A stretch of DNA of 64,000 nucleotides, from NCBI RefSeq assembly GCF_015732185.1, contig NZ_WIQM01000016.1, positions 310,001-374,000 of the forward strand, written 5' to 3'. Shown one piece after another: positions 1 to 64,000 of the stretch. The DNA comes from Pectinatus haikarae (GTDB taxonomy: Bacteria > Bacillota > Negativicutes > Selenomonadales > Selenomonadaceae). The notes under the pieces are model-generated. The model saw nothing but the letters and a program-made list of their open reading frames with translations. It was not told the origin of the DNA and did no database searches. Position numbers and translations under genes: made by a program. Each line of letters opens with the position of its first letter. Positions within the stretch are counted from its first letter, which is position 1.

Positions 1-275
1 GAACTCCATGGCAGCAGCCTTGGTTCCTGGAAAATTACACCTATGTCCTTTTCGGAAGGATGATCTATTTTTTTTCCGTTTAATTCTACGCTGCCTGATG
101 TGCTTTGTTCCAATCCGGCTATAACTTTTAACAATGTGCTTTTTCCGCAGCCGCTGGTCCCAACTATACTGATAATCTGTCCGTCGCCAATAGAAAAATT
201 TATATCATGCAAAACTTCGATTTTTCTGCCGTTAATAATGAAAAATTTTTGCACATTTTTTACATTTATAGCCAT
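1..275 (-). CDS. Sulfonate/nitrate-type ABC transporter ATP-binding protein, 5' part only
   Basis: The gene runs off the left edge of the window; only the first 91 codons are present. They encode the start of an ABC ATPase of the SsuB/TauB type. The Walker A motif (GTSGCGKST) is visible near residues 39-47 and the Q-loop (IFQEPRLLPW) at the window edge. The ABC signature and Walker B lie outside. The ATG at 275 begins MAINVKNVQKFF. The gene follows the permease by 14 bases, so it is the last visible gene of the operon that starts with the NifH-like gene at 7103. Substrate is unknown; the neighbouring binding protein is of the sulfonate/taurine class. Confidence 0.85.
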   Translation of the reverse strand, partial: MAINVKNVQKFFIINGRKIEVLHDINFSIGDGQIISIVGTSGCGKSTLLKVIAGLEQSTSGSVELNGKKIDHPSEKDIGVIFQEPRLLPWS

Positions 276-289
276 AGATTTATCCTTTC

Positions 290-1078
290 TTAATCCTCCT
301 GATCCACCCAATACAATGTTTTTTTCTGTATTTTGATAACTAATATATCTATGATCAGCCCAATTATCGCGATCGAAATAATTCCCACGAATAATGTCCC
401 AGGCTGTGCCAGCTCACGTCCGTATGATATCAAATATCCCACTCCGGCCGAAGCAGCGATCATTTCGGCTGCAACCACGCAGGTCCATGCGCCGCTTATC
501 CCCAAACGCAGTCCGGTAAATATCGCCGGAACGGCCGAAGGTAAAATAATTTTGCATAACATTATTTTTCTCGTCTTGCCGAAGGCTTTTGCTAATTCCA
601 GAAGTTTCGGATCCGCACTGCGTATTCCCTGCATTGTATTGAGCAGTACGGGCCAAAATGCGCCTATTACAATAACTCCTATTTTTGATGCCTCACCTAT
701 TCCCAGCCACAATATAAAAAAGGGAATACAGGCGATAGCCGGAATCGGTCTCAATATGCCTATTAAAGGGTCAACCATTTTGCCGAAGGTTTTAAATAAT
801 ACCGCCAGGCTGCCAAGCACAAGACCAAGCATGCTCCCTATAATATATCCATAAATTACTCTTCCCAGACTTGCTGTAACATGTTTAAAATAGCTGCCTT
901 TCTCCACCATTTGATCAAACGAAACGGTAATAGTTTCAGGGCTGGCAAATATCGATGGTTTTATAAGACCGCGATCACTTGCAATCTGCCATAAAATTAT
1001 TATAAGCAGGGGCAGCACTAAGGCTAAAAATAAATTTTTAAATAACGCTTTTACCCGAAAAATATTGTGGACTGCCAT
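290..1078 (-). CDS. ABC transporter permease, SsuC/TauC type
   Basis: A 262-residue inner-membrane permease of the binding-protein-dependent family used for sulfonates, taurine and nitrate. Six or so hydrophobic segments are visible. The cytoplasmic EAA loop is present near residues 155-185 (ELAKAFGKTRK, then LPSAVPAIFTGLRLG), as is the family's typical end EMIAASAGVGYLI. The start is well supported by AGGGGGAAAGC before the ATG at 1078. It sits between the lipoprotein binding protein and the ATPase, completing one importer. That importer is encoded in the same operon as the degenerate nitrogenase-like proteins and a radical SAM protein, which suggests it imports their substrate or a product precursor (inference). 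Confidence 0.88.
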   Translation of the reverse strand: MAVHNIFRVKALFKNLFLALVLPLLIIILWQIASDRGLIKPSIFASPETITVSFDQMVEKGSYFKHVTASLGRVIYGYIIGSMLGLVLGSLAVLFKTFGKMVDPLIGILRPIPAIACIPFFILWLGIGEASKIGVIVIGAFWPVLLNTMQGIRSADPKLLELAKAFGKTRKIMLCKIILPSAVPAIFTGLRLGISGAWTCVVAAEMIAASAGVGYLISYGRELAQPGTLFVGIISIAIIGLIIDILVIKIQKKTLYWVDQED

Positions 1079-1116
1079 GCTTTCCCCCTTCTTTCATCTA
1101 GGTATATAGATAACAT

Positions 1117-2115
1117 TTATTGAATGCCTGCTTTTTGCAAAATTGAGGTATCAATATATTTGGCAATATCAACATTTTTTTTCAGCAGACCATATTTATA
1201 AGAGTCCTTTGCACCTTTATCAAGAGCATCTATTTTATCCTGAGTAAGTGTCAAATTCAAATCTCCTACATCTAATAATATTTTTAATCCCGGAACAGTT
1301 GCTTCTGTAGCTTCATGAGTAATTTCTATTGCCTTGTCAGGATTTGCCTTCGACCACTCTGCGGCTTTCTGCAGTGCTTTCAGCAGTTTGGCCGTTGCTT
1401 CCGGATTATCTTTGATAAATTGGTTTCTTGCCAATATTGGCGACACAAATAATTTTATACCTGTACCTCTTTGCAGAACGGATACACCGTTTCCTGTCTC
1501 TGCCGCTTGTGAAAGGTTTGGTTCCCATATAACATCAGCATCAATATCACCTGATACAAGACTTGAAACTCCATCTGACGGGCCAAGATTTACAATTTCG
1601 ACATCTTTTTCGGTCAGCCCCCCTTTAGCCAGCAGCAGATATAAAAAAGGCTGAGCGTTACTGCCAAAAGGAACTGCTATTTTTTTCCCTTTTAGATCAG
1701 ACAGCTGATGAATATGGGCGGCATCTCTGACAGCAATTCCCTGATTGTCGCTTGAAGCACTCGCCGAAGCTATGATCTTTATGTCAAGTCCGTTGGCAAT
1801 ACCTGAATAAACCGGCATATCGCCCATAAAACCGACATCCAGATTATCAGATGTCATTCCTTCAATGATCGGTGGCCCATAATTGAATGTGGAAATTTCC
1901 ACATCAAGTCCCTCATCCTTAAAATAGCCTAGTTTTTCCGCCACATAAACCTGAAAATATGTTGGCTGTGATGCCAGACGTATTTTTACGTTACTGTCTT
2001 TCGCCGCTGATTTTTCTCCGTCCTCCTGCGCTGAACTGCCGCAGCCGGCAAAATAAAGCATTGATAAAAATATTCCTAATATAGCTGCGGTTTTACGTAT
2101 TGCGGTAAATTTCAT
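1117..2115 (-). CDS. ABC transporter substrate-binding lipoprotein, SsuA/TauA-like
   Basis: A 332-residue extracytoplasmic binding protein. The start at 2115 (MKFTAIRKTAA) is chosen over an in-frame ATG at 2133 because GAAGGGAAAGAG lies just before it. The signal peptide ends in a lipobox with Cys25 (YFAGC), so it should be a lipoprotein. The mature part has the family pattern: IRLASQP, GYFKDEGLDVEI, VGFMGDMPV, and DADVIWEPNLSQ in the second lobe. This family binds alkanesulfonates, taurine, nitrate and related small ligands; the ligand cannot be read from sequence. The protein resembles the binding protein of the isethionate operon (14489-15493), including GFM[GA]DMP and VIWEP. Confidence 0.88.
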   Translation of the reverse strand: MKFTAIRKTAAILGIFLSMLYFAGCGSSAQEDGEKSAAKDSNVKIRLASQPTYFQVYVAEKLGYFKDEGLDVEISTFNYGPPIIEGMTSDNLDVGFMGDMPVYSGIANGLDIKIIASASASSDNQGIAVRDAAHIHQLSDLKGKKIAVPFGSNAQPFLYLLLAKGGLTEKDVEIVNLGPSDGVSSLVSGDIDADVIWEPNLSQAAETGNGVSVLQRGTGIKLFVSPILARNQFIKDNPEATAKLLKALQKAAEWSKANPDKAIEITHEATEATVPGLKILLDVGDLNLTLTQDKIDALDKGAKDSYKYGLLKKNVDIAKYIDTSILQKAGIQ

Positions 2116-2162
2116 GGCACTCTTTCCCTTCATTCAACTTAACTTATAATATCCGCTGAATT

Positions 2163-3380
2163 TTAATCAGCCGCACGGTAATACCGGGGATTGACATCAA
2201 TATTTTCATACAGTCGAAACAAGTCATACGGCACCGTATCGGCATTGGCGTTGGCATTGCGTATTTTCTCCCAGCTTATTCCGTATTTTCTATACATAGC
2301 TGCGGTTCTCTCAAAAACATCCCAGTGCCATTCTTCCGTCGGTGTTCTGTGTCCCTCAAGCGGTGACCCCACATTTACATACCACTGACTTGCACAGACG
2401 ACTATGCCGTGTGAAATCAAATATTCTATACCTTCAAGCAGCGATTCTTTCGGCTCAATGCCCGAGACCACTGTGGACCGGACATTATACCGGCCAAATA
2501 CCTGAACCTCATAATCAAGTGCATTGAGCCAGTTTTTTCTGCCGCCGCATAATTGAGCCTTACCGGGGCAGATAACATCAAATATTTTTTCATTCCATAT
2601 TTCAAGATTTGTCGCCATCGTACGAAAACCTGCCTCTTTGTATTTTTCAAATACCGACAGATCCTCCGGTGCGCCCACACAGGCTGTCCCGTTAAAATCT
2701 TCAAGCCCTGTGGCTTCCTGAATAGCTTCCGCCACATCAATATAATATTCTACTTCTCTTCTCTCGGGAATAAATCCGCCGCTTATTGTCACGTGATCAA
2801 AACCCTGTTTATAGCCGACCGCAATCGTTTCACCGACCTGCTGCGGAGTTTTCCATTTTATATCCTGCGACTGTGAATAAATTTCCTTTGTTGCATTAAT
2901 ATTGCAGAACAGGCAGTCCATTCCTTTGTCTTTCAGCGAGCATTCATTGCTGTACGATACAAACATGCCGCCATAACCATAATCTGCCGCGACCGTGCGC
3001 ATTGCTGTCCCGTCTGACGTTTTGCGGCCGTAGTATTCGGGTCTCTTAGTGAATTCAATATTTTCTATGACCAGTTTCTTCCTGTCATATATATTATAGA
3101 TTCCATCCTCATATTTCAATTTCAGCGGACTGTCTATATTCCAGCGTATCTGCACTCTGTATTTTCCCAGCGGTGTCAAAAAGCACGCAGGAAATTCAAT
3201 ATTGCTGTGCGCATGCCGATCATGGGTAAAAAGAACATTTACCTGCTCGATATATTTGCCGCCGATGTCCAAATGTCTGAAAACCTCAGGTGCAAATGCT
3301 ATACCTTCAACCAAAATACGATTTTTTAATTTAATTTCATCTAACAATTTATGTTTTTCTTCATCGGAATAATGACTCAT
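2163..3380 (-). CDS. Radical SAM protein with spaced CX8CX2C cluster motif (copy 1)
   Basis: A 405-residue protein starting at the ATG at 3380, preceded by GGAGGTTAGAA; the open frame continues further upstream but without an equally good site. The likely [4Fe-4S]/SAM motif is C147-x8-C156-x2-C159 (NECSLKDKGMDCLFCN), wider than the usual CX3CX2C. It is followed by VTISGGFIPERREVEYY, which looks like the SAM-binding GGE-type strand. Other conserved pieces shared with the second copy at 8044 are FNGTACVGAPEDLSV, CPGK and the R-x-PTxEW block near the C-terminus. I do not recognise a named family. It lies directly after the NifK-like gene and before the importer, so it probably acts with the degenerate nitrogenase-like set. 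Confidence 0.75.
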   Translation of the reverse strand: MSHYSDEEKHKLLDEIKLKNRILVEGIAFAPEVFRHLDIGGKYIEQVNVLFTHDRHAHSNIEFPACFLTPLGKYRVQIRWNIDSPLKLKYEDGIYNIYDRKKLVIENIEFTKRPEYYGRKTSDGTAMRTVAADYGYGGMFVSYSNECSLKDKGMDCLFCNINATKEIYSQSQDIKWKTPQQVGETIAVGYKQGFDHVTISGGFIPERREVEYYIDVAEAIQEATGLEDFNGTACVGAPEDLSVFEKYKEAGFRTMATNLEIWNEKIFDVICPGKAQLCGGRKNWLNALDYEVQVFGRYNVRSTVVSGIEPKESLLEGIEYLISHGIVVCASQWYVNVGSPLEGHRTPTEEWHWDVFERTAAMYRKYGISWEKIRNANANADTVPYDLFRLYENIDVNPRYYRAAD

Positions 3381-3530
3381 ATTTCTAACCTCCTTAATTT
3401 TCGGTTCTTCCTGATTTTCCGCAGAAAACATAAAAACCGGAGATCTCTGCCTTAGTATGCAAAAAACCTCTGGTTTTCCAGTCGGTAATTTATTCACTGA
3501 TATGCCTTCAGCTTATTCAGCAAATGGAGA

Positions 3531-4811
3531 TCAAATGCCGCGTCCGATGCGGCTGATTTTTTCAATCAGCGCTATTGCGCCGGCGTAACCTATATCAACA
3601 CCGCTGACAGCCAGCTCCCTGTTCTGCGGGTTGCCTATGACAAATAATTCTGCATTAAGCCTGGCCGCCGCACCTGCCTCCAATTCTGAACCAAAAATTA
3701 TCTCATTATCCGGGCCAAGTTTTTCTTCTATTCTTTCCGTATCATCACTGTACACTATATCAGAGATAATTTTCTCCAGCGACTTCACAGGCTGCTGTTC
3801 TTGTGAATCCCCCTCATAATCTGTGATGACAGCTGTTTTTATCTGCATGCCGAGATACTTTTTGAGGAACTCCCCGTAGCGTATAACCTTGCTTTCTTCG
3901 CCGATAACAGATATTTTGCGGCGAAAATCATAGGAATAATAATATTCGGCAAACTGCCGGATTACATAGTCAAATTTTTTCTTTTCGCTGTACAGAAAAT
4001 TGTCAACTACATTTTTACTGATGCCAAGCTGTTCACCGACAATTTCCACAAAATTATCGGTATCAGGTCCAAGGCCCGGATTTTCTATGAAAACATATGG
4101 CGTACCATAGGTTGATCTGAGGTTTTCAGCGGCTTTCACTCCCCATTTCGAAACTACAACATTAAGTGCGGCAGCCGGTACAGACTGCCATGACTGCCAA
4201 TCCTCTCCATCACCAAAAAGTCTGTTCGTCTTCACTCCCAACGATCCCATTATTCTCTGGATCTCCCTCAGATTTCCCTGCCAGTACAGATCCTGCTGCG
4301 GTATGATGCCAAATATATTTACGGATTTAGTTTCCCTTTCCTGTTTCGGCGCTTTACCCGCAATCTGATCCAGCAGAACAGCCACGACTTCTTCATAACC
4401 CGTTCGTGCATGTCCGCGGAATCCCGGTGCTTTATAATATGCGGCCGCATACCCTTGATCCGTTATTTCCTGCGTCATTGCTACAACATCATCACTTATC
4501 ATTTCTGACTCGACACCGGAAAGCACCACATAAAGCTGGCCCTCAATGACCCTCACTGTATTTTTAATTTGCTCGCGCAGCCGGGAACCGCCGCCGAAAA
4601 CAATTTGTTTTTCATACATGTTGGTCGACGGCACACTATAGCCGTTTATTGACCCCACGATACCATTACCGGATTTATTTGCGGCAAAGGATTGAATCCC
4701 CAGTCCCGCAGTTCCGTGAATAATAGGCACGACTGCTTCGACAGCTTCCAATGTAGAAAGGGCTCCCTGAAGATTGCAGCCATATCTTGTCTTGCCAATC
4801 TCTGCTGTCAT
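3531..4811 (-). CDS. NifK-like nitrogenase component 1 protein lacking two P-cluster cysteines (K-A)
   Basis: A 426-residue protein of the nitrogenase component 1 family. It begins MTAEIGKTRYGCNLQGA, matching the N-terminus of the other K-like proteins here. The first P-cluster cysteine (C12) is kept. The second is replaced in HGTAGLG (Leu37 where K1 has GPGC) and the third in VLSGVESEMISDD (Val100 where K1 has LSGC). The FGGGSRLRE and NIFGIIPQQD blocks of the family are intact. The ATG overlaps the TAA of the upstream D-like gene (TAATG) behind GGAGGTGA, so the two are translationally coupled. An intact long frame with good signals argues against a pseudogene. It cannot hold a normal P-cluster; its role is unknown. 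Confidence 0.8.
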   Translation of the reverse strand: MTAEIGKTRYGCNLQGALSTLEAVEAVVPIIHGTAGLGIQSFAANKSGNGIVGSINGYSVPSTNMYEKQIVFGGGSRLREQIKNTVRVIEGQLYVVLSGVESEMISDDVVAMTQEITDQGYAAAYYKAPGFRGHARTGYEEVVAVLLDQIAGKAPKQERETKSVNIFGIIPQQDLYWQGNLREIQRIMGSLGVKTNRLFGDGEDWQSWQSVPAAALNVVVSKWGVKAAENLRSTYGTPYVFIENPGLGPDTDNFVEIVGEQLGISKNVVDNFLYSEKKKFDYVIRQFAEYYYSYDFRRKISVIGEESKVIRYGEFLKKYLGMQIKTAVITDYEGDSQEQQPVKSLEKIISDIVYSDDTERIEEKLGPDNEIIFGSELEAGAAARLNAELFVIGNPQNRELAVSGVDIGYAGAIALIEKISRIGRGI

Positions 4812-6205
4812 TATTTCACCTCCAGCTTTACATACCAGTCCGGACTTTTTTTCAGCCAGCTTGTCTTATAGGGCAGACTGTCATTTTTATATAAATAATT
4901 ACCGAATTCATTTGCTGTCTGTGCCTGCCGCAAACGTTCTATAAGCTCTGCCGCTCCCTTATATCCATATAGAGTCATCTGGCTCACCGATATGGGGATT
5001 ATTCCCAAAACTGCCGTCCAAGCCGCAGATCCGTCTGTTCCTATATAAAAATCAGGTTTAATTTTTCCTAAAATATTGGCCAGTTCAAAGGGTTGACCGC
5101 CGCCGATTTTGATAAAAAGATCATCCGGCAAAATCTCCAGTGCATCTTTATTCAGAGAATCTATATACGGTGCCGAAATTCCGCTGATTTCAAAACCGAT
5201 TCCTCGCAGAAACAATGCCAGTTCGGCTGCTGGACGAATAGGCAGCGCGATAAATACTTTTTTTCCGGCAAACGGTTTATTTTTCAGATATTCAGCAAAA
5301 AATCTCTCTTCTTCCTCAATAACAGCATGTGCTCTATCCGCCGACTTAAAAGTATCTCCCAGCGCCGAAAGCCAGGCAGCCGTCCCTTCTATTCCTATGG
5401 GAACTCTGCTTATAATGCTTTTTACCCCGCTTTTTTCCTGCAGTCCGGACAGCAGCACCTCTGCTTCATCCGAATTAACAGCTATTGCGGCCTCTGCCCT
5501 TCCTGCTTTTGTTATATCGTCCAGGCAGGAAAATTGCGGTATTATATTGCATTTTATTTCCAGCCTGCCAGTCAATCGTTCCAATTCCCCGAGATTTTTT
5601 CTGCTTTCCGTAATGCTGATAATATCTACAATATTTATTTTTTCGCCGTATTCCGCCAAAATATATTTAGCCAAAGCATGCAGGACAATATCGATTCCAT
5701 TTATTTCGGCTTTGCTTTTAAAGCCGTCAGTATATATAGATATTATTTTAACCGGCAGTTCCTCCTGCATTTCAAGAATAACAGTGCTGATATCATCATT
5801 ATTAATGGCAACGACGGAAGTCCCTAAAATAAATATTGCCTTCGGCTGATGCTTTTCATATGCCCGACGCACTGTATCACGCAATTTTTCGTCACTGCCC
5901 AGAATAGTATCACGCTCATCAAGATTGGTCGAATACCATATCGGCTGTTCCTGACCGTGTATTAACGATGTTTCCAGGATTGCCGTGCCTACGACTCCAT
6001 GCACAATGACAACCGTATCTCCTATTTCTGACAGGAGCCGCAAAGCTTCGTAAACTTCATCCTTTTTATCCTGTGAGAAAGTGCGTATTCTCTGCTGAAT
6101 CTCCTGATCTGCTGTTACAGCCTGCAGTTCTTTTTTGCTTCCCTGATAAGCAGTGACCGCATTTGTACGCTTTTCTCTGGTCAGAATTTTTCTTTCTTCC
6201 AGCAT
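4811..6205 (-). CDS. NifD-like nitrogenase component 1 protein lacking all metal ligands (D-A)
   Basis: A 464-residue protein starting at the ATG at 6205 behind AAAGGAG; a longer frame to 6250 would run further into the NifH-like gene. Family landmarks are recognisable: VVIVHGVVGTAI, NLDERDTILGSDEKLR, IFILGTSVVAINNDDI. Compared with the D-like proteins at 33376-49642, the first P-cluster Cys is absent, the second is Thr74 and the third is Ser130. The region that should hold the cofactor Cys (AAIAVNSDEAEVLLSG) has none. Only two cysteines remain, near residues 219 and 227, at unrelated places. It should pair with K-A and interact with H-A, but neither a P-cluster nor a FeMo-co-type cofactor can be bound in the usual way. 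Confidence 0.78.
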   Translation of the reverse strand: MLEERKILTREKRTNAVTAYQGSKKELQAVTADQEIQQRIRTFSQDKKDEVYEALRLLSEIGDTVVIVHGVVGTAILETSLIHGQEQPIWYSTNLDERDTILGSDEKLRDTVRRAYEKHQPKAIFILGTSVVAINNDDISTVILEMQEELPVKIISIYTDGFKSKAEINGIDIVLHALAKYILAEYGEKINIVDIISITESRKNLGELERLTGRLEIKCNIIPQFSCLDDITKAGRAEAAIAVNSDEAEVLLSGLQEKSGVKSIISRVPIGIEGTAAWLSALGDTFKSADRAHAVIEEEERFFAEYLKNKPFAGKKVFIALPIRPAAELALFLRGIGFEISGISAPYIDSLNKDALEILPDDLFIKIGGGQPFELANILGKIKPDFYIGTDGSAAWTAVLGIIPISVSQMTLYGYKGAAELIERLRQAQTANEFGNYLYKNDSLPYKTSWLKKSPDWYVKLEVK

Positions 6206-6227
6206 TGTCAGCCGCTCCTTTCCATTG

Positions 6228-7103
6228 TCAGATATTCGCCGACTCGGCAACTATACCCGTCTCGTAATCAAAAATACGATCGCCCCATATCTTAGCCCAG
6301 TCTCTCAATTCGGAAACACTCAAGGGAGCGGGTATAGTCAGATCATCATTTTGTGCTATATACCTTGCCAGCCGTCTGTATATATCTGCATGTTTGTCAT
6401 GAGGATTGGCCTCGATCACTGTTTTTCCGTACAATTCACTTTGAGATACGACTAATGAGCGGGGAATATATTCGACAGTTTTTGTACCTGTTCGATTGGT
6501 AAAATCATCCAGCAGCATCTTTGAATATCCTGCCGATAAACCGTTGCCTATTATGCCGCCAAGCCTCGCCCCTCCCGCAGGAGCATATTTGCTGATCGCT
6601 TTAAATAAATTATTAGCTGCATATACAGCCATAAAGTCTGAAGAACTTACCACATAAGCCCGATCCGTTATTCCGTCTCTTATCGGCACCGCAAAACCGC
6701 CGCAGACAACATCACCCAAAACATCATAAAGTACGTAATCAGGCTTATACTCTGCAAAAAGTTTCAATTCCTGCAGCAACGATACCGCCGCGTTGATGCC
6801 GCGCCCCGCGCAGCCGACGCCCGGCACCGGACCTCCCGATTCTATGCAGAGCACTCCCCCGTAGCCTTTAGCCGATATATCAGCTAAATGTACTTTTTTC
6901 CCCGAACGCATACTGTCAAGTACTGTCGGCAGATATGCATTGCCCCGCAGCGTATTCGTGGAATCACTTTTGGGATCGCAGCCGATTTGAATTACTTTAT
7001 ATCCTGCTTCAGCCAATGCCGCGCTGATGTTTGATGTAGTAGTAGATTTTCCTATTCCGCCTTTTCCATATATTGCTATATGCCTGCCAAATTTTTCACC
7101 CAT
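6228..7103 (-). CDS. NifH-like reductase (H-A)
   Basis: A 291-residue P-loop iron protein of the NifH/BchL/CfbC superfamily. It has the P-loop GKGGIGKS (13-20), the switch motif GCDPKSDST (41-49), the two cysteines that bridge the dimer's [4Fe-4S] cluster (C98 in GVGCAGRG and C134 in DVVCGGF) and the [16 protein letters not shown] block. It should therefore be a normal ATP-driven electron donor. The start is supported by AGAGGTAAATAAG. It leads the operon H-A, D-A, K-A, radical SAM, importer. An intact reductase beside partners without ligands is the striking point. It differs clearly from H-B (25201), for example KSDSTNTLRG against [10 protein letters not shown]. Confidence 0.92.
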   Translation of the reverse strand: MGEKFGRHIAIYGKGGIGKSTTTSNISAALAEAGYKVIQIGCDPKSDSTNTLRGNAYLPTVLDSMRSGKKVHLADISAKGYGGVLCIESGGPVPGVGCAGRGINAAVSLLQELKLFAEYKPDYVLYDVLGDVVCGGFAVPIRDGITDRAYVVSSSDFMAVYAANNLFKAISKYAPAGGARLGGIIGNGLSAGYSKMLLDDFTNRTGTKTVEYIPRSLVVSQSELYGKTVIEANPHDKHADIYRRLARYIAQNDDLTIPAPLSVSELRDWAKIWGDRIFDYETGIVAESANI

Positions 7104-7126
7104 CTTATTTACCTCTTGCTGCTTAT

Positions 7127-7147
7127 TAAAAGCCGCCTGTCCGGCTT
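7127..7147 (-). terminator. Hairpin between crp-like gene and NifH-like operon
   Basis: On the minus strand AAGCCG-gacagg-CGGCTT followed by TTAAT forms a short hairpin in the 165-base gap after the regulator gene. It could end the regulator transcript or act as an attenuator before H-A. The T-run is short, so partial read-through is plausible. No convincing separate promoter or TGTCG-type operator was found in this gap. Confidence 0.4.
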
Positions 7148-7268
7148 GCAGCTTTCCTCAATGCTGTATTTTTTTATGCAAAAATCTCAATAGTCTAACA
7201 TAGAAAATTTTTCTCTTTTTAAAATGACAGCCAAAACTATTCACACAAATCCTTTTTTACCGCCCAAA

Positions 7269-7940
7269 TCAAAGATTCGATACATTTCTCTCTTTCAACG
7301 AATTCACTCTGTAAAGATCATCCCATGACGGTATTTCCAATGCATTGTTTTTATCCATCCTGATCAAACCTTTATCCTGAAATCGTCCTAATATCTCTGT
7401 GACGGTCTGGCGGCATGCCCCGATCATATTAGCCATTTCCTGGTGAGTAATCCGATAATCTATATAGTATTTATCTTCCTTCCTCTTTCCCGCAAGATGG
7501 CACAGCAGACTGGCCACTTTTGCTTCTGTATTGGCTGCCAGCAAATCTTCCAGTCTGTATTCATAATTTCTTACATATGAACAAAAGATCATGATCAGCT
7601 TAATAGAAATATTTATATTTTTTTCAAGGATTTTAATAAACTCATCACGTGATATCCGCCACAATACGCATTTTTCCATAGTTTTAGCAAATACTCCGCG
7701 GTTTTCCCTTAATAAAACCGCCGGCAATCCTATTATTTCACCGCTTTTGCAGATCGAAACAATAATTTCTTTGCCTGTAACGGTATTATGGTAATGTTTA
7801 ATATGTCCTTTTCTAATGTAATAAATATAATCTGCCGGGCTGTCTTCATTAAAAATAATTTCATGGGAGGATAATTGCAAAATACAAGAATTCGCTTTCA
7901 ATAGAGCCAGTTCTTCAAGTGTCCAATTTATTTCCTGCAT
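7269..7940 (-). CDS. CRP/FNR-family transcriptional regulator
   Basis: A 223-residue protein with an N-terminal cyclic-nucleotide-binding-type beta-roll (about 20-105), a dimerisation helix (about 108-140) and a C-terminal winged helix (about 141-205). The ATG at 7940 is chosen over the TTG just before it because of GGGAGTGG. The recognition helix reads GACRQTVTEILGRF. Aligned to E. coli CRP (GCSRETVGRILKML), the first Arg is kept, Glu181 becomes Gln and Arg185 becomes Glu. Six scattered cysteines (19, 64, 91, 120, 147, 176) do not form the N-terminal FNR cluster, so it is not a classical FNR. It is the likely activator of the three TGTCG-N6-CGACA promoters in this window. The effector is unknown. 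Confidence 0.88.
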   Translation of the reverse strand: MQEINWTLEELALLKANSCILQLSSHEIIFNEDSPADYIYYIRKGHIKHYHNTVTGKEIIVSICKSGEIIGLPAVLLRENRGVFAKTMEKCVLWRISRDEFIKILEKNINISIKLIMIFCSYVRNYEYRLEDLLAANTEAKVASLLCHLAGKRKEDKYYIDYRITHQEMANMIGACRQTVTEILGRFQDKGLIRMDKNNALEIPSWDDLYRVNSLKERNVSNL

Positions 7941-7955
7941 CAATTACCACTCCCT

Positions 7956-7997
7956 AAAAAAAATAGGCCGCATATCCCTTCCGGGATCACGCGGCCT
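7956..7997 (-). terminator. Strong intrinsic terminator before crp-like gene
   Basis: On the minus strand AGGCCGC (7965-7971) pairs with GCGGCCT (7991-7997), with an inner ATCCC-ttcc-GGGAT stem, then eight T residues (7963-7956). It ends about 50 bases after the second radical SAM gene and directly abuts the ribosome binding site of the regulator gene. It immediately follows the conserved leader motif at 7996-8012, so it may be a regulated terminator for the regulator gene rather than a plain one. Confidence 0.8.
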
Positions 7998-8015
7998 GCA
8001 GTTTACTGCTCAGCA
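7996..8015 (-). ncRNA. Conserved leader motif, copy 1 (before crp-like gene)
   Basis: Minus-strand motif TGAGCAGTAAACTGCAG, extended by TGC on its 5' side. It can fold as GCAG-TAAA-CTGC. The same 17-base motif with three variable central bases recurs at 9402-9418 and 23713-23729. In each case a strong hairpin follows at once. Likely a cis-acting leader RNA element; ligand or partner unknown. A TATAAT sequence a few bases upstream could be a promoter for this leader. Confidence 0.5.
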
Positions 8016-8043
8016 TTTATTATACTTATTATTTTGACAGTGC

Positions 8044-9255
8044 TCAGACATATATCCGGTAATCGGCAATATTCTCCAACGTGTCCCCGTCCAGATCATA
8101 CAAATAATCAAAAAACCGGCCTTCATCATTCGTACTATTGTAGAATTGTTCATGCGTTATGCCGTTGCGCACGAGAATTTTATAGCTTCTGTGCATAAGA
8201 TCTATAAACCACTCAGTAGTTGGTGCTCTATGTTCTGCCAGAGCAGAGCCTGGTTTTGGCATCCACATCTGCGGTACTGCAACTACGCCGAATGAAGATA
8301 ATTCGTCCACTCCTTCCAGCAAAGTATCCTTCGTTTCAAGCCCGGCCACAAAATAGGATCTGACATTGCCTTTTCCGAACACTTCTACCTCATGACGCAG
8401 TGTATTGACCCAGTTATCATACCCGCCGCACATAGCATCCTTGCCCGGACAAATATATTTGAACAGATTTTTATCCCATATTTCCATATTCGTCGCGATC
8501 CTGCTGTACCCCGCTTCTTTATATCGTTCAATAACTGATAAATCCTGCGGCGCACCTATACAGGCCGTTCCGCCGAAATCCTGCATGCCTGTGTAGTCCT
8601 GTATTGTTTCGGCTACATCAATATAATAATCAACTTCCCTGCGTTCGGGAATAAAACCGCCCGTGACAGTCAGATGTGTACATCCTTCATTATACGCGGC
8701 TCCAACTGTTTCAGCTATCTCACCAGCATTTTTCCACTCAATATTCTGTTTTTCGGCATATTTGGCTTTAGTCTCGTTAATATTGCAAAATCGGCAATCC
8801 ATATTTTTTTCCAGCAATGCACATTCATTGCTGTAAGCGATACTTATCTTTGACGAACCGACATACTGGGCTATAGTACCCATAAATTTACCATTGGTGG
8901 TTATTTTATTATAATATTTTGGTTTATGCTCAAACTTTATCTCAAATAAATATTCTTTTGCTTCTCTAAGATAAAATTTTTCTTCCTCTTTAACAATATT
9001 GAAGCGTGATGCCGGATCGAAAGCAAATGCAAACCTATATCCGTTCGGTGAACGAAAAGCTTGTGGCAGACTGTCAGCATAGCTTATATGATTATTAAAA
9101 AAACAGGCATGGATTTGCTCCAGATATTCATTTTTAAAATCAAGATTGTGGAATAATGAAGGATCTGCATTTATTCCCTCGTTAAAAACGCCTGCTCTTA
9201 TTTCCAATTCTTTCAACAGTTCCTTTTCTGATTGATTATCCCTTTTTGCGGTCAT
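8044..9255 (-). CDS. Radical SAM protein with CX8CX2C motif (copy 2)
   Basis: A 403-residue paralogue of the protein at 2163-3380. The ATG at 9255 follows GGGGAGTGAGAAG and is preferred to the upstream in-frame start at 9291. The putative cluster motif NECALLEKNMDCRFCN has the same C-x8-C-x2-C spacing, followed by LTVTGGFIPERREVDYY. FGGTACIGAPQDLSV, CPGKDAMCGG and APTTEW match copy 1 closely. It is the first gene behind a CRP-type promoter (9447-9490) with a 184-base structured leader and stands just upstream of the regulator gene. Function is not recognised; duplication of this enzyme within the island suggests two related substrates or targets. Confidence 0.75.
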   Translation of the reverse strand: MTAKRDNQSEKELLKELEIRAGVFNEGINADPSLFHNLDFKNEYLEQIHACFFNNHISYADSLPQAFRSPNGYRFAFAFDPASRFNIVKEEEKFYLREAKEYLFEIKFEHKPKYYNKITTNGKFMGTIAQYVGSSKISIAYSNECALLEKNMDCRFCNINETKAKYAEKQNIEWKNAGEIAETVGAAYNEGCTHLTVTGGFIPERREVDYYIDVAETIQDYTGMQDFGGTACIGAPQDLSVIERYKEAGYSRIATNMEIWDKNLFKYICPGKDAMCGGYDNWVNTLRHEVEVFGKGNVRSYFVAGLETKDTLLEGVDELSSFGVVAVPQMWMPKPGSALAEHRAPTTEWFIDLMHRSYKILVRNGITHEQFYNSTNDEGRFFDYLYDLDGDTLENIADYRIYV

Positions 9256-9361
9256 CTTCTCACTCCCCAATATTATAAATATAAGCGTCAATAATTTCTT
9301 CTAAAACAGCTTATCTTTTTTTCAATTCGTGCCGGACCTTCTGATATTTATGTCTGATAAT

Positions 9362-9399
9362 AAAATGAGGATATACAGATATGACATCTGTATATCCTC
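9362..9399 (-). terminator. Perfect 14-bp hairpin in the leader of the second radical SAM gene
   Basis: GAGGATATACAGAT (9367-9380) and its perfect complement (9386-9399) surround a 5-base loop; on the minus strand it is followed by ATTTTATT. It could end the isl operon, but it also lies in the leader downstream of the CRP-type promoter and right after the conserved motif at 9402-9418, which favours attenuation. Confidence 0.6.
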
Positions 9400-9401
9400 G
9401 T

Positions 9402-9418
9402 CTGCAGTATTCTGCTCA
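9402..9418 (-). ncRNA. Conserved leader motif, copy 2 (before second radical SAM gene)
   Basis: Minus-strand TGAGCAGAATACTGCAG, preceded by TTGCGT. It lies about 20 bases after the predicted transcription start at 9439 and three bases before the hairpin at 9367-9399. It matches the motif at 7996-8012 and 23713-23729 in 14 of 17 positions, with only the central AT-rich triplet varying. Confidence 0.5.
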
Positions 9419-9446
9419 ACGCAATGTTTAATTGATATTGGAACAT

Positions 9447-9490
9447 AGTATAGTGCAATTCAGAATTCGTGTAAGTCGTTCAGACGACAA
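9447..9490 (-). promoter_or_regulatory. CRP-type class II promoter of the second radical SAM gene
   Basis: The palindrome AAGTCG-ttcaga-CGACAA (9473-9490) is centred between 9481 and 9482. On the minus strand the -10 hexamer TATACT occupies 9452-9447, which places the operator centre at -41.5, the class II position of CRP/FNR activators. No good -35 box is present, as expected for an activated promoter. The right half-site CGACAA is identical to those of the isl site at 15717-15734. Confidence 0.65.
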
Positions 9491-9504
9491 GAAAAAGGAT
9501 TTTA

Positions 9505-10347
9505 TTATTCATCCATCATATAGCGGCGCCCCAACGCATTATATTTAGCGACACCAAAACGATGGTAGGGAAGCTGTTCATATACTGTTTCCGGTTTATT
9601 CGCCAAATAATTCTTTATGGCAAGCAGATCATCCGGCGAATCATTGAATCCCGGTATTACGGGCGTTCTGGCATATTTAGGCAGTTTGGGAAAATCACGA
9701 CAGAGATTATCAAAATTCTGCAGTATTTTCCGATTTGTTTTTCCAGTATAGGCAATATGTTGTTGTTCGTCAAGTGATTTTATATCAAAAAGAATTGCAT
9801 CCAAATATTTGGCAGCCTGCTTCAAGATAGGATAATCAGCATATCCGCAGGTTTCTATAGCCGTCGTCAGGCGCCGCTTTTTAGCCTGCCTGAGCAGTTG
9901 GATCAAAAATTCACCCTGCATCAGCGGCTCTCCGCCGCTCACAGTCAACCCGCCGTTCCCATGCCGATAGAAAATACTATCCTTCTCAACTATATCAAGG
10001 ACTTCTTTGATCGAATACTGATGCCCTTCTGCTTTATATGCTTTTGCCGGACATTCATGAACACATTTCATGCAGCTGCTGCATTTATCTCTTTGGATAA
10101 CAGCTTTATGCAAATCAGAAAATTCTATTGCACCGGCATCACATATCTTTTCACATTCGTTACATATTTTTTTGCCTAGGCATTTATTTGCATCATAAGA
10201 AATTTCCGGCTTGGTTTTTTGAGATTCGGGATTACAACACCAACGGCAGCGAAGCGGACATCCTTTCATAAAAACAATCGTGCGGATGCCAGGACCATCA
10301 TGCAGCGAATATTGCTGGATATTGAATATCATTCCTTTTTTGTCCAT
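9505..10347 (-). CDS. islB: Isethionate sulfite-lyase activating enzyme
   Basis: A 280-residue glycyl-radical-enzyme activase. It carries the radical SAM motif C30-x3-C34-x2-C37 (KGCPLRCRWCC) after the family's HDGPGIRT, then two inserted ferredoxin-like [4Fe-4S] Cys groups (about residues 56-105, including CSSCMKCVHECP) and the SGGEPL SAM-binding motif. It cleaves S-adenosylmethionine to place the glycyl radical on its partner. It begins three bases after the stop of islA, so it is co-transcribed, and the partner assignment follows from that. The start has only a weak ribosome binding site, consistent with translational coupling. Confidence 0.9.
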   Translation of the reverse strand: MDKKGMIFNIQQYSLHDGPGIRTIVFMKGCPLRCRWCCNPESQKTKPEISYDANKCLGKKICNECEKICDAGAIEFSDLHKAVIQRDKCSSCMKCVHECPAKAYKAEGHQYSIKEVLDIVEKDSIFYRHGNGGLTVSGGEPLMQGEFLIQLLRQAKKRRLTTAIETCGYADYPILKQAAKYLDAILFDIKSLDEQQHIAYTGKTNRKILQNFDNLCRDFPKLPKYARTPVIPGFNDSPDDLLAIKNYLANKPETVYEQLPYHRFGVAKYNALGRRYMMDE

Positions 10348-10350
10348 AGA

Positions 10351-12843
10351 TTATATAGCTTCATTCTGCGTTCTGGCTATAATGTCATTTTGCAAATCAA
10401 TTGACAGATCTGTAAAATAAGCACTGTAGCCGGCAATACGCACAAGCAGATTACGATAATTTTCGGGGTTTTTCTGTGCCGCAATCAACGTTTCCTGGTT
10501 TATCACGTTGAATTGTATATGCCAAAGCTTTAAGTCGCGCCATGCTTCTATAAAATCAACCAGTTTTTTTGTTCCCTTTTCTCCGCGTACACAGGCAGGA
10601 CTTAGTTTGACATTGAGCAGCCTTGCTGCACGTTCATGATATTGATAATTTTTCGTAGCAAAATTTGACAGCAGCACTGCTGTAGGACCATATGTGTCTG
10701 CCCCCTGAGATGCACTTGAACCATCTGATAATGGTGTCCATGCCAGTCTGCCGTTAGGTGTGGCACCAACCACTTTGCCGAAAGGAACATGCGAGGTAAA
10801 CGGAACATAGCGCAAATCAAGATTCACTCCCAGCTCCGCCGAATATTTTCTGGTAAAGAGCAGCGCCTCTTTATCAAGCCGTTTGCCCAATTCATCAGCA
10901 TAGGAATCATTATTTCCGTATTTCGGCGCATTTAAAAGCCTTTGCCGCAAAATATCATATCCTGCAAAATTCTTTGTCATAGCTTCCTTGATCTGAGCCA
11001 GTGTCGCTTTTCGATCCTCAAATACGATTTTTTTAATTGCTGCCAGTGAGTCAATGACTGTGGCATAACCTATAAATTCAAAATATCCCAAGTCTATGCC
11101 TCCGTCGATATGAGGCTGATGAATATCAACCAAACTACTGCGGCATAATTTGTGAAGCGCCGATCCCAGCGGACTGGCAAAATGATTTGCTCTCAGGCGG
11201 ATAATTTCATGCTGCTGAATAAAAGCATGCTTGAGAAAATTTTTTTGCTGCTGCAAATATGCCGCGAAAAATTCGTCAAAAGAAATAAAGGTATCTATTT
11301 CCCCCGTTTCTATGCCGATCAGCTCACTGCCGTATTTTGCCATACGTCCGTTATAGATAGTCATTTCCAATGCCGCAGCAAAATTTATATAAGCATTCGG
11401 ACTTGTATAGGTATCACGATTGGGCATGCGGCATTCAGCGCAGCCTGACACACTGTAGTCATAGGCTTCGGCAAAATCGGCACCTTTGGCAAGCAGCAAT
11501 GGTATAACTTCCTCATCATTGATAAGCTTTGGAAAACCAGATCCCTCTTTTATCGTTTCGGCAACTTCAGCCAGATACTGCTGTGTGCTGCGCGTATGAA
11601 CGCGGGCTGCCAGGTCAGGATAATTTAAAGGAAATTCTCGTTTCGATTTCAATAAAACATATGTGAGATCATTGACCGCATCCTGACCATCAGGTGTCTG
11701 TCCTCCCACGGTAACCGCTTCCCAGTGAGCATAGCCTTCATTGAATGCGCCGCCTGCACTTGATATATATAAATCTATATATTGAGACATCGCTACCCAT
11801 TCACAATCAAAAATCTCCTGCACATCATTATCGGTAATGAGACCTTCCTTTATATCTTTTTCATAAAAAGGATATAAATACTGATCCATGCGTCCGTTGG
11901 AGATAACTGTCCCTGTCTTTTGTTCCACACGGGAAAACAGCTGAGTAAACCATTGAGACTGAACTGCCTCGCGAAAATTACGGGCAGGATATTCCGGTAC
12001 CCGTCTGCATATCTCAGCAATATTTTTCAGCTCTGTTCTGCGCGAAAGATCATTTTCCTGCAAAGCTTTTTCATCTGCCAGCTCCGCATGCCGGCGAGCC
12101 CATAGAGTTATCGCGTCACAGACAATTATGACCGCTTCGATAAATGGTTTTTTTTCTGTCTGATCAATGGGACTGAAGGGATCAAGCTGCCTCAGTTTTT
12201 CTCCCATTTCCGTGCGTATACCAAAAAAGCCCTGCTGCAAAACTATCTCATAATCATGAACCCATTGTATGGAAGACCGAAAAGATGCCGTCTCATTGAC
12301 AATAAATCTTGACGAAAAATCTTTGTCATTATTATAAGTAAGTGCCGCTGTTTTCGGTGTAAGAGCTTTTATTAAATCTTCATGAAATGTTTTACCCTTC
12401 CAATACGGTGCTATCTCCTCAGCTATGAGTCTGGCATCATTGCCGTCAATATCAAAAGGAGATGTTTCTCTGTCAGGCAGCTGTCCTATAGCATCTCCCA
12501 TAATATCGCCGTCAAGTTCCGGATATAATATGCCGTAACGTCCGCTTCGTCCTATTCTGCCTGCAATAAGCTGGTCATCATCAATATAGACCGTCGCTTG
12601 TTCGGCATAATACTTCAACGCTTTTGCCCAGCGCAAAATCATGGGCTGTCCTTCTGTTTCTTTAAACGACCGTGTAAAATACAAACCTCTTTCAATATCA
12701 ATGACAGGCTTTTGTCCCTGTACACGCTTCAATAAAGCAAATGCGCGGTTTTTCGGCCCGTGTAAGCCGGCAATATTTTTATTTCCTTTTATTTCAGAAA
12801 GAATACGTTCTTCCTGTCCGGAAAAAATTTTTTCTTCTGTCAT
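10351..12843 (-). CDS. islA: Isethionate sulfite-lyase (glycyl radical enzyme)
   Basis: An 830-residue glycyl radical enzyme that should cleave isethionate to acetaldehyde and sulfite. The diagnostic residues fall exactly at the published IslA numbers as I recall them: thiyl-radical Cys468 and Glu470 (SGCAECR), the sulfonate-binding Arg189 and Gln193 (FRSSIQW) and Arg678 (LDLRYVPF), and Trp374. The glycyl radical loop is RIAGYSAYF with Gly805. Together these separate it from pyruvate formate-lyase and choline TMA-lyase. GGAGGATAAA precedes the ATG. It is followed by islB and preceded by an ABC importer whose best substrate guess is isethionate. Taurine-degrading genes are absent, so isethionate itself seems to be taken up, probably as a sulfur source. 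Confidence 0.92.
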   Translation of the reverse strand: MTEEKIFSGQEERILSEIKGNKNIAGLHGPKNRAFALLKRVQGQKPVIDIERGLYFTRSFKETEGQPMILRWAKALKYYAEQATVYIDDDQLIAGRIGRSGRYGILYPELDGDIMGDAIGQLPDRETSPFDIDGNDARLIAEEIAPYWKGKTFHEDLIKALTPKTAALTYNNDKDFSSRFIVNETASFRSSIQWVHDYEIVLQQGFFGIRTEMGEKLRQLDPFSPIDQTEKKPFIEAVIIVCDAITLWARRHAELADEKALQENDLSRRTELKNIAEICRRVPEYPARNFREAVQSQWFTQLFSRVEQKTGTVISNGRMDQYLYPFYEKDIKEGLITDNDVQEIFDCEWVAMSQYIDLYISSAGGAFNEGYAHWEAVTVGGQTPDGQDAVNDLTYVLLKSKREFPLNYPDLAARVHTRSTQQYLAEVAETIKEGSGFPKLINDEEVIPLLLAKGADFAEAYDYSVSGCAECRMPNRDTYTSPNAYINFAAALEMTIYNGRMAKYGSELIGIETGEIDTFISFDEFFAAYLQQQKNFLKHAFIQQHEIIRLRANHFASPLGSALHKLCRSSLVDIHQPHIDGGIDLGYFEFIGYATVIDSLAAIKKIVFEDRKATLAQIKEAMTKNFAGYDILRQRLLNAPKYGNNDSYADELGKRLDKEALLFTRKYSAELGVNLDLRYVPFTSHVPFGKVVGATPNGRLAWTPLSDGSSASQGADTYGPTAVLLSNFATKNYQYHERAARLLNVKLSPACVRGEKGTKKLVDFIEAWRDLKLWHIQFNVINQETLIAAQKNPENYRNLLVRIAGYSAYFTDLSIDLQNDIIARTQNEAI

Positions 12844-12862
12844 TTTATCCTCCAGCTTTCAT

Positions 12863-13633
12863 TCATATAGTGTAATAAAAGGTCTGTAATTTTTCTTCAA
12901 AAAATTCTTTGTATATCTTATCTTTTTGTCTATGAAATTCAGGACTTACCCTGCTTCGCGGTATAGATTGTTCGATATTATAACTTTGCTTGATCCTGCC
13001 CGGCTGCGTATCCATGACAATAACACGCTGCCCTAAATATACAGCCTCCTCGATATCATGCGTTACTATGATCATGGTAATTTGTTCCATCTCCCAAAGG
13101 CGGAGCATCTCTTCCTGCAAATGCATTTTAGTTATTGCATCCAATGCACCGAAAGGCTCGTCAAGGAGCAATATCTTGGGCTGGTTCGACAGGGCTCTGG
13201 CAATCGACACCCGCTGTGCCATTCCCCCTGAAAGTTGTTTTGGATAAGCTTTTCTGACGTCCTGCAACCCGACTATTTCAAGATTTTCCACTATGATCTT
13301 TTCAACATTTTCCGTTGATTCCGGCAGGCTGAATTTTATATTTTCTTCCACTGTCAGCCATGGCAGCAGACGATGATCCTGAAAAATAAACCCCCGCTCG
13401 CGGCCCGGGCCTTTAATGGGCCCGTTTTCAAAATAGACGCTGCCTTCATAATCTGTATCCAATCCTCCCATAATCCTCAAAAGCGTGCTTTTCCCACATC
13501 CGCTGGGCCCGATTATCGAAATAAATTCCCCGGGATTAATTGTCAGATTAACATTCTCCAGAACTTTTTTTGTCTGCTTGCCTGAAACAAACTGCTTACT
13601 TAATTTTTCTATTTGAATAATTGGATCTGCCAT
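12863..13633 (-). CDS. Isethionate-operon ABC transporter ATP-binding protein
   Basis: A 256-residue ABC ATPase of the SsuB/TauB group. Walker [11 protein letters not shown]-loop IFQDHRLLPW, signature LSGGMAQR, Walker B ILLLDEPFGALD and the switch histidine in VTHDIEEAV are all present. A TTG at 13642 is an alternative start; the ATG at 13633 (MADPIIQIEKL) is preferred. It lies between the permease (gap 10 bases) and islA (gap 19 bases), so it powers the importer of the isl operon. Confidence 0.88.
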   Translation of the reverse strand: MADPIIQIEKLSKQFVSGKQTKKVLENVNLTINPGEFISIIGPSGCGKSTLLRIMGGLDTDYEGSVYFENGPIKGPGRERGFIFQDHRLLPWLTVEENIKFSLPESTENVEKIIVENLEIVGLQDVRKAYPKQLSGGMAQRVSIARALSNQPKILLLDEPFGALDAITKMHLQEEMLRLWEMEQITMIIVTHDIEEAVYLGQRVIVMDTQPGRIKQSYNIEQSIPRSRVSPEFHRQKDKIYKEFFEEKLQTFYYTI

Positions 13634-13643
13634 ATATTTCAAC

Positions 13644-14420
13644 TCAATTCCATTTAATCATCACAGTTGACAACTTTTTCAATATATCATCCATAAATTT
13701 ACCGACAATTCCTATTATGATCATACCTAAAATAACCATGTCAGGTCTTGCAAGATCACGTCCGTCCATCAGCATATACCCAACGCCTCTTGTCGCTGCT
13801 ATCATTTCAGAAGCCACTACGCAGATCCACGCACTGCCCAGTCCCAGCCTGGTACCGGTCATTATAAATGGCAAAGCACCGGGTAAAACTACCTGCTTTA
13901 TCACTCTTTTCTTCGAAACTTCATATACGCGGGCGAGTTCAATATATTTTCTGTCAATATTTTTTATTCCGTCCAGTGTATTCAAAAAAACCGGAAAAAA
14001 TGCACCAATAAATATTATATATATTTTAGATGCCTCGCCGATACCGAACCATAAAATAGCCAGCGGGATCCAGGCAATCGGCGGAATGGGTTTCAAAACC
14101 TGAAGAATAAAATCAGTGATTATCTCAAATTTTCCTGACAGCCCGGCTGCCACCCCGACAGCCAATGCCGCGGCCAATGCCAAAAAGAATCCCTCAAGAA
14201 CACGCAGTATACTGATTATGATATTTCCGGCCAAGGTCCCGTCTGCGGTTAAGGTGACTGCCGTTTGAATGACTTTATCCGGTGACGGCAGTGTGTAATT
14301 ATGAATAATCCCCAATAAAGCCGCACCTTTCCATAAAAGCAGCACTAGGATGGGAAGTATCCAATATAAACTCAAATATTTAGCTGTCTGTATATATTTA
14401 CTGGCTGCCATTTCTTTCAT
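13644..14420 (-). CDS. Isethionate-operon ABC transporter permease
   Basis: A 258-residue SsuC/TauC-type permease with an N-terminal hydrophobic segment, the family block PIPPIAWIPLAILWFGIGE and the EAA loop (ELARVYEVSKKR ... LPGALPFIMTGTRLG), ending with EMIAATRGVGYML. It is the second gene of the isl operon, after the binding protein. The block resembles the permease at 290-1078 more than the permeases of the 26-33 kb importer, suggesting the two minus-strand importers are related. Confidence 0.88.
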   Translation of the reverse strand: MKEMAASKYIQTAKYLSLYWILPILVLLLWKGAALLGIIHNYTLPSPDKVIQTAVTLTADGTLAGNIIISILRVLEGFFLALAAALAVGVAAGLSGKFEIITDFILQVLKPIPPIAWIPLAILWFGIGEASKIYIIFIGAFFPVFLNTLDGIKNIDRKYIELARVYEVSKKRVIKQVVLPGALPFIMTGTRLGLGSAWICVVASEMIAATRGVGYMLMDGRDLARPDMVILGMIIIGIVGKFMDDILKKLSTVMIKWN

Positions 14421-14488
14421 TCGCGTCTCCTCTGTTCATTTGATTAAACGGACATATATACTGCCTCTCATCGAAACAATATATATGA

Positions 14489-15493
14489 TTACTTATCACC
14501 TATACCGGCCTCTTTTAAATATTCAAGATTAATAAAGCTGTCCATATCAATATCATTCTGAATCAGTTTCTGCTGAAGCAAATAGTCTTTTACTTTTTTT
14601 ATTTCATTTACATCTTCTGTTGTCAAAGCCTGATCATAATGAAGATTCTTGAAAGTATCTTCCAATATCAAAGGATCGACTTTCATGTCTTTTGCTATTA
14701 GTTCAGCCGCTTCCTTAGGATTGGATTTGATATAATCTGACGCCCGCTGACATGCTTTAATATATGCGGCTATGATCTGCGGGTTTTCCTCTGCATACTT
14801 TTTCACGGCATAAGTAACAAGATTACCGCGTTTTATTCCTGTTCCATCGGCTATTACCTTCGCCTTTCCTGACGCTACAAGCTGCGAGATAAACGGCTCC
14901 CAAATAACGGCAGCATCAATCTGACCGCTTTCCAGCGCTGCCGGTATATCTCCGGCCGGTATATTCACTGACTGTATATCATTAAATGTCAAGTTTTCCT
15001 TTTCCAGAAGGAGCGCCAGTAAATGCTGTGCATATGTACCTTTGCCATAAGCAACCTTTTTGCCTTTCAACTGCCCTGCCGAAACAATATCCGACCCTGG
15101 GCCTGCCAGAAGTGCCAACGCTTTTTCGCCATATGCAACATCAGCAATTATTTGTATATCCTGTCCTGACGATTTAGCTAAAATAGCGGGCATATCCGCC
15201 ATGAATCCTATATCATCATGCCCCGAAGCTACAGCTTCATTTACCAGAGGACCCGATTTAAAATCCGTCCATTCGTATGTAGCCCCCACTTTTTTTAATT
15301 CTTCATCGAGATAGCCTTTTTCTTTTGCTACATAAATCGATGCATATAACGGATAAGGCTGTGCCCCTATACGCAATACATTTGAACTGTTTGCTTTATC
15401 AGCTGATGACGATCCGCTGCCTTCCTCACTATTTAATCCGCAGCCGGCAACCAGCAAAGTGGCAAGTACAAATAATAAAATCACTTTCTTCAT
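14489..15493 (-). CDS. Isethionate-operon substrate-binding lipoprotein
   Basis: A 334-residue SsuA/TauA-like binding protein. The signal peptide ends in LLVAGC, with Cys18 as the lipidated residue. Mature motifs are LRIGAQPYPLYASIYVAKEKGYLDE (given in two parts: LRIGAQPYPLYA and IYVAKEKGYLDE), GFMADMPA and AAVIWEPFISQL. It is the first gene of the operon ending in islAB and lies 190 bases after the predicted promoter start at 15683. The likely ligand is isethionate, by context. This differs from the TRAP-type uptake usually linked to isethionate dissimilation. Confidence 0.88.
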   Translation of the reverse strand: MKKVILLFVLATLLVAGCGLNSEEGSGSSSADKANSSNVLRIGAQPYPLYASIYVAKEKGYLDEELKKVGATYEWTDFKSGPLVNEAVASGHDDIGFMADMPAILAKSSGQDIQIIADVAYGEKALALLAGPGSDIVSAGQLKGKKVAYGKGTYAQHLLALLLEKENLTFNDIQSVNIPAGDIPAALESGQIDAAVIWEPFISQLVASGKAKVIADGTGIKRGNLVTYAVKKYAEENPQIIAAYIKACQRASDYIKSNPKEAAELIAKDMKVDPLILEDTFKNLHYDQALTTEDVNEIKKVKDYLLQQKLIQNDIDMDSFINLEYLKEAGIGDK

Positions 15494-15565
15494 ACTTTGA
15501 TGCTCCCTCTTTATTTCATAATTAATATACAGGCAGGATGATCCGCAGCAAATATAAACCGTATG

Positions 15566-15601
15566 CCGAAAAACAAAAAGACCGGGCTAAAAAGCCCAGT
15601 C
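15566..15601 (-). terminator. Terminator-like hairpin in the isl operon leader
   Basis: On the minus strand GACTGGGCT pairs with AGCCCGGTC (one U-G pair), closing a small loop and followed by CTTTTTGTTTTTC. It stands about 80 bases after the predicted transcription start and 70 bases before the binding-protein gene, so it is an attenuator candidate rather than an operon end. No minus-strand gene is seen between it and the promoter. Confidence 0.65.
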
Positions 15602-15602
15602 T

Positions 15603-15680
15603 TCATTTATTATGATCAACTGCCCGGAAAGTACAATGCATCGCAGGATAACACTTCACGAAGAACACTGCACTTCCCCA
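15603..15680 (-). ncRNA. Structured leader of the isl operon (riboswitch-like)
   Basis: On the minus strand GGGAAGTGCAGTG can pair with CATTGTACTTTCC (13 pairs, three of them G-U), enclosing a CTTC-GT-GAAG hairpin and the run TGTTATCCTGCGATG. The terminator at 15566-15601 follows. The arrangement of a folded domain upstream of a terminator is that of a riboswitch or protein-controlled attenuator. It does not match SAM-I or the other riboswitch consensus sequences I know. It lacks the TGAGCAG motif of the other leaders. Confidence 0.4.
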
Positions 15681-15690
15681 TTAATTTGCT

Positions 15691-15744
15691 ATTCTAACAT
15701 ATTTACAAACAAAATATTGTCGTCCAGGCGACAATATTTTGTTT
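15691..15744 (-). promoter_or_regulatory. CRP-type class II promoter of the isl operon
   Basis: A perfect palindrome with 16-base arms, 15707-15722 and 15729-15744, around the loop tccagg. Its core is TTGTCG-N6-CGACAA, centred between 15725 and 15726. On the minus strand the -10 hexamer TAGAAT (15696-15691) puts the operator at -41.5. This is the most symmetrical of the three operators in the window. The divergent gntR gene lies 200 bases away on the other side, with its own TTGACA promoter. Confidence 0.7.
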
Positions 15745-15779
15745 TTTTATTAAAACAGTATACTTTTTTTAAAAATATA

Positions 15780-15880
15780 TTGACAAAGCAGTACTTTGTG
15801 TAATACCATTATAAAAAAATATGGTCAACTAGAAAACTAGAGACTGGTTTTGCGTACACGCAGATCTCTGGTTTTTATTT
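15780..15880 (+). promoter_or_regulatory. gntR promoter and leader hairpins
   Basis: TTGACA at 15780-15785 with a possible TAATAC or TACCAT -10 at 15801-15809 could drive the gntR gene. Downstream, ACCAT (15805-15809) and ATGGT (15820-15824) form an inverted pair. AGAGA (15839-15843) and TCTCT (15865-15869) flank a TGCG-taca-CGCA hairpin followed by a T-rich run (15872-15883), a possible attenuator. Spacing of the -10 box is not ideal, so the exact start is uncertain. Confidence 0.35.
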
Positions 15881-15888
15881 TTTAATTA

Positions 15889-15898
15889 TGGTATACCA
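15889..15898 (+). promoter_or_regulatory. Probable GntR/FadR-type operator
   Basis: TGGTATACCA is a perfect palindrome of the FadR-subfamily kind, followed closely by a partial repeat (AATACCACC) and by the gntR ribosome binding site. It lies 43 bases before the ATG, a good place for autorepression. The ligand and other targets are unknown. Confidence 0.45.
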
Positions 15899-15940
15899 GA
15901 ATACCACCATTAAAAACAGCAGAACCCAAAGGAGATTTTT

Positions 15941-16663
15941 ATGTTTCAGGCAATAGATCGAGCACAAATACGTGATTTCGACGGATTTTACCACAAGATT
16001 GTGGAAGATATCAAGGCTTCAATTGTCGATGGGACTTTAAAAACCGGAATGAAATTACCTTCTGAACGCGATCTGGCAGCTCAATTCGGTGTAAGCCGTG
16101 TCCCTGTGAGGGAGGCCTTAAAAACACTGGAGTTCATGGGTATTGTTCAGCATATTCGTGGTAACGGTGTATATATTCGTTCAGTTGATATACATGATTT
16201 GCTTCAGCATATAGAATTCGCTGTGCAAAATGATAGCGATGATATCAAACAGACTTTGAATGAATTATTTGAAGTCCGCGAGGCAATTGAGGTAAAAGCA
16301 GCCCAGCTTGCAGCTGCACACAGAACAGAGAAGGATCTGCAGATTCTTCGAAATGCTGTTTTTGCCATGGAGTGTGATATCAAGGCCAATCGTAATCATA
16401 AACAATCTTCAATGGATTTTCACTCAGGTATCATTGACGCTGCACAAAATAAAATATTAAGCAGCATCAATAAAACACTCCTCAATCTACTCTGGCTTTC
16501 CCGTCAAAAATCAGCTGAGATCAGCGGACGCGGTCCCATAGCATTAGAATTTCACCGTAAATTATTCAAAGCAATTCAGGATAAAAATACTTCATCAGCC
16601 GGTGAACTTATGAAGGAACATTTAGGCCAGGCTAAACGGGCCTTGAGCTGCAATAAGGAATAA
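15941..16663 (+). CDS. GntR family transcriptional regulator, FadR (FCD) subfamily
   Basis: A 240-residue regulator. The N-terminal winged helix (about 14-82) contains PSERDLAAQFGVSRVPVREAL, split here as PSERDLAAQF and GVSRVPVREAL. The C-terminal helical FCD effector domain shows RxAIEVKAAQLAAA-like packing and the metal-binding His residues of the family in MDFHSGI and LEFHRKLF, with a further His in MKEHL. AAAGGAGATTTTT precedes the ATG. It is divergent from the isl operon and followed by a DUF1847 gene. FCD regulators usually respond to small carboxylates; the ligand here is not known. Confidence 0.85.
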   Translation: MFQAIDRAQIRDFDGFYHKIVEDIKASIVDGTLKTGMKLPSERDLAAQFGVSRVPVREALKTLEFMGIVQHIRGNGVYIRSVDIHDLLQHIEFAVQNDSDDIKQTLNELFEVREAIEVKAAQLAAAHRTEKDLQILRNAVFAMECDIKANRNHKQSSMDFHSGIIDAAQNKILSSINKTLLNLLWLSRQKSAEISGRGPIALEFHRKLFKAIQDKNTSSAGELMKEHLGQAKRALSCNKE

Positions 16664-16700
16664 TTTGATAATAGGTATATATAATACAAAGGAGAGTATT

Positions 16701-17363
16701 ATGAATAAGAAACTTGACCAGCTAAGCTGCACTAATTGCAGTATATATAACTGCCGATACGGAGATAAAAAATTCCCGGGATTTTGTCTGACCACAAAGG
16801 ACAACGGTGAACATGCCATTGCAGAGGATATTGCTGAGATAAAAAAACATTTACAGGGCGATGATCAAGATGCTATAGTAGCCAGAGCCTCTGCTCAGGT
16901 CGAAGGACTATTCTATGGCAAATTGACTAGAGTGGAGGAAATCATCGAATTTGCCGGTCGCATAGGTGCAAAAAAAATTGGTATAGCAACTTGCGCCGGA
17001 TTGATAGAAGAATCAAAAATATTTGCTGAAATTCTTGAGGCCAAGGGCTTTGACTATTACAGCGCTATCTGCAAGGTTGGCGGTGTGGACAAGGCCGAAA
17101 TAGGTATAAAAGAAGAACATAAAATACGCCCGGGCAATTACGAGGCCATGTGCAATCCTATATTACAGGCCCGTCTTTTGAACTATCAAAAAACAGATCT
17201 GAATGTGGTAGTCGGCCTGTGTGTGGGACATGACTCCTTATTCATAAAATATTCGGATGCTTTGGTGACGACACTTATAACAAAGGACCGTATAACCGGG
17301 CATAATCCTGCCGCTGCCTTATATACCGCTCATTCCTATTACGGCCGTCTGCTGAAGAAATAA
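16701..17363 (+). CDS. DUF1847 metal-binding protein
   Basis: A 220-residue protein from the ATG at 16701 (AAAGGAGAGTATT before it). The N-terminus has four closely spaced cysteines (10, 13, 18 and 29: SCTNCSIYNC and GFC), probably a metal site. The body carries the DUF1847 hallmarks KKIGIATCAGLI, CNPILQARLLN, GLCVGHDSLF and TGHNPAAALY. The function of the family is not known. It is 37 bases after gntR and ends before a strong terminator, so the two likely form one transcript. Confidence 0.8.
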   Translation: MNKKLDQLSCTNCSIYNCRYGDKKFPGFCLTTKDNGEHAIAEDIAEIKKHLQGDDQDAIVARASAQVEGLFYGKLTRVEEIIEFAGRIGAKKIGIATCAGLIEESKIFAEILEAKGFDYYSAICKVGGVDKAEIGIKEEHKIRPGNYEAMCNPILQARLLNYQKTDLNVVVGLCVGHDSLFIKYSDALVTTLITKDRITGHNPAAALYTAHSYYGRLLKK

Positions 17364-17433
17364 TAATTTTTTCTGTGCCGTTTAAATCCGGCATAATTTC
17401 CATTTGGCCCCAAAATTACATTTTGCTGACCGG

Positions 17434-17485
17434 AAAACCGGAAGCATAAAACATAAAAAAATGTTTTATGCTTCCGGTTTTTTAT
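17434..17485 (+). terminator. Intrinsic terminator after DUF1847 gene
   Basis: A 21-base perfect inverted repeat (17434-17454 and 17461-17481) with an A6 loop and a T-run within and after the right arm. It ends the gntR-DUF1847 transcript and separates it from the cystine importer operon. Confidence 0.85.
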
Positions 17486-17545
17486 TACTGTGCATCATCA
17501 TTTATTTTTGTAAAACTATATATGTGTGAAAGGAATATTTTGATT

Positions 17546-18361
17546 ATGAAAAAACATATTTTATTCTATTTCCTGCTGGCGGTTATCGCGGGAGCATTAC
17601 TGACAGGCTGCGGCTCCAAGCAGGCTGCCGAACAGTCAGCCTCAGGCTCAAGTCCTCGCGAAATCTCTGTAGGTGCGGGTTCAAATTTCGAACCTTACAC
17701 CTATATTGATAAGGATAATCAGCCTGCCGGATATGATGTGGCTGTTTTAAAAGAAATTAATCGCAGACTGCCGCAATATCAATTCAAATATCAGTCAATT
17801 GAACTGAAGAATCTGCTGCTCAGTCTGGATGCAAAAAAAATACAGCTGGCCACTCAGCAATTTGAAAGAAATCCTGACAGGGAAAACAAATATCTATTCA
17901 CCAATGAAGGCTTTGCCAATTATGACAAACGTCTTATTGTAGCTAAAGGACGCACCGATATAAAAACGATAGATGATCTTGCCGGAAAAAAAGTAGGCTG
18001 CGGACAGGGCAGCAACACAGCTGCAATACTCGAAAAATATAATCAAAGCCATGATAATAAAATAAATATCGTATATGTCCAAAATGGAAATAGTGCCGTA
18101 TATGATGACATAGTGAACGGGCGCCTTGATGCCGGTGTTATGACCCGAAAAACATTCAAACGCACCAATGATGCTTTTGGCGGCGGTCTTGATATCGTTG
18201 ACGACAATTTATTCAGTAAATCGGAAGCATATTTCATCCTCAGCAAAAACGAAACTCAGCTGCGCGATGATATCGATACAGTTCTCAAAGAAATGAAAGC
18301 AGATGGCACTCTGAGCAAATTATCCTATGAATACACAAATTCCGACTATAATGTCGAATAA
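17546..18361 (+). CDS. Cystine-type amino acid ABC transporter binding lipoprotein
   Basis: A 271-residue periplasmic-binding-protein type 3 family member. The start at 17546 (MKKHILFYFL) gives a lipoprotein signal ending LLTGC with Cys22; the frame upstream is open but lacks a signal. Mature motifs are VGAGSNFEPYTYIDKDNQ, GYDVAVLKEINRR, LAGKKVGCGQGSN and the C-terminal KADGTLSKLSYEY. With two permeases and an ATPase directly following, it resembles the TcyJKLMN sulfur amino acid importer. The D-cysteine desulfhydrase and C-S lyase downstream support a cystine or S-substituted cysteine ligand. Confidence 0.85.
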   Translation: MKKHILFYFLLAVIAGALLTGCGSKQAAEQSASGSSPREISVGAGSNFEPYTYIDKDNQPAGYDVAVLKEINRRLPQYQFKYQSIELKNLLLSLDAKKIQLATQQFERNPDRENKYLFTNEGFANYDKRLIVAKGRTDIKTIDDLAGKKVGCGQGSNTAAILEKYNQSHDNKINIVYVQNGNSAVYDDIVNGRLDAGVMTRKTFKRTNDAFGGGLDIVDDNLFSKSEAYFILSKNETQLRDDIDTVLKEMKADGTLSKLSYEYTNSDYNVE

Positions 18362-18391
18362 TGGTTTTATCCGGCAGCAGGAGGTCAGACA

Positions 18392-19078
18392 ATGGGAAGT
18401 CTTTTTGATATAAGATTAGTTTTTGAATATTTTCCGACGATTATTTCCCGCTTTCATATTACATTGCTGATTGTGGTAGTCGCTATAGGTGTCGGATTAC
18501 TGCTGGGTCTTTTTATTGCTTTGGCCAGAATGTATAAGATTCCCATATTAAACCAGCTTTCCATAGTTTATGTGTCGTTTATCCGCGGCACGCCGCTCAT
18601 TGTTCAGTTATTTATTATTTATTATGGATTTCCTCTTCTGCTGGACGAAATAGGCATAGATGTCACTCAATGGGAAAAATTATATTTTGTCTTAATAGCT
18701 TACGGTTTGAACAACGCTGCCTTCATGTCTGAGATCATTCGCTCTGCAATTTCGAGCGTGGCAGTCGGCCAGCATGAAGCTGCTTATTCTGTCGGTCTCA
18801 GCCGTTGGCAGACACTTCGCAGAATAATATTGCCTCAGGCTTTTTTGACGGCCTTCCCTGTATTCGGAACAAGAGTGGTAACCACATTTGAATCTACGTC
18901 TTTAGCCTTCACACTCGGCATTCTTGATATGATTGGCCAGGCACAGGCTATCGGCAGCCGTACCTATCACGAATTGGAAGGATATGTCGTACTTGCGATT
19001 ATTTTTATTGCCGTAAGTATGATACTCGAAAAAATATTTATATATGCGGAAAAAAGATTGATTTTGAACAGGAGATAG
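18392..19078 (+). CDS. Amino acid (cystine-type) ABC transporter permease 1
   Basis: A 228-residue HisM/GlnP family permease. The family's SFIRGTPLIVQLFI block is at about residues 63-77 and the EAA loop HEAAYSVGLSRWQTLRRIIL at about 129-148. It starts behind GCAGGAGG-like sequence and ends four bases before the second permease. It most likely forms a heterodimer with the next permease, as in TcyL/TcyM. Confidence 0.87.
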   Translation: MGSLFDIRLVFEYFPTIISRFHITLLIVVVAIGVGLLLGLFIALARMYKIPILNQLSIVYVSFIRGTPLIVQLFIIYYGFPLLLDEIGIDVTQWEKLYFVLIAYGLNNAAFMSEIIRSAISSVAVGQHEAAYSVGLSRWQTLRRIILPQAFLTAFPVFGTRVVTTFESTSLAFTLGILDMIGQAQAIGSRTYHELEGYVVLAIIFIAVSMILEKIFIYAEKRLILNRR

Positions 19079-19082
19079 CAGC

Positions 19083-19817
19083 ATGATTTTTGATTTTCAA
19101 TATGTAGTCACATCTTTTACAACGGCGATCCACTACATTCCCGCTACTCTGGCATTGTCCCTGATCCCCTTGTTTTTGGGGATCATTTTTGGAACCATGA
19201 TCGCTGTCTGCCGCAGATTCAGAATAAAATTTGTTGCTCCGCTTGCAGATATTGCTATTCCCGTAATGAAGGGCATCCCCTTAGTTCTTTATCTATTTAT
19301 CATGAATTTCTTGATTTTCAAACCGTTTGATATGCTGGCCCAGTATTACGCCTGGGCCGATATTATACGATATATGGATAAATTGTATATCGGTATAATT
19401 GCGATCTCTATTTATGCCATTGTTATTATATCAGAAACTATGCGCAGCGCGCTTATGTCTGTAGGCAAAGGCCAGTATGAAGCCTGCTACTCAGTTGGTC
19501 TGACCCGCTGGCAGGCATTATGGCGTGTGATCCTGCCCCAATCACTTCCCGTCGCGATCCCTGTTTTGGGCAATAATCTTATCGGCCTTATCAAAGGGTC
19601 TTCTGTGGTTTACCTTATAACTGTTCTTGATGTTATGAACGGCGCCCTCACGACTGCCCAGATAAATTACCGCTTTTTAGAAGCATATATAGCTGCGGCG
19701 TTTATTTACTGGGGAATCTGCCTTTTGACTGAATGGCTTTTTACTGTATGGGAAAATCATACAAAAAAATATCAAATGAGAATTGATAAGCACAATTTAC
19801 GAAAAGAGGTGTTATAA
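19083..19817 (+). CDS. Amino acid (cystine-type) ABC transporter permease 2
   Basis: A 244-residue permease of the same family as its upstream neighbour. It has MKGIPLVLYLFIMNF and the EAA loop YEACYSVGLTRWQALWRVIL. The end abuts the ATPase gene with no gap. Two different permeases with one ATPase and one binding protein are the layout of the L-cystine TcyJKLMN system rather than the single-permease type. Confidence 0.87.
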   Translation: MIFDFQYVVTSFTTAIHYIPATLALSLIPLFLGIIFGTMIAVCRRFRIKFVAPLADIAIPVMKGIPLVLYLFIMNFLIFKPFDMLAQYYAWADIIRYMDKLYIGIIAISIYAIVIISETMRSALMSVGKGQYEACYSVGLTRWQALWRVILPQSLPVAIPVLGNNLIGLIKGSSVVYLITVLDVMNGALTTAQINYRFLEAYIAAAFIYWGICLLTEWLFTVWENHTKKYQMRIDKHNLRKEVL

Positions 19818-20570
19818 ATGATCGAACTTAGAAATGTGCATAAAGCATTCGGCCAGAATGAAGTTTTAAAAGGTATCAATCTAAAGGTCAATAAAGGTGA
19901 GGTAGCCGTAATACTCGGTCCGAGCGGCTCTGGAAAAACTACACTGCTGCGCTGCATCAATTTTTTGGAAACGGCTGACGACGGTGAATTGATCATTGGC
20001 GACAGCAAAGTCAATTTTAGAAACGCAGCCAGAAAAGAAATATTGGCCGTTCGGCGCAGAACAGCTATGGTATTTCAAAACTACAATCTATTCAACAATA
20101 TGAATGCTCTGGAAAATGTTATGGAAGGCTTGGTGACAGGAAGAAAATTTCCTATTGAGAAAGCAAGAGAAATTGCCAGTCAGGCTCTTGATAAAGTGGG
20201 ACTTAAGGATAAATATAATGCCTATCCGCTTCAATTATCGGGCGGCCAGCAGCAGCGAGTCGGTATAGCCAGAGCTATTGCGCTTAATCCTGATGTCATT
20301 TTATTTGATGAACCTACTTCAGCACTTGATCCCGAACTGGTCGGCGAGGTGCTCGCTGTTATGCAGGCAGTTGCCAAAGAAGGCATTACAATGATTGTAG
20401 TGACACATGAAATGTCATTTGCCATGGATATTGCTCAGCATATCATTTTTATGGATGGCGGTAATATTGTGGAAGAAGGTACGCCGAAAGAAATTTTTAC
20501 CAATCCCAAGGAAAATCGTACAAAACAATTTCTCGAAAGAATTCTGCCAAGGTGGAATTATACTATCTGA
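19818..20570 (+). CDS. Amino acid (cystine-type) ABC transporter ATP-binding protein
   Basis: A 250-residue polar amino acid type ABC ATPase. Walker [11 protein letters not shown]-loop [10 protein letters not shown], signature LSGGQQQRV, Walker [13 protein letters not shown] and switch [10 protein letters not shown] are complete. AAGAGGTG precedes the ATG. It closes the importer; the desulfhydrase gene follows after 85 bases without a terminator, so import and breakdown are probably co-expressed. Confidence 0.9.
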
Positions 20571-20655
20571 AATAATCCTATTTGCAGAAAGCTGCCGACA
20601 TCTTTATAAAACAATACGCTCCGATAATATTTTTTACTAAAAGGATTTATATATA

Positions 20656-21675
20656 ATGAAAAAATTTGATCATATTAAAAATCGTCTTACCACTTTTCCC
20701 AAAGTAAAATTGGGAGCTTATCCCACTCCGCTGCACTATCTGCCCAGATTGTCATCCCAATTAGGCGTTGAGATTTATCTTAAACGTGAAGATTTATCCG
20801 GGTTCAGTCCTTTTGGCGGCAACAAAATACGCAAACTTGAATATTTATTGGGTGATGCTCTGAAAAATAACTGCGATACGGTTATTACTTTTGGTGCTAC
20901 TCAGTCAAATCATGCAATGCAAACTGTCACTGCCTGCCGCAAATATGGTCTTTCTCCGCATTTGTTTCTGCGCCGTGTTATTAAGGAAGATACGGAGCTG
21001 CGTGCCAATCTGCTTATTGATAATTTAATGGGTGCGGACGTACACTATTCCGCAAGCCGGGAAGAGTCTCAGAAGCAGGCTGAACAATCAGCTGCCAGAC
21101 TGGAACAGGAAGGGCACCGATGTTATATAATACCGGGTGGAGGCTCAAACGAAATCGGTGCTGCAGGATTTATCGATGCCTTTATTGAGCTGACCGAACA
21201 GCTTTCTGCCGATAACTCTGAACCTGATTATCTGTTTCATGCCACCGGTTCAGGTGGTACACTTGCCGGACTGCTGGCCGGGAAAAGTCTGTCCGCTTCA
21301 TCAATGAAGATAATTTCCATAGCAGTGGGTGAAAAAGACACTAATACCTATGCAGAAACTATACTGGATCTCGCCCGCAGAACCATAGCCTCTACAGGTA
21401 TCCCTGCAGATTTGTCGGCCGGTGATATTCATATTGACCACAATTTTTACCGGCCCGGTTACGAAATGCCTAATGACTCAGCGACTGAGGCCATTCATTT
21501 GCTGGCTCGCACTGAGGGCATCCTTCTGGATCCTGTATACACAGGCAAAGCATTCGCCGGCATGCTGCATTACATCCGCAGCAGAATAATTCCGCAGGGA
21601 AGCCGAGTCGTCTTTCTGCACACCGGCGGCACTCTAGCTCTATTTGCCGAAAAGGCCATTACAGGAGATTTATGA
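20656..21675 (+). CDS. dcyD: D-cysteine desulfhydrase / ACC deaminase family PLP enzyme
   Basis: A 339-residue fold-type II PLP enzyme that should convert D-cysteine to pyruvate, ammonia and hydrogen sulfide. The Schiff-base lysine is expected in FGGNKIRKLEY (Lys57). Further family motifs are TFGATQSNHAMQTV, IIPGGGSNEIGA and HATGSGGTLAGLL, and a C-terminal FLHTGGTLALF. ACC deaminase is the alternative within the family, but the cystine importer upstream and the C-S lyase downstream favour a sulfur substrate. AAAAGGATT precedes the ATG. Confidence 0.8.
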   Translation: MKKFDHIKNRLTTFPKVKLGAYPTPLHYLPRLSSQLGVEIYLKREDLSGFSPFGGNKIRKLEYLLGDALKNNCDTVITFGATQSNHAMQTVTACRKYGLSPHLFLRRVIKEDTELRANLLIDNLMGADVHYSASREESQKQAEQSAARLEQEGHRCYIIPGGGSNEIGAAGFIDAFIELTEQLSADNSEPDYLFHATGSGGTLAGLLAGKSLSASSMKIISIAVGEKDTNTYAETILDLARRTIASTGIPADLSAGDIHIDHNFYRPGYEMPNDSATEAIHLLARTEGILLDPVYTGKAFAGMLHYIRSRIIPQGSRVVFLHTGGTLALFAEKAITGDL

Positions 21676-21688
21676 AAGAGGCTAAATT

Positions 21689-22873
21689 ATGATAAGAGAT
21701 TTTGATCAGCTTCATAAGTATGATAATCTATTTTCCAATAAGTGGAATTTATGCGAAGAGAAAACACAGGAGAAAGATATTCTGCCTATGTGGGTGGCAG
21801 ACATGGATTTTGAAACAGCACCTTCTGTTGAGGAAGCTTTAAAAAAGCGGGTGGATACAGCCATATACGGTTATGCTTCTGAGACCAAAGAATATTTTAA
21901 TGCCATTTGCCAATGGTTTTCCAGACGCTATGACTGGCATTTTTCTGCGCTTGACATAGTACATACTCCCGGGATAGCAAGTGCCCTGGTTATCGGACTC
22001 CACACTTTTTCCCAAAAAGGAGACGGTGTCTTAATTCTGACACCTGTATACCACAAATTTTTTTATATAATCCAGCATACGAAGAGAACTCTTGTTCAAA
22101 GTGCACTTCGGGAAACATCTGATGGCTATGAAATCGATTTTGCTGATTTTGAAAATAAAATAAAAACTCAGCATCCCAAAATATTTATACTCTGTAATCC
22201 GCATAATCCTGTCGGTAAAGTATTTACCAAAGACGAACTGAACAAAATGGTTCAAATCTGTCTCAAATATAAGGTAATGATATTTTCTGATGAAATCCAT
22301 GGTGATCTTGTTTTCGAAGGTAAAAAATATACACCGCTGGCTGCTCTCTCCAAAGAGACAGCCGATAGGATCATCGTGTGCACGTCCCCCAGCAAGGCTT
22401 TCAATATGGCTGGACTGCGCAGTTCCAGTGTAATTATCAGCAATCCGGATATTCGCCGGCGATTCAAAAATAAAATGGATTTTCTCGGTTATCCCAAGAT
22501 CAATTTATTTTCCCTGCCGGCTACCATTGCCGCTTATACTAAAGGTGAAGAATGGCTTGCCAGTGCACTGGCATATATTGAGCAGAACAGAGATTTTGCG
22601 TTGTCTTATTTAAACCAATATCTCCCCAGACTGCTTGTTCATAAGCCTCAGGGAACCTATTTTCTCTGGATCGATTTTCGGGCATATGATGTCAGCAGCA
22701 CACAATTGGAGCAATTTTTGCTTCATAAAGCAAAGGTTTGGGTCAATCAGGGATATTCCTTTGGCGACAGCGGTATCGGTTTTGTTCGTATGAACATCGC
22801 CTGTCCCCGCAGTATTTTGCAAAAAGCGCTGGAAAGAATCAAAAACGTCATCGATAAAATTGATATTGTCTGA
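21689..22873 (+). CDS. MalY/PatB-type C-S beta-lyase (aminotransferase class I/II fold)
   Basis: A 394-residue PLP enzyme of the cystathionine beta-lyase MalY/PatB branch. It begins with the branch's MWVADMDFETAPSVEEAL, contains NPHNPVGKVFTKDEL and FSDEIHGDLVF, and has the PLP lysine in TSPSKAFNMAGL. It cleaves the C-S bond of cysteine S-conjugates or cystathionine, releasing a thiol or H2S with pyruvate and ammonia. It follows the desulfhydrase by 13 bases and ends the importer-lyase operon before a strong terminator. Confidence 0.87.
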   Translation: MIRDFDQLHKYDNLFSNKWNLCEEKTQEKDILPMWVADMDFETAPSVEEALKKRVDTAIYGYASETKEYFNAICQWFSRRYDWHFSALDIVHTPGIASALVIGLHTFSQKGDGVLILTPVYHKFFYIIQHTKRTLVQSALRETSDGYEIDFADFENKIKTQHPKIFILCNPHNPVGKVFTKDELNKMVQICLKYKVMIFSDEIHGDLVFEGKKYTPLAALSKETADRIIVCTSPSKAFNMAGLRSSSVIISNPDIRRRFKNKMDFLGYPKINLFSLPATIAAYTKGEEWLASALAYIEQNRDFALSYLNQYLPRLLVHKPQGTYFLWIDFRAYDVSSTQLEQFLLHKAKVWVNQGYSFGDSGIGFVRMNIACPRSILQKALERIKNVIDKIDIV

Positions 22874-22891
22874 ATGATTATTCTCAAAATA

Positions 22892-22951
22892 AAAAAACTG
22901 CCGTTAAATAGTATTTTTTACGAAAATCACACTATTTGACGGCAGTTTTTT
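22892..22951. terminator. Bidirectional terminator
   Basis: AAAAAACTGCCGTTAAATAGT (shown as AAAAAACTGCCG plus TTAAATAGT, 22892-22912) pairs with ACTATTTGACGGCAGTTTTTT (ACTATTTGACGG plus CAGTTTTTT, 22931-22951) with one mismatch. It has T-runs on both strands and lies between convergent genes, so it can end both. Confidence 0.85.
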
Positions 22952-23001
22952 ATTATTAATTTTGTAAATACGGAAAAAATAATCTCTCCGCTCTGATAAG
23001 T

Positions 23002-23412
23002 TTAAAATTCATATATTTTCGGCTCACCTGCAAAAGAGTATATAGTTGCCGTGACATTTTTCAGATAAAATACCTGAGTATTCCCGTCACCGGCTGCATA
23101 CATTTTTTCCAGGATAGGAAATGCATCCAGCATTGATTGCTGCGCTTCCAAGCGGGTATCCTCTATAAGCACGGCATCAATCCGTATCCATGTTTCTGTA
23201 CCGTACATTGCACTTATTTCTACTTTTGGATTATTGACAATCTGCATTGACACAGACTTTTTTTTGCCGGTCTGGATGTAAAGCTTCCCTTCAAATATAT
23301 GGAAAGTGGTAAAAGGACGTACCCGTGCCTGCCCTGCTTTGTCATCATAAGTGGCTATAAAATAAGCCGGGCATTTTCGTACGAAATTGTATACTTCCTG
23401 AATATTCTGCAC
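23002..23412 (-). CDS. Pyridoxamine 5'-phosphate oxidase-like flavin split-barrel protein
   Basis: A small FMN-binding split-barrel family protein of 136-141 residues. GGAGG overlaps the in-frame ATG at 23427 and is ideally spaced before the GTG at 23412, so the GTG is preferred; this also matches the usual N-terminus of the family (QEVYNFVRKCPAYFIAT). RVRPFTTFHIFEGKLYI and the middle stretch GKKKSVSMQIVNNPKVEIS are typical. The role is unknown; such proteins are often flavin reductases. It is a single gene, convergent with the lyase operon. Confidence 0.75.
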   Translation of the reverse strand: MQNIQEVYNFVRKCPAYFIATYDDKAGQARVRPFTTFHIFEGKLYIQTGKKKSVSMQIVNNPKVEISAMYGTETWIRIDAVLIEDTRLEAQQSMLDAFPILEKMYAAGDGNTQVFYLKNVTATIYSFAGEPKIYEF

Positions 23413-23630
23413 GATCAATTCCTCCATTTATTCTGTAAAATTAGTTTATAAACAAACTGTAATAATATTATAACAAATCACGATGCCAATAAAAATACAA
23501 TATTTTACTATAGTAAGTATCCTAAAGCATACCTATTACAATACAAAAAGAATCAGACTCAGCAGGAATAAAAGAATTTTCACCGTTAATCCGAAAAAAA
23601 ATCCTCAGTACTGCAAATAAATACAATAAT

Positions 23631-23672
23631 GTCGCAATAGCGACTTACAGAATCAATTTTATGTATTATTAT
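23631..23672 (+). promoter_or_regulatory. CRP-type class II promoter of the nifX-nifB-nifH operon
   Basis: ATGTCG-caatag-CGACTT is centred between 23637 and 23638. The -10 hexamer TATTAT at 23667-23672 places the operator at -41.5, identical to the spacing at 9447-9490 and 15691-15744. The predicted start is near 23680, giving a 162-base leader before the first gene. No -35 box is needed or seen. Confidence 0.65.
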
Positions 23673-23699
23673 AAGTCAATAACATACAGCCTTGTAACA

Positions 23700-23781
23700 A
23701 TAGCACAACTGCTGAGCAGATAACTGCAGGCCATAAATATTTACGGCACCTCGTAAATATTTATGGCCTGTTTTGTGCTAT
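23700..23781 (+). ncRNA. Structured leader RNA with conserved motif, copy 3 (before nifX-like gene)
   Basis: ATAGCACAA (23700-23708) can pair with TTGTGCTAT (23773-23781), enclosing two further hairpins. The first is the conserved motif TGAGCAGATAACTGCAG (23713-23729), folding as GCAG-ataa-CTGC. The second is a perfect 19-bp stem (23727-23745 with 23752-23770) followed by TTTTG. The result is a three-way junction in the leader downstream of the CRP-type promoter. Whether it terminates transcription or senses something is unknown. Confidence 0.5.
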
Positions 23782-23841
23782 AACACAGTACTAACTATGT
23801 TGGGGATAGTATACTTTAGAGAATTTAAGGGGGGAAAATCA

Positions 23842-24204
23842 ATGAGTTATAAAATAGCAGCAGCTTCTTCTGATGGAATATATGTAGACCGCCATTTCGG
23901 GCATGCAGATCTGTTTTATATCACAGAAATTTCTGATGGCGGCATGTGCCGCTTTCTCGAAAAAAGGACTGTACTCTCTCCGTGCCGGCATGGTGTGCAC
24001 GATCTTCAAATAATGCAGGAGGCAGTGAAGCTAATTGCCGACTGTCAATATGTCCTGTGCGAAGCTGTCGGCGCGGGAGCCGCAGCAATATTGGGACAGC
24101 ATCATATTACACCTCTGGAAACGGATGAAAGTATTGATAACGCAATAAGAAACATTATTTTATACAAAAAACGGGTAAAAAATTTACAGCGTACTTGCAG
24201 TTAA
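23842..24204 (+). CDS. NifX/NafY-type dinitrogenase cofactor-binding family protein
   Basis: A 120-residue protein starting at 23842 behind AAGGGGGGAAAATCA. It has the Nitro_FeMo-Co domain pattern: an N-terminal KIAAASSDGIYVDRHFGHAD, split as KIAAASSDG and YVDRHFGHAD, and later ADCQYVLCEAVGAGAAAIL followed by ITPLET. These proteins bind NifB-co or FeMo-co-like clusters in transit. It sits directly upstream of nifB, in which the usual C-terminal NifX-like domain is absent, so it may supply that function as a separate chain. Confidence 0.83.
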   Translation: MSYKIAAASSDGIYVDRHFGHADLFYITEISDGGMCRFLEKRTVLSPCRHGVHDLQIMQEAVKLIADCQYVLCEAVGAGAAAILGQHHITPLETDESIDNAIRNIILYKKRVKNLQRTCS

Positions 24205-24243
24205 TTGTTTACCGTAAAGCACATAAAATTGAGGTGACCGAAA

Positions 24244-25110
24244 ATGAAAAAACTAAACAGCATACGCGAACTGCATCCGTGTTTCGGTGCCAAGAACAAC
24301 CGCGGCAGAATGCATTTGCCCGTTTGTCCCGGCTGTAATATTTTCTGCCGTTTCTGTGAACGCAGCATCAATAAAGACGAAGACAGACCGGGTGTTGCGG
24401 CAAAGGTGATCACACCGGAGGCAGCTTGCGAGTATGTGGAACGGGCTTTGAAATTTTGCCCGGATATCACAGTCGTAGGCATAGCCGGACCGGGCGATAC
24501 ACTGGCGACCGATAATGCGATAAAAACATTTAAGCTTATAGGGGAAAAATTTCCTGCCCTGCTAAAGTGCATGAGTACAAACGGTCTGCTGCTTAAAGAA
24601 AGACTACCGGATATTTTGGACGTAGGTATAGATACACTGACTGTCACCGTGAATGCCATAGATCCGTACATTGAGGCACAGCTTAACGACGGAATCATTT
24701 ATCACGGCAAAAGGATTATGGGTGAAGCCGGCGCGGAAATACTCATCAATAATCAGCTTGCCGGCATTCAGGCGGCAGCGGAAACAGGAATGACAATAAA
24801 GGTCAACACTGTTTTAGTCAATGAAATAAACAGATTTCATATAAAAGATATCGCCAAAGCCGTTTCTGAACGCGGTGCAGCGATCTATAACATCATACCG
24901 CTTATTCCCCAGCACAAGCTGAGAGACCTTTCAGTTCCCGGCTGTATCGATATAGAGACTGTCAGACATGAAGCCGGCAAATATATAGATGTATTCAGAC
25001 ATTGCCAGCACTGCCGGGCGGATGCTGTGGGTGTTCCCGGCAAAAATAATTTCAGCCGCCAGGTTTATCTCGGTGAGCTGCAGAGTCGCGAAACTTTTTC
25101 GCACGGGTGA
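24244..25110 (+). CDS. nifB: NifB cofactor maturase (radical SAM core only)
   Basis: A 288-residue NifB without the C-terminal NifX-like extension. It has the HPCF opening (Cys13), RMHLPVCPGC, the radical SAM motif C31-x3-C35-x2-C38 (CNIFCRFC), VGIAGPGDTLA, the CMSTNGL strand and the C-terminal RHCQHCRADAVG. NifB inserts the interstitial carbide and a sulfur to build the 8Fe-9S-C NifB cluster. Its presence shows that at least some D/K proteins here receive a nitrogenase-type cofactor. TTGAGGTGACC precedes the ATG. Confidence 0.93.
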   Translation: MKKLNSIRELHPCFGAKNNRGRMHLPVCPGCNIFCRFCERSINKDEDRPGVAAKVITPEAACEYVERALKFCPDITVVGIAGPGDTLATDNAIKTFKLIGEKFPALLKCMSTNGLLLKERLPDILDVGIDTLTVTVNAIDPYIEAQLNDGIIYHGKRIMGEAGAEILINNQLAGIQAAAETGMTIKVNTVLVNEINRFHIKDIAKAVSERGAAIYNIIPLIPQHKLRDLSVPGCIDIETVRHEAGKYIDVFRHCQHCRADAVGVPGKNNFSRQVYLGELQSRETFSHG

Positions 25111-25173
25111 AGAGAGAATTTTCGTTTCACAAATCAATCATACGATTCTCTTTTATGAGAAGATTCATCATAG

Positions 25174-26058
<885 letters not shown>

Positions 26059-26099
26059 TCTTGCAAGTAAATTTTTTTGAATAGGAGAGAATAAAAATC

Positions 26100-26186
26100 A
26101 TGTCAGGGAAATGTTGTTTTATGGAAAATTGTATTTGTAAATTAAAAACGAGTACATTGCGGCTTCTTGCCGATAGACAGCTATAA
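26100..26186 (+). CDS. Tiny Cys-rich ORF (28 residues)
   Basis: MSGKCCFMENCICKLKTSTL followed by eight more residues is encoded behind an excellent site (AGGAGAGAATAAAAATC). Four of the first 13 residues are cysteine (CC, C, C). It starts 41 bases after H-B and stops just inside the hairpin upstream of the terminator. It could be a leader peptide, a small metal- or cluster-binding protein, or chance. I recognise no family. Confidence 0.4.
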   Translation: MSGKCCFMENCICKLKTSTLRLLADRQL

Positions 26187-26218
26187 AGAGACGTCTGTCA
26201 TCGGCTTTCAGGAAAAAG

Positions 26219-26258
26219 AGGCGGGTAATGTCTAAACTTACCATGCCTTATTTTTTTT
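26219..26258 (+). terminator. Intrinsic terminator after the nifX-nifB-nifH operon
   Basis: AGGC and GGTAA (26219-26228, one unpaired base between) pair with TTACC and GCCT (26238-26248), followed by TTATTTTTTTT. A second hairpin (26169-26205) lies just before it. This limits read-through into the importer genes, so these need another promoter, which I cannot place with confidence in 26259-26377. Confidence 0.75.
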
Positions 26259-26377
26259 GGCTTCAAACATAAGATATATGATATGCAGTGTATTAATATG
26301 TAAGATATTAAATTATGTGCGGACATTGAAAAGTAATCTATTGTATATGTGTCAACTAAATTAAGGGAGCATTTACG

Positions 26378-27151
26378 GTGAAAGGAATTATAGGAAAGAT
26401 CAATTATCATTTTATTGATATATCGGGGATATTGATTTTTTTGTTGCTATGGGAAATTTTGCCGCGTGCGGGCATTATTGACGGTCAGTTTATTCCGCCT
26501 CTCTCAGAGGTGATCGCGGCAATTGCCAGACTTTTTATCGCCGAGCACCTGATGCTGCATATTGCAGCAAGCCTGCAGAGAGTATTTATCGGTGTTATTT
26601 TAGCAGTGATTTTGGCTGTTCCTCTGGGATTCTCACTGGCAGCTTTTAAAAAAGCTGCTGCTTTTTTACAGCCCCTTTTAAAAATAGGCAGTCAGATCAA
26701 TGCTTTTGCTTTATTTCCGATCTTTATTTTACTGTTTGGCATAGGTGAAACAGCAAAAATAAGCATTATCTTTTGCGCTGCTTTTTGGCCTGTATTATTC
26801 ACCACTTTGGCGGGAGTGAGACAAATTGATCCCTTATATGTAAAAAGTGCCAGATCGATGGGTGCAGGACGGCTGACGATCTTTAAAGAAATCATCCTGC
26901 CCGGGACAGCCTCGTCTATCTTTACCGGCATCCACAGCGGCACCACGCATGCTTTCCTGATGCTGATTGCCGCCGAAATGATCGGTGCCAAGGCCGGTCT
27001 GGGATGGATCATCCTCAATTCGACGGCAAACAGTTTAATGCCGCGTTTGTTTGCAGCCGGCATTATCATTGCCCTGTTGGGAATGTTTCTGAGTTATTTT
27101 ATTCACTGGCTCGAAAAAACTATAGTCTATTGGCAGGAAGATGCCATTTAA
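26378..27151 (+). CDS. ABC transporter permease (importer set B, permease 1)
   Basis: A 257-residue SsuC/TauC-like permease starting at a GTG behind AAGGGAG. It has LFGIGETAKISIIF and the EAA loop KSARSMGAGRLTIFKEIILPG. The end is EMIGAKAGLGWII. It is the first of four related permease genes between 26.3 and 33.4 kb that accompany two binding proteins and one ATPase. Confidence 0.87.
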   Translation: MKGIIGKINYHFIDISGILIFLLLWEILPRAGIIDGQFIPPLSEVIAAIARLFIAEHLMLHIAASLQRVFIGVILAVILAVPLGFSLAAFKKAAAFLQPLLKIGSQINAFALFPIFILLFGIGETAKISIIFCAAFWPVLFTTLAGVRQIDPLYVKSARSMGAGRLTIFKEIILPGTASSIFTGIHSGTTHAFLMLIAAEMIGAKAGLGWIILNSTANSLMPRLFAAGIIIALLGMFLSYFIHWLEKTIVYWQEDAI

Positions 27152-27180
27152 TTTTGGCAAAATGGTGAGGAGGCAGTTTT

Positions 27181-28014
27181 ATGCAAACCATAGTGAAAGA
27201 GTTTTCTGTTCAAAAGGATCGTCCGTTGAAAATCAGGTTTTTAGGAACAGCAGTAAAAAAATTCATTGCTGCCAATATTTCTATCGCAGCATTTTTTGTT
27301 ATCTGGGAAATTTTTGTGGATACAGGAGTACTTAAGGACACATTTGTAGCTGCTCCGTCGATGATAGCGGTCACTATAGTACAGCTGCTGGAAAACGGTA
27401 CACTTTTAGGGCACATTGGCATCAGCTTGTTCCGGGCTATAGGCGGTTTTATTCTCGCGGCAGTGATCGCCATTCCTCTGGGATTTTTTTTGGGCGGTTC
27501 ATTTCATATGTTCCGGCGGGCAGTTACTCCATTGGTCCGTTTGCTTAGCGCAGCTAATCCATTCGCGCTGCTGCCTGTGTTCATTCTGTTGTTTGGGATC
27601 GGTGAAATATCAAAGATAGCCATTATCTTCTGGGTATGCCTGTGGCCGATTTTACTCAATACTATCACGGGCATACAGAATGTGGACCGTCTGTTGGTAA
27701 AATCAGCCCGTTCGATGGGTATGCAGGGGACGGCCCTTTTTTTTAAAGTGATTTTACCGGCAGCAGCGGCACCCATTTTTCACGGTCTTAAAATGGGTTG
27801 CGGAACAGCTTTTTTTATGCTGATCGCTGCGGAAATGATCGGAGCAAGCACCGGTTTGGGATGGATGGTCTGGAACGCTCAGATAAATTATCAGATTCCT
27901 AAGCTGTTCGCCGTAACATTCATCATTTCTGTGCTTGGTCTGCTTTTGAATTATTTATTTACCAGAATAGAACGAAATATTCTTTCATGGCAAACAGAAT
28001 CACCGGAATATTAA
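27181..28014 (+). CDS. ABC transporter permease (importer set B, permease 2)
   Basis: A 277-residue permease, closely related to permease 1 (LFGIGEISKIAIIF, KSARSMGMQGTALFFKVILPA, EMIGASTGLGWMV). TGAGGAGGCAG precedes the ATG. The first 30 residues are a polar extension (KEFSVQKDRPLKIRF) before the first membrane segment. Permeases 1 and 2 probably form a heterodimer. Confidence 0.87.
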   Translation: MQTIVKEFSVQKDRPLKIRFLGTAVKKFIAANISIAAFFVIWEIFVDTGVLKDTFVAAPSMIAVTIVQLLENGTLLGHIGISLFRAIGGFILAAVIAIPLGFFLGGSFHMFRRAVTPLVRLLSAANPFALLPVFILLFGIGEISKIAIIFWVCLWPILLNTITGIQNVDRLLVKSARSMGMQGTALFFKVILPAAAAPIFHGLKMGCGTAFFMLIAAEMIGASTGLGWMVWNAQINYQIPKLFAVTFIISVLGLLLNYLFTRIERNILSWQTESPEY

Positions 28015-28066
28015 TTTAAATAATAAATAGAAAATGTATTGAATTAAAAGAGAAGGGATTGCGATA

Positions 28067-29101
28067 ATGAGCACGCAAAGAGGATTAAAAAAATTTCTGG
28101 CCGGTATAATCGGTGTGGCAGTTATCGGTGCTGTATTTTACGGCGCAAGTCACAGCGATCAGGCTCAGAGCGGCGGTCAATCCGCTGCCGCAAGCAGTGA
28201 CGGTCTGTTTCCGATAAAGACATGGTCCCAGACCGACTGCTCATCGACACCATGGGTCGTAGCTGACCAAAAGGGTTTTTTTGCCGAGGAAGGGCTTAAG
28301 GTGGTTTATACCGGCGATACTCAGCCGGCACAGCAAATTCCTTCCGTTATAAACGGTGATAACGATGTCGGCGGCGGTACGCATCCCAATACTCTTGCCG
28401 TGGCTATTAACGGCGGAGCAAAAATCAAGGCCGTAGTCGCCGGAGGTATAGATCCTGCCCCCGATCTTGATCCCAAGCTGCGCCACATGGCATGGTATGT
28501 GACTCCGGAAAGCGGCATAAAATCATTCAAGGATTTGAATAACATTCAGGGAAAAGTTAAATTTTCCACAATAACGACCAATATCTGCGCCGATTTTTTG
28601 GCTAATAATATCGCCGACAGAAACAATGTATCGCGCGATAAAATCGAATGGGTATCAATGCCTGACATTCAGGCAGTACAGTCCGTAAAACAGGGCCTGG
28701 TCACTGTAGCCGGAGTTCATCCTCCATACTACAAATCCATGGAGGATGCCGGCATGATAAAAATCGCCGACAGCTTTGATGCCGGCCTTGGTCCTGAAGC
28801 CGGAGTATCATATTATTACTTCAGCGAAGATTTCATTAAACAGCATCCCGACGTAGTCAAAAAATTTTCCAAGGCAATGGTCAAGGCTGAAAAATGGTCC
28901 AATGATAATCCCGAAGAAGCGCGATTATTGACCGAAAACTGGATACATGTTCCGGTCTCGGCAACACATTATTATTATACCAGCACCGACTTAAATCCGC
29001 GCCTGATCGATCCGTGGATCAAAGATTTGGAAAATAATAAAGTGATCCCTGCCGGTAAGATCAAATCGGAGGATCTGCTGGCACTTAATCTGGTGCAGTA
29101 A
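28067..29101 (+). CDS. ABC transporter substrate-binding protein (importer set B, copy 1)
   Basis: A 344-residue NMT1/TauA-like binding protein. The N-terminus is a single hydrophobic segment (LAGIIGVAVIGAVFYGAS) without a lipobox, so it is either cleaved or membrane anchored. Mature motifs are TPWVVADQKGFFAEEGLKVV, split as TPWVVADQKG and FFAEEGLKVV, INGDNDVGGG and the loop VAGVHPPYYKSMEDAG. It is tandemly duplicated at 29210. The ligand is unknown; the lobes lack the VIWEP motif of the two minus-strand binding proteins, so the ligand probably differs. Confidence 0.85.
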   Translation: MSTQRGLKKFLAGIIGVAVIGAVFYGASHSDQAQSGGQSAAASSDGLFPIKTWSQTDCSSTPWVVADQKGFFAEEGLKVVYTGDTQPAQQIPSVINGDNDVGGGTHPNTLAVAINGGAKIKAVVAGGIDPAPDLDPKLRHMAWYVTPESGIKSFKDLNNIQGKVKFSTITTNICADFLANNIADRNNVSRDKIEWVSMPDIQAVQSVKQGLVTVAGVHPPYYKSMEDAGMIKIADSFDAGLGPEAGVSYYYFSEDFIKQHPDVVKKFSKAMVKAEKWSNDNPEEARLLTENWIHVPVSATHYYYTSTDLNPRLIDPWIKDLENNKVIPAGKIKSEDLLALNLVQ

Positions 29102-29209
29102 CCGAATTATGAATTGACAAACCTGCCTAATGACAGAAAGCAGATGATATTCTGGCTGATTTTAAATAAGTAAAAACCATATTGATTAGCAGGAGAGGGG
29201 CTTGCGATA

Positions 29210-30241
29210 ATGGGCACGCAAAAAGGATTGAAGAAATTCTTAGCCGGTATAATCGGCGTAGCAGTTATCGGTGCGGTATTTTATGGGGCAAGTCACAGCG
29301 ATCAGGTCCAGAGCGGCAGTCAATCCGCTGCCGCAGACAGTAACGGTTTGTTCCCGATAAAAACGTGGGCTAAAACAGATTGTTCGTCTACGCCATGGGT
29401 CGTAGCTGATCAGAAAGGTTTTTTTGCAAAAGAAGGATTAAAAGTAGTTTATACGGGTGACACCCAGCCGGCACAGCAAATTCCGTCAGTAATAAATGGT
29501 GATAACGACGTGGGTTCCGCCCATCCGAATAATATCGCCGTAGCAATCAACGGTGGTGCAAAAATAAAGGGTGTTGTGGCCGGCGGTGCGGACCCTGCCC
29601 CCGATCTTGATCCCAAGCTGCGCCACATGGCATGGTATGTAACTCCGGAAAGCGGCATAAAATCATTCAAGGATTTGAATAATATTCAGGGAAAAGTCAA
29701 ATTTTCCACAATAACGACCAATACCTGCGCCGATTTTCTGGCTAACAATATCGCCGACAAAAGCGGTGTTCCGCGCGATAAAATTGAATGGGCGACAATG
29801 CCCGATATACAGGCCGTACAGGCAGTAAAACAGGGGCTGGTCACTGTAGCCGGTGTTCATCCTCCCTATTATAAATCCATGGAGGATGCCGGCATGGTAA
29901 AGATCGCCGACAGTTTTGATGCCGGTTTTGGACCGGAAGCCGGAGTGACCTATTACTATTTTAATGAAGATTTTATAAAACAGCATCCCGATACTATTAA
30001 GAAATTTGCCCGGGCGATGGCCGCTGCCCAAAAGTGGTCTAATGAAAATCAGGAAGAGGCGCGCTTATTGACTGAAAACTGGATACATGTTCCTGTTTCG
30101 GCAACGCATTATTATTATACCGGTACTGATTTGAATCCGCGCTGGATTGATCCATGGATCAATGACTTGGAAAAGTCCAAAATAATTCCTGCAGGCAAGA
30201 TCAAGTCAGAGGACATACTGGCGCTCAATGTGGCGCAGTAA
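29210..30241 (+). CDS. ABC transporter substrate-binding protein (importer set B, copy 2)
   Basis: A 343-residue near-duplicate of the preceding gene, identical over long stretches also at the DNA level (for example around 28449 and 29589). The differences include VGSAHPNNI in place of VGGGTHPNTL in the first lobe and several changes in the outer helices. AGGAGAGGGGC precedes the ATG. A recent duplication with slight change near the putative ligand cleft suggests a second, related ligand. Confidence 0.85.
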   Translation: MGTQKGLKKFLAGIIGVAVIGAVFYGASHSDQVQSGSQSAAADSNGLFPIKTWAKTDCSSTPWVVADQKGFFAKEGLKVVYTGDTQPAQQIPSVINGDNDVGSAHPNNIAVAINGGAKIKGVVAGGADPAPDLDPKLRHMAWYVTPESGIKSFKDLNNIQGKVKFSTITTNTCADFLANNIADKSGVPRDKIEWATMPDIQAVQAVKQGLVTVAGVHPPYYKSMEDAGMVKIADSFDAGFGPEAGVTYYYFNEDFIKQHPDTIKKFARAMAAAQKWSNENQEEARLLTENWIHVPVSATHYYYTGTDLNPRWIDPWINDLEKSKIIPAGKIKSEDILALNVAQ

Positions 30242-30293
30242 CTGAATTTATAAATTGAGAAGACTGCTCAATTGCAGAAGGGGTGATTATATT

Positions 30294-31160
30294 ATGACTG
30301 ATTTTACCGGTGATACCGTTTCTGTACATGACGAAACAGAAAAAATCGTTGCTGTCAATATAAACAAAATATATAAGGTACGGCAGAAAGACAGCGAAAA
30401 GCTAACAGAATTTCAGGCTCTGAAAAATATAAATCTGACAGTGAAAAAAGAAGAGTTTCTTGTTATTGTAGGACCAAGCGGCTGCGGTAAATCAACTTTT
30501 CTGGATATGGTCGCTGGTCTCGCACATCCGACATCGGGTGAAATATACATGGATGAAAAGCTGATTACGGGTCCCGCTCTGGACCGGGGAATTGTATTGC
30601 AGGGATACGCTTTATTTCCCTGGCGGAGTATACGGAAAAATGTGGAATTTGGTCTGGAAATAAAAAAGATACCAAGAAAGGAGCGGACTGAGATCAGTCA
30701 GCGATTTATTGATCTTGTCAATCTGCATGGATTTGAAGACCGTTATCCTCATGAACTGTCCGGTGGTATGAAACAGCGGGTAGCAATTGCCAGAGCGCTG
30801 GCTTATGATCCTGAAGTGCTGCTGATGGACGAACCGTTTGCAGCTGTCGACGCACAGACCAGAGAGTCTTTGCAGGAAGAACTGCTGCGCATCTGGGAAA
30901 AAACAAAAAAAACCATTATTTTTATTACCCACAGCATCGATGAAGCGATATTTTTAGCTGACAGAGTTGTGGTGATGTCGGCTGATCCCGGAGAAATAAA
31001 GGAAACGATAAATATTGAGCTTCCTCGTCCGCGTGATGGAATCAGAGCGTCAGCCGAATTTGGCAGACTGCGGCAAAAAATATGGCAGCTGCTGCAAAAC
31101 GGACATGCTGATACAGAAGAACTGCGGCAAAGCGACAATTTAAACGACAGGGCTGTATAA
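30294..31160 (+). CDS. ABC transporter ATP-binding protein (importer set B)
   Basis: A 288-residue SsuB-type ATPase. The start at 30294 ([11 protein letters not shown]) follows AAGGGGTG; an upstream TTG in frame is less likely. Walker [10 protein letters not shown], signature LSGGMKQRV, Walker [13 protein letters not shown] and switch [10 protein letters not shown] are complete. The N-terminal 25 residues are an extension. It is the only ATPase gene in the 26-33 kb set, so it must serve all four permeases, or other ATPases are borrowed. Confidence 0.88.
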
Positions 31161-31182
31161 AAAAATTATGAGGAACAACGCG

Positions 31183-32478
31183 GTGAAGCAGCAAAATAAA
31201 ATCAAACTGGAAAATATAGCTGCAAGAAGTTCTGGTATCCTATTATTTTTTCTTTTGTGGGAACTGTCTGCCCGTTTTCATCTGATCGACACGCAGTTCC
31301 TGCCGCCTATATCAGTCATACTGAATGAGCTGATACATTTGCTGATCAGCGGAGAACTTCTGCATAATTTACTGATCAGTCTGTGGCGGATAATATGCAG
31401 TCTGCTGCTGGCGGCGATCATCGGCATACCGCTGGGAATACTGCTGCAGGGTTGGTTTCCGCGGCTTGCCAGAGATATGGATTCTTTTTTCCGTCTATTG
31501 AGTCATGTGAATCCTTTTTCTCTGTCACCGTTATTCCTGCTGTTGTTCGGTGTGGGTGAAATACAGAAATTAGCTGTAATTTCCATTGTTGCATTGTGGC
31601 CGATTCTTTTTCATACAATTACCGGTGTGCGTTCTATCGAACCGGCAATCATAAAAACTGCCCGGTCCATGAAAACACCAGCTTCAGTCATGTCTGTCAA
31701 AATACTGCTCCCGGCAGCCCTACCGACAATTATGACGGGACTGAGGATAAGCACTCAATTATCAGTATTTATGCTGACAGGAGTAGAAATGCTGGATGCA
31801 CGTACGGGCCTTGGTGCTTTGGTCCACGGCAGCGCAATGTCATTTGATATTCCTCGTTTGTATGCCGGCGGTGTACTGATTATTTTACTGGGAATTGCCT
31901 TGATACAGCTTCTGGCATTATTGGAAAAACAGACGCTGCGCTATGAGCAAATAAATCAATATTCTGATGCAGCCAGTGTCAAAAACGGACTGCACGGATA
32001 TTATATACCGTTGATAGCAGGCGCTCTCTGCAGCATCATTATTTTTGGCGGCCAGCTTGTGCGGCAGACTGCCGTAATGCCGGAAATGGACCATAATATG
32101 GTACACGGCAGCGGTACGAGCCACCACATGAACGCAGACAACAGTGCTCACGGCAGTATGGACCATCACCATATGGACATGGAGCAAAATGATACATCAT
32201 ACGATGTTATGCTGCATCCGCCTGACGGAGGTCCATGGCCTCCGTCAGCTGCCCACAAACATATGGATAAGGCTGACCAGGGTGCCGATATGACTCAAAA
32301 GGATGCATCCGGCAGTCAAAGTGACGGTACAGTTCACATGGATACGGCCGATAACACGACTGATGACGGTATGCAACATCACGCTATGCATATGAATAAT
32401 AGTCAGCAGACAAATGCGGATAATAATAATCAAGGCAGCAGCACTGACCATCATCAGCAGCACCATATGGATGAATAA
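31183..32478 (+). CDS. ABC permease with His/Met-rich C-terminal tail (importer set B, permease 3)
   Basis: About 255 residues of SsuC/TauC-type permease (LFGVGEIQKLAVIS, the EAA loop KTARSMKTPASVMSVKILLPA, split as KTARSMKTPA and SVMSVKILLPA) are followed by an extra membrane segment (YYIPLIAGALCSIIIFGG) and a tail of about 136 residues. The tail holds 19 His and 15 Met in motifs such as MDHHHMDM, HHAMHM and HHQQHHMDE, on a Ser/Asn/Asp-rich background. The extra segment should put the tail outside the membrane. Such tails typically bind Cu, Ni, Co or Zn. The GTG at 31183 has AGGA at the right distance; the ATG at 31168 does not. No frameshift explains the fusion. Confidence 0.85.
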   Translation: MKQQNKIKLENIAARSSGILLFFLLWELSARFHLIDTQFLPPISVILNELIHLLISGELLHNLLISLWRIICSLLLAAIIGIPLGILLQGWFPRLARDMDSFFRLLSHVNPFSLSPLFLLLFGVGEIQKLAVISIVALWPILFHTITGVRSIEPAIIKTARSMKTPASVMSVKILLPAALPTIMTGLRISTQLSVFMLTGVEMLDARTGLGALVHGSAMSFDIPRLYAGGVLIILLGIALIQLLALLEKQTLRYEQINQYSDAASVKNGLHGYYIPLIAGALCSIIIFGGQLVRQTAVMPEMDHNMVHGSGTSHHMNADNSAHGSMDHHHMDMEQNDTSYDVMLHPPDGGPWPPSAAHKHMDKADQGADMTQKDASGSQSDGTVHMDTADNTTDDGMQHHAMHMNNSQQTNADNNNQGSSTDHHQQHHMDE

Positions 32479-32565
32479 AATGATGCCATCCTGATAAATA
32501 AAGACAACTGTCATATAAAGCAGCTATGGGCTGGACGGATGAAATTCACAAGAGGAGTCACGCAG

Positions 32566-33336
32566 ATGAATAATATGTGGAAATATTTTGAAGGAAAAAT
32601 AGTTATTCTTTTTTTTATATTTGCCTGGGAAATAATCGGCAGAAGCGGTTTAATCAATCCCTTGTTTCTGCCTCCTTTTTCCAAAGTGATGGTAACTCTG
32701 TGGGAATTACTGCTTGCAGGCAATTTTTCCGCTAATATACTGATCAGCCTGCAAAGAGCAGTGCTGGGTTTTATACTTGGAACAGTAATCGCCATACCTC
32801 TTGGATTTTTCTTATCTGCATGCCCGTACAGGCTCCAGCTGGCTCTTCGTCCGCTGTTCAGAGCAGCCGAGCAAGCCAATCCGTTCATTTTGTTTCATGT
32901 AGTTATTCTATTCGCAGGCATTGGGGAACCTGCCAAAACAGTCATTATAGTATGGGTATGTCTATGGCCGATATTGTTCAGTATCTGCGACGGCATCAAA
33001 AATACTGACAGCGGCATGCTTAAAATTGGCACTTCATTTGGTCTGAGCCGTTGGCAGCTGTTTACCAAAATTACTGTTCCTGCCGTACTTCCGTCTATTT
33101 TTACAGGACTGCGCATCAGTTCAGGATATTCTTTTTTTCTGTTAGTAGTCATAGAAATGATGGGATCGAATTCAGGACTTGGCTGGTTTATTCTGTCCAG
33201 CCAGGAAAATTACAATATCAACTGGATCTATGCCGGTGCAGTAACAATTGCCATTTTAGCCGTTTTAATAGATCTTATTTTAAAATCAATTGAGGTGAAG
33301 CTGCTTGCAGGGCGATATCCGACAGCTGCCGATTAG
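32566..33336 (+). CDS. ABC transporter permease (importer set B, permease 4)
   Basis: A 256-residue SsuC/TauC-like permease from the ATG at 32566 (AGAGGAGTCACGC before it). It has LFAGIGEPAKTVIIV, the EAA loop LKIGTSFGLSRWQLFTKI and EMMGSNSGLGWFI. It probably pairs with permease 3. The D1 gene follows after 39 bases, linking the importer to the nitrogenase-like genes in one transcript. Confidence 0.87.
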   Translation: MNNMWKYFEGKIVILFFIFAWEIIGRSGLINPLFLPPFSKVMVTLWELLLAGNFSANILISLQRAVLGFILGTVIAIPLGFFLSACPYRLQLALRPLFRAAEQANPFILFHVVILFAGIGEPAKTVIIVWVCLWPILFSICDGIKNTDSGMLKIGTSFGLSRWQLFTKITVPAVLPSIFTGLRISSGYSFFLLVVIEMMGSNSGLGWFILSSQENYNINWIYAGAVTIAILAVLIDLILKSIEVKLLAGRYPTAAD

Positions 33337-33375
33337 GATTGTTGCATTGGAATTGTTAATGGGAGTGATCAGCAA

Positions 33376-34863
33376 ATGAGTATTTATAAAGATACGGCGG
33401 AGGTCGAAATCAGGGAGAGAAGGCTTGACGCCATTCTTTCTTATCGGGGAGACGCCAAGACCCTCAACATACAGTCAAAGGAAAGAAAAGTCAGCTGCCC
33501 CGGCAGTTTTTACAGTCAATGCAGCCAATGCGCCGAAGGCTGCGCGGAAACAATAACCTATCATGTTATTGATGCCGCAGTGATCAGTCATGCACCGATC
33601 GGCTGCAGCGTTGGGGTGTCACCGCGGCATATTTTGGGACGTGCGGTGTCAAAGAACCGCGGTCTTCCTGAACATAAGGTCCAAATGATCAGCAGCAATA
33701 TTAATGAAGAAGACACTGTTTACGGCGCTTCAAAAAAATTGCTTGCAGCAATATATGAAGCTGACAAACGGTTTAAACCAAGAACGATTTTTTTACAGGC
33801 ATCCTGTGCTTCCGGCATCATCGGTGAAGATATGGAAAGCATTGCCAAACAGGCAGAGGAAAAACTGCATTATCCGGTTGTCCCCGTCTATTGCGAGGGT
33901 TTTAAATCTAATATATGGTCTACCGGTTTTGATGCCGCTTTTCACGCAGTTTTACGCAAACTGGTGAGGCCGGCGCAAAAGAAGCAGCGTGATCTGGTGA
34001 ATATCTTCAATTTTGCCGGTTCAGACACATTTATACCTTTTCTGCATAAGCTTGGCCTGCAGGTAAACTACTTAATACCCATGGCTACTCTGGAGCAGAT
34101 CGCTTCTCTGACGGAAGCTGCATGCACGGCGCATATCTGTGAGACGCTGGCTACATATGTAGCTGCGGCACTAGAGGAACAATACGGTGTTCCTGAAGTG
34201 AAAGTACCGCCTCCATTCGGTATCGACTGGACTGACGAATGGATAAGGGAAATCGCCAGGTATACCGATCGTGCGGAACTGGCAGAGCAGGTAATCATCC
34301 AGGAACATGAACGGATACAGCCAGAGCTGGAAAAACTCAGAGAACAATTAAAAGGAAAGACTGTTTATATAATGTCCGGAGATGCTTTTGCGCACAATCT
34401 AGCCAATATCGCCAAAGACTTGAATCTGAATGTCATAGGGTTGAGCACGTTGCATCATGATTTGCATTTTGAAACAAAAGAACAGGCAAATTCACTGGAA
34501 GCCTTAATTAAAAGTGCCGGCAATATAGAAAATGTCAGGGTCTGCAATAAACAACCGTACCGTATTATAAAGGTGCTGCAGGATATAAAACCGGATGTAT
34601 TGTTAGTGCGCCATCCCAACCTTGCTCCAATCGGCATGAAATTGGGAATACCGACTTTGAGCGAGGGCGACGGAAACTACAGTATCGGCTATGACGGCGT
34701 GCTGAAATTTGGCCGCCGTTTGCTGGAACTGCTGACTGCAAAAAAATTATTCGTCAATATTGCGGCTCATGCCAGATTGCCGTACAGCAGCTGGTGGAAA
34801 GAAAATAGTGTTGATGCCTTTGACGATAATACACAGGACAATGAGCAAAGTATCGTCATATAA
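33376..34863 (+). CDS. NifD-like nitrogenase component 1 protein (D1)
   Basis: A 495-residue alpha-type subunit. P-cluster ligands are C52 (YSQCSQC), C77 (HAPIGCSVG) and C144 (ASCASGIIGED). C255 (AHICETLATY) sits where NifD holds its FeMo-co cysteine. The NifD cofactor His is not conserved: GDGNYSIGYDG has Ile at that place. A nitrogenase-type P-cluster and a modified cofactor site are therefore likely. GGGAGTGATCAGC precedes the ATG. The next gene, D2, is nearly the same protein. In context it should reduce a sulfur compound rather than N2 (inference). Confidence 0.85.
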   Translation: MSIYKDTAEVEIRERRLDAILSYRGDAKTLNIQSKERKVSCPGSFYSQCSQCAEGCAETITYHVIDAAVISHAPIGCSVGVSPRHILGRAVSKNRGLPEHKVQMISSNINEEDTVYGASKKLLAAIYEADKRFKPRTIFLQASCASGIIGEDMESIAKQAEEKLHYPVVPVYCEGFKSNIWSTGFDAAFHAVLRKLVRPAQKKQRDLVNIFNFAGSDTFIPFLHKLGLQVNYLIPMATLEQIASLTEAACTAHICETLATYVAAALEEQYGVPEVKVPPPFGIDWTDEWIREIARYTDRAELAEQVIIQEHERIQPELEKLREQLKGKTVYIMSGDAFAHNLANIAKDLNLNVIGLSTLHHDLHFETKEQANSLEALIKSAGNIENVRVCNKQPYRIIKVLQDIKPDVLLVRHPNLAPIGMKLGIPTLSEGDGNYSIGYDGVLKFGRRLLELLTAKKLFVNIAAHARLPYSSWWKENSVDAFDDNTQDNEQSIVI

Positions 34864-34959
34864 GTATATGAAACAAAATGATGCCCGATACGATGATGTT
34901 ATCTGCAGCAATATTGGTTTGCACAGAAACGATAAGTATAGCAACAGGAGTGGTTATGT

Positions 34960-36438
34960 GTGAGTGTTTACAAGGATACGGCCGAGGTCGAAGTCAGGGA
35001 AAGACGGCTTGATGCAATCCTTTCTTATAAAGGAGATGCTAAAACCCTCAATGTACAGTCGAAAAAAAGAAAAGTAAACTGCCCGGAGAGCTCTTACAGC
35101 CAGTGCAGTCAATGCTCGGAAGGCTGTGCAGAAGGACTTATATGCCACATCATTGATGCTGCAGTGATCAGCCACGCACCGATCGGCTGCAGCTTGGGAG
35201 CATCATCCCGGCATATTGTGGGACGCGCGGTGTCAAAGAGCCGCGGTCTGCCGGAACATAAAGTACAGATGATATGCAGCAACATTAATGAAGAAGACAC
35301 TGTTTATGGTGCTTCCAAAAAATTATTCACCGCAATATATGAAGCCGACAGGCGTTTTAAGCCAAGAGTGATCTTTCTTCAGTCGTCATGTGCATCCGGT
35401 ATTATCGGTGAGGATATGGAAAGCATTGCCAGGCAGGCTGAGGAAAAGCTGCATTATCCGGTCGTTCCCGTCTACTGCGAGGGCTTTAAGTCCACTATAT
35501 GGTCCACCGGTTTTGATGCCGCTTTTCATGCGGTTTTGCGCAGACTAGTGAAACCGGCGCAAAAAAAACAGAATGACATGGTCAATATATTCAACTTTAC
35601 CGGATCAAATACATTTATTCCTTTGCTGCATAAACTCGGTCTGCGGGTGAACTATTTGCTGCCTATGGCTACTCTGGAGCAGATTGCATCTGTTACGGAG
35701 GCAGCCTGTACAGCGCATATCTGTGAAACACTGGCCACATATGTGGCTGCAGCGCTGGAAGAACAGTACAGTGTTCCTGAAGTAAAAGTACAGCCTCCGT
35801 TCGGTATTGACTGGACCGATGAATGGGTAAGGGAAATTGCCAGATATACCGATCGTGCCAAACTGGCGGAGCAGTTAATCGTTCAGGAACATAAACGGAT
35901 ACAGCCGGAGCTGGAAAAACTCAGAGAACTATTAAAAGGCAAGACTGTTTATGTAATGTCGGGAGATGCTTTTGCACACAATCTGGCCAATATCGCTAAG
36001 GATCTGGATCTGAATGTGATCGGGCTGAGTACACTGCATCATGATTTGCATTTTGAGACAAAAGAGCAGATAAATTCACTGGAGGCACTGATTGAAAGTG
36101 TCGGCAATATAAAAGATGTCAGAGTCTGCAATAAACAGCCGTACCGCATTATAAAGGTATTGCAGCGCATCAGTCCGGATGTGCTGATAGTGCGCCATCC
36201 CAATCTTGCACCTATGGGCATGAAATTGGGTATTCCGACTTTAAGCGAGGGTGATGCCAATTTCAGTATCGGCTATGACGGTGTGCTGAAATTCGGCAGA
36301 CGGCTGCTGGATCTGATAACTGCCGAAAAATTGTTCGGCAATATCGCAAAACATGCCAGACTGCCGTATAACAGCCGTTGGCGTGAAAATGATGTTGATG
36401 ATGTTCTTAATAATAGGATGCTAGGCGGTGAATTATGA
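34960..36438 (+). CDS. NifD-like nitrogenase component 1 protein (D2), tandem duplicate of D1
   Basis: A 492-residue protein starting at a GTG behind CAGGAG. It matches D1 over its full length, including all P-cluster cysteines and the cofactor cysteine (AHICETLATY). The differences cluster in the N-terminal segment (CPESSYSQCSQCSEGC), in the C-terminal tail and in scattered surface positions. It ends with GGELMS-overlapping ATGA into K1, so D2 and K1 are translationally coupled while D1 has no K of its own. D1 and D2 may be alternative alpha subunits or form a mixed complex with K1. Confidence 0.85.
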   Translation: MSVYKDTAEVEVRERRLDAILSYKGDAKTLNVQSKKRKVNCPESSYSQCSQCSEGCAEGLICHIIDAAVISHAPIGCSLGASSRHIVGRAVSKSRGLPEHKVQMICSNINEEDTVYGASKKLFTAIYEADRRFKPRVIFLQSSCASGIIGEDMESIARQAEEKLHYPVVPVYCEGFKSTIWSTGFDAAFHAVLRRLVKPAQKKQNDMVNIFNFTGSNTFIPLLHKLGLRVNYLLPMATLEQIASVTEAACTAHICETLATYVAAALEEQYSVPEVKVQPPFGIDWTDEWVREIARYTDRAKLAEQLIVQEHKRIQPELEKLRELLKGKTVYVMSGDAFAHNLANIAKDLDLNVIGLSTLHHDLHFETKEQINSLEALIESVGNIKDVRVCNKQPYRIIKVLQRISPDVLIVRHPNLAPMGMKLGIPTLSEGDANFSIGYDGVLKFGRRLLDLITAEKLFGNIAKHARLPYNSRWRENDVDDVLNNRMLGGEL

Positions 36439-37784
36439 GCGAAATAATTGAACAACCACGTTATGGCTGTGCTTTGAGTGCACAGCAGACAGTACTGGCC
36501 ATCCCGCGTGCTCTGCCTATCATTCATGCTGGACCGGGCTGTGCGTCAAAAGCCTTTTCCTTTGCAGCCACCGGTGCCGGTTTTCAGGGTGAAGGCTACG
36601 GCGGCGGATCACATATTTCCTCTACCAATACAGGTGAATCAGAGGTTATTTTCGGCGGCGAACCGAGTCTGGAGAAAGAAATAAAAGGCGCTCTAAAAAT
36701 TCTGGACGGAGATCTGTTTGTTGTATTGTCCGGCTGCACCTCCGATATAGTAGGTGATGATTCTATATCCGTAGCCGAAAGATTTGCTGCCCAGGGGTAT
36801 CCGGTGGTAGGGACGGAAACTGCCGGTTTTAAAGGCAGCAGTTATTATGGCCATGAAATAGTTGTAAAATCCATCATTGAGCAATTTATCGGTGATGTAA
36901 AACCGCAGGTACGGCATGGACTGGTAAATGTTTTTGCTGTAGTGCCTTTTCAAGATCCCTTTTGGCGAGGCGATCTGGAAGAAATCAAACGCATATTAAC
37001 CAATATAGGCTTGGAAGTAAATATTTTATTTGGTAATGGCTCGGCGGGAATCAGCGAATGGCGTGACATTCCCAATGCGCAGTTTAATCTGTTGATTTCA
37101 CCGTCAACCGGCACGGAAATAGCAGAGCTTTTAGAAGCAAAATATCAGACACCTTATCTGCAATATCCGATCCTGCCTGTAGGCGGCGTTGAAACCAGTC
37201 GTTTTTTACGGGAAGTAGCGGCTTTTGCCGGGCTTTCTTCTCTGCCCGTTGAAAAAGCAATAGAAAAAGAAGAGCGGCGTTTTTACGATTATTTTGTTGC
37301 TGTATCAGATTTTATCGGTGAATATTGGAATAACCTGCCGGTCGATCTTTATGCTGTCGGCGACAGTATTTATGCACCGGGAGTAAGTTCCTTTTTGGTT
37401 AATGAACTGGGACTTGTCCCCAGGGGAGTTTATGTAACTGATGAACCGCAGCCGGCCTGGCAATCTGTTATAACGGAGACATTAGCCGCACGCGACAGCA
37501 GACTGGCAGCTGTACTGAAGTTTGAAAATGATGGAGGAGCTATTGAAATGGATATACGGGAAAAAGACAAAAATGCCGGAAAATCAATCATTTTAGGAAG
37601 TTCATGGGAAAAATTCCTTGCAGTGGACGTAGACAGTCTTTATGCATATCTCAGCCTGCCGCTTGATGAAATAGTTATCTTAAACCATTCATACATGGGT
37701 TACAGCGGAGGGCTGCGTCTCATCGAAGAAGTATATTCTGCTGTGTTCAAGCGCAAAACGGCAACATCGAGATCTATCGTCTGA
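36435..37784 (+). CDS. NifK-like nitrogenase component 1 protein (K1)
   Basis: A 449-residue beta-type subunit with all three P-cluster cysteines: C12 (RYGCALS), C36 (HAGPGCASK) and C101 (LSGCTSDIVGDD). FGGEPSLEKEIKGAL, TETAGFKGSSYYGHE and VFAVVPFQDPFWRGD are family blocks. It overlaps the end of D2 by four bases. It is the only K subunit for two D genes. The shortness against true NifK (about 520 residues) and lack of the N-terminal extension fit the nitrogenase-like rather than the nitrogen-fixing branch. Confidence 0.86.
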   Translation: MSEIIEQPRYGCALSAQQTVLAIPRALPIIHAGPGCASKAFSFAATGAGFQGEGYGGGSHISSTNTGESEVIFGGEPSLEKEIKGALKILDGDLFVVLSGCTSDIVGDDSISVAERFAAQGYPVVGTETAGFKGSSYYGHEIVVKSIIEQFIGDVKPQVRHGLVNVFAVVPFQDPFWRGDLEEIKRILTNIGLEVNILFGNGSAGISEWRDIPNAQFNLLISPSTGTEIAELLEAKYQTPYLQYPILPVGGVETSRFLREVAAFAGLSSLPVEKAIEKEERRFYDYFVAVSDFIGEYWNNLPVDLYAVGDSIYAPGVSSFLVNELGLVPRGVYVTDEPQPAWQSVITETLAARDSRLAAVLKFENDGGAIEMDIREKDKNAGKSIILGSSWEKFLAVDVDSLYAYLSLPLDEIVILNHSYMGYSGGLRLIEEVYSAVFKRKTATSRSIV

Positions 37785-37805
37785 GATGCAAAACACAAAG
37801 GGTTC

Positions 37806-37852
37806 TGACAGCAGGGAAATCATTCATTGTGAAGCTATTTTCCTGCTTGTCA
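37806..37852 (+). other. Inverted repeat between K1 and the next importer
   Basis: TGACAGCAGGGAAAT (37806-37820) faces ATTTTCCTGCTTGTCA (37837-37852), giving a stem of about 14 pairs with a 16-base loop. It has no T-run after it on the plus strand. It may be an mRNA processing or stabilising stem within the 185-base gap before the permease gene. Confidence 0.4.
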
Positions 37853-37969
37853 CACTCGCTTGTGCTTATTACCGAGGAAACTCTGACTAAAATAAATATG
37901 GGATACATCTTTCTGCCGTATATTCCAGATCAATCAGCAGTTTCTCACATTCGGAGGAATAATTTTATT

Positions 37970-38917
37970 ATGGAAAAGCTAAGACCGTGGCTGCCGCTGT
38001 TTTCTATATTGCTGGCATCATTTTTAGATATTTGGCTGCCCGATTCATCTTTGCACACGCCTACAAAGGCAAAGTATTTTTTATGGTTCAACATTATTTT
38101 AGGAATATTTTTTACCGCCGGTGCCATACGTACAATTTTTTGGAGAAACAAAGGGAAAAACTTTATCACACAGGCTCCATTTTATGCGGCAGTGATTTTT
38201 CTGCTGAATATATTTAATCTAGTTTCCAAAAAATATGCTTTGCTGCCGGTTATATTTTTTCCGTCGCTGGACAGAGTTTTTTCTGTTATTGTCGAAGACA
38301 GTTTTTTTCTGGCTTCCTGTCTTGCATCCTCGGCACAGCTACTTTTTGCCGGATTTGCCATCGGCGCTGCTGCCGGAATATTAACAGGAATAGCTGTCGG
38401 CTTCAATAAAGTTTTATCATACTGGATCAATCCATTGATACGTGCCATCGGGCCCATGCCCCCGACAGCATGGATACCGATAGTACTGGTAGTGTTTCCA
38501 ACGACATTTTCAGGCAGTGTTTTTTTGATTGCCCTGTCCGTTTGGTTTCCCACGACAATAATGACAGCCGGCGGCATTCAAAACATACCGAATGTTTATT
38601 TTGAAGTAGCCAGTACCTTGGGTGCGGGTAAATATTATCAAATATTGAAAGTGGGTATTCCCGCAGCTATGCCGCAAATGTTTTTAGGAATATTCAACGG
38701 GGCTGGTATATCCTTCGTGACCCTTATGACCGCTGAACTTCTTGGTGTAAAAAACGGTATTGGCTGGTACATAAACTGGCAGAAAGATATGATGGCTTAT
38801 GCCAACGTGTATGCGGGCCTCATCATTATAGCAGTCAGTTTTTATCTCTTGGTAATGCTGCTGTTTAAGGTGCGCGACCGCGTTCTGGTATGGCAAAAAG
38901 GAGTCATAAAATGGTAG
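37970..38917 (+). CDS. ABC transporter permease (importer set C) with extra N-terminal membrane part
   Basis: A 315-residue permease starting at the ATG at 37970 (CGGAGGAATAA before it); an upstream open frame has no good site. The N-terminal 120 residues add two or three hydrophobic segments not found in the other permeases. The core has IGPMPPTAWIPIVLVVFP and EVASTLGAGKYYQILKVGIPAAMP (split as EVASTLGAGKYYQI and LKVGIPAAMP) and ends ELLGVKNGIGWYI. It overlaps the ATPase gene by seven bases. Confidence 0.85.
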   Translation: MEKLRPWLPLFSILLASFLDIWLPDSSLHTPTKAKYFLWFNIILGIFFTAGAIRTIFWRNKGKNFITQAPFYAAVIFLLNIFNLVSKKYALLPVIFFPSLDRVFSVIVEDSFFLASCLASSAQLLFAGFAIGAAAGILTGIAVGFNKVLSYWINPLIRAIGPMPPTAWIPIVLVVFPTTFSGSVFLIALSVWFPTTIMTAGGIQNIPNVYFEVASTLGAGKYYQILKVGIPAAMPQMFLGIFNGAGISFVTLMTAELLGVKNGIGWYINWQKDMMAYANVYAGLIIIAVSFYLLVMLLFKVRDRVLVWQKGVIKW

Positions 38918-39690
38918 GAGCCGTAAATATAAATTCAGTAACCAAAAAATTTGCAGCCGATGACGGCAGTGAGATCACGGCTTTAAACGGTATAGACTTG
39001 AAAGTGAGAGCCGGTGAATTTATCTCCCTGATAGGTCCCTCAGGCTGCGGGAAATCAACTTTGCTGCGTCTTATAGCCGGATTAAGCAAACCTACCGAAG
39101 GTACTCTTTTTATTGATGAAAGTGAAATCAAGGGTACATCTTATGAACGTGGTCTTGTATTTCAAAATGCCATGCTCTTCCCCTGGCTCAACATATATGA
39201 CAATATTGCTTTCGGCCTCAAAGCAAGAAAAGTCTACCGCAGCAGCAAAGACCGGGTAAAATCATTCATCAGCATGGTCTCTCTGGACGGATTTGAAAAA
39301 TCATTTCCGCATCAGCTGTCCGGAGGCATGATTCAGAGAGCGGGGCTGGCCCGGGTGCTGATAAACGATCCCAAGGTGCTCCTGCTCGACGAACCGCTGG
39401 GAGCTCTCGACGCATTCACGCGCATGAATTTGCAGGATGAACTTATCCGTATCTGGAAAAAGGAAAAAATGACCATGATATTGGTTACTCACGATGTTGA
39501 TGAGGCGGTATATCTGTCTGACAGAATAGTGGTCATGACCCCTCGTCCCGCCAAGATAGAAAAAATCATTGATGTCAATCTTTCTTATCCGCGGGCCCGC
39601 AGCGGATCTGAATTTCTTTATCTTCGCACTCAAATATTGAAAATATTGAACTACGCCGGAAAAACCGAGGAACCCGGTTATTATATATGA
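38911..39690 (+). CDS. ABC transporter ATP-binding protein (importer set C)
   Basis: A 259-residue SsuB/TauB-type ATPase from the ATG at 38911 (AAAAAGGAGTC before it). Walker [11 protein letters not shown]-loop VFQNAMLFPW, signature LSGGMIQRA, Walker B VLLLDEPLGALD and switch VTHDVDEAVY are complete. It overlaps the permease stop (ATGGTAG). The binding protein follows 34 bases later. Confidence 0.88.
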   Translation: MVGAVNINSVTKKFAADDGSEITALNGIDLKVRAGEFISLIGPSGCGKSTLLRLIAGLSKPTEGTLFIDESEIKGTSYERGLVFQNAMLFPWLNIYDNIAFGLKARKVYRSSKDRVKSFISMVSLDGFEKSFPHQLSGGMIQRAGLARVLINDPKVLLLDEPLGALDAFTRMNLQDELIRIWKKEKMTMILVTHDVDEAVYLSDRIVVMTPRPAKIEKIIDVNLSYPRARSGSEFLYLRTQILKILNYAGKTEEPGYYI

Positions 39691-39724
39691 CTCATATTCA
39701 AATATTGCAAGGGGAATAAATACA

Positions 39725-40753
39725 ATGAAAAAACTCATATTATTTATGCTGCTGGTGCTGACGCTACTTTCTATAGCCGGCTGCGGCACACAAGATAAAA
39801 ATACTGCGGAAGGAAATGGACCCGCACCGGAAAATGCCGATGATAAGAATTTCGTTTTAAAAGTCGGCTACAGCGGCTCGCTTTGTGAAGCACCGCTGCA
39901 TATGGCAATAGAAAAAGGCTTTTTTGCCGAAGAAGGTTTGACTGTGGATGCTGTAAAGCTTGCACCGGGAACGGCTTTTGAAAGCATCAGTTCCGGAAAA
40001 ACCGATGCGGGTTTCAATTTGCTGGCCAATCTGGTCCAGCCGTTATCGAACGGGCTTCCCGTTAAGCTTACGGCAGGTCTCCATACCGGCTGCGACAAAG
40101 TTCTGGTGCCCAATAACGGCAAAATAAAAACCATCGAAGACCTCAAGGGGAAAAAGATAGGTGTGCCAAGCCTTAACAGCAGTCCTATAATATTTGCCAA
40201 ACGCGTTTTGGCTGCGCACGGCATAGGTGTAACGGAAAAGAATATGGAAGTTGAATTTGTCGTATTCAGCAACAGCGAATTGCCTCTTGCCCTGGAAAAA
40301 GGCGCTGTCGATGCAATAGCTGCCAATGACCCTGTTGCCAGCATAGCTGCTGACCAATACGGCCTGAATATGCTGGCCGATTCCGCTATGGATGCTCCTT
40401 ATAAAGATCAATACTGCTGCACAGCTTATGTAAGCAATAAATTAATTGCGGAACATCCTGAAGCCGCCGCAAAATATACTCGGGCAATGATGAAGGCCAG
40501 CCGCTGGATACAGGCTAATCCCGACGAAACTGCCAAATTGCAGGTAGAAAAAAAATATGTAGCGGGTGATGCCGAAAAGAACGCTGCAATACTAAAAACT
40601 TTTAAATATACTCCATCCGTGCAGAAAGCTTATGATTCTTTCAGTATAGTGGCAAAGGAACTGCAGGATATCGGTATGCTGGATAAAAATACAGATATAA
40701 ATACATTGCAGAAAAACAGTTTTCAATTTTTTGATGATGTCAAGGATGAATAA
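39725..40753 (+). CDS. ABC transporter substrate-binding lipoprotein (importer set C)
   Basis: A 342-residue NMT1/TauA-like binding protein with lipobox LSIAGC (Cys20). Mature motifs are LKVGYSGSLCEAPLHMAIEKG (LKVGYSGSLCEAP, LHMAIEKG), GFFAEEGLTVDAV and the CCTAYVSNKL strand. Unlike set B it is a lipoprotein and appears once. Together with the two preceding genes it makes a complete importer immediately upstream of the mccB-mccA-metNIQ genes; the ligand is unknown, plausibly an organosulfur compound. Confidence 0.86.
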   Translation: MKKLILFMLLVLTLLSIAGCGTQDKNTAEGNGPAPENADDKNFVLKVGYSGSLCEAPLHMAIEKGFFAEEGLTVDAVKLAPGTAFESISSGKTDAGFNLLANLVQPLSNGLPVKLTAGLHTGCDKVLVPNNGKIKTIEDLKGKKIGVPSLNSSPIIFAKRVLAAHGIGVTEKNMEVEFVVFSNSELPLALEKGAVDAIAANDPVASIAADQYGLNMLADSAMDAPYKDQYCCTAYVSNKLIAEHPEAAAKYTRAMMKASRWIQANPDETAKLQVEKKYVAGDAEKNAAILKTFKYTPSVQKAYDSFSIVAKELQDIGMLDKNTDINTLQKNSFQFFDDVKDE

Positions 40754-40806
40754 TATAAATTACACAGGACAAGCACAAACAAAATAAAACAGTGAGGGGA
40801 ATTCAT

Positions 40807-41970
40807 ATGGCAAAGGGACGAATGCACAGCTTAAACACTATTTTAATACACGGAGGCATAGATGGAGACGAACGAACAGGTGCAGTAAACATACCTGTTT
40901 ACCAGACTTCTACTTACAAACAAATACGGCTTGGTGAAAATACCGGTTATGAATACTCCAGAACAGGCAACCCGACACGTGAGGCATTGGAAAAACTTAC
41001 GGCAGAACTGGAACAGGGCAGGTACGGACTGGCTTTCGCTTCCGGTATGGCGGCTATAGCGGCAGTATTCACCTTATTTTCCAGCGGAGATAAAATCTTG
41101 ATCTCAAAGAATGTCTATGGCGGCACATTTCGTATTCTGGACAAAATTTTTGTGAACTTCGGCATTACTTATCAATTTGTTGATACGGGAGATATAGCAG
41201 AAATAGAAAAAAACCTCACGAAAGAAGTTAAAGCTGTTTTAGTGGAAACACCCACCAATCCTCTGCTGGAAGTAACAGATATAGCAGCGGTAGCGGAAAC
41301 GGCAAAAAAGCACGGAGTGCTGACCATAGTAGACAATACCTTCATGTCCCCTTACCTGCAGCGCCCGCTGACACTGGGAGCGGATATAGTATTGCACAGT
41401 GCCACAAAATATTTGGGCGGGCACAGTGATCTTATTGCCGGCATCGTAGTTGTCGATCAGGAAGAACTTGCCCAGAAATTATATTTTATTCAAAATTCTA
41501 CGGGCGGTGTTCTCGGTCCGAATGACTCATTCCTGCTGATAAGAGGCATAAAGACACTGGGTGTGAGAATGGAGCGCCATCAGCAAAATGCGGGGAAAAT
41601 TGCCGAATGGCTGAAAACTAAAAATTGGGTAAAGGAAGTTTATTATCCCGGCCTGCCTGAGCATCCCGGTTATAAAATACAGAACAGGCAGGCTGACGGG
41701 GCAGGTGGCATGCTGACTTTTGAATTAAAGAAAAAGTATGATTACAGAATATTTATAAACAGCCTAAAAATAATTACGCTGGCTGAAAGCCTGGGCGGAG
41801 TGGAATCTCTCATCTGCCAGCCTGCATCCATGACCCATGCATCCATACCGCCGAAAATAAGAGAACGTATCGGTATTACAGAAAATCTGCTGCGCCTGTC
41901 CGTGGGAATCGAAGACTACGAGGATCTGCTGGCTGACATAAAGCAGGCGGCTGAAAAAGCGGAGGCCTGA
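40807..41970 (+). CDS. mccB: Cystathionine gamma-lyase / gamma-synthase family enzyme
   Basis: A 387-residue PLP enzyme of the Cys/Met metabolism family. It starts at the ATG at 40807 (GTGAGGGGAATTC before it). It has SRTGNPTREALE, FASGMAAIAAV and the PLP lysine in HSATKYLGGHSD. Sequence alone does not separate lyase from synthase. The next gene is a cysteine-synthase-like protein as in the mccA-mccB pair for reverse transsulfuration (homocysteine to cysteine), which makes the MccB assignment the best guess. Confidence 0.82.
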   Translation: MAKGRMHSLNTILIHGGIDGDERTGAVNIPVYQTSTYKQIRLGENTGYEYSRTGNPTREALEKLTAELEQGRYGLAFASGMAAIAAVFTLFSSGDKILISKNVYGGTFRILDKIFVNFGITYQFVDTGDIAEIEKNLTKEVKAVLVETPTNPLLEVTDIAAVAETAKKHGVLTIVDNTFMSPYLQRPLTLGADIVLHSATKYLGGHSDLIAGIVVVDQEELAQKLYFIQNSTGGVLGPNDSFLLIRGIKTLGVRMERHQQNAGKIAEWLKTKNWVKEVYYPGLPEHPGYKIQNRQADGAGGMLTFELKKKYDYRIFINSLKIITLAESLGGVESLICQPASMTHASIPPKIRERIGITENLLRLSVGIEDYEDLLADIKQAAEKAEA

Positions 41971-41971
41971 A

Positions 41972-42883
41972 ATGAAATATTATAATGGCATTCATTCACT
42001 GATCGGAAAAACACCGCTCCTTAAGCTGAATAATTTGAACCTGCCGGAAAATGTCAATATTTTCGCCAAACTTGAATTTTGGAATCCGGGCGGCAGCGTG
42101 AAAGACCGCATTGGCGTCTTCATGCTCGAATCAATGGAAAAAAAGGGGAAAATCACTCCCGGAGCCACGATAGTAGAAGCTACCGCGGGAAATACAGGCA
42201 TCGGCATAGCACTGGCTGCGCTCAACAAGAATTACAAAGTCATATTTGTCGTTCCCGATAAATTCTCAGCAGAAAAGCAATGCCTGATGAAGGCGCTCGG
42301 CGCACAGATAATCAACACACCGCGTGAAGGCGGCATGCTTGGCGCGGCAAAAAAAGCGCAGGAAATAAAAGACAGTATCCCCGATGCCGTCTCCTTTGAC
42401 CAATTTAATAATCTTGATAACACACAGGCACACTATGAAACCACCGGACCGGAAATTTACAGAGACCTGGATGCCGAGATAGATTATTTTGTTGCCGGTG
42501 CAGGCAGCGGCGGCACATACAGCGGAGCATTGCGTTATTTAAAAGAAAAGAGACCAGCCATTAAAGGTATTCTTGCCGACCCTCTCGGTTCCACGCTTGG
42601 AGGCGGTGAACATAAGGACTACGATATTGAAGGAATCGGCAATGATTTTGTTCCCGCTACAATGGATATGAAACTTGTGGATAAAGTAATAAAGATATCC
42701 GATCAGGAAGCACTGGAGTCAGTACGTTTACTGGCCCGGTACGAAGGCCTCTTTGTGGGAACATCATCCGGAGCGGCATTAGCTGCCGCACTCAAATTGG
42801 CCTTTACGATAAACAAGGGCAACATAGCAGTCATTTTTCCCGACCGCGGCGATCGCTATTTCAGCAAAAAAATATACGGATAG
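41972..42883 (+). CDS. mccA: Cysteine synthase / cystathionine beta-synthase family protein
   Basis: A 303-residue fold-type II PLP enzyme. The Schiff-base lysine is in NPGGSVKDRIG, and EATAGNTGIGIA and the phosphate loop GAGSGGTYSGAL are present. It has no C-terminal CBS pair. Read together with mccB two bases upstream it should be the O-acetylserine-dependent cystathionine beta-synthase MccA, though O-acetylserine sulfhydrylase activity is equally compatible with the sequence. Confidence 0.82.
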   Translation: MKYYNGIHSLIGKTPLLKLNNLNLPENVNIFAKLEFWNPGGSVKDRIGVFMLESMEKKGKITPGATIVEATAGNTGIGIALAALNKNYKVIFVVPDKFSAEKQCLMKALGAQIINTPREGGMLGAAKKAQEIKDSIPDAVSFDQFNNLDNTQAHYETTGPEIYRDLDAEIDYFVAGAGSGGTYSGALRYLKEKRPAIKGILADPLGSTLGGGEHKDYDIEGIGNDFVPATMDMKLVDKVIKISDQEALESVRLLARYEGLFVGTSSGAALAAALKLAFTINKGNIAVIFPDRGDRYFSKKIYG

Positions 42884-42891
42884 GCGATAAT

Positions 42892-43677
42892 ATGGCATTT
42901 ATTGAAATTCACAATTTGGAAAAAAGCTTCAAGACAGACAATAAATCCTTTAGAGTCTTAAATAATATTAACCTGAGCATAGATAAAGGCGATATTTTTG
43001 GAATTGCCGGATTCAGCGGTGCTGGCAAATCGACCTTAATAAGATGCCTCAACAGACTTGAAGAGCCAGACAGCGGCACTGTAATCATAAACGGCAGGGA
43101 AATAACGTCACTTTCCTCAAGTCAGCTGAAAAAAGAACGGCGCAGCATTGGAATGATATTCCAGGCATTTAATCTGTTTGACAGCAAAACTGTAGCAGAA
43201 AATATTGCATATCCGCTGCATATAGAAAAATTTAAAAGTTCGACCATCAATGCGCGTGTCAGCGAGCTTTTACAGCTGGTAAATCTGGAGCATCGCTCCA
43301 ATGCTTATCCCGGAGCCCTTTCGGGAGGAGAAAAGCAGAGAGTGGGCATTGCCCGGGCAATCGCCAATGAACCAAAAGTATTGTTAAGCGATGAGGCGAC
43401 CAGCTCACTTGATCCACAGACTACTTTTTCCATATTGGAACTATTGCAGAAAATAAATAAAAAACTGGATCTGACAATTATTCTTATAACCCATGAGCTG
43501 TCGGTAATTCAATATATATGCAACAGAATGGCTATTCTTGAAGCGGGAAAAATTGCAGAATACGGTGATACTAAAAACGTCTTTAGTGCCCCTTCAAGTG
43601 AAACACTGCAAATGTTTATGAAAGTTCATCATCAATTTCAGCAGCAGTCATTATTTGTGGAGGGAGCGGGAATATGA
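42892..43677 (+). CDS. metN: Methionine-type ABC transporter ATP-binding protein, short form
   Basis: A 261-residue MetN-like ATPase. It has Walker A GFSGAGKST, which is the form typical of MetN, Q-loop IFQAFNLFDS, signature LSGGEKQRV and switch ITHELSVIQY. The Walker B is VLLSDEATSSLD. It ends soon after the nucleotide-binding domain and so lacks the C-terminal methionine-sensing NIL domain of full-length MetN (about 340 residues). Transport may not be subject to trans-inhibition by internal methionine. It overlaps metI by four bases. Confidence 0.85.
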   Translation: MAFIEIHNLEKSFKTDNKSFRVLNNINLSIDKGDIFGIAGFSGAGKSTLIRCLNRLEEPDSGTVIINGREITSLSSSQLKKERRSIGMIFQAFNLFDSKTVAENIAYPLHIEKFKSSTINARVSELLQLVNLEHRSNAYPGALSGGEKQRVGIARAIANEPKVLLSDEATSSLDPQTTFSILELLQKINKKLDLTIILITHELSVIQYICNRMAILEAGKIAEYGDTKNVFSAPSSETLQMFMKVHHQFQQQSLFVEGAGI

Positions 43678-44384
43678 GTCTGCGAACGCATTCACTGTAT
43701 GAAGTATTGGTAAGTGCATTCGGACCGGATGTCTGGAAAATGATTATACCGGCCATCGGTGACACCTTATATATGGTGTTCTGGGCAGCTGTATTTACTT
43801 TGATAATAGGAATTTGTCTGGGATTTATTTTGACAATAACGGCTGATGACGGACTGCTGCCGCTGCCTCTGCCGCATCGCGTGCTTGGTGCTGTTATAAA
43901 CGGATTGCGGTCTCTGCCGGAAATAATCATGATCATATTGATGCTGCCTATAGCCAGAGTGATCGTTGGTAAATCCTATGGTACAAATGCCTGCATAATA
44001 GCATTAGTTGCAAGCTGTGTCCCAATGTATGCGCGATTGGTGCAGGGAGCACTTGCGGAACTTTCCAAGGGAAAGATAGAAGCAGCCAAGGCGATGGGCA
44101 GCGGTATATGGAGAATAATCTTCAGCGTGATGCTGCCGGAATCAGTTCCCACACTGATACATTCCTTCACTGTGGCGCTGGTGGCAATAATTTCAATGAC
44201 AGCACTGGCAGGAAGCTTTGGTGCCGGTGGACTAGGCGATATTGCCGTACGATACGGATTCAACAGATTTCAGCATGATGTGCTGATCGCCACAGTGACT
44301 GCTCTTGTGCTCATAGTTCAGGCGGTTCAATTCATAGGGGATTTATTGGCTCATATGATATTGAGAAAAAGACATATGCTTTAA
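43674..44384 (+). CDS. metI: Methionine-type ABC transporter permease
   Basis: A 236-residue MetI-like permease with five or so hydrophobic segments, NGLRSLPEIIMIILMLPIAR (family block) and the EAA loop IEAAKAMGSGIWRIIFSVMLPE (IEAAKAMGSGIW, RIIFSVMLPE). The ATG overlaps metN (ATGA). The stop codon lies in a tandem 15-base repeat. Confidence 0.88.
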   Translation: MSLRTHSLYEVLVSAFGPDVWKMIIPAIGDTLYMVFWAAVFTLIIGICLGFILTITADDGLLPLPLPHRVLGAVINGLRSLPEIIMIILMLPIARVIVGKSYGTNACIIALVASCVPMYARLVQGALAELSKGKIEAAKAMGSGIWRIIFSVMLPESVPTLIHSFTVALVAIISMTALAGSFGAGGLGDIAVRYGFNRFQHDVLIATVTALVLIVQAVQFIGDLLAHMILRKRHML

Positions 44385-44397
44385 AGACATATGCTTT
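44368..44397 (+). repeat. Tandem 15-base direct repeat at the end of metI
   Basis: AAAGACATATGCTTT occurs twice in a row (44368-44382 and 44383-44397), the first copy holding the last codons of metI. Probably a simple slippage duplication. Confidence 0.8.
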
Positions 44398-44412
44398 AAT
44401 GGGGGAATATGA

Positions 44413-45231
44413 ATGAAAAAAATTATTGCAGCCTTATTGTCGGGCATGTTTATTATACTAACCGCAGGCTGTTCAAATTCCAATGCCACACAGACATCCG
44501 GACAAACAGATGGAAAAAAACTGACCATACTGGCCGATCTCGTACCGCACAGTGAGCTGCTTGAGTTTGTTAAACCAAAGTTAGCGCAGAAAGGTATTGA
44601 TTTGGAAATAATTTCGGCAGCATCGGACGGGACCTGGAATTCTCGAGTAGAAAGCGGTGAAGTCGACGCCAATTTCAATCAGCATTATCCGTATTTAAAG
44701 GAATGGAATGAAAAAAACAACGGGCACGTGGTAAATGCCGGAAATATCCATGTAGAACCGATAGCAGCATACTCGGTAAAATATAAACAGCTGAGTGAAA
44801 TACCCGATAATGCATCAATCGTTATCCCCAACGACGCCACCAACGAATATCGGGCACTTAAAATATTGGAACAGGCCGGCTTCATTAAGCTCCGACCTGA
44901 TCTTGACTCACTCCGGGCCAGCCTTACCGATGTATCGCAGTATGTAAAACCCGTTTCGATAAAAGAAATTGATTCGGCGCAGATAATAAACATGTCGGAA
45001 GATTTTGACATTTATATAACAAATACCAATAAAATTTTAGAGGCAGGCATAGATCCGACAACTAATTTATTCCGTGAGGACGGCAATTCACCCTATGCCA
45101 ATATCATCGCAGTAAAATCAGGACGGGAAAACGATTCGGCTATACAGGAACTTGTAAAAGAGCTGCGTTCAGACGATACAAAAAATTTTATAAAGGAAAA
45201 ATATAAGGGTGCAGTTATTCCAGCAGCATGA
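44413..45231 (+). CDS. metQ: Methionine-type ABC transporter binding lipoprotein
   Basis: A 272-residue NlpA/MetQ family lipoprotein (lipobox LTAGC, Cys20). It has LTILADLVPHSELLEFVKPK (LTILADLVPHS and ELLEFVKPK), FNQHYPYLKEWN and VIPNDATNEYRALKILEQAG (VIPNDATNEYRA, LKILEQAG), all family hallmarks. It completes metNIQ. The importer may take up methionine, or related thioethers for the enzymes encoded next to it. It is 21 bases upstream of D3, in the same transcript. Confidence 0.88.
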   Translation: MKKIIAALLSGMFIILTAGCSNSNATQTSGQTDGKKLTILADLVPHSELLEFVKPKLAQKGIDLEIISAASDGTWNSRVESGEVDANFNQHYPYLKEWNEKNNGHVVNAGNIHVEPIAAYSVKYKQLSEIPDNASIVIPNDATNEYRALKILEQAGFIKLRPDLDSLRASLTDVSQYVKPVSIKEIDSAQIINMSEDFDIYITNTNKILEAGIDPTTNLFREDGNSPYANIIAVKSGRENDSAIQELVKELRSDDTKNFIKEKYKGAVIPAA

Positions 45232-45252
45232 CAGTAAAAGGAGGTTCGGCAA

Positions 45253-46767
45253 ATGCAAAAAAAAATTAATCTTGATATTTCGGAAGTGCAGCCGCGCGAA
45301 CAACGGCTCGGAACGATCATTGCCTGGGACGGCGACATTGAAGAGCTGCACCGTCAATCCAATTTTGCGGGCAGAGCAGCAGGCTGCGGCAGCGGCAAGG
45401 GCTGCCGTTTATGTGAATTACAGGGTCCATTTTCGCAGGGATCGGTTTGCAGTGAACAGATGGTTGAATGTCAGGCCGGCAATGTCCGTGACGCCGTTTT
45501 AATACAGCATGCCCCTATCGGCTGCGGTGCCGGACAGGTGCCGTATAATTCCATCTACCGCAACGGCCTTGCGATGCGCGGCCATAAAGTAGAAAATATA
45601 CGAATAATAAACACCAATCTTGGCGAAGACGATGTAGTATTCGGTGCCGCTGACAAATTACGCAGCGCCATTGATTCCGCATGGACGCGCTATGAACCCA
45701 AAGCCATATTCATCGCTACATCATGCGCGACCGGTATTATCGGTGAAGATGTCGAAAGCATTGCCCGGGAAAAGCAGGAGGAAATCGGTGTGCCGATCAT
45801 ACCAATGGCCTGCGAGGGATTTCGCTCAAAACACTGGAGTACAGGTTTTGACGCCACACAGCATGGCATTCTGCGGCAGCTCGTCCGCAAAAACCCTAAA
45901 AAGCAGGAAGACTTGGTCAACGTAATAAATTTATGGGGTTCCGACGTGTTTACGCCGATGCTGGCAAATTTGAATCTAAGAGTCAACTATGTTATCGATC
46001 TGGCATCTGTCGAGGATCTGGCGAAAATGTCGGAGGCTGCAGCAACTGTAGGATTTTGCTATACCCTATCCTCCTATCTGGCCGCTGCGCTGGAACAGCA
46101 TTTTGGTGTACCGGAAGTCAAGGCACCGATGCCCTATGGCTTTGCCGGTACAGACGCCTGGCTGCGTGAACTGGCACGCGTGACCCACAGGGAAGAATTG
46201 GCCGAAAAATATATTGAAAATGAGCATAAAAGAGTCCTTCCCCGCATTGCGGAGCTGAAAGAAAAACTAAAAGGTATAAAAGGCTATGTAGCGACAGGCT
46301 CCGCATATTCTCACGGCCTGATACAGGTACTGCGTGAATTGGATGTCGAGGTAAACGGCTCTCTGGTTTTCCACCACGACCCTGTTTATGACAGCGGTGA
46401 TGAGAAAGAAGATTCCCTGGGCCATCTGCTGAAAAATTATGGAAATGTCGAAAATTTTCATGTCAGCAACCGCCAGCAATATCAATTATATGCTTTTTTG
46501 CAAAAAGTACATCCCGATTTTATGCTCATCAGACATAACGGTCTGGCTCCTCTTGCCTCAAGGCTTGGCATTCCGGCGGCTCCTCTGGGGGACGAACATA
46601 TTGCTATAGGCTATCAGGGAATAATCAATCTGGGGGAAACTATTCTGGATATACTGGCCCGCAAAAAATTTCATAACAGTATCAAGGCTCATGTTAAGCT
46701 TCCGTATACAGATTGGTGGATAAAACAAAAAGATCCGTATATTCTGGCACGACAAAACAAAATATGA
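45253..46767 (+). CDS. NifD-like nitrogenase component 1 protein (D3)
   Basis: A 504-residue alpha-type subunit. P-cluster ligands are C66 (FSQGSVC), C91 (HAPIGCGAG) and C158 (TSCATGIIGED); a Cys for the cofactor is present in VGFCYTLSSYL. Additional cysteines precede these (C45, C51, C54). At the cofactor His region it reads GDEHIAIGYQG, with a His a few residues before the NifD position, which D1 and D2 lack. AAAAGGAGGTTC precedes the ATG. With K3 it forms one catalytic or scaffold pair next to metNIQ and metY. Confidence 0.86.
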   Translation: MQKKINLDISEVQPREQRLGTIIAWDGDIEELHRQSNFAGRAAGCGSGKGCRLCELQGPFSQGSVCSEQMVECQAGNVRDAVLIQHAPIGCGAGQVPYNSIYRNGLAMRGHKVENIRIINTNLGEDDVVFGAADKLRSAIDSAWTRYEPKAIFIATSCATGIIGEDVESIAREKQEEIGVPIIPMACEGFRSKHWSTGFDATQHGILRQLVRKNPKKQEDLVNVINLWGSDVFTPMLANLNLRVNYVIDLASVEDLAKMSEAAATVGFCYTLSSYLAAALEQHFGVPEVKAPMPYGFAGTDAWLRELARVTHREELAEKYIENEHKRVLPRIAELKEKLKGIKGYVATGSAYSHGLIQVLRELDVEVNGSLVFHHDPVYDSGDEKEDSLGHLLKNYGNVENFHVSNRQQYQLYAFLQKVHPDFMLIRHNGLAPLASRLGIPAAPLGDEHIAIGYQGIINLGETILDILARKKFHNSIKAHVKLPYTDWWIKQKDPYILARQNKI

Positions 46768-46791
46768 TTTCCACAATAGAGAGGTTTAAAT

Positions 46792-48150
46792 ATGGATATA
46801 TGCAAAAATAAAAAAAACAATTCCATCAATCAGGTCCGTTACGGCTGCGCTCTGGGCGCCTTTCATTCCGTTTCGGCTATCCCCGGGGCCATGCCGATCG
46901 CTCACTGCGGTCCCGGTTGTGTTGACAAGCAGTACATGAGCCTCGGCTTTTACAACGGCTTTCAGGGCGGCGGCTATTCCGGCGGTGCAGTCATTCCCAG
47001 CACCAATCTGCAGGAAAATGATGTTGTTTTCGGCGGAGCCAAACGCCTGCAGGAATTGATCGAAGCCAGTCTCAAAATCCTCAAAGCTGATCTGTTCGTT
47101 GTATTAAACGGCTGTATTGGTGAGCTGGTCGGTGATGATGTGGGTGCCGTAGTCGACCAATTTCAAAAGCAAGGCATTCCTATCGTAAACGCAGAAACAG
47201 GAGGCTTCAAGGGCAATAATTTTATTGGTCATGAAATAGTAGTGAAGGCAATAATCGAGCAGTTCGTTGATAAATACACGGCGGCGCATTCCCAAAAGCA
47301 AAAAGGTCTTATAAACGTGTGGTCAGAACTTCCCTTCCAAAATACTTTTTGGCGGGGAGATCTTGCCGAATTAAAAAGAATTCTTCAGGGAGCAGGCTTC
47401 CGTGTAAACATTCTTTTCGGCAACAATTCTGAAGGCGTAGAAGAATGGAAAAACATACCAAAAGCCCAGTTTAATTTGGTAATTTCTCCATGGCTGGGCC
47501 TTTCTACCGCAAAATATCTGGAGGAAAAATATGATCAGCCATACCTGCATATTCCCGTTTTACCCATAGGTGCCGATCAGACTGCCGAATTTCTCCGAAA
47601 AGTAGTAAATTTTGCAGATCATAATAAACAAAAAGCGGAAGAATTCATTGCTGCTGAAGAAAAGGAATACTACTACTATCTGGAACATTTTACAGACTTT
47701 TATGCGGAATACTGGTGGGGGCTGCCTTCTTCCTATGCGGTTATCGGTGACAGTGCCTATAATCTGGCTATAAATAAATTTCTGGTAAAACAGCTGGGAC
47801 TGATTCCGGCAAAGCAAATTATTACAGATAATCCGCCTGAACGATACCGCCCGGCTATCAGTGCGGAGTATCAAAAACTGGATACCGATGTTTCTGCAGA
47901 GGTAGTTTTTCTGGAAGATGGCTATGAAATCAACGCGTTATTGGAAAATGTAAACTACGGCCACCGTCCGCCTATAATATTCGGCACTACATGGGAACGT
48001 GATACAACAAAAAAACTGGGCGGCAGCATAGTAGAAGTGGGATTTCCTGCATCCTATGAAGTTGTTCTGAATAAAAAATATGTTGGTTACCGAGGTGCTC
48101 TCAGCCTTTTAGAAAAAATATTCACTACTGTTATAAGCAAATCGGCATAA
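46792..48150 (+). CDS. NifK-like nitrogenase component 1 protein (K3)
   Basis: A 452-residue beta-type subunit with all three P-cluster cysteines (VRYGCALG, CGPGCVDK, LNGCIGELVGDD). It has VFGGAKRLQELIEASLKIL (VFGGAKRLQE, LIEASLKIL) and SELPFQNTFWRGD. The N-terminal residues are Lys/Asn-rich. AGAGAGGTTT precedes the ATG at 24 bases after D3. It is a normal-looking partner for D3. Confidence 0.86.
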   Translation: MDICKNKKNNSINQVRYGCALGAFHSVSAIPGAMPIAHCGPGCVDKQYMSLGFYNGFQGGGYSGGAVIPSTNLQENDVVFGGAKRLQELIEASLKILKADLFVVLNGCIGELVGDDVGAVVDQFQKQGIPIVNAETGGFKGNNFIGHEIVVKAIIEQFVDKYTAAHSQKQKGLINVWSELPFQNTFWRGDLAELKRILQGAGFRVNILFGNNSEGVEEWKNIPKAQFNLVISPWLGLSTAKYLEEKYDQPYLHIPVLPIGADQTAEFLRKVVNFADHNKQKAEEFIAAEEKEYYYYLEHFTDFYAEYWWGLPSSYAVIGDSAYNLAINKFLVKQLGLIPAKQIITDNPPERYRPAISAEYQKLDTDVSAEVVFLEDGYEINALLENVNYGHRPPIIFGTTWERDTTKKLGGSIVEVGFPASYEVVLNKKYVGYRGALSLLEKIFTTVISKSA

Positions 48151-48169
48151 ATGCGGGGGAGAGCTTGAC

Positions 48170-49642
48170 ATGAAAAAAATAAATCTTAATATGCCGGAAG
48201 TTGAAGTCAGGGAAAATCGTCTTGGCTCCATAACGGGCTTTCAGGGAAATGCGGAAGAACTGGTAAAATGCTCCGGCAGCGGTAAGTTATGCGATCAAAA
48301 ACGGTCATTCAGCCAATGCTTAGACTGCTCTATAAGCAAGGCGGCATGTATGGTGACATTGATACAGGATGCCGCGGTCATCTGCCACGGTCCTGTCGGC
48401 TGCGCTTCCTGTCTGCATGAATTTGCCTTCACCTACCGAGTAAATGCGCCATTGCGCAATGTGGCCCGCCCCACTCAGCGAAGGATATTTTCTACAAATA
48501 TAGGTGAAGAAGAAACAGTATACGGGGGCGGCGACAAGCTGGCCGAATCAATCAGAAGTGTATATAAAAGAACACAGGCAAAGGCAATTTTTGTCCTGTC
48601 TACCTGTGCCGCAGCCATCATAGGCGATGATATAGAAAGTGTGACTGATGAGGCAGAAAAAGAACTCGGTATCCCAATTATAGCTATTTTTTGTGAGGGT
48701 TTCCGTTCAAAAGTATGGACCAGCGGTTTCGATGCCGGCTATCACGGCATAGCGCGCAAATTAATAAAACCGGCGGAGGTGCACAGAAAAGATATCATCA
48801 ATGTCATCAATTTCTGGGGAAGCGATGTATTTACACAATGGTTTGCCGCTTTTGGCGCAAAACCAAACTATATAACACCCTATTCGACGATAGACAGCCT
48901 TTCCCATTCCTCCGAAGCAGCTGTCACCATCCAAGCCTGCCCCACACTGGGTTCTTATCTCGGCGCAGCATTGGAACAGGAATTTGGTGTTCCTGAACTT
49001 AAAACACCACCTCCTTATGGCGTAGCACAAACTGACAGATGGTTCCGTGAACTGGGAAGGATCCTAGGAAAGGAAGAAATTGCCGAGCAGCTTATAGTGC
49101 AAAAAAAAGCAGAATATCTGCCGCAGCTGGAAAAAATAAGAGAAAAATTAAAAGGCAAGCTTGCTTATGTTACCGCCGGTGCGGCACACGGCCATGCTTT
49201 GCTTTCTGTATTGAGAGAATTAGGGTTGAGAGCTGTGGGGGCGGCAATATTTCATCACGATCCCGTCTATGACAGCAATACTGATGAAGCTGATGCCCTG
49301 GCGCAGACTGTGCGCGATTATGGCAACATTCCAAACTACAATGTCTGTGATAAACAGGAATTTGAGCTTGTGAATATGCTGCATCATTTAAAACCGGATG
49401 TATTGCTGGCCAGACACGGCGGTATGACACTCTGGGGCGCAAAGTTCGGCATACCGTCGCTGCTTATAGGTGATGAGCATTTCAGTATGGGTTATGAAGG
49501 GCTTATCAGATACGGGAACCGACTCATAGAGGTTATCGAAAATGATGAATTTGTAAAGAATCTCGAAAAACATACGATCAATCCTTATACAAGCTGGTGG
49601 CTGGAACAAAAACCATATACATTTTTAAAGGGAGAGGGATAA
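48170..49642 (+). CDS. NifD-like nitrogenase component 1 protein (D4)
   Basis: A 490-residue alpha-type subunit related to D3 more than to D1/D2. P-cluster ligands are C53 (FSQCLDC), C78 (HGPVGCASC) and C146 (STCAAAIIGDD). The cofactor cysteine is in IQACPTLGSYL. The cofactor His region reads GDEHFSMGYEG. It has additional cysteines around the second ligand (ICHGPVGCASC). GGGGAGAGC precedes the ATG. With K4 it forms the last pair in the cluster, directly before metY. Confidence 0.86.
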   Translation: MKKINLNMPEVEVRENRLGSITGFQGNAEELVKCSGSGKLCDQKRSFSQCLDCSISKAACMVTLIQDAAVICHGPVGCASCLHEFAFTYRVNAPLRNVARPTQRRIFSTNIGEEETVYGGGDKLAESIRSVYKRTQAKAIFVLSTCAAAIIGDDIESVTDEAEKELGIPIIAIFCEGFRSKVWTSGFDAGYHGIARKLIKPAEVHRKDIINVINFWGSDVFTQWFAAFGAKPNYITPYSTIDSLSHSSEAAVTIQACPTLGSYLGAALEQEFGVPELKTPPPYGVAQTDRWFRELGRILGKEEIAEQLIVQKKAEYLPQLEKIREKLKGKLAYVTAGAAHGHALLSVLRELGLRAVGAAIFHHDPVYDSNTDEADALAQTVRDYGNIPNYNVCDKQEFELVNMLHHLKPDVLLARHGGMTLWGAKFGIPSLLIGDEHFSMGYEGLIRYGNRLIEVIENDEFVKNLEKHTINPYTSWWLEQKPYTFLKGEG

Positions 49643-49645
49643 TGG

Positions 49646-50986
49646 ATGGCAGGCAAGATGATTGAACAAGAGCGCTATACCTGTGCTATAGGCGCACTGC
49701 AAAGTGTCGTTGCAATACCTAAAGCGCTGCCGATACTGCATTCCGGTCCCGGCTGCGGTATGATGGTCAGAGGTTTCTTTGAACGTTCTACGGGATATGC
49801 CGGAGGAAGCACCTCTCCGTGTACTAATTTCAGTGAAAGCGAAGTTGTTTTCGGCGGAATTGAGAAGCTCCGCAAAATAATCGCCAACTCTTATAAGATA
49901 CTGAACAGTGATCTGCAGGTTATTTTGACCGGCTGCACGGCTGGCATCGTAGGTGATGATATAGACAGCCTTGCCGATGAATTCCGTGAAGCGGGCCGGC
50001 CAATAGTTACAGTGGAAACAGCAGGTTTCAAAAGCAATAATTTTGTGGCGCACAGCGATGTGGTAAAGGCAATAATCGATCAGTATACAAATATATTCAT
50101 TAACGACAATCCTGTGAGAAGCGAAAAGAAGACAATCAACCTATTTGCCTCAATACCCTATCAGGATCAATTTTGGAAAGGCAATCTCAGGACTTACAAA
50201 TATCTTCTGGAACAGCTGGGATTCAAAGTACATGTCTTATTCGGACCTGAATCAGACGGCGTTGCGGAATGGCAACAGATACCGCGGGCAAATTTTAATG
50301 TGCTTATCTCACCCTGGTACGGACAAAGCATTGTTGAACACCTCGAAAATATATATGAACAGCCATTCTTCAAATTTCCCCATATACCGATAGGAGCAAA
50401 TGAAACAGAAAAATTTCTGCACGGTGTCCTGAAATTTGCGGAAGGACTGAATGTTCGGCTGGACTATCCTAAAGCAGAAAATTTTATAAAACGCGCGAGC
50501 GCGGCATATTACGAAGAGCTTGATAATTTGGCAACATTTTTGCTGGAATTCCGTTATGGACTGCCGAGTTATGTTCATATTATCCATGACGCAGGATATG
50601 TCACCGGTCTGGCAAAATTCTTGCTGCACGAAACGGGCATCGTTCCTAAAGAACAATTCATAGTCGACAATACCCCGGAAAAATTTCAACAAAGCATACG
50701 CGAAGATCTGCAAAGCATATCGGCAAAAAAAATTGTTCCTCTGACTTTTGAACCGGATGCGGGGAAAGTCCAGGATATTGTCAGAAATATTGTGCATGAA
50801 GGCAGAGGGCTTCTTATCGGCAGCGGCTGGGATAAGGAATTGTCCCGGGAAAAAGGATTTGATTTTATATCCGCCTCCGTACCGTCACCTTATCGGCTGG
50901 TTTTAAGTACGGGGTACGCAGGTTTTCACGGCGGCCTCAGAGTAATGGAAGACATATTCAATACCGTCCTGGCAAGTTACAGATAA
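49646..50986 (+). CDS. NifK-like nitrogenase component 1 protein (K4)
   Basis: A 446-residue beta-type subunit with the three P-cluster cysteines (ERYTCAIG, HSGPGCGMM, LTGCTAGIVGDD). It contains FGGIEKLRKIIANSYKIL (FGGIEKLRK, IIANSYKIL) and SIPYQDQFWKGN. It begins three bases after D4 with GGGAGAGGG upstream. It is followed by metY, as expected if the pair releases a thiol for methionine synthesis. Confidence 0.86.
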   Translation: MAGKMIEQERYTCAIGALQSVVAIPKALPILHSGPGCGMMVRGFFERSTGYAGGSTSPCTNFSESEVVFGGIEKLRKIIANSYKILNSDLQVILTGCTAGIVGDDIDSLADEFREAGRPIVTVETAGFKSNNFVAHSDVVKAIIDQYTNIFINDNPVRSEKKTINLFASIPYQDQFWKGNLRTYKYLLEQLGFKVHVLFGPESDGVAEWQQIPRANFNVLISPWYGQSIVEHLENIYEQPFFKFPHIPIGANETEKFLHGVLKFAEGLNVRLDYPKAENFIKRASAAYYEELDNLATFLLEFRYGLPSYVHIIHDAGYVTGLAKFLLHETGIVPKEQFIVDNTPEKFQQSIREDLQSISAKKIVPLTFEPDAGKVQDIVRNIVHEGRGLLIGSGWDKELSREKGFDFISASVPSPYRLVLSTGYAGFHGGLRVMEDIFNTVLASYR

Positions 50987-51022
50987 TGATATAAAGCTCA
51001 TCATTTAAAGGAGATGTTTAAT

Positions 51023-52339
51023 TTGACTGCACCAGATTATGGATTTGAAACAGCACAGATACATGCCGGTTATAATGCAAAGGAACATAATTATGCGGTA
51101 TCACCGCCTATATATCAGTCGGCAGCCTATGATTTTGCCAGTGTACAGGATGCACGAAATCTATTTCAATTCAAAGAGGCCAGATGTGTTTATTCACGTG
51201 TCGGCAATTATACAGGAACGGTGCTCGAAGAACGGATAAAAATTCTTGACGGAGCTTCAGGAGCTCTCGCTGTCGGTTCCGGCATGGCGGCAATCGCTTA
51301 TACATTGCTCAGTCTTACTGAAGAAGGCGGAAGCATTCTTACGACACCTTATCTTTACGGAGGAACGGCAGACAGTTTTAAAAAAATATTTCCGAGATTT
51401 CATGTCAATATAAATATAGCAAAAAATATCGAATCCCCGGAAAAACTGGCACAGGAAATAACGCCTGACACCAAAGCAATATATATTGAAAGCATCAGCA
51501 ACCCCAACGGTGTTCTTCTGGATATTGAGGCTTTGGCAAAAATCGCACACGACAATAAAATACCGCTGGTAGTCGATAATACAGTTGCCACGCCATATCT
51601 GCTCAATCCTCTTAAACATGGAGCCGATATCGTAGTCTACTCGGCAACCAAGGCACTGAGCGGGCATGGAAATGTTATTGCAGGACTTATCCTGGAAAGC
51701 GGCACCTTTGACTGGAACAGTGGTAAATTCCCCTATTTTGCCAAAAAACACTGGACACTGCGTGATGAAAACAATAAGCCGCGCAGTTTTCTGGAAGTTT
51801 TCCCTGATGCGCCGTTTTGCTTTCAGATAAGACGTCATTATCTGGCATATCTCGGAGCGGCACTCTCACCGTTTGATGCCTATCTTGTACTGCTGGGACT
51901 GGAAACATTATCGGTGCGTGTTTCCCGGCAGACAAAAAATGCGGAAAAAATTGCCGCTTTTCTGGCAGAAAACGAACATACCGAATGGGTGCGCTACGCT
52001 TCTCTGCCAAACAGCCCCTACCACAAATTATCTGAAAAATATTTTCCAAAAGGTGTAGGCGGCCTATTGGCTTTTGGCTTCAAGGGCACCCCAAAACAGT
52101 TAGAAATATTCATCGACAGCATCAAATTATTTCATTACCACGTCAATATCGGTGATGTACGCTCTCTGCTGGTAAATTCACCCCAAACGACACACGGTGA
52201 ATTAGAACCGCATGAAAAAGCAGCGGCTGATATTCCCGAAAACCTGATTCGCCTTTCTATCGGTCTTGAAGATCCTGAAGATCTCATAAATGACCTGACA
52301 CAAGCATTTCATACTGCATTTAAAACGGCTGAAAAATAA
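51023..52339 (+). CDS. metY: O-acetylhomoserine sulfhydrylase family enzyme
   Basis: A 438-residue PLP enzyme. The TTG at 51023 sits nine bases after AAAGGAG, while the ATG at 51014 abuts the same site, so TTG is preferred. It begins TAPDYGFETAQIHAGY, has SRVGNYTGTVLEERI and the PLP lysine in YSATKALSGHGN. MetY uses O-acetylhomoserine with sulfide or methanethiol to make homocysteine or methionine. In described methylthio-alkane reductase systems the released methanethiol is used this way, which fits its place after D4-K4. It ends in a strong bidirectional terminator. Confidence 0.88.
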   Translation: MTAPDYGFETAQIHAGYNAKEHNYAVSPPIYQSAAYDFASVQDARNLFQFKEARCVYSRVGNYTGTVLEERIKILDGASGALAVGSGMAAIAYTLLSLTEEGGSILTTPYLYGGTADSFKKIFPRFHVNINIAKNIESPEKLAQEITPDTKAIYIESISNPNGVLLDIEALAKIAHDNKIPLVVDNTVATPYLLNPLKHGADIVVYSATKALSGHGNVIAGLILESGTFDWNSGKFPYFAKKHWTLRDENNKPRSFLEVFPDAPFCFQIRRHYLAYLGAALSPFDAYLVLLGLETLSVRVSRQTKNAEKIAAFLAENEHTEWVRYASLPNSPYHKLSEKYFPKGVGGLLAFGFKGTPKQLEIFIDSIKLFHYHVNIGDVRSLLVNSPQTTHGELEPHEKAAADIPENLIRLSIGLEDPEDLINDLTQAFHTAFKTAEK

Positions 52340-52379
52340 TGGACCGTTCCCAATGAAGAATTGGGAACGGTCCATTATT
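52335..52379. terminator. Bidirectional terminator after metY
   Basis: A 20-base perfect inverted repeat (52335-52354 and 52360-52379) overlapping the metY stop, with TTATTTTTC after it on the plus strand. It lies between convergent genes and marks the right end of the sulfur island. Confidence 0.88.
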
Positions 52380-52411
52380 TTTCAAGATTTATGTCAGTCA
52401 TATATATTTCT

Positions 52412-53410
52412 TTAAAGCATTTCACTGACTATACAAGACCAGCCCTTTCCCTTATAGGCATTATAACCGCGAGAATGCGCATAGCCAAATATTTCTGAAC
52501 GGCCTTTGCTGTCTTCTATATGATAACCATACGTTTCACCGGAAATAGCTTTATTCACTGCCGGTATGCTTTTCAAGCTATTTTTCAGAACATTGGAATG
52601 ATCTTTTGCTGCAATAACAATACCGTCTGCATTAACCACGTAAATTTGTGCCGAAGTCCCGATTTTAGCAGAATCTACTATATCATAAATATAATTCCAA
52701 TTGAAACGTGAAGAAAAATAGCCTATCAGGTTACCTTTGTCATCTAAAACAGGCGAAGTATACGCAACTGTCGGACTGTCAGCTGTAGAAGATATATATA
52801 GCTCTGAGGCCGATATCTTATTCAGTTTCTTTGCGTCGCTGAACCATTCATGCGTATGCATATCCTTCCCTATAGAACTTTGATTAACGGCTGCGGCAAT
52901 AATTTTTCCATCTAAATCCAATATGTAAAGATCGAGATAAACCTCATAAATATCCACAATATTTTTTAAAAATGTGCAGCCGCTCTGGATAATATCCGGA
53001 CTGCCGTCAGACAGACAAAGCTTTACCGGTACGAATTCAGCCCAGGCCTGTGCATCGCAGTTCCGTTCAAAAAGATTTCGTTCTATTTTATCCATAACAT
53101 CATAAGCTACATCGGCTGTACGAACACCCATTACCTCATTAGCTTTATTTACTATATTTTGAATAATAGTATCACTTTCTTTAGTCGATCCAAGACTCTT
53201 TGTGGCAAGTTTTTTTATTTCTTCCGCTACAACGCTGAATCCTCGTCCTGCCTCACCGGCCCTTGCTGCTTCTATTGCAGAATTAAGCGACAGCAGATTG
53301 GTCTGTTTTGCTATACTTTGAATAGATTTATTCACCTTTCCCATTTTCTGTGTTGCTTCTTTCAATTCTGTCAGCAAAATAGATGAATCGATTACCTTAT
53401 CATTTTCCAT
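52412..53410 (-). CDS. Soluble chemoreceptor-like protein: MCP signalling tip then Cache domain
   Basis: A 332-residue protein with an inverted layout. The MCP signalling tip is N-terminal ([20 protein letters not shown], about residues 36-55, then [12 protein letters not shown]). It is followed by a Cache-type sensor (about 125-332) with [36 protein letters not shown] and a second lobe up to KGWSCIVSE. No membrane segment or signal peptide is seen, so it should be cytoplasmic. AAGGGG precedes the ATG. The sensed ligand is unknown. It stands alone, convergent with metY. Confidence 0.78.
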
Positions 53411-53654
53411 TCAAATTGCCCCTTTTGCAAAATACCGATTTTTCGATGAATAATCCAATCTATATAATATTTACATTGATGCTTTTTGCAGAGGAATTTA
53501 TATGCAAAATCCCTTCTAAATATAGAAGTATAAAGGAATTTTTTTTCAAAATCAATAAATATTTTAATAAATATTATATTATACTTATTTAGACAAATAT
53601 ATCAATACAAATAAATATCATTAATACTATTTTCACTGGGATTTTTCCTGCAAA

Positions 53655-53698
53655 AATTGCCCTCCATAAGTTGGATTCCAGTCCAGCTTATGGAGGGC
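53655..53698 (-). terminator. Terminator of the SMR efflux genes
   Basis: A 17-bp stem (53659-53675 with 53682-53698, one G-U pair) followed on the minus strand by AATTTTTG. The rest of the 384-base gap 53411-53794 holds no gene that I can support; it is AT-rich. Confidence 0.75.
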
Positions 53699-53794
53699 AG
53701 CTTACCACCAGTATGTTTTTAAATTTACTTTTCGAAAGCTTCGAATTATATTTTGCCGCAGCAATATTCCTTACCAAAACTCCCTATAAATTAC

Positions 53795-54115
53795 TCAATC
53801 CATTGTCTGAATGATTACGATGCCGATTATCATGCACAACAACCCCAGCAAAGCGCTGCTCTTTAATTTTACGTGGTAAAACATAACGTCAAGAATACCG
53901 GTAATAAGCATTCCCGCAGCTCCCCATAATGCATAAGCAATACTGATATCCATTGTTTTTACAGCCTGAGCCAATAGAAAAAACGCGGTAAATATGCAGA
54001 TGACAGCAAAAAATCCATATAATTTACGTTTAAAACCGGCCGAATTTTTCAGCAATATATTGGCTGCAATATCCATTATTACCGCTCCTATCAAAAATAT
54101 AATGCCCTTATTCAT
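53795..54115 (-). CDS. SMR family efflux subunit 2
   Basis: A 106-residue four-helix small multidrug resistance protein from the ATG at 54115 (MNKGIIFLIGAV). It has the family's AYALWGAAGML segment but lacks the membrane-embedded Glu14 found in EmrE (AVIMDIAAN has Asp instead). It overlaps the upstream SMR gene, so the two form a heteromeric pump of the MdtIJ/YkkCD/EbrAB kind. Confidence 0.82.
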   Translation of the reverse strand: MNKGIIFLIGAVIMDIAANILLKNSAGFKRKLYGFFAVICIFTAFFLLAQAVKTMDISIAYALWGAAGMLITGILDVMFYHVKLKSSALLGLLCMIIGIVIIQTMD

Positions 54116-54446
54116 GTTTTTCACCGCATACGGTACCAAAATTCAGCAAAATGATACCAATAAAAATTGCTGAAAAACCCACTATTTTAGCAATTGGCAG
54201 CTTTTCTTCAAATACAGACCAGCCAATAAAGGTTATAGCGGCAAGACCGACGCCCTCCCAAAAAGCATATGCTGTGCTCATAGGTATCCTTGTCACAGCC
54301 TTGGCCAGAAGGAAATAGGAGATACCTATAAAAGAAAAAATAATGCAATACATCATAATCGATTCATCATTGCCAAATTTTTTCATTATCGTAGTACCTG
54401 AAACTTCCGCAATGACAGCAAATATCAGTGCATACCATTGCTTCAT
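54108..54446 (-). CDS. SMR family efflux subunit 1
   Basis: A 112-residue four-helix SMR protein (MKQWYALIFAVIAEVSGTT) with the conserved membrane Glu in FAVIAEVSGT and TAYAFWEGVGLA. It is the first gene of the pair; AAGGGGTTCG precedes the ATG. A possible promoter (TTGGAC, 17 bases, GATACT) lies upstream on the minus strand. No guanidine riboswitch could be recognised there. The 365-base gap 54447-54811 holds only promoters as far as I can see. Confidence 0.85.
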   Translation of the reverse strand: MKQWYALIFAVIAEVSGTTIMKKFGNDESIMMYCIIFSFIGISYFLLAKAVTRIPMSTAYAFWEGVGLAAITFIGWSVFEEKLPIAKIVGFSAIFIGIILLNFGTVCGEKHE

Positions 54447-54811
54447 AATATCGAACCCCTTACATTATCAATACAATCACTATTCTTTACATATATATAG
54501 TATCACACTAAACTATGTACTGTCCAACAGGATTAACGATCAATCTTCTGTACCTATTCCGGACTATCAATGTTTTATGCCTCTGGCTGCATGTTTCCTT
54601 ATATCTCCGCTCATCTGCTCTTGTTTGCTCCTTTATAAAGCCTGAATAGTGTATATATTATTTTATTTGTATATATTATTTTATTATATTAAAATATAAG
54701 TTAAAAGAATATTGATTCTTATACAGTTAGACAAATTTTTCTTCTGTCGCTCGCAGACAGCGGGAAAAATATATTACCCATAAGTTTACATCAGATGGAG
54801 GCCATTACATG

Positions 54812-55717
54812 ATGAATGCAAAATTTAAAGCTTATACAGCTGCGCTCATATATACACTGATCATAGGACTTTCGTTCATGTTCGTAAAAATAGCGCTGCG
54901 TACTGCAGCCCCGGTGGATATATTGGCTGACCGCTTTTCCATCGCTTTTCTGACAGGTTCTCTTATTTTTCTATTCAGCAGGAAAAAAATCCATATTGGT
55001 GTAAAAGATTTTTTTTCTATATTGCCATTGTCACTTCTTTATCCTGTTTTATTTTTCTTCTTTCAAGCCTTTGGTCTTGCATACTCAACATCTGCCGAGG
55101 CGGGAATAATTCAGGCTTGTGTTCCTATTCTTACCCTTCTGCTGGCTATAATCTTCCTTAAAGAATATTCATCTATGCGCGAAAATCTCTTTACGCTGTT
55201 ATCCGTGTCCGGCGTAATATATATATTTATCATGAGCGGAAATAGAGAGCAAAACGGCAATACCCTGGGCATTATCCTTATTTTTCTTTCAACATTGGCC
55301 GCAGCGGCCTACAATGTTTTAGCCAAAAACCTGATAAAAAAATATTCTGCCACTGTTCTTACTTACTTCATGACAGCTTTTGGCATGGTAATATTCAACT
55401 GCGCCGCTTTGATTCAACATACCCTGAATAATACGCCGGTTTCTTATTTTTCCCCTTTTAGGGATAAATATTTTTTCTTTGCCATTTTATATCTTGGTAT
55501 TCTATCTTCGTTCACCAGTGCTTTTCTGTCCAATTACGCACTTGGCAAAATAGATGCTTCAAAAATGAGCTTATTTGCGAATCTCGGTACTTTGATAACA
55601 ATAGCAGCAGGAGTTGTTTTTTTACAAGAACCGTTTCATTATTATCAAGTAATTGGTTCCTTCCCTATTCTAATAGGAGTAGCCGGTGCAAATTATTTTG
55701 CGTCAAAAAAAAAATAA
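54812..55717 (+). CDS. EamA/DMT family transporter
   Basis: A 301-residue ten-helix drug/metabolite transporter with two EamA repeats (about 10-140 and 150-295). ATGATG allows either codon as start; GATGGAGGCC is upstream. The C-terminal repeat contains FTSAFLSNYALGKIDASKMS and VVFLQEPFHYY. Substrate unknown. A Lys-rich end (SKKK) creates a T-run on the opposite strand used by the terminator of hxlR. Confidence 0.83.
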   Translation: MNAKFKAYTAALIYTLIIGLSFMFVKIALRTAAPVDILADRFSIAFLTGSLIFLFSRKKIHIGVKDFFSILPLSLLYPVLFFFFQAFGLAYSTSAEAGIIQACVPILTLLLAIIFLKEYSSMRENLFTLLSVSGVIYIFIMSGNREQNGNTLGIILIFLSTLAAAAYNVLAKNLIKKYSATVLTYFMTAFGMVIFNCAALIQHTLNNTPVSYFSPFRDKYFFFAILYLGILSSFTSAFLSNYALGKIDASKMSLFANLGTLITIAAGVVFLQEPFHYYQVIGSFPILIGVAGANYFASKKK

Positions 55718-55742
55718 GCCTCGCTTTCAGGGCCTATTTCTG
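55706..55742 (-). terminator. Terminator for the HxlR gene (minus strand)
   Basis: AAATA and GCC arms pair with GGC and TATTT across one mismatch, followed on the minus strand by a long T-run (55714-55705) given by the lysine codons of the EamA gene. A second GC-rich hairpin (55851-55880) overlaps the end of the HxlR frame. Confidence 0.55.
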
Positions 55743-55848
55743 TAACTTCATGCCATTTTATTTTTATCCGATGACTAACCCGCTCTAATACTCCCGCTTC
55801 TGCAAGCGGTGAGTAAAGAGCGGCTAAGTCCCTGGATAATTTTGACTA

Positions 55849-56196
55849 CTATTCAGGCGGCGTCAAAGCGCCGTCTGAATTAACTCTCCATTTATATTCT
55901 TCTCCCCAGTTATACATAGCCTTTAGGACAGGATCAAGACTATAACCTGTTTCTGTAAGAGTATATTCAACATGCGGCGGCACTTCGGCAAAAACCTTAC
56001 GATTGACAAGTCCTGTTTCTTCCATGGACCGCAAGTTTGCCGTTAATACTTTTTGCGATATATTGCCAATAGATTTTTTCAACTGACCAAATCTTTTTGT
56101 ACCGCTTAAAAGATCACGTATTATTAGAATTTTCCAACGGTCGCTTATCAGCATTAAAGTAGTTTCTACCGGACAAGCCGGTAATATTTTTTTCAT
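55849..56196 (-). CDS. HxlR family transcriptional regulator
   Basis: A 115-residue winged-helix regulator from the ATG at 56196 (CAAGGAGAAAAACGG before it). It starts MKKILPACPVETTLMLISDRW (family pattern CPVE...LxxIxxxW with one N-terminal Cys, C8), then GTKRFGQLKKSIGNISQKVLT (GTKRFGQLKK, SIGNISQKVLT). Members with an N-terminal Cys often sense electrophiles or oxidants. It is divergent from an oxidoreductase pair, with a palindrome between. Confidence 0.87.
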   Translation of the reverse strand: MKKILPACPVETTLMLISDRWKILIIRDLLSGTKRFGQLKKSIGNISQKVLTANLRSMEETGLVNRKVFAEVPPHVEYTLTETGYSLDPVLKAMYNWGEEYKWRVNSDGALTPPE

Positions 56197-56235
56197 AACC
56201 GTTTTTCTCCTTGCAGTTATTAATAGTTTCATTTT

Positions 56236-56250
56236 AGTAACTATGTTACT
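56236..56250. promoter_or_regulatory. Probable HxlR operator
   Basis: AGTAAC-tat-GTTACT is a perfect palindrome in the gap between hxlR and the reductase pair, with a partial repeat (TTACTTTACTA) nearby. It is in a good place to control both directions. Confidence 0.5.
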
Positions 56251-56336
56251 CTAAGGTGCTTACTTTACTATTATTCCTTATGGCTGTATTATAAACCTAT
56301 AGAAGAAAAAACACAATTTTAATTGGAGGTATTATC

Positions 56337-56963
56337 ATGAAAATCGGTATTATCGGTGCCAACGGAAAGGCCGGACGCTTAATTGTGAAAGAAGCTCTGA
56401 GCAGAGACCTTGATGTCACAGCAATCGTTCGCCATGAAAACAAAAGTGACGCTGTTAAGGCAATACAAAAGGACTTATTTGATTTAAGCTATGATGATTT
56501 AAAAGCCTTTGATGTGATCATTGACGCAGTCGGCACCACCTCGGAAAATGCTGCACAGCATATAACGTCCCTAAAGCATCTGGCTGATGTTCTAAAGGAA
56601 AAGCCTAATCGTCTGCTCATTATCGGCGGGGCAGGCAGTCTTTATACCAATGCTGAGCATACTTTAAAGCTTATCGACGCACCGGATTTTCCTGATTCTT
56701 TCAAACCTGTAGCTTCAAGCATGAGTCAAGCCCTGGACAATCTGCGTAAGATAAGTGATGTGAACTGGACTTTCATAAGTCCCGCAGCTGATTTTCGTTA
56801 TGATGGTGCGCGAACCGGCAGTTATATTTTAGCAGGCGAAGAATTTACCGTTAATTCTAAAGGCGAAAGTATTTTAAGCTATGCTGATTATGCCATTGCC
56901 ATGATTGATGAAGCTGTGAAGGGCAACCATATACGGCAGAGAATCTCTGTTGTTGGTAAATAA
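56337..56963 (+). CDS. NAD(P)-binding atypical SDR protein (YwnB-like)
   Basis: A 208-residue Rossmann protein with GIIGANGKAGRLIVKEA at the N-terminus and LLIIGGAGSLY later; it lacks the classical SDR Tyr-x3-Lys. The fold is that of NAD(P)H-binding proteins such as YwnB. It likely acts as an HxlR-controlled stress reductase. TTGGAGGTATTATC precedes the ATG and the nitroreductase follows 22 bases later. Confidence 0.8.
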   Translation: MKIGIIGANGKAGRLIVKEALSRDLDVTAIVRHENKSDAVKAIQKDLFDLSYDDLKAFDVIIDAVGTTSENAAQHITSLKHLADVLKEKPNRLLIIGGAGSLYTNAEHTLKLIDAPDFPDSFKPVASSMSQALDNLRKISDVNWTFISPAADFRYDGARTGSYILAGEEFTVNSKGESILSYADYAIAMIDEAVKGNHIRQRISVVGK

Positions 56964-56985
56964 GTATTAAAAGGACGTGTCCATT

Positions 56986-57723
56986 ATGAAGGATGTTATT
57001 GAAACTATAAAAAATCATCGCTCTATACGTCATTATCTGGACAAACCAATTCCTGACGCGGTGCTGAATGAAATTTTACAGGCAGCTCAGTCTATGCCGA
57101 CATCCATAAACGGGCAGCAGCTTTCACTTATCGTGATAAAGGATAAAAATAAACGCCAAAAAATTGCTCACCTTACCGGTGATCAGCCCTGGATAGCGCA
57201 GGCTCCCGTTTTAGTCATTTTTACTGCCGATTTTTATCGCTCAGATTTGGCTTGCAGGAAGAACGGACAAAGGCAAGTGATTCATGAAAGCGTGGAAGGA
57301 ACATTGGTAGGTGCTGTCGATGCGGGCATAGCTATGGGAGCAGCGATCATCGCAGCGGAGTCACTGGGATTGGGCATTGTTCCTATCGGCGCAGTGCGGC
57401 GTGATCCCGCACAAATGATCAACCTGCTTGAACTTCCCCCATATACTTATCCGTTAGTCGGACTTGTCATCGGTTATCCTGCCGATCCATCCGCTTTAAA
57501 ACCGCGCTTTCCGTCCGGTACATTTGTTCATGAGGAAGTATATCAGAAAGACGGTGTACAAAATGCCATTGACGAATACGATAAAAAAATGGAAGACTAT
57601 TACAAAGAGCGCGGCGACAAACAAACTGACTGGAGTTCACAGGTAACCGGTGCCTATAAGCAGGTCTACTTTCCCCAAGTTTATCCGACAATGAAAAAGC
57701 AAGGTTTTTTAAACGATAAATAA
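56986..57723 (+). CDS. Nitroreductase family protein (NfsA-like)
   Basis: A 245-residue FMN-dependent nitroreductase. It starts MKDVIETIKNHRSIRHYLDK, with the NHRSIR FMN-binding motif, AAQSMPTSINGQQ, and VGLVIGYPAD in the C-terminal half. The length and the long C-terminal extension fit NfsA/FRP. Substrates may include quinones or nitro compounds; the pairing with the SDR gene and HxlR suggests defence against electrophiles. Confidence 0.85.
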   Translation: MKDVIETIKNHRSIRHYLDKPIPDAVLNEILQAAQSMPTSINGQQLSLIVIKDKNKRQKIAHLTGDQPWIAQAPVLVIFTADFYRSDLACRKNGQRQVIHESVEGTLVGAVDAGIAMGAAIIAAESLGLGIVPIGAVRRDPAQMINLLELPPYTYPLVGLVIGYPADPSALKPRFPSGTFVHEEVYQKDGVQNAIDEYDKKMEDYYKERGDKQTDWSSQVTGAYKQVYFPQVYPTMKKQGFLNDK

Positions 57724-57740
57724 ATAAAATAATAATTTGA

Positions 57741-57773
57741 ACAAAAAAGGAGCCCAAACGGCTCCTTTTTTGT
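57741..57773. terminator. Bidirectional terminator
   Basis: ACAAAAAAGGAGCC (57741-57754) pairs with GGCTCCTTTTTTGT (57760-57773) across a 5-base loop, giving T-runs on both strands between convergent genes. Confidence 0.88.
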
Positions 57774-57786
57774 CATATCAGAAAAA

Positions 57787-57996
57787 TCAATCCCAACAAT
57801 TATAGACACCATCTTTATCCCCACCTGCTCTGCCGTATCCGCCGCAGAACTGGCTGCCCTGATCTGATGCAGCTGCAGATGAAACAGCAGCATTATTTGC
57901 ATCTGTACCGGACTCGGCTGCTGCAAACGCCGTAAATGAAAAAGCTGTTATTGCCAGCGCAGCAGATAAAGAAATTAACATTTTTTTACTCTTCAT
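57787..57996 (-). CDS. Small exported protein of unknown function
   Basis: A 69-residue protein from the ATG at 57996 (GGGAGGTTTTATT before it). A signal peptide (MKSKKMLISLSAALAITAFS and FTAFA, cut after AFA) is followed by an Ala/Ser-rich linker and a short end FCGGYGRAGG...YNCWD with two cysteines that could form a disulfide. No family is recognised. Confidence 0.65.
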   Translation of the reverse strand: MKSKKMLISLSAALAITAFSFTAFAAAESGTDANNAAVSSAAASDQGSQFCGGYGRAGGDKDGVYNCWD

Positions 57997-58306
57997 AATA
58001 AAACCTCCCGCCAATTTAGATGAAGAAAGTAAATAATAACTTTTCCTAAAATAATGGTAGCAATAAATTATGACAAAACTATGACAGAAACTATTTTATC
58101 TGTGTACATTCTTTATAATTTATTTACCTGATACATGTGCATCATCTTCAAAACTTAATCTATTTTTATGAATTTATTATTTTTGGTTACCCAAAAATAA
58201 GCATTAGTAAACATTGACAAAATTTATATAATTTATTATAATTACCCATATTAATTTGATCATATATTATTTATAATATATTGTTGATTCAAACGGAGAG
58301 AATAAA

Positions 58307-58672
58307 ATGGCAATTGCTAAAAATACAACGGCATTATCAAAAATAAATAGCGGTACTATGAAAATTATTACAAAACTGCTGAAGGACGTTTTTCACGGAG
58401 AAATTACCTTAATAGTGCAGAATTCCTGCTTGATTCAAGTGGAAAGAAACGAAAAGATTCGTTTGGCTGATATCGCCAAATATGATCAGTACGCTGCAAA
58501 GGCTACTCTTACAAACTATGATTCTATATGTAAAAAAATTCAGCAGGAGTTTAGCAGCTTGGAATATGGAAATATCGTCATAATAATAAAATCCGGGCGA
58601 GTAGTACAGGTTGAACGAACGGAAAAGCATCGTTTTCAGGGTTTTACAGGAATGGACGGCGAAGGTATTTAA
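58307..58672 (+). CDS. YezD-like (DUF2292) protein with two repeats
   Basis: A 121-residue protein with two copies of the short YezD-like unit: about residues 17-52 (HGEITLIVQNSCLIQVERNEK) given as HGEITLIVQN and LIQVERNEK, and 72-110 (YGNIVIIIKSGRVVQVERTEK) given as YGNIVIIIKSG and RVVQVERTEK. The usual family protein has one unit of about 50-60 residues. Function is unknown. GGAGAG precedes the ATG in an AT-rich leader. Confidence 0.65.
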   Translation: MAIAKNTTALSKINSGTMKIITKLLKDVFHGEITLIVQNSCLIQVERNEKIRLADIAKYDQYAAKATLTNYDSICKKIQQEFSSLEYGNIVIIIKSGRVVQVERTEKHRFQGFTGMDGEGI

Positions 58673-58738
58673 AATTTGCTATATATAAAGGAAGCCGTCG
58701 GCTGAACAGCCGACGGCTTCCTTTATATATAGCAAATT
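58673..58738. terminator. Very long perfect bidirectional hairpin
   Basis: A 31-bp perfect inverted repeat (58673-58703 and 58708-58738) with a 4-base loop, between the convergent YezD-like and LevR-type genes. The GC-rich centre and AT-rich base suit termination in both directions. Confidence 0.8.
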
Positions 58739-58774
58739 CATCCATGTCCAAGACGGTCCAAGAAGATATCGATA

Positions 58775-61492
58775 TTATATCATGGACGCAATATAAGACA
58801 GTTCATCATTGTTCAGATCAATTCGAAGTATTCTCCCAAATACAAGCGATGCTTCCTTCACCTTAGCCAATTTTAACGGGTCGATCGTTCCCGCGAGATC
58901 GCTGTTATATTTTATATCGTTATGTGTCACCTGCCGTTCCAGCGCACACCCTGTATGAACAACTATCTTCAATTTTTGAGCATTTGAAAACTCCGTGCCA
59001 AAACTTTTCTCCAGTTTTTCAGTAAATTCCATCAATAAATTAATTACTTTATCCGGATTCAGATATAAAAGTATTTCATTCAATGAATCAGCGCATAAAT
59101 GACGCAGGACCACATTGCCATTTTCTGTACCCTGCGGAACAAAACCAGTCCCCGGCAGCTGGCATAACAACGCGTTATCCTTGCCGCTCAATATCGTTTC
59201 CAAGGGAATAAAGGGAGCCTCTATCTGTGGATCCATAATACCGACTGAAGCCAGTATATTATATTTCTCCGATAATTTTTTTATATTTTCCTTCATATCA
59301 TATATGCTTATGGGTATTATTTTAACATGCATAATTCCTGCATTGAGTAAAATATCCCGGATCATCTGTTTGAGTTTTTCGGCAGTTCCCTCACCGGAGC
59401 TGCAAATAGTAACTATTATGTCGTTTTTTTCATTGTTTGACAGAATGGTACTGTCATCATACCCGCCGAAAGATTTCAATGAATCACAAACCGCCTGCAG
59501 CGTAATTCCTGCCATATCCACTTTGCGCATTGCTTCCAATACCAACGGAGTAGTAACCATGCTGATAGTCATTACCGATATATTAAGCTTTTCCTGTATC
59601 AGCGGCCCAAAATTGCATAAGGATCCCATATCCGCCATAAGCAGCAGCCCCTGACTGCAATTGATATGCCGCAATTTTTCTACTATGCGGTCAAGCATTT
59701 CATTAGGCCGGCATTCAAGGGGCATATCAAACGCAACAAGCTTCACTTTTGTTGCACTGAATAATTTGCGGGCAACATCACAAACAGAACTGGCTGTATA
59801 ATTTCCATGCATCGCAACAGCAATAACAATTTTATCCGTTATATCTTCCTGCTTTAAAGACTGTAAAAGCATAGCAAAATATTCCGTTTCTGAGACAGCG
59901 ATCTTGATATTATAATGATCTTCAATCATTTTTTTGATTTCCTGTGCCAGCTCGAACTCCAACGTAGAAGTATTTACCACCCCTGACAAAGAATTACGAA
60001 ATTGCTTTTTTTCTTTATTACGAGCAAATAAAGCACTTAAATGCAAGCCAAACGCATATAAAAATCTTTCCTTAGATATCAGATTTATTTTATCAGCCAC
60101 TATATCAGCTACCTGCTGCGTAAAATCCACCATATCCGCATCGATTATTTTCAAAAGACGGTCATGCACGGATAATGTAACATTCTGTTTTTGTTTTATA
60201 TAAAAATCCTTTAAATACGCATTAACATCAGCGATCATTACCTGCTGCACTACATCATCCGCAATTCCTTCACCCTTTAAAATTTTCACCTTATTTTCTA
60301 CCATTTGATAAAGATTGAATTTCTCATCTTCAGCCTCTTTAGGCAGTTTTCCCTTGCTGTCAGGAGTAACATAAAACTCATTGCCTATTGTCGCCGAAAT
60401 AGCGGCCATATCCTGTCTTTTAGTGCTCATAGCCAATATACCGGACTTTATTTGCTGCGGCAGTATATGATAATCTATTTCTATATATTTGCGGTTTTTT
60501 ATATTGAGCAGCCCTTGCGCGCATAACAGCCTTATGTTGGATTCAAGCTGTCCGACATTTCCCGGGCCTATATTTCCGATCAAAGCCTTTATTGCGTCAC
60601 CGCTTACCTTTATCGGTCTTTTTATGCAGCGCGATTCTTTTAAGAACAGCAGCTTTGTAATTTCCAGCTTTTCTTCTATAGGCCGTTCAGATAACGGTGG
60701 TATTTCAATAATATTCGGTATTCTCCGTTTGAATGTTCTCGTCAGCACAGAATCGGGATCTTCTGTTGTCGCGCAGACAATAAGCACACGTGCTTTTCTT
60801 TCCCGCTTTGTTTCTCCCAATCTGTTGAAGGTGCCCGTATCCATAAAATAGAATATCATTTCCTGCCCCTCCGGCGGCAGGCGATGAACTTCGTCAAGGA
60901 AAAGTACGCCCTCATCAGCTGATTCCATCAAACCGACAGCACTGGTATCCGCTCCGGTAAAAGCACCTTTAATGTGACCAAAAATATGTGATATCAAAAG
61001 TTGAGAATTATTGTAATAATCAGCGCAGTTGAATGTTACAAAAGGGGCATTCTGCTTAAATCGCCCTGCCTCTCTTCCATATTCAAACATCATGTGGGCG
61101 AACAAAGTTTTTCCCACACCGGTCTGTCCCAAAATAAGAGTGTGGAGCCCGTCAGGTGGATATATTATAGCTGCTTTGGCTTGATCAATCTGTGCATTCA
61201 GGCTTGCTCCCACAAACTTACTGAATACATTGGTCCGTTCATCATTCCCCTTTACTTTTATTTTTTTCAGAGAATCTTTTACTTTACCGTCATTATAGAA
61301 ATATAATACAGGTCTTCCCCTTGATTTTTCTATTTTTTTTTGTCTATAAAGTTCATTCAGCTCACGACTTACATTGCTGCGCAGAATATTTAAATGCTGC
61401 GCGATCTGAACAGCTGTTAGTCCTCTCTCCCTCAATGCACCCGTTTCATAAAGCTGTCTCATATAGGCATAAATTCGTTCGATACGTTTCAT
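58775..61492 (-). CDS. LevR-type sigma-54-dependent transcriptional activator with PRD and EIIA domains
   Basis: A 905-residue regulator. Order: N-terminal helix-turn-helix (about 1-65), AAA+ sigma-54 interaction domain (about 85-340) with Walker A GQTGVGKT (122-129), GAFTGA (176-181) and Walker B GVLFLDE (195-201), then a PRD (about 430-540), an EIIA-Man-like domain (about 560-690, AVAMHGNYTASSV), an EIIB-like stretch (TICSSGEGTAEKL) and a second PRD (about 800-905). Such activators switch on sugar PTS operons under control of PTS phosphorylation. No PTS operon is in the window, so the target lies elsewhere. Confidence 0.88.
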   Translation of the reverse strand: MKRIERIYAYMRQLYETGALRERGLTAVQIAQHLNILRSNVSRELNELYRQKKIEKSRGRPVLYFYNDGKVKDSLKKIKVKGNDERTNVFSKFVGASLNAQIDQAKAAIIYPPDGLHTLILGQTGVGKTLFAHMMFEYGREAGRFKQNAPFVTFNCADYYNNSQLLISHIFGHIKGAFTGADTSAVGLMESADEGVLFLDEVHRLPPEGQEMIFYFMDTGTFNRLGETKRERKARVLIVCATTEDPDSVLTRTFKRRIPNIIEIPPLSERPIEEKLEITKLLFLKESRCIKRPIKVSGDAIKALIGNIGPGNVGQLESNIRLLCAQGLLNIKNRKYIEIDYHILPQQIKSGILAMSTKRQDMAAISATIGNEFYVTPDSKGKLPKEAEDEKFNLYQMVENKVKILKGEGIADDVVQQVMIADVNAYLKDFYIKQKQNVTLSVHDRLLKIIDADMVDFTQQVADIVADKINLISKERFLYAFGLHLSALFARNKEKKQFRNSLSGVVNTSTLEFELAQEIKKMIEDHYNIKIAVSETEYFAMLLQSLKQEDITDKIVIAVAMHGNYTASSVCDVARKLFSATKVKLVAFDMPLECRPNEMLDRIVEKLRHINCSQGLLLMADMGSLCNFGPLIQEKLNISVMTISMVTTPLVLEAMRKVDMAGITLQAVCDSLKSFGGYDDSTILSNNEKNDIIVTICSSGEGTAEKLKQMIRDILLNAGIMHVKIIPISIYDMKENIKKLSEKYNILASVGIMDPQIEAPFIPLETILSGKDNALLCQLPGTGFVPQGTENGNVVLRHLCADSLNEILLYLNPDKVINLLMEFTEKLEKSFGTEFSNAQKLKIVVHTGCALERQVTHNDIKYNSDLAGTIDPLKLAKVKEASLVFGRILRIDLNNDELSYIASMI

Positions 61493-61610
61493 AATGTAAA
61501 CTCCAATATAATTATTTTGTGCCTTCTTCCAAAATAAACACCGTGAAATAAGTTGTTTAATGTAAAATGACCTGCAAAAAATTTCATCAACATTTTGATA
61601 AAAGTTTTAT

Positions 61611-62543
61611 CTATAAATATTCAATTCTATTGCGTCCATTACTTTTCGCCATATACATTGCCGCATCCGCATCTTTTTTAATGTCCTCTATTGTTTTATG
61701 ATGCGGCTTGTTGGCAGAAATACCGATACTGACAGTAACAGTAACAATTATTTCTTCCGCATCAAACTTTGATTGCTCAATGTATGTTCGTATTTTTTCC
61801 GCCAGGGCAACTGCACCATAGCAATCAGTCTGCGGCAAATAGACTGCAATTTCTTCTCCGCCGACTCTGCCTACAATATCACTTTTTCTGCAATTTTCTA
61901 CTATACATTCTGCCACTCTCTTTAAAACTATGTCACCGACTGCATGTCCATATGTATCGTTTACTTTTTTAAAATAATCTATATCAATAAACATGACAGA
62001 GAACGGAGTATTTTCCCGTCGTGCCAGATTTATCAATTTATTGCATATTTGACAATAAGAACTCTTATTAAGCAGATTTGTCAACCCATCGCGCGAAGCC
62101 AAATATTTCAATTTCTTATTCAATTCAGCGAGTTTATGTTCAGTATCTTTGTTTTCTGTAATATCCGTCAATACTACTAATTCTGCAAATGCATAACCCG
62201 ATTCATTTCGCAGAGGTGTGACACTTACTTTATAAATTTTATCATTGATAACTAATTCGTGTGTCGGGACCGTTTTATTCTGATCAAAAAGTTTAAAGTC
62301 ACGTTCTATATTTTGTGCGCCTTCCGGACTCATTTCAGAGACCTTACGCCCCGCCAGATCTTGGACCTTAGGATTATTAACAGCTACCAATGCCTGGCTG
62401 TTTAATATATGGTCTCCTTTTCTATCTACCAGCACGACCGATACAGGAATAGCCGCAAATAACTGTTCGAGTGTGATAATTTCTCCGCCCACTTCAATTA
62501 AGTTTTTTTTATTTTTATACTTATCCGCCCCCAGGCTCACCAT
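61611..62543 (-). CDS. Diguanylate cyclase with PAS domain
   Basis: A 310-residue protein: a PAS domain (about 25-145, from LEQLFAAIPVSVVLVDRKGD, split as LEQLFAAIPV and SVVLVDRKGD) and a GGDEF domain (about 150-310). The active motif reads RVGGEEIAVYLP with FIDIDYFKKVND upstream, so it should make cyclic di-GMP. No RxxD inhibitory site is obvious. The ATG at 62543 is chosen because a promoter lies within the longer open frame to 62618. It has no membrane segment. Confidence 0.85.
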   Translation of the reverse strand: MVSLGADKYKNKKNLIEVGGEIITLEQLFAAIPVSVVLVDRKGDHILNSQALVAVNNPKVQDLAGRKVSEMSPEGAQNIERDFKLFDQNKTVPTHELVINDKIYKVSVTPLRNESGYAFAELVVLTDITENKDTEHKLAELNKKLKYLASRDGLTNLLNKSSYCQICNKLINLARRENTPFSVMFIDIDYFKKVNDTYGHAVGDIVLKRVAECIVENCRKSDIVGRVGGEEIAVYLPQTDCYGAVALAEKIRTYIEQSKFDAEEIIVTVTVSIGISANKPHHKTIEDIKKDADAAMYMAKSNGRNRIEYL

Positions 62544-62588
62544 CCAGTCACCAGCTTTCAATAATTTATTAGAAAACGTTATAAGACG

Positions 62589-62618
62589 ATTATAATACTT
62601 TCGAATGACTCTAAGCAA
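62589..62618 (-). promoter_or_regulatory. Sigma-A-type promoter of the diguanylate cyclase gene
   Basis: On the minus strand TTGCTT (62618-62613), an 18-base spacer and TATAAT (62594-62589). The predicted start is about 35 bases before the chosen ATG, which explains why the upstream part of the open frame is not coding. Confidence 0.55.
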
Positions 62619-62731
62619 TGGCTATTATAATGAAACTGTTATTCTTCACATCTTCGGTACTGCCTTGCAGAGTGAATCGCGCAAATACTCCAGAATAATA
62701 AAACTAAGATTTTCTGTACCTTGAGCAAACA

Positions 62732-62809
62732 GATATTTAAATCTGAGCATAACAAAAAACTGTCGTTCTGTAACTCGACAGTTTTTTGTTATGCTCAGAT
62801 TTAAATATC
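62732..62809 (-). terminator. Long perfect hairpin after iolG
   Basis: A 34-bp perfect inverted repeat (62732-62765 and 62776-62809) with a 10-base loop. Each arm contains an A6/T6 tract. It ends the iolG transcript 45 bases after the stop codon. Confidence 0.82.
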
Positions 62810-62853
62810 ATTATTTGACTGAATAAACCGCAATTAATGCTTCACAAATTTGC

Positions 62854-63888
62854 TTAATCCAAGACCAATGAAAAGTCCTTTTTAATTTCTGCAATACTGA
62901 CAGGTCTGTTTTTTTCGACCGATTTTTTTGCGGCAAGTCCTATAAGAACCGGCTGCAAACCATCATTTGCATTTACTGCCGTTGGTGTGTCATTACATAT
63001 TGCATCAACAAATGAATTTATTTCAGCAGCATATGCCAGCATATACCGTTCGAGGAAAAAATACATTGGCTTTTCACTTAATACACCATCCTGATTGCTT
63101 ATGACAGCTGAAGAATTGCTGTCATTACCGATGGAGATCGCACCTTTTGTACCAAACACTTCAGCCCGCTGATCATATCCATAGACAGCCTGACGGCAAT
63201 TATCAATCACTGCGGTGGCACCATTTGCCAGTTTCATCGTAATTACAGCTGTATCTATATCACCTGCTTTGCCGATTTCAGGATCAACTGTCACAGAGCC
63301 GACAGCAAATACTTCTTCCACTTCACTGCCAGATAAATAACGGACCATATCAAAATCATGTATCGTCATATCCAGAAAAATACCGCCCGATACTTTCACA
63401 TACTCTATAGGAGGAGCTTCCGGATCACGAGACGTTATTTTTATTATCTGCTGCTTACCGATCTTCCCTGCTTCTACTGCATCTTTTATTGCTCTAAAAT
63501 TATGATCGAAACGGCGATTAAATCCTACTTGATATTTCAATCCCGATTTTTCCACAGTATCCAATACTTTTCTTATTTTTTTCACATCATGGTCAATAGG
63601 CTTTTCACAAAATACGTGTTTTCCCGCATTTATCGCTTCAATAGATATGGGGGAATGCGTATCCGTTGATGAGCAGATAAGAACTGCATTTATTTCAGCA
63701 TCTGCCAATATCTTTTTATAATCTGTGTAAACATTTTCAATCCCCAATGATGCAGCCCATTTTTTACCATTATCATTTAAAAACGGGTCCGCAACAGCTT
63801 TTATTTTCGCGTTTTTTACAAATTTGGTAATACTTTCTCCATGAACTCGGCCAATACGTCCTATGCCAATAATACCAATATTTACCAT
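62854..63888 (-). CDS. iolG: Inositol 2-dehydrogenase / Gfo-Idh-MocA family oxidoreductase
   Basis: A 344-residue protein. The N-terminal Rossmann motif GIIGIGRIGRVHGESI leads, the catalytic Lys is in CEKPIDHD, and GGIFLDMTIHDFDMVRYL (GGIFLDMTIHD, FDMVRYL) carries the Asp/His pair typical of inositol dehydrogenases. It oxidises myo-inositol to scyllo-inosose with NAD. Other sugar dehydrogenases of the family remain possible; no further iol gene is in the window. The 112 bases upstream to the window edge hold no further gene that I can see. Confidence 0.85.
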   Translation of the reverse strand: MVNIGIIGIGRIGRVHGESITKFVKNAKIKAVADPFLNDNGKKWAASLGIENVYTDYKKILADAEINAVLICSSTDTHSPISIEAINAGKHVFCEKPIDHDVKKIRKVLDTVEKSGLKYQVGFNRRFDHNFRAIKDAVEAGKIGKQQIIKITSRDPEAPPIEYVKVSGGIFLDMTIHDFDMVRYLSGSEVEEVFAVGSVTVDPEIGKAGDIDTAVITMKLANGATAVIDNCRQAVYGYDQRAEVFGTKGAISIGNDSNSSAVISNQDGVLSEKPMYFFLERYMLAYAAEINSFVDAICNDTPTAVNANDGLQPVLIGLAAKKSVEKNRPVSIAEIKKDFSLVLD

Positions 63889-64000
63889 TTATATCACCTG
63901 ATTAATAAATTTTAGAATCTTTTTCAGAAACAATTTTCAATATATCTCGCTGACAACTCTGTTACGTGCGCAGTTCACGATAGATATCGATCATTTGTTC

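Follow-up and report, generated by a model that had tools for sequence, protein, structure and literature searches.

In nitrogenase-like enzymes of known function, an H protein feeds a DK-type component. The window, as the whole 64,000-nucleotide stretch of Pectinatus haikarae DNA analysed is called here, encodes an H protein (H-A) beside D and K partners (D-A and K-A) that lack cluster-binding cysteines, and thus raises the question of what this H protein acts upon. DK-type components hold a metal cluster in the cases named in the excerpts of PMC11423573 (Morimoto et al., 2024). A natural DK component with its constant residues but without its cluster ligands would be a test of whether the DK relay is essential. 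The DK component of the window would also help settle whether sulfonates have their C-S bond cleaved in IsrDK or in IsrB, a point left undecided in the same excerpts. If the reading preferred below is true, the locus may encode a relative of nitrogenase that has no need of the iron-sulfur cluster.

Family assignment and operon layout

Their cysteines and the make-up of the gene set place H-A, D-A and K-A, with the radical SAM gene next to them, in the isethionate-reductase (IsrBHDK) family; the Rhodobacter capsulatus set enters the comparison only through its published pattern and numbering. IsrBHDK is the isethionate reductase of R. capsulatus and relatives, a recently described kind of nitrogenase-like system that releases sulfur from sulfonates, and isrB, isrH and isrDK are all required in R. 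capsulatus for anaerobic growth on isethionate (Morimoto et al., 2024, PMC11423573, in excerpt). According to these excerpts, the family conserves four cluster cysteines, IsrD Cys74 and IsrK Cys12, Cys37 and Cys99 (position 100 in K-A), as against six in nitrogenase. They are the presumed holders of a [4Fe-4S] cluster, and a cofactor cysteine is absent.

The window resembles this system in its four genes joined by a sulfonate ABC transporter, its two-cysteine IsrH and its radical SAM partner. H-A carries the P-loop and both cluster cysteines, as the sequence-only reading of this DNA had stated, and D-A shares with IsrD the absence of FeMoco ligands and of the first and third P-cluster ligands (Arg and Pro/Ser in the family, R13 and S130 here). 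The radical SAM gene beside HDK is of IsrB type, a type set by neighbourhood and shared family and not by the R. capsulatus protein, and an Ssu-type transporter stands there too. The relatives of the window genes match the cysteine pattern and numbering excerpted from PMC11423573. The window copy differs from IsrBHDK in lacking Cys74 of IsrD and two cysteines of IsrK, the second and the third. Because these cysteines are lacking and the substrate is only predicted, the name isethionate reductase is withheld, and the operon is classed here as derived from the Isr clade.

This placement changes the baseline against which the ligands are read. The sequence-only reading had compared the locus with NifDK, which was the wrong standard: the proper family, IsrHDK, itself has only four of the six P-cluster ligands and none of the cofactor ligands. 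Ser130, the absent first ligand and the absent cofactor cysteine of D-A had been read correctly as residues, yet all are normal for Isr; Thr74 alone stands as a departure in D-A, and the three missing ligands of the DK pair are therefore a real one. The lesson is that ligand loss has to be judged against the right family. A loss of six ligands is rejected, two of them never having been present in Isr, and a wholly unknown branch of the superfamily is likewise rejected, the Isr family being already described. The earlier statement that no described member has this combination holds for the combination, which was met in none of the open-licence PMC papers searched, but not for the family. What the window copy adds to the known IsrHDK kind is the loss of three of four ligands with nearly all of the rest preserved.

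The genes and ligand codons are collected in Table 1. The frames are intact and, as had been noted, D-A and K-A are coupled by a TAATG overlap. The best start of D-A, the ATG at 6205, was picked from its ribosome-binding site, read by eye, and the ATG at 3380 of the isrB-like gene was also picked by eye. The transporter ATPase fell below every listed cut-off in the profile search, and metK (582 bits, cut-off 309) follows its gene outside the window. A Crp relative near isrHDK also occurs in loci L074-L077. The operon has as neighbours a gene for a sulfopropanediol dehydratase (NF048011, 1500.7 bits against a cut-off of 1000) and one for an activator. Riboswitch control of the operon was rejected, as the window gave no Rfam match at gathering thresholds; promoter and terminator counts were close to the shuffle mean, and the inverted repeats were short ones only.

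Table 1. Features of the window discussed in the text
Feature	Position	Strand	Remark
Ssu/Tau/nitrate-type transporter ATPase gene, start only	1..311	-	ssuB-like by position; remainder outside window
ssuC-like permease	290..1078	-	best NCBIfam match NF008470 (SsuC), 161.5 bits, below cut-off 347
ssuA-like substrate-binding protein	1117..2133	-	TIGR01728, 206 bits, cut-off 163.5
isrB-like radical SAM gene	2163..3380	-	CX8CX2C motif intact; NF045502, 461 bits, cut-off 125
K-A, isrK-like gene, 426 aa	3531..4811	-	
K-A codon 106, AGT (Ser)	4494..4496	-	Gly in family; VGDD motif right after lost ligand
K-A codon 100, GTC (Val)	4512..4514	-	Cys in family
K-A codon 37, CTG (Leu)	4701..4703	-	Cys in family
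K-A codon 12, TGC (Cys)	4776..4778	-	sole retained ligand cysteine
D-A, isrD-like gene, 464 aa	4811..6205	-	
D-A C219 to C227	5525..5551	-	only two cysteines in D-A; mostly other residues in family
D-A codon 130, TCC (Ser)	5816..5818	-	Pro or Ser in family, hence ordinary
D-A codon 74, ACG (Thr)	5984..5986	-	Cys in 83/83 readable relatives
H-A, isrH-like gene, 291 aa	6228..7103	-	P-loop, C98, C134 intact
Crp-family regulator	7269..7943	-	directly upstream of H-A
Second isrB-like radical SAM gene, intact	8044..9291	-	40-43% identical to first
NifB-like protein, with another H gene	24244-25110		
Mar-like D with K	45253-48150		

Two other possibilities were considered and rejected. The sequence-only reading had suggested that the neighbouring radical SAM enzyme might deliver a cluster, which finds no support: the gene is of IsrB type, and IsrB resembles NifB in the radical SAM motif only (PMC11423573, in excerpt), the NifB-like protein of the window being a different one (Table 1). 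A second Isr D/K in the genome as the partner of H-A was rejected as well; among the 15 PF00148 matches in the genome, the best other match to D-A has 28% identity (142 bits).

Loss of the cluster ligands

Relative to the Isr family, three of the four cluster cysteines are lost (D-C74T, K-C37L and K-C100V). K-C12, whose sole retention had been correctly reported, is the only cysteine in the whole of K-A. No new Cys or His stands beside the lost ligands in D-A or K-A, and D-H69 and K-H32 are retained. At D position 130 the alignment has P in 80/85 rows and S in 5/85, the window copy among the latter; position 13 is R in 79/85. Compared with the TGC/TGT codons of the five nearest relatives, 8-9 of the nine ligand-codon bases differ, two to three per codon, so that each lost-ligand codon lies more than one base step from a Cys codon. 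The concern that a sequencing error might lie behind these codons does not hold up, since ACG, CTG and GTC are not simple errors for TGC/TGT.

Both proteins retain the architecture of the superfamily. D-A (pLDDT 89.3, pTM 0.90) and K-A (pLDDT 87.8, pTM 0.90) each model with a nitrogenase-component fold, and their best fold matches are chains A and B, respectively, of methylthio-alkane reductase 9fmg. MarBHDK (PDB 9fmg, 9d9u) is the best solved-structure match for the pair in both sequence and fold and also cleaves a C-S bond. However, MarDK holds a P-cluster and an [Fe8S9C] cluster, the latter bound by a Cys270/His429 pair (PMC12552129, in excerpt), whereas D-A/K-A keep one of the six P-cluster cysteines. 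With nitrogenase NifHDK they share the fold and the H-DK layout, but of its P-cluster ligands they keep K-C12 only. Another comparison is the DPOR system BchLNB, where a NifH-like ATPase serves a DK-type component without FeMoco and with one [4Fe-4S] NB cluster, held according to excerpts of PMC11423573 by three Cys and an Asp; a single Cys is kept in D-A/K-A, and sequence similarity to the window genes is weak. The D-A/K-A partner of H-A is unable to hold a normal P-cluster, in agreement with the sequence-only reading.

Relatives and preservation of the remaining sequence

Relatives were picked by two peptide patterns, at least one being needed, so that more aberrant members could be missed; 80 of 89 were taken in. 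D relatives comprise 80 loci (29-51% identity) plus four more. The neighbourhood recurs: in 62 of 83 distinct loci the stretch fetched contains H, D and K together with an IsrB-like gene and a transporter gene of Ssu/Tau type. The substitutions do not recur: all four cluster cysteines are kept in D (83/83) and K (83/83) of the readable relatives (one record counted twice), and the three-ligand loss occurs in the window copy only. In L116, the three K cysteines are readable in two frames. No second copy with the same loss was present among the loci seen. Four other species of the genus gave no ortholog (best matches 26-30% identity), a sister copy sought across the genus and the family turned up nothing above 32% identity outside the own genome, and in a phylum draw the one hit among 398 at E 1e-60 was the own genome. 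The altered form is known so far from one genome only.

In a tree of 78 rows, built without an outgroup or R. capsulatus and with Rhodovulum and Rhodopseudomonas standing for the purple bacteria, the window copy groups with relatives that have the Isr cysteine pattern. It falls in a six-row clade (SH-aLRT 99 by a quick method), and the five rows beside it keep all four cysteines; by this topology the ligand loss is derived, within a clade retaining the cysteines. At 0.82, against a median of 0.13, the window copy has one of the longer end branches.

Outside the ligands the operon is preserved almost completely. Among 73 family-constant D and K positions, five are changed: the three ligands, G106 close to a ligand, and one elsewhere; the window copy keeps 67 of the 69 non-ligand positions. 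This count leaves aside L110 (a duplicate of the L075 record), L152 (not homologous in its 5' part), L116 (K frame broken), L141 (D split) and L125 (overlong frames), and the tree additionally L156 and L147. The listing probability of 6e-4 for the D and K changes is no independent test, because the finding itself was chosen for its missing cysteines. None of 149 family-constant columns is changed in H-A (counted over 73 rows of 271-344 aa), and none of 43 in the first isrB-like gene. Identities between the window and L132 (H 83, D 52, K 46, B 74%) parallel those between L132 and L080 (H 84, D 47, K 51, B 75%), and on these sequence comparisons the divergence rates of the operon are ordinary, with a slight excess of divergence over expectation in K-A (46 and 43% vs 51%). 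Other changes are not enriched near the ligands (9/31 vs 65/305, p 0.22), and there is therefore no sign of a broadly remodelled pocket. When neutral drift was simulated with 5% of bases changed, 0/200 D and K pairs stayed stop-free. Open frames, multi-base ligand codons and kept constant positions in D, K, H and B make decay of D-A and K-A appear unlikely, in agreement with the sequence-only reading. That reading had also named loss in this copy alone as the mark of local decay; the pattern is there, but the codons and constant positions speak against the further step.

Function of the altered complex

The preferred reading, tentative and with slightly less than an even chance of being correct, is that isrHDKB-ssuACB is an operon for sulfonate desulfonation with its origin in the isethionate-reductase family, in use and still selected as protein, and that its altered DK component no longer holds the usual [4Fe-4S] cluster. 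IsrH would still dock on DK and hydrolyse ATP, and the electrons of its own [4Fe-4S] cluster would bypass the DK relay to reach another acceptor in the assembly, for which IsrB or the bound sulfonate would be the simplest candidates. The apolar replacements (Leu, Val) suggest a cluster pocket closed by packing and not one adapted to a different cube cluster. A stricter form, in which DK has no metal cluster of its own, docked IsrH drives electrons directly into IsrB or the sulfonate, and the DK relay is dispensable in the superfamily, is doubtful. Against the preferred reading stands the Fe-S absorbance of IsrDK purified from R. capsulatus (PMC11423573, in excerpt), so that cluster loss should normally abolish activity; the occurrence in a single genome, the slight excess divergence of K-A, the long end branch and the lack of a broadly remodelled pocket also count against it.

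A different cofactor anchored on K-C12, for example an organic molecule, a single metal ion or a cluster whose ligands are exogenous or are residues other than cysteine, would explain why K-C12 is kept despite the loss of its three partners. D-H69 and K-H32 could be read in the same way, the gained D-C219 and D-C227 may contribute, and the Asp ligand of the BchNB cluster (PMC11423573, in excerpt) indicates that non-Cys ligation exists in the superfamily. This is nevertheless unlikely, as two of the three replacements are incapable of metal binding, nothing new stands beside the lost ligands, and C219 and C227 are distant in sequence. Retention of the fold and the family-constant residues with loss of the redox site alone could point to a non-catalytic scaffold or regulator for IsrH or IsrB contacts, with sulfonates cleaved by other enzymes, for instance the HpsGH glycyl-radical pair nearby; the dehydratase and activator genes next to the operon would fit this. 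The unchanged constant positions of IsrH and IsrB exceed what a scaffold would seem to need, a literature search for nitrogenase pseudoenzymes gave nothing related, and this alternative is likewise unlikely.

Early decay, in which the operon has lost its function while the frames are still unbroken, is somewhat less likely still. It would fit a loss unique to the window copy among the relatives seen, the slight excess divergence of K, the long end branch and the other sulfur-acquisition genes in the genome, but drift large enough to move the ligand codons two to three bases from Cys would leave many stops, and the constant positions are kept (D and K 68/73, H 149/149, IsrB 43/43). Sequencing or assembly error can be practically dismissed: a single assembly was readable, yet the 8-9 base differences spread over three separate codons without a frameshift, and the contig is 856 kb long in a genome with a listed completeness of 99.57% and contamination of 0.32%.

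With regard to the preferred reading, in which IsrH serves another acceptor, 13 of the 51 loci that span at least 18 kb have two or more IsrB-like genes to one IsrH, a ratio in keeping with HDK as a common power unit serving several IsrB proteins. The PF00148 genes at 563-569 kb on contig C1, with the top scores in the genome, are probably NifDK/NifEN. The genome also encodes proteins with sulfite/nitrite reductase domains, which could use the sulfite.

The nitrogenase-like operon and its relatives

Among 380 genomes of the class, D-A has four clear relatives in other genomes (36-39% identity, 290-330 bits), and the next-best match reaches 194 bits. These four D genes stand in neighbourhoods with H, D, K and Crp genes as well as genes for Ssu-type transporters and IsrB-like radical SAM proteins. 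An alignment of the five D proteins, searched against about 85,000 species, yielded 89 relatives, of which 80 were kept; hosts include Lachnospiraceae, Clostridium, spirochaetes, Azoarcus, Chlorobiaceae, Geobacter, Rhodopseudomonas and Paenibacillus, among others. Together with the four, and with one duplicated record counted once, these give 83 distinct loci. H, D, K, IsrB-like and Ssu/Tau-type transporter genes occur together in 62 of them, and many of the others sit on short contigs.

The same gene set is described for IsrBHDK, the isethionate reductase of Rhodobacter capsulatus, in which isrB, isrH and isrDK are all required for growth on isethionate (PMC11423573). As described there, a single cysteine, Cys74, is conserved in IsrD, whose first and third P-cluster ligands are replaced by Arg and Pro/Ser, and IsrK has Cys12, Cys37 and Cys99; together these four residues may be the ligands of a [4Fe-4S] cluster, and purified IsrDK shows absorbance near 410 nm (PMC11423573). 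Cysteine pattern and numbering, together with gene set and distribution, fit this description, and the HDK and IsrB-like set of the window appears to belong to the Isr family, which is already known.

In the window's genome, metK (SAM synthetase) follows the isr operon in the same orientation (L158, 12191-13378); it lies directly 3' of isrK in loci L076 (6845-8050) and L077 (12154-13359). Its identity comes from an NCBIfam match in L158 and L076 and from similar sequence in L077.

Features of the window (positions in the 64,000-nt stretch)
Feature	Position	Strand	Remark
IsrB-like radical SAM gene	2163-3380	-	
ssuA- and ssuC-like genes		-	same operon as the IsrB-like gene
Transporter ATPase gene, then metK			across window edge, after ssuA-/ssuC-like genes; ATPase ssuB-like by position
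K-A	3531-4811	-	PF00148, 184.3 bits
D-A	4811-6205 (from best start)	-	PF00148 (nitrogenase component 1 domain), 189.5 bits
H-A	6228-7103	-	NifH-family protein
Second IsrB-like gene	8044-9291	-	
HpsG region	9505-12843 and 12863-15493		HpsG 1500.7 bits (cut-off 1000)
Second, large nitrogenase-like region	24244-50986		
Two neighbouring substrate-binding protein genes	28067-30241		87% identical
Ssu/Tau-type ABC permease	31168-32478		
Tandem D genes	at 33376 and 34960		85% identical, sharing one K
Mar-like D with own K	45253-48150		D 827 bits to 9fmg
Further DK pair	48170-50986		D 434 bits to 9fmg

Loss of ligand cysteines in the window copy

Inspection of the proteins bore out the residues that the sequence-only reading had placed at the ligand positions: C98 and C134 in H-A, Thr74 and Ser130 in D-A, and C12, Leu37 and Val100 in K-A. 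When the window is aligned with 84 relatives, 83 rows carry Cys at D74. The window has Thr there, and L152 shows Ser in a non-homologous 5' stretch of D that cannot be judged. K12, K37 and K100 are Cys in 83/83 relatives with a readable K frame; L110 and L075 are one record, hence 82 distinct relatives stand behind each cysteine count. Thr74 in D and Leu37 with Val100 in K are thus found in the window alone among the rows compared. The three codons are ACG, CTG and GTC, versus TGC/TGT in the five nearest relatives, so that 8 to 9 of nine bases differ; neither Thr, Leu nor Val is one base change away from Cys. The K frame is broken in L116 (Butyrivibrio fibrisolvens 16/4), with the three K cysteines still visible, and isrD is split in L141 (a Chlorobiaceae MAG); both are draft records, and each break may be real or an assembly error. 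A ligand-poor Isr form was not met in the portions consulted of the open-licence PMC literature, including PMC4246453, PMC12552129 and PMC13067680. It would be a new variant within the known family, resting on one genome.

Columns of D and K counted as family-constant when the other 79 rows agreed to 97% or more. D-A departs from 2 of 35 (C74T, N194D) and K-A from 3 of 38 (C37L, C100V, G106S), while other rows depart at up to six (L157 in D); the number of changes is ordinary, and what is special is which positions changed. Three of the four ligand cysteines are altered, versus 2 of the 69 other constant positions. The listing probability for this concentration, 6e-4, is not independent, as the finding was chosen for its missing cysteines, and weight is therefore placed on the 67 of 69 non-ligand constant positions that were kept. 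No constant column is changed in H-A (0/149; 73 rows) or in either of the two IsrB-like proteins (0/43; 99 rows).

In a D+K tree with the ligand columns masked (quick method), the window groups with L078, L079, L080, L085 and L132 in a clade of six rows (SH-aLRT 99). All five of these relatives have four cysteines, and parsimony puts the loss on the window's own branch, which is fairly long (0.82). The window is about as similar to L132 and L080 as these two are to each other, with K a little less so. Neutral drift simulated on D+K gave a mean of 5.6 stops and 0/200 stop-free runs at 5% change, with 2/200 stop-free at 3% and 53/200 at 1%. From these comparisons we conclude that the proteins were under selection throughout the ligand loss; a recent turn towards decay is the less likely reading.

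The altered pocket and a proposed route of electrons

Leu and Val are incapable of metal binding, and C12 is the sole cysteine of K-A. D-A carries C219 and C227 at positions where the family mostly has other residues; in NifD the corresponding stretch is part of a loop at the wall of the cofactor cavity. Apart from the ligands themselves, their surroundings show no excess of sequence change. The predicted models are good, with mean pLDDT 89.3 (D-A) and 87.8 (K-A) and pTM 0.90 for each; confidence is lower in stretches such as residues 71-90 of D-A and 1-10, 41-60, 101-110 and 331-340 of K-A. The best structural match of both is methylthio-alkane reductase (9fmg).

In the mechanism favoured here, IsrH would still dock on DK, and its cluster would pass electrons to something other than a [4Fe-4S] relay in DK; rival readings are a different cofactor in the DK pocket, a scaffold role for DK and early decay. 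That one IsrH often occurs with several IsrB-like genes hints at IsrB as the acceptor. With genes counted above 200 bits and 300 aa, one is found in 34 of the 51 loci that reach 18 kb, two in nine, three in three, six in one and none in four; a single IsrHDK set thus accompanies two or more in 13/51. The Chlorobiaceae loci L128 and L146 (the latter shorter) each have six, 66-88% identical to one another. Members of most multi-gene sets differ by 12-59% in sequence; the two in L096, 95% identical, could stem from a recent duplication. Two such genes are present in the window's genome, along with a weaker third match (29% identity). This suggests that HDK is a power unit shared by a number of substrate-specific IsrB proteins, often with a transporter close by. 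Several IsrB-like genes to one IsrHDK set are also seen in L094, L112, L127 and others. Sulfite/nitrite reductase domains occur in two proteins of the window's genome (three matches), which could use the released sulfite.

Other sulfur and nitrogenase-like genes

Beside the Isr operon lies the sulfopropanediol dehydratase HpsG, with an HpsH-like activator (407 bits, just under the cut-off of 430). A second sulfonate/taurine-type transporter set adjoins the operon in the same neighbourhood. The second nitrogenase-like region includes a NifB-like radical SAM gene and a NifH-like gene, H-B. The D and K proteins of this region that were aligned, three of each, keep the cysteines at 74/130 and 12/37/100. 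The permease encoded there has a long His-/Met-rich C-terminal tail past its permease domain.
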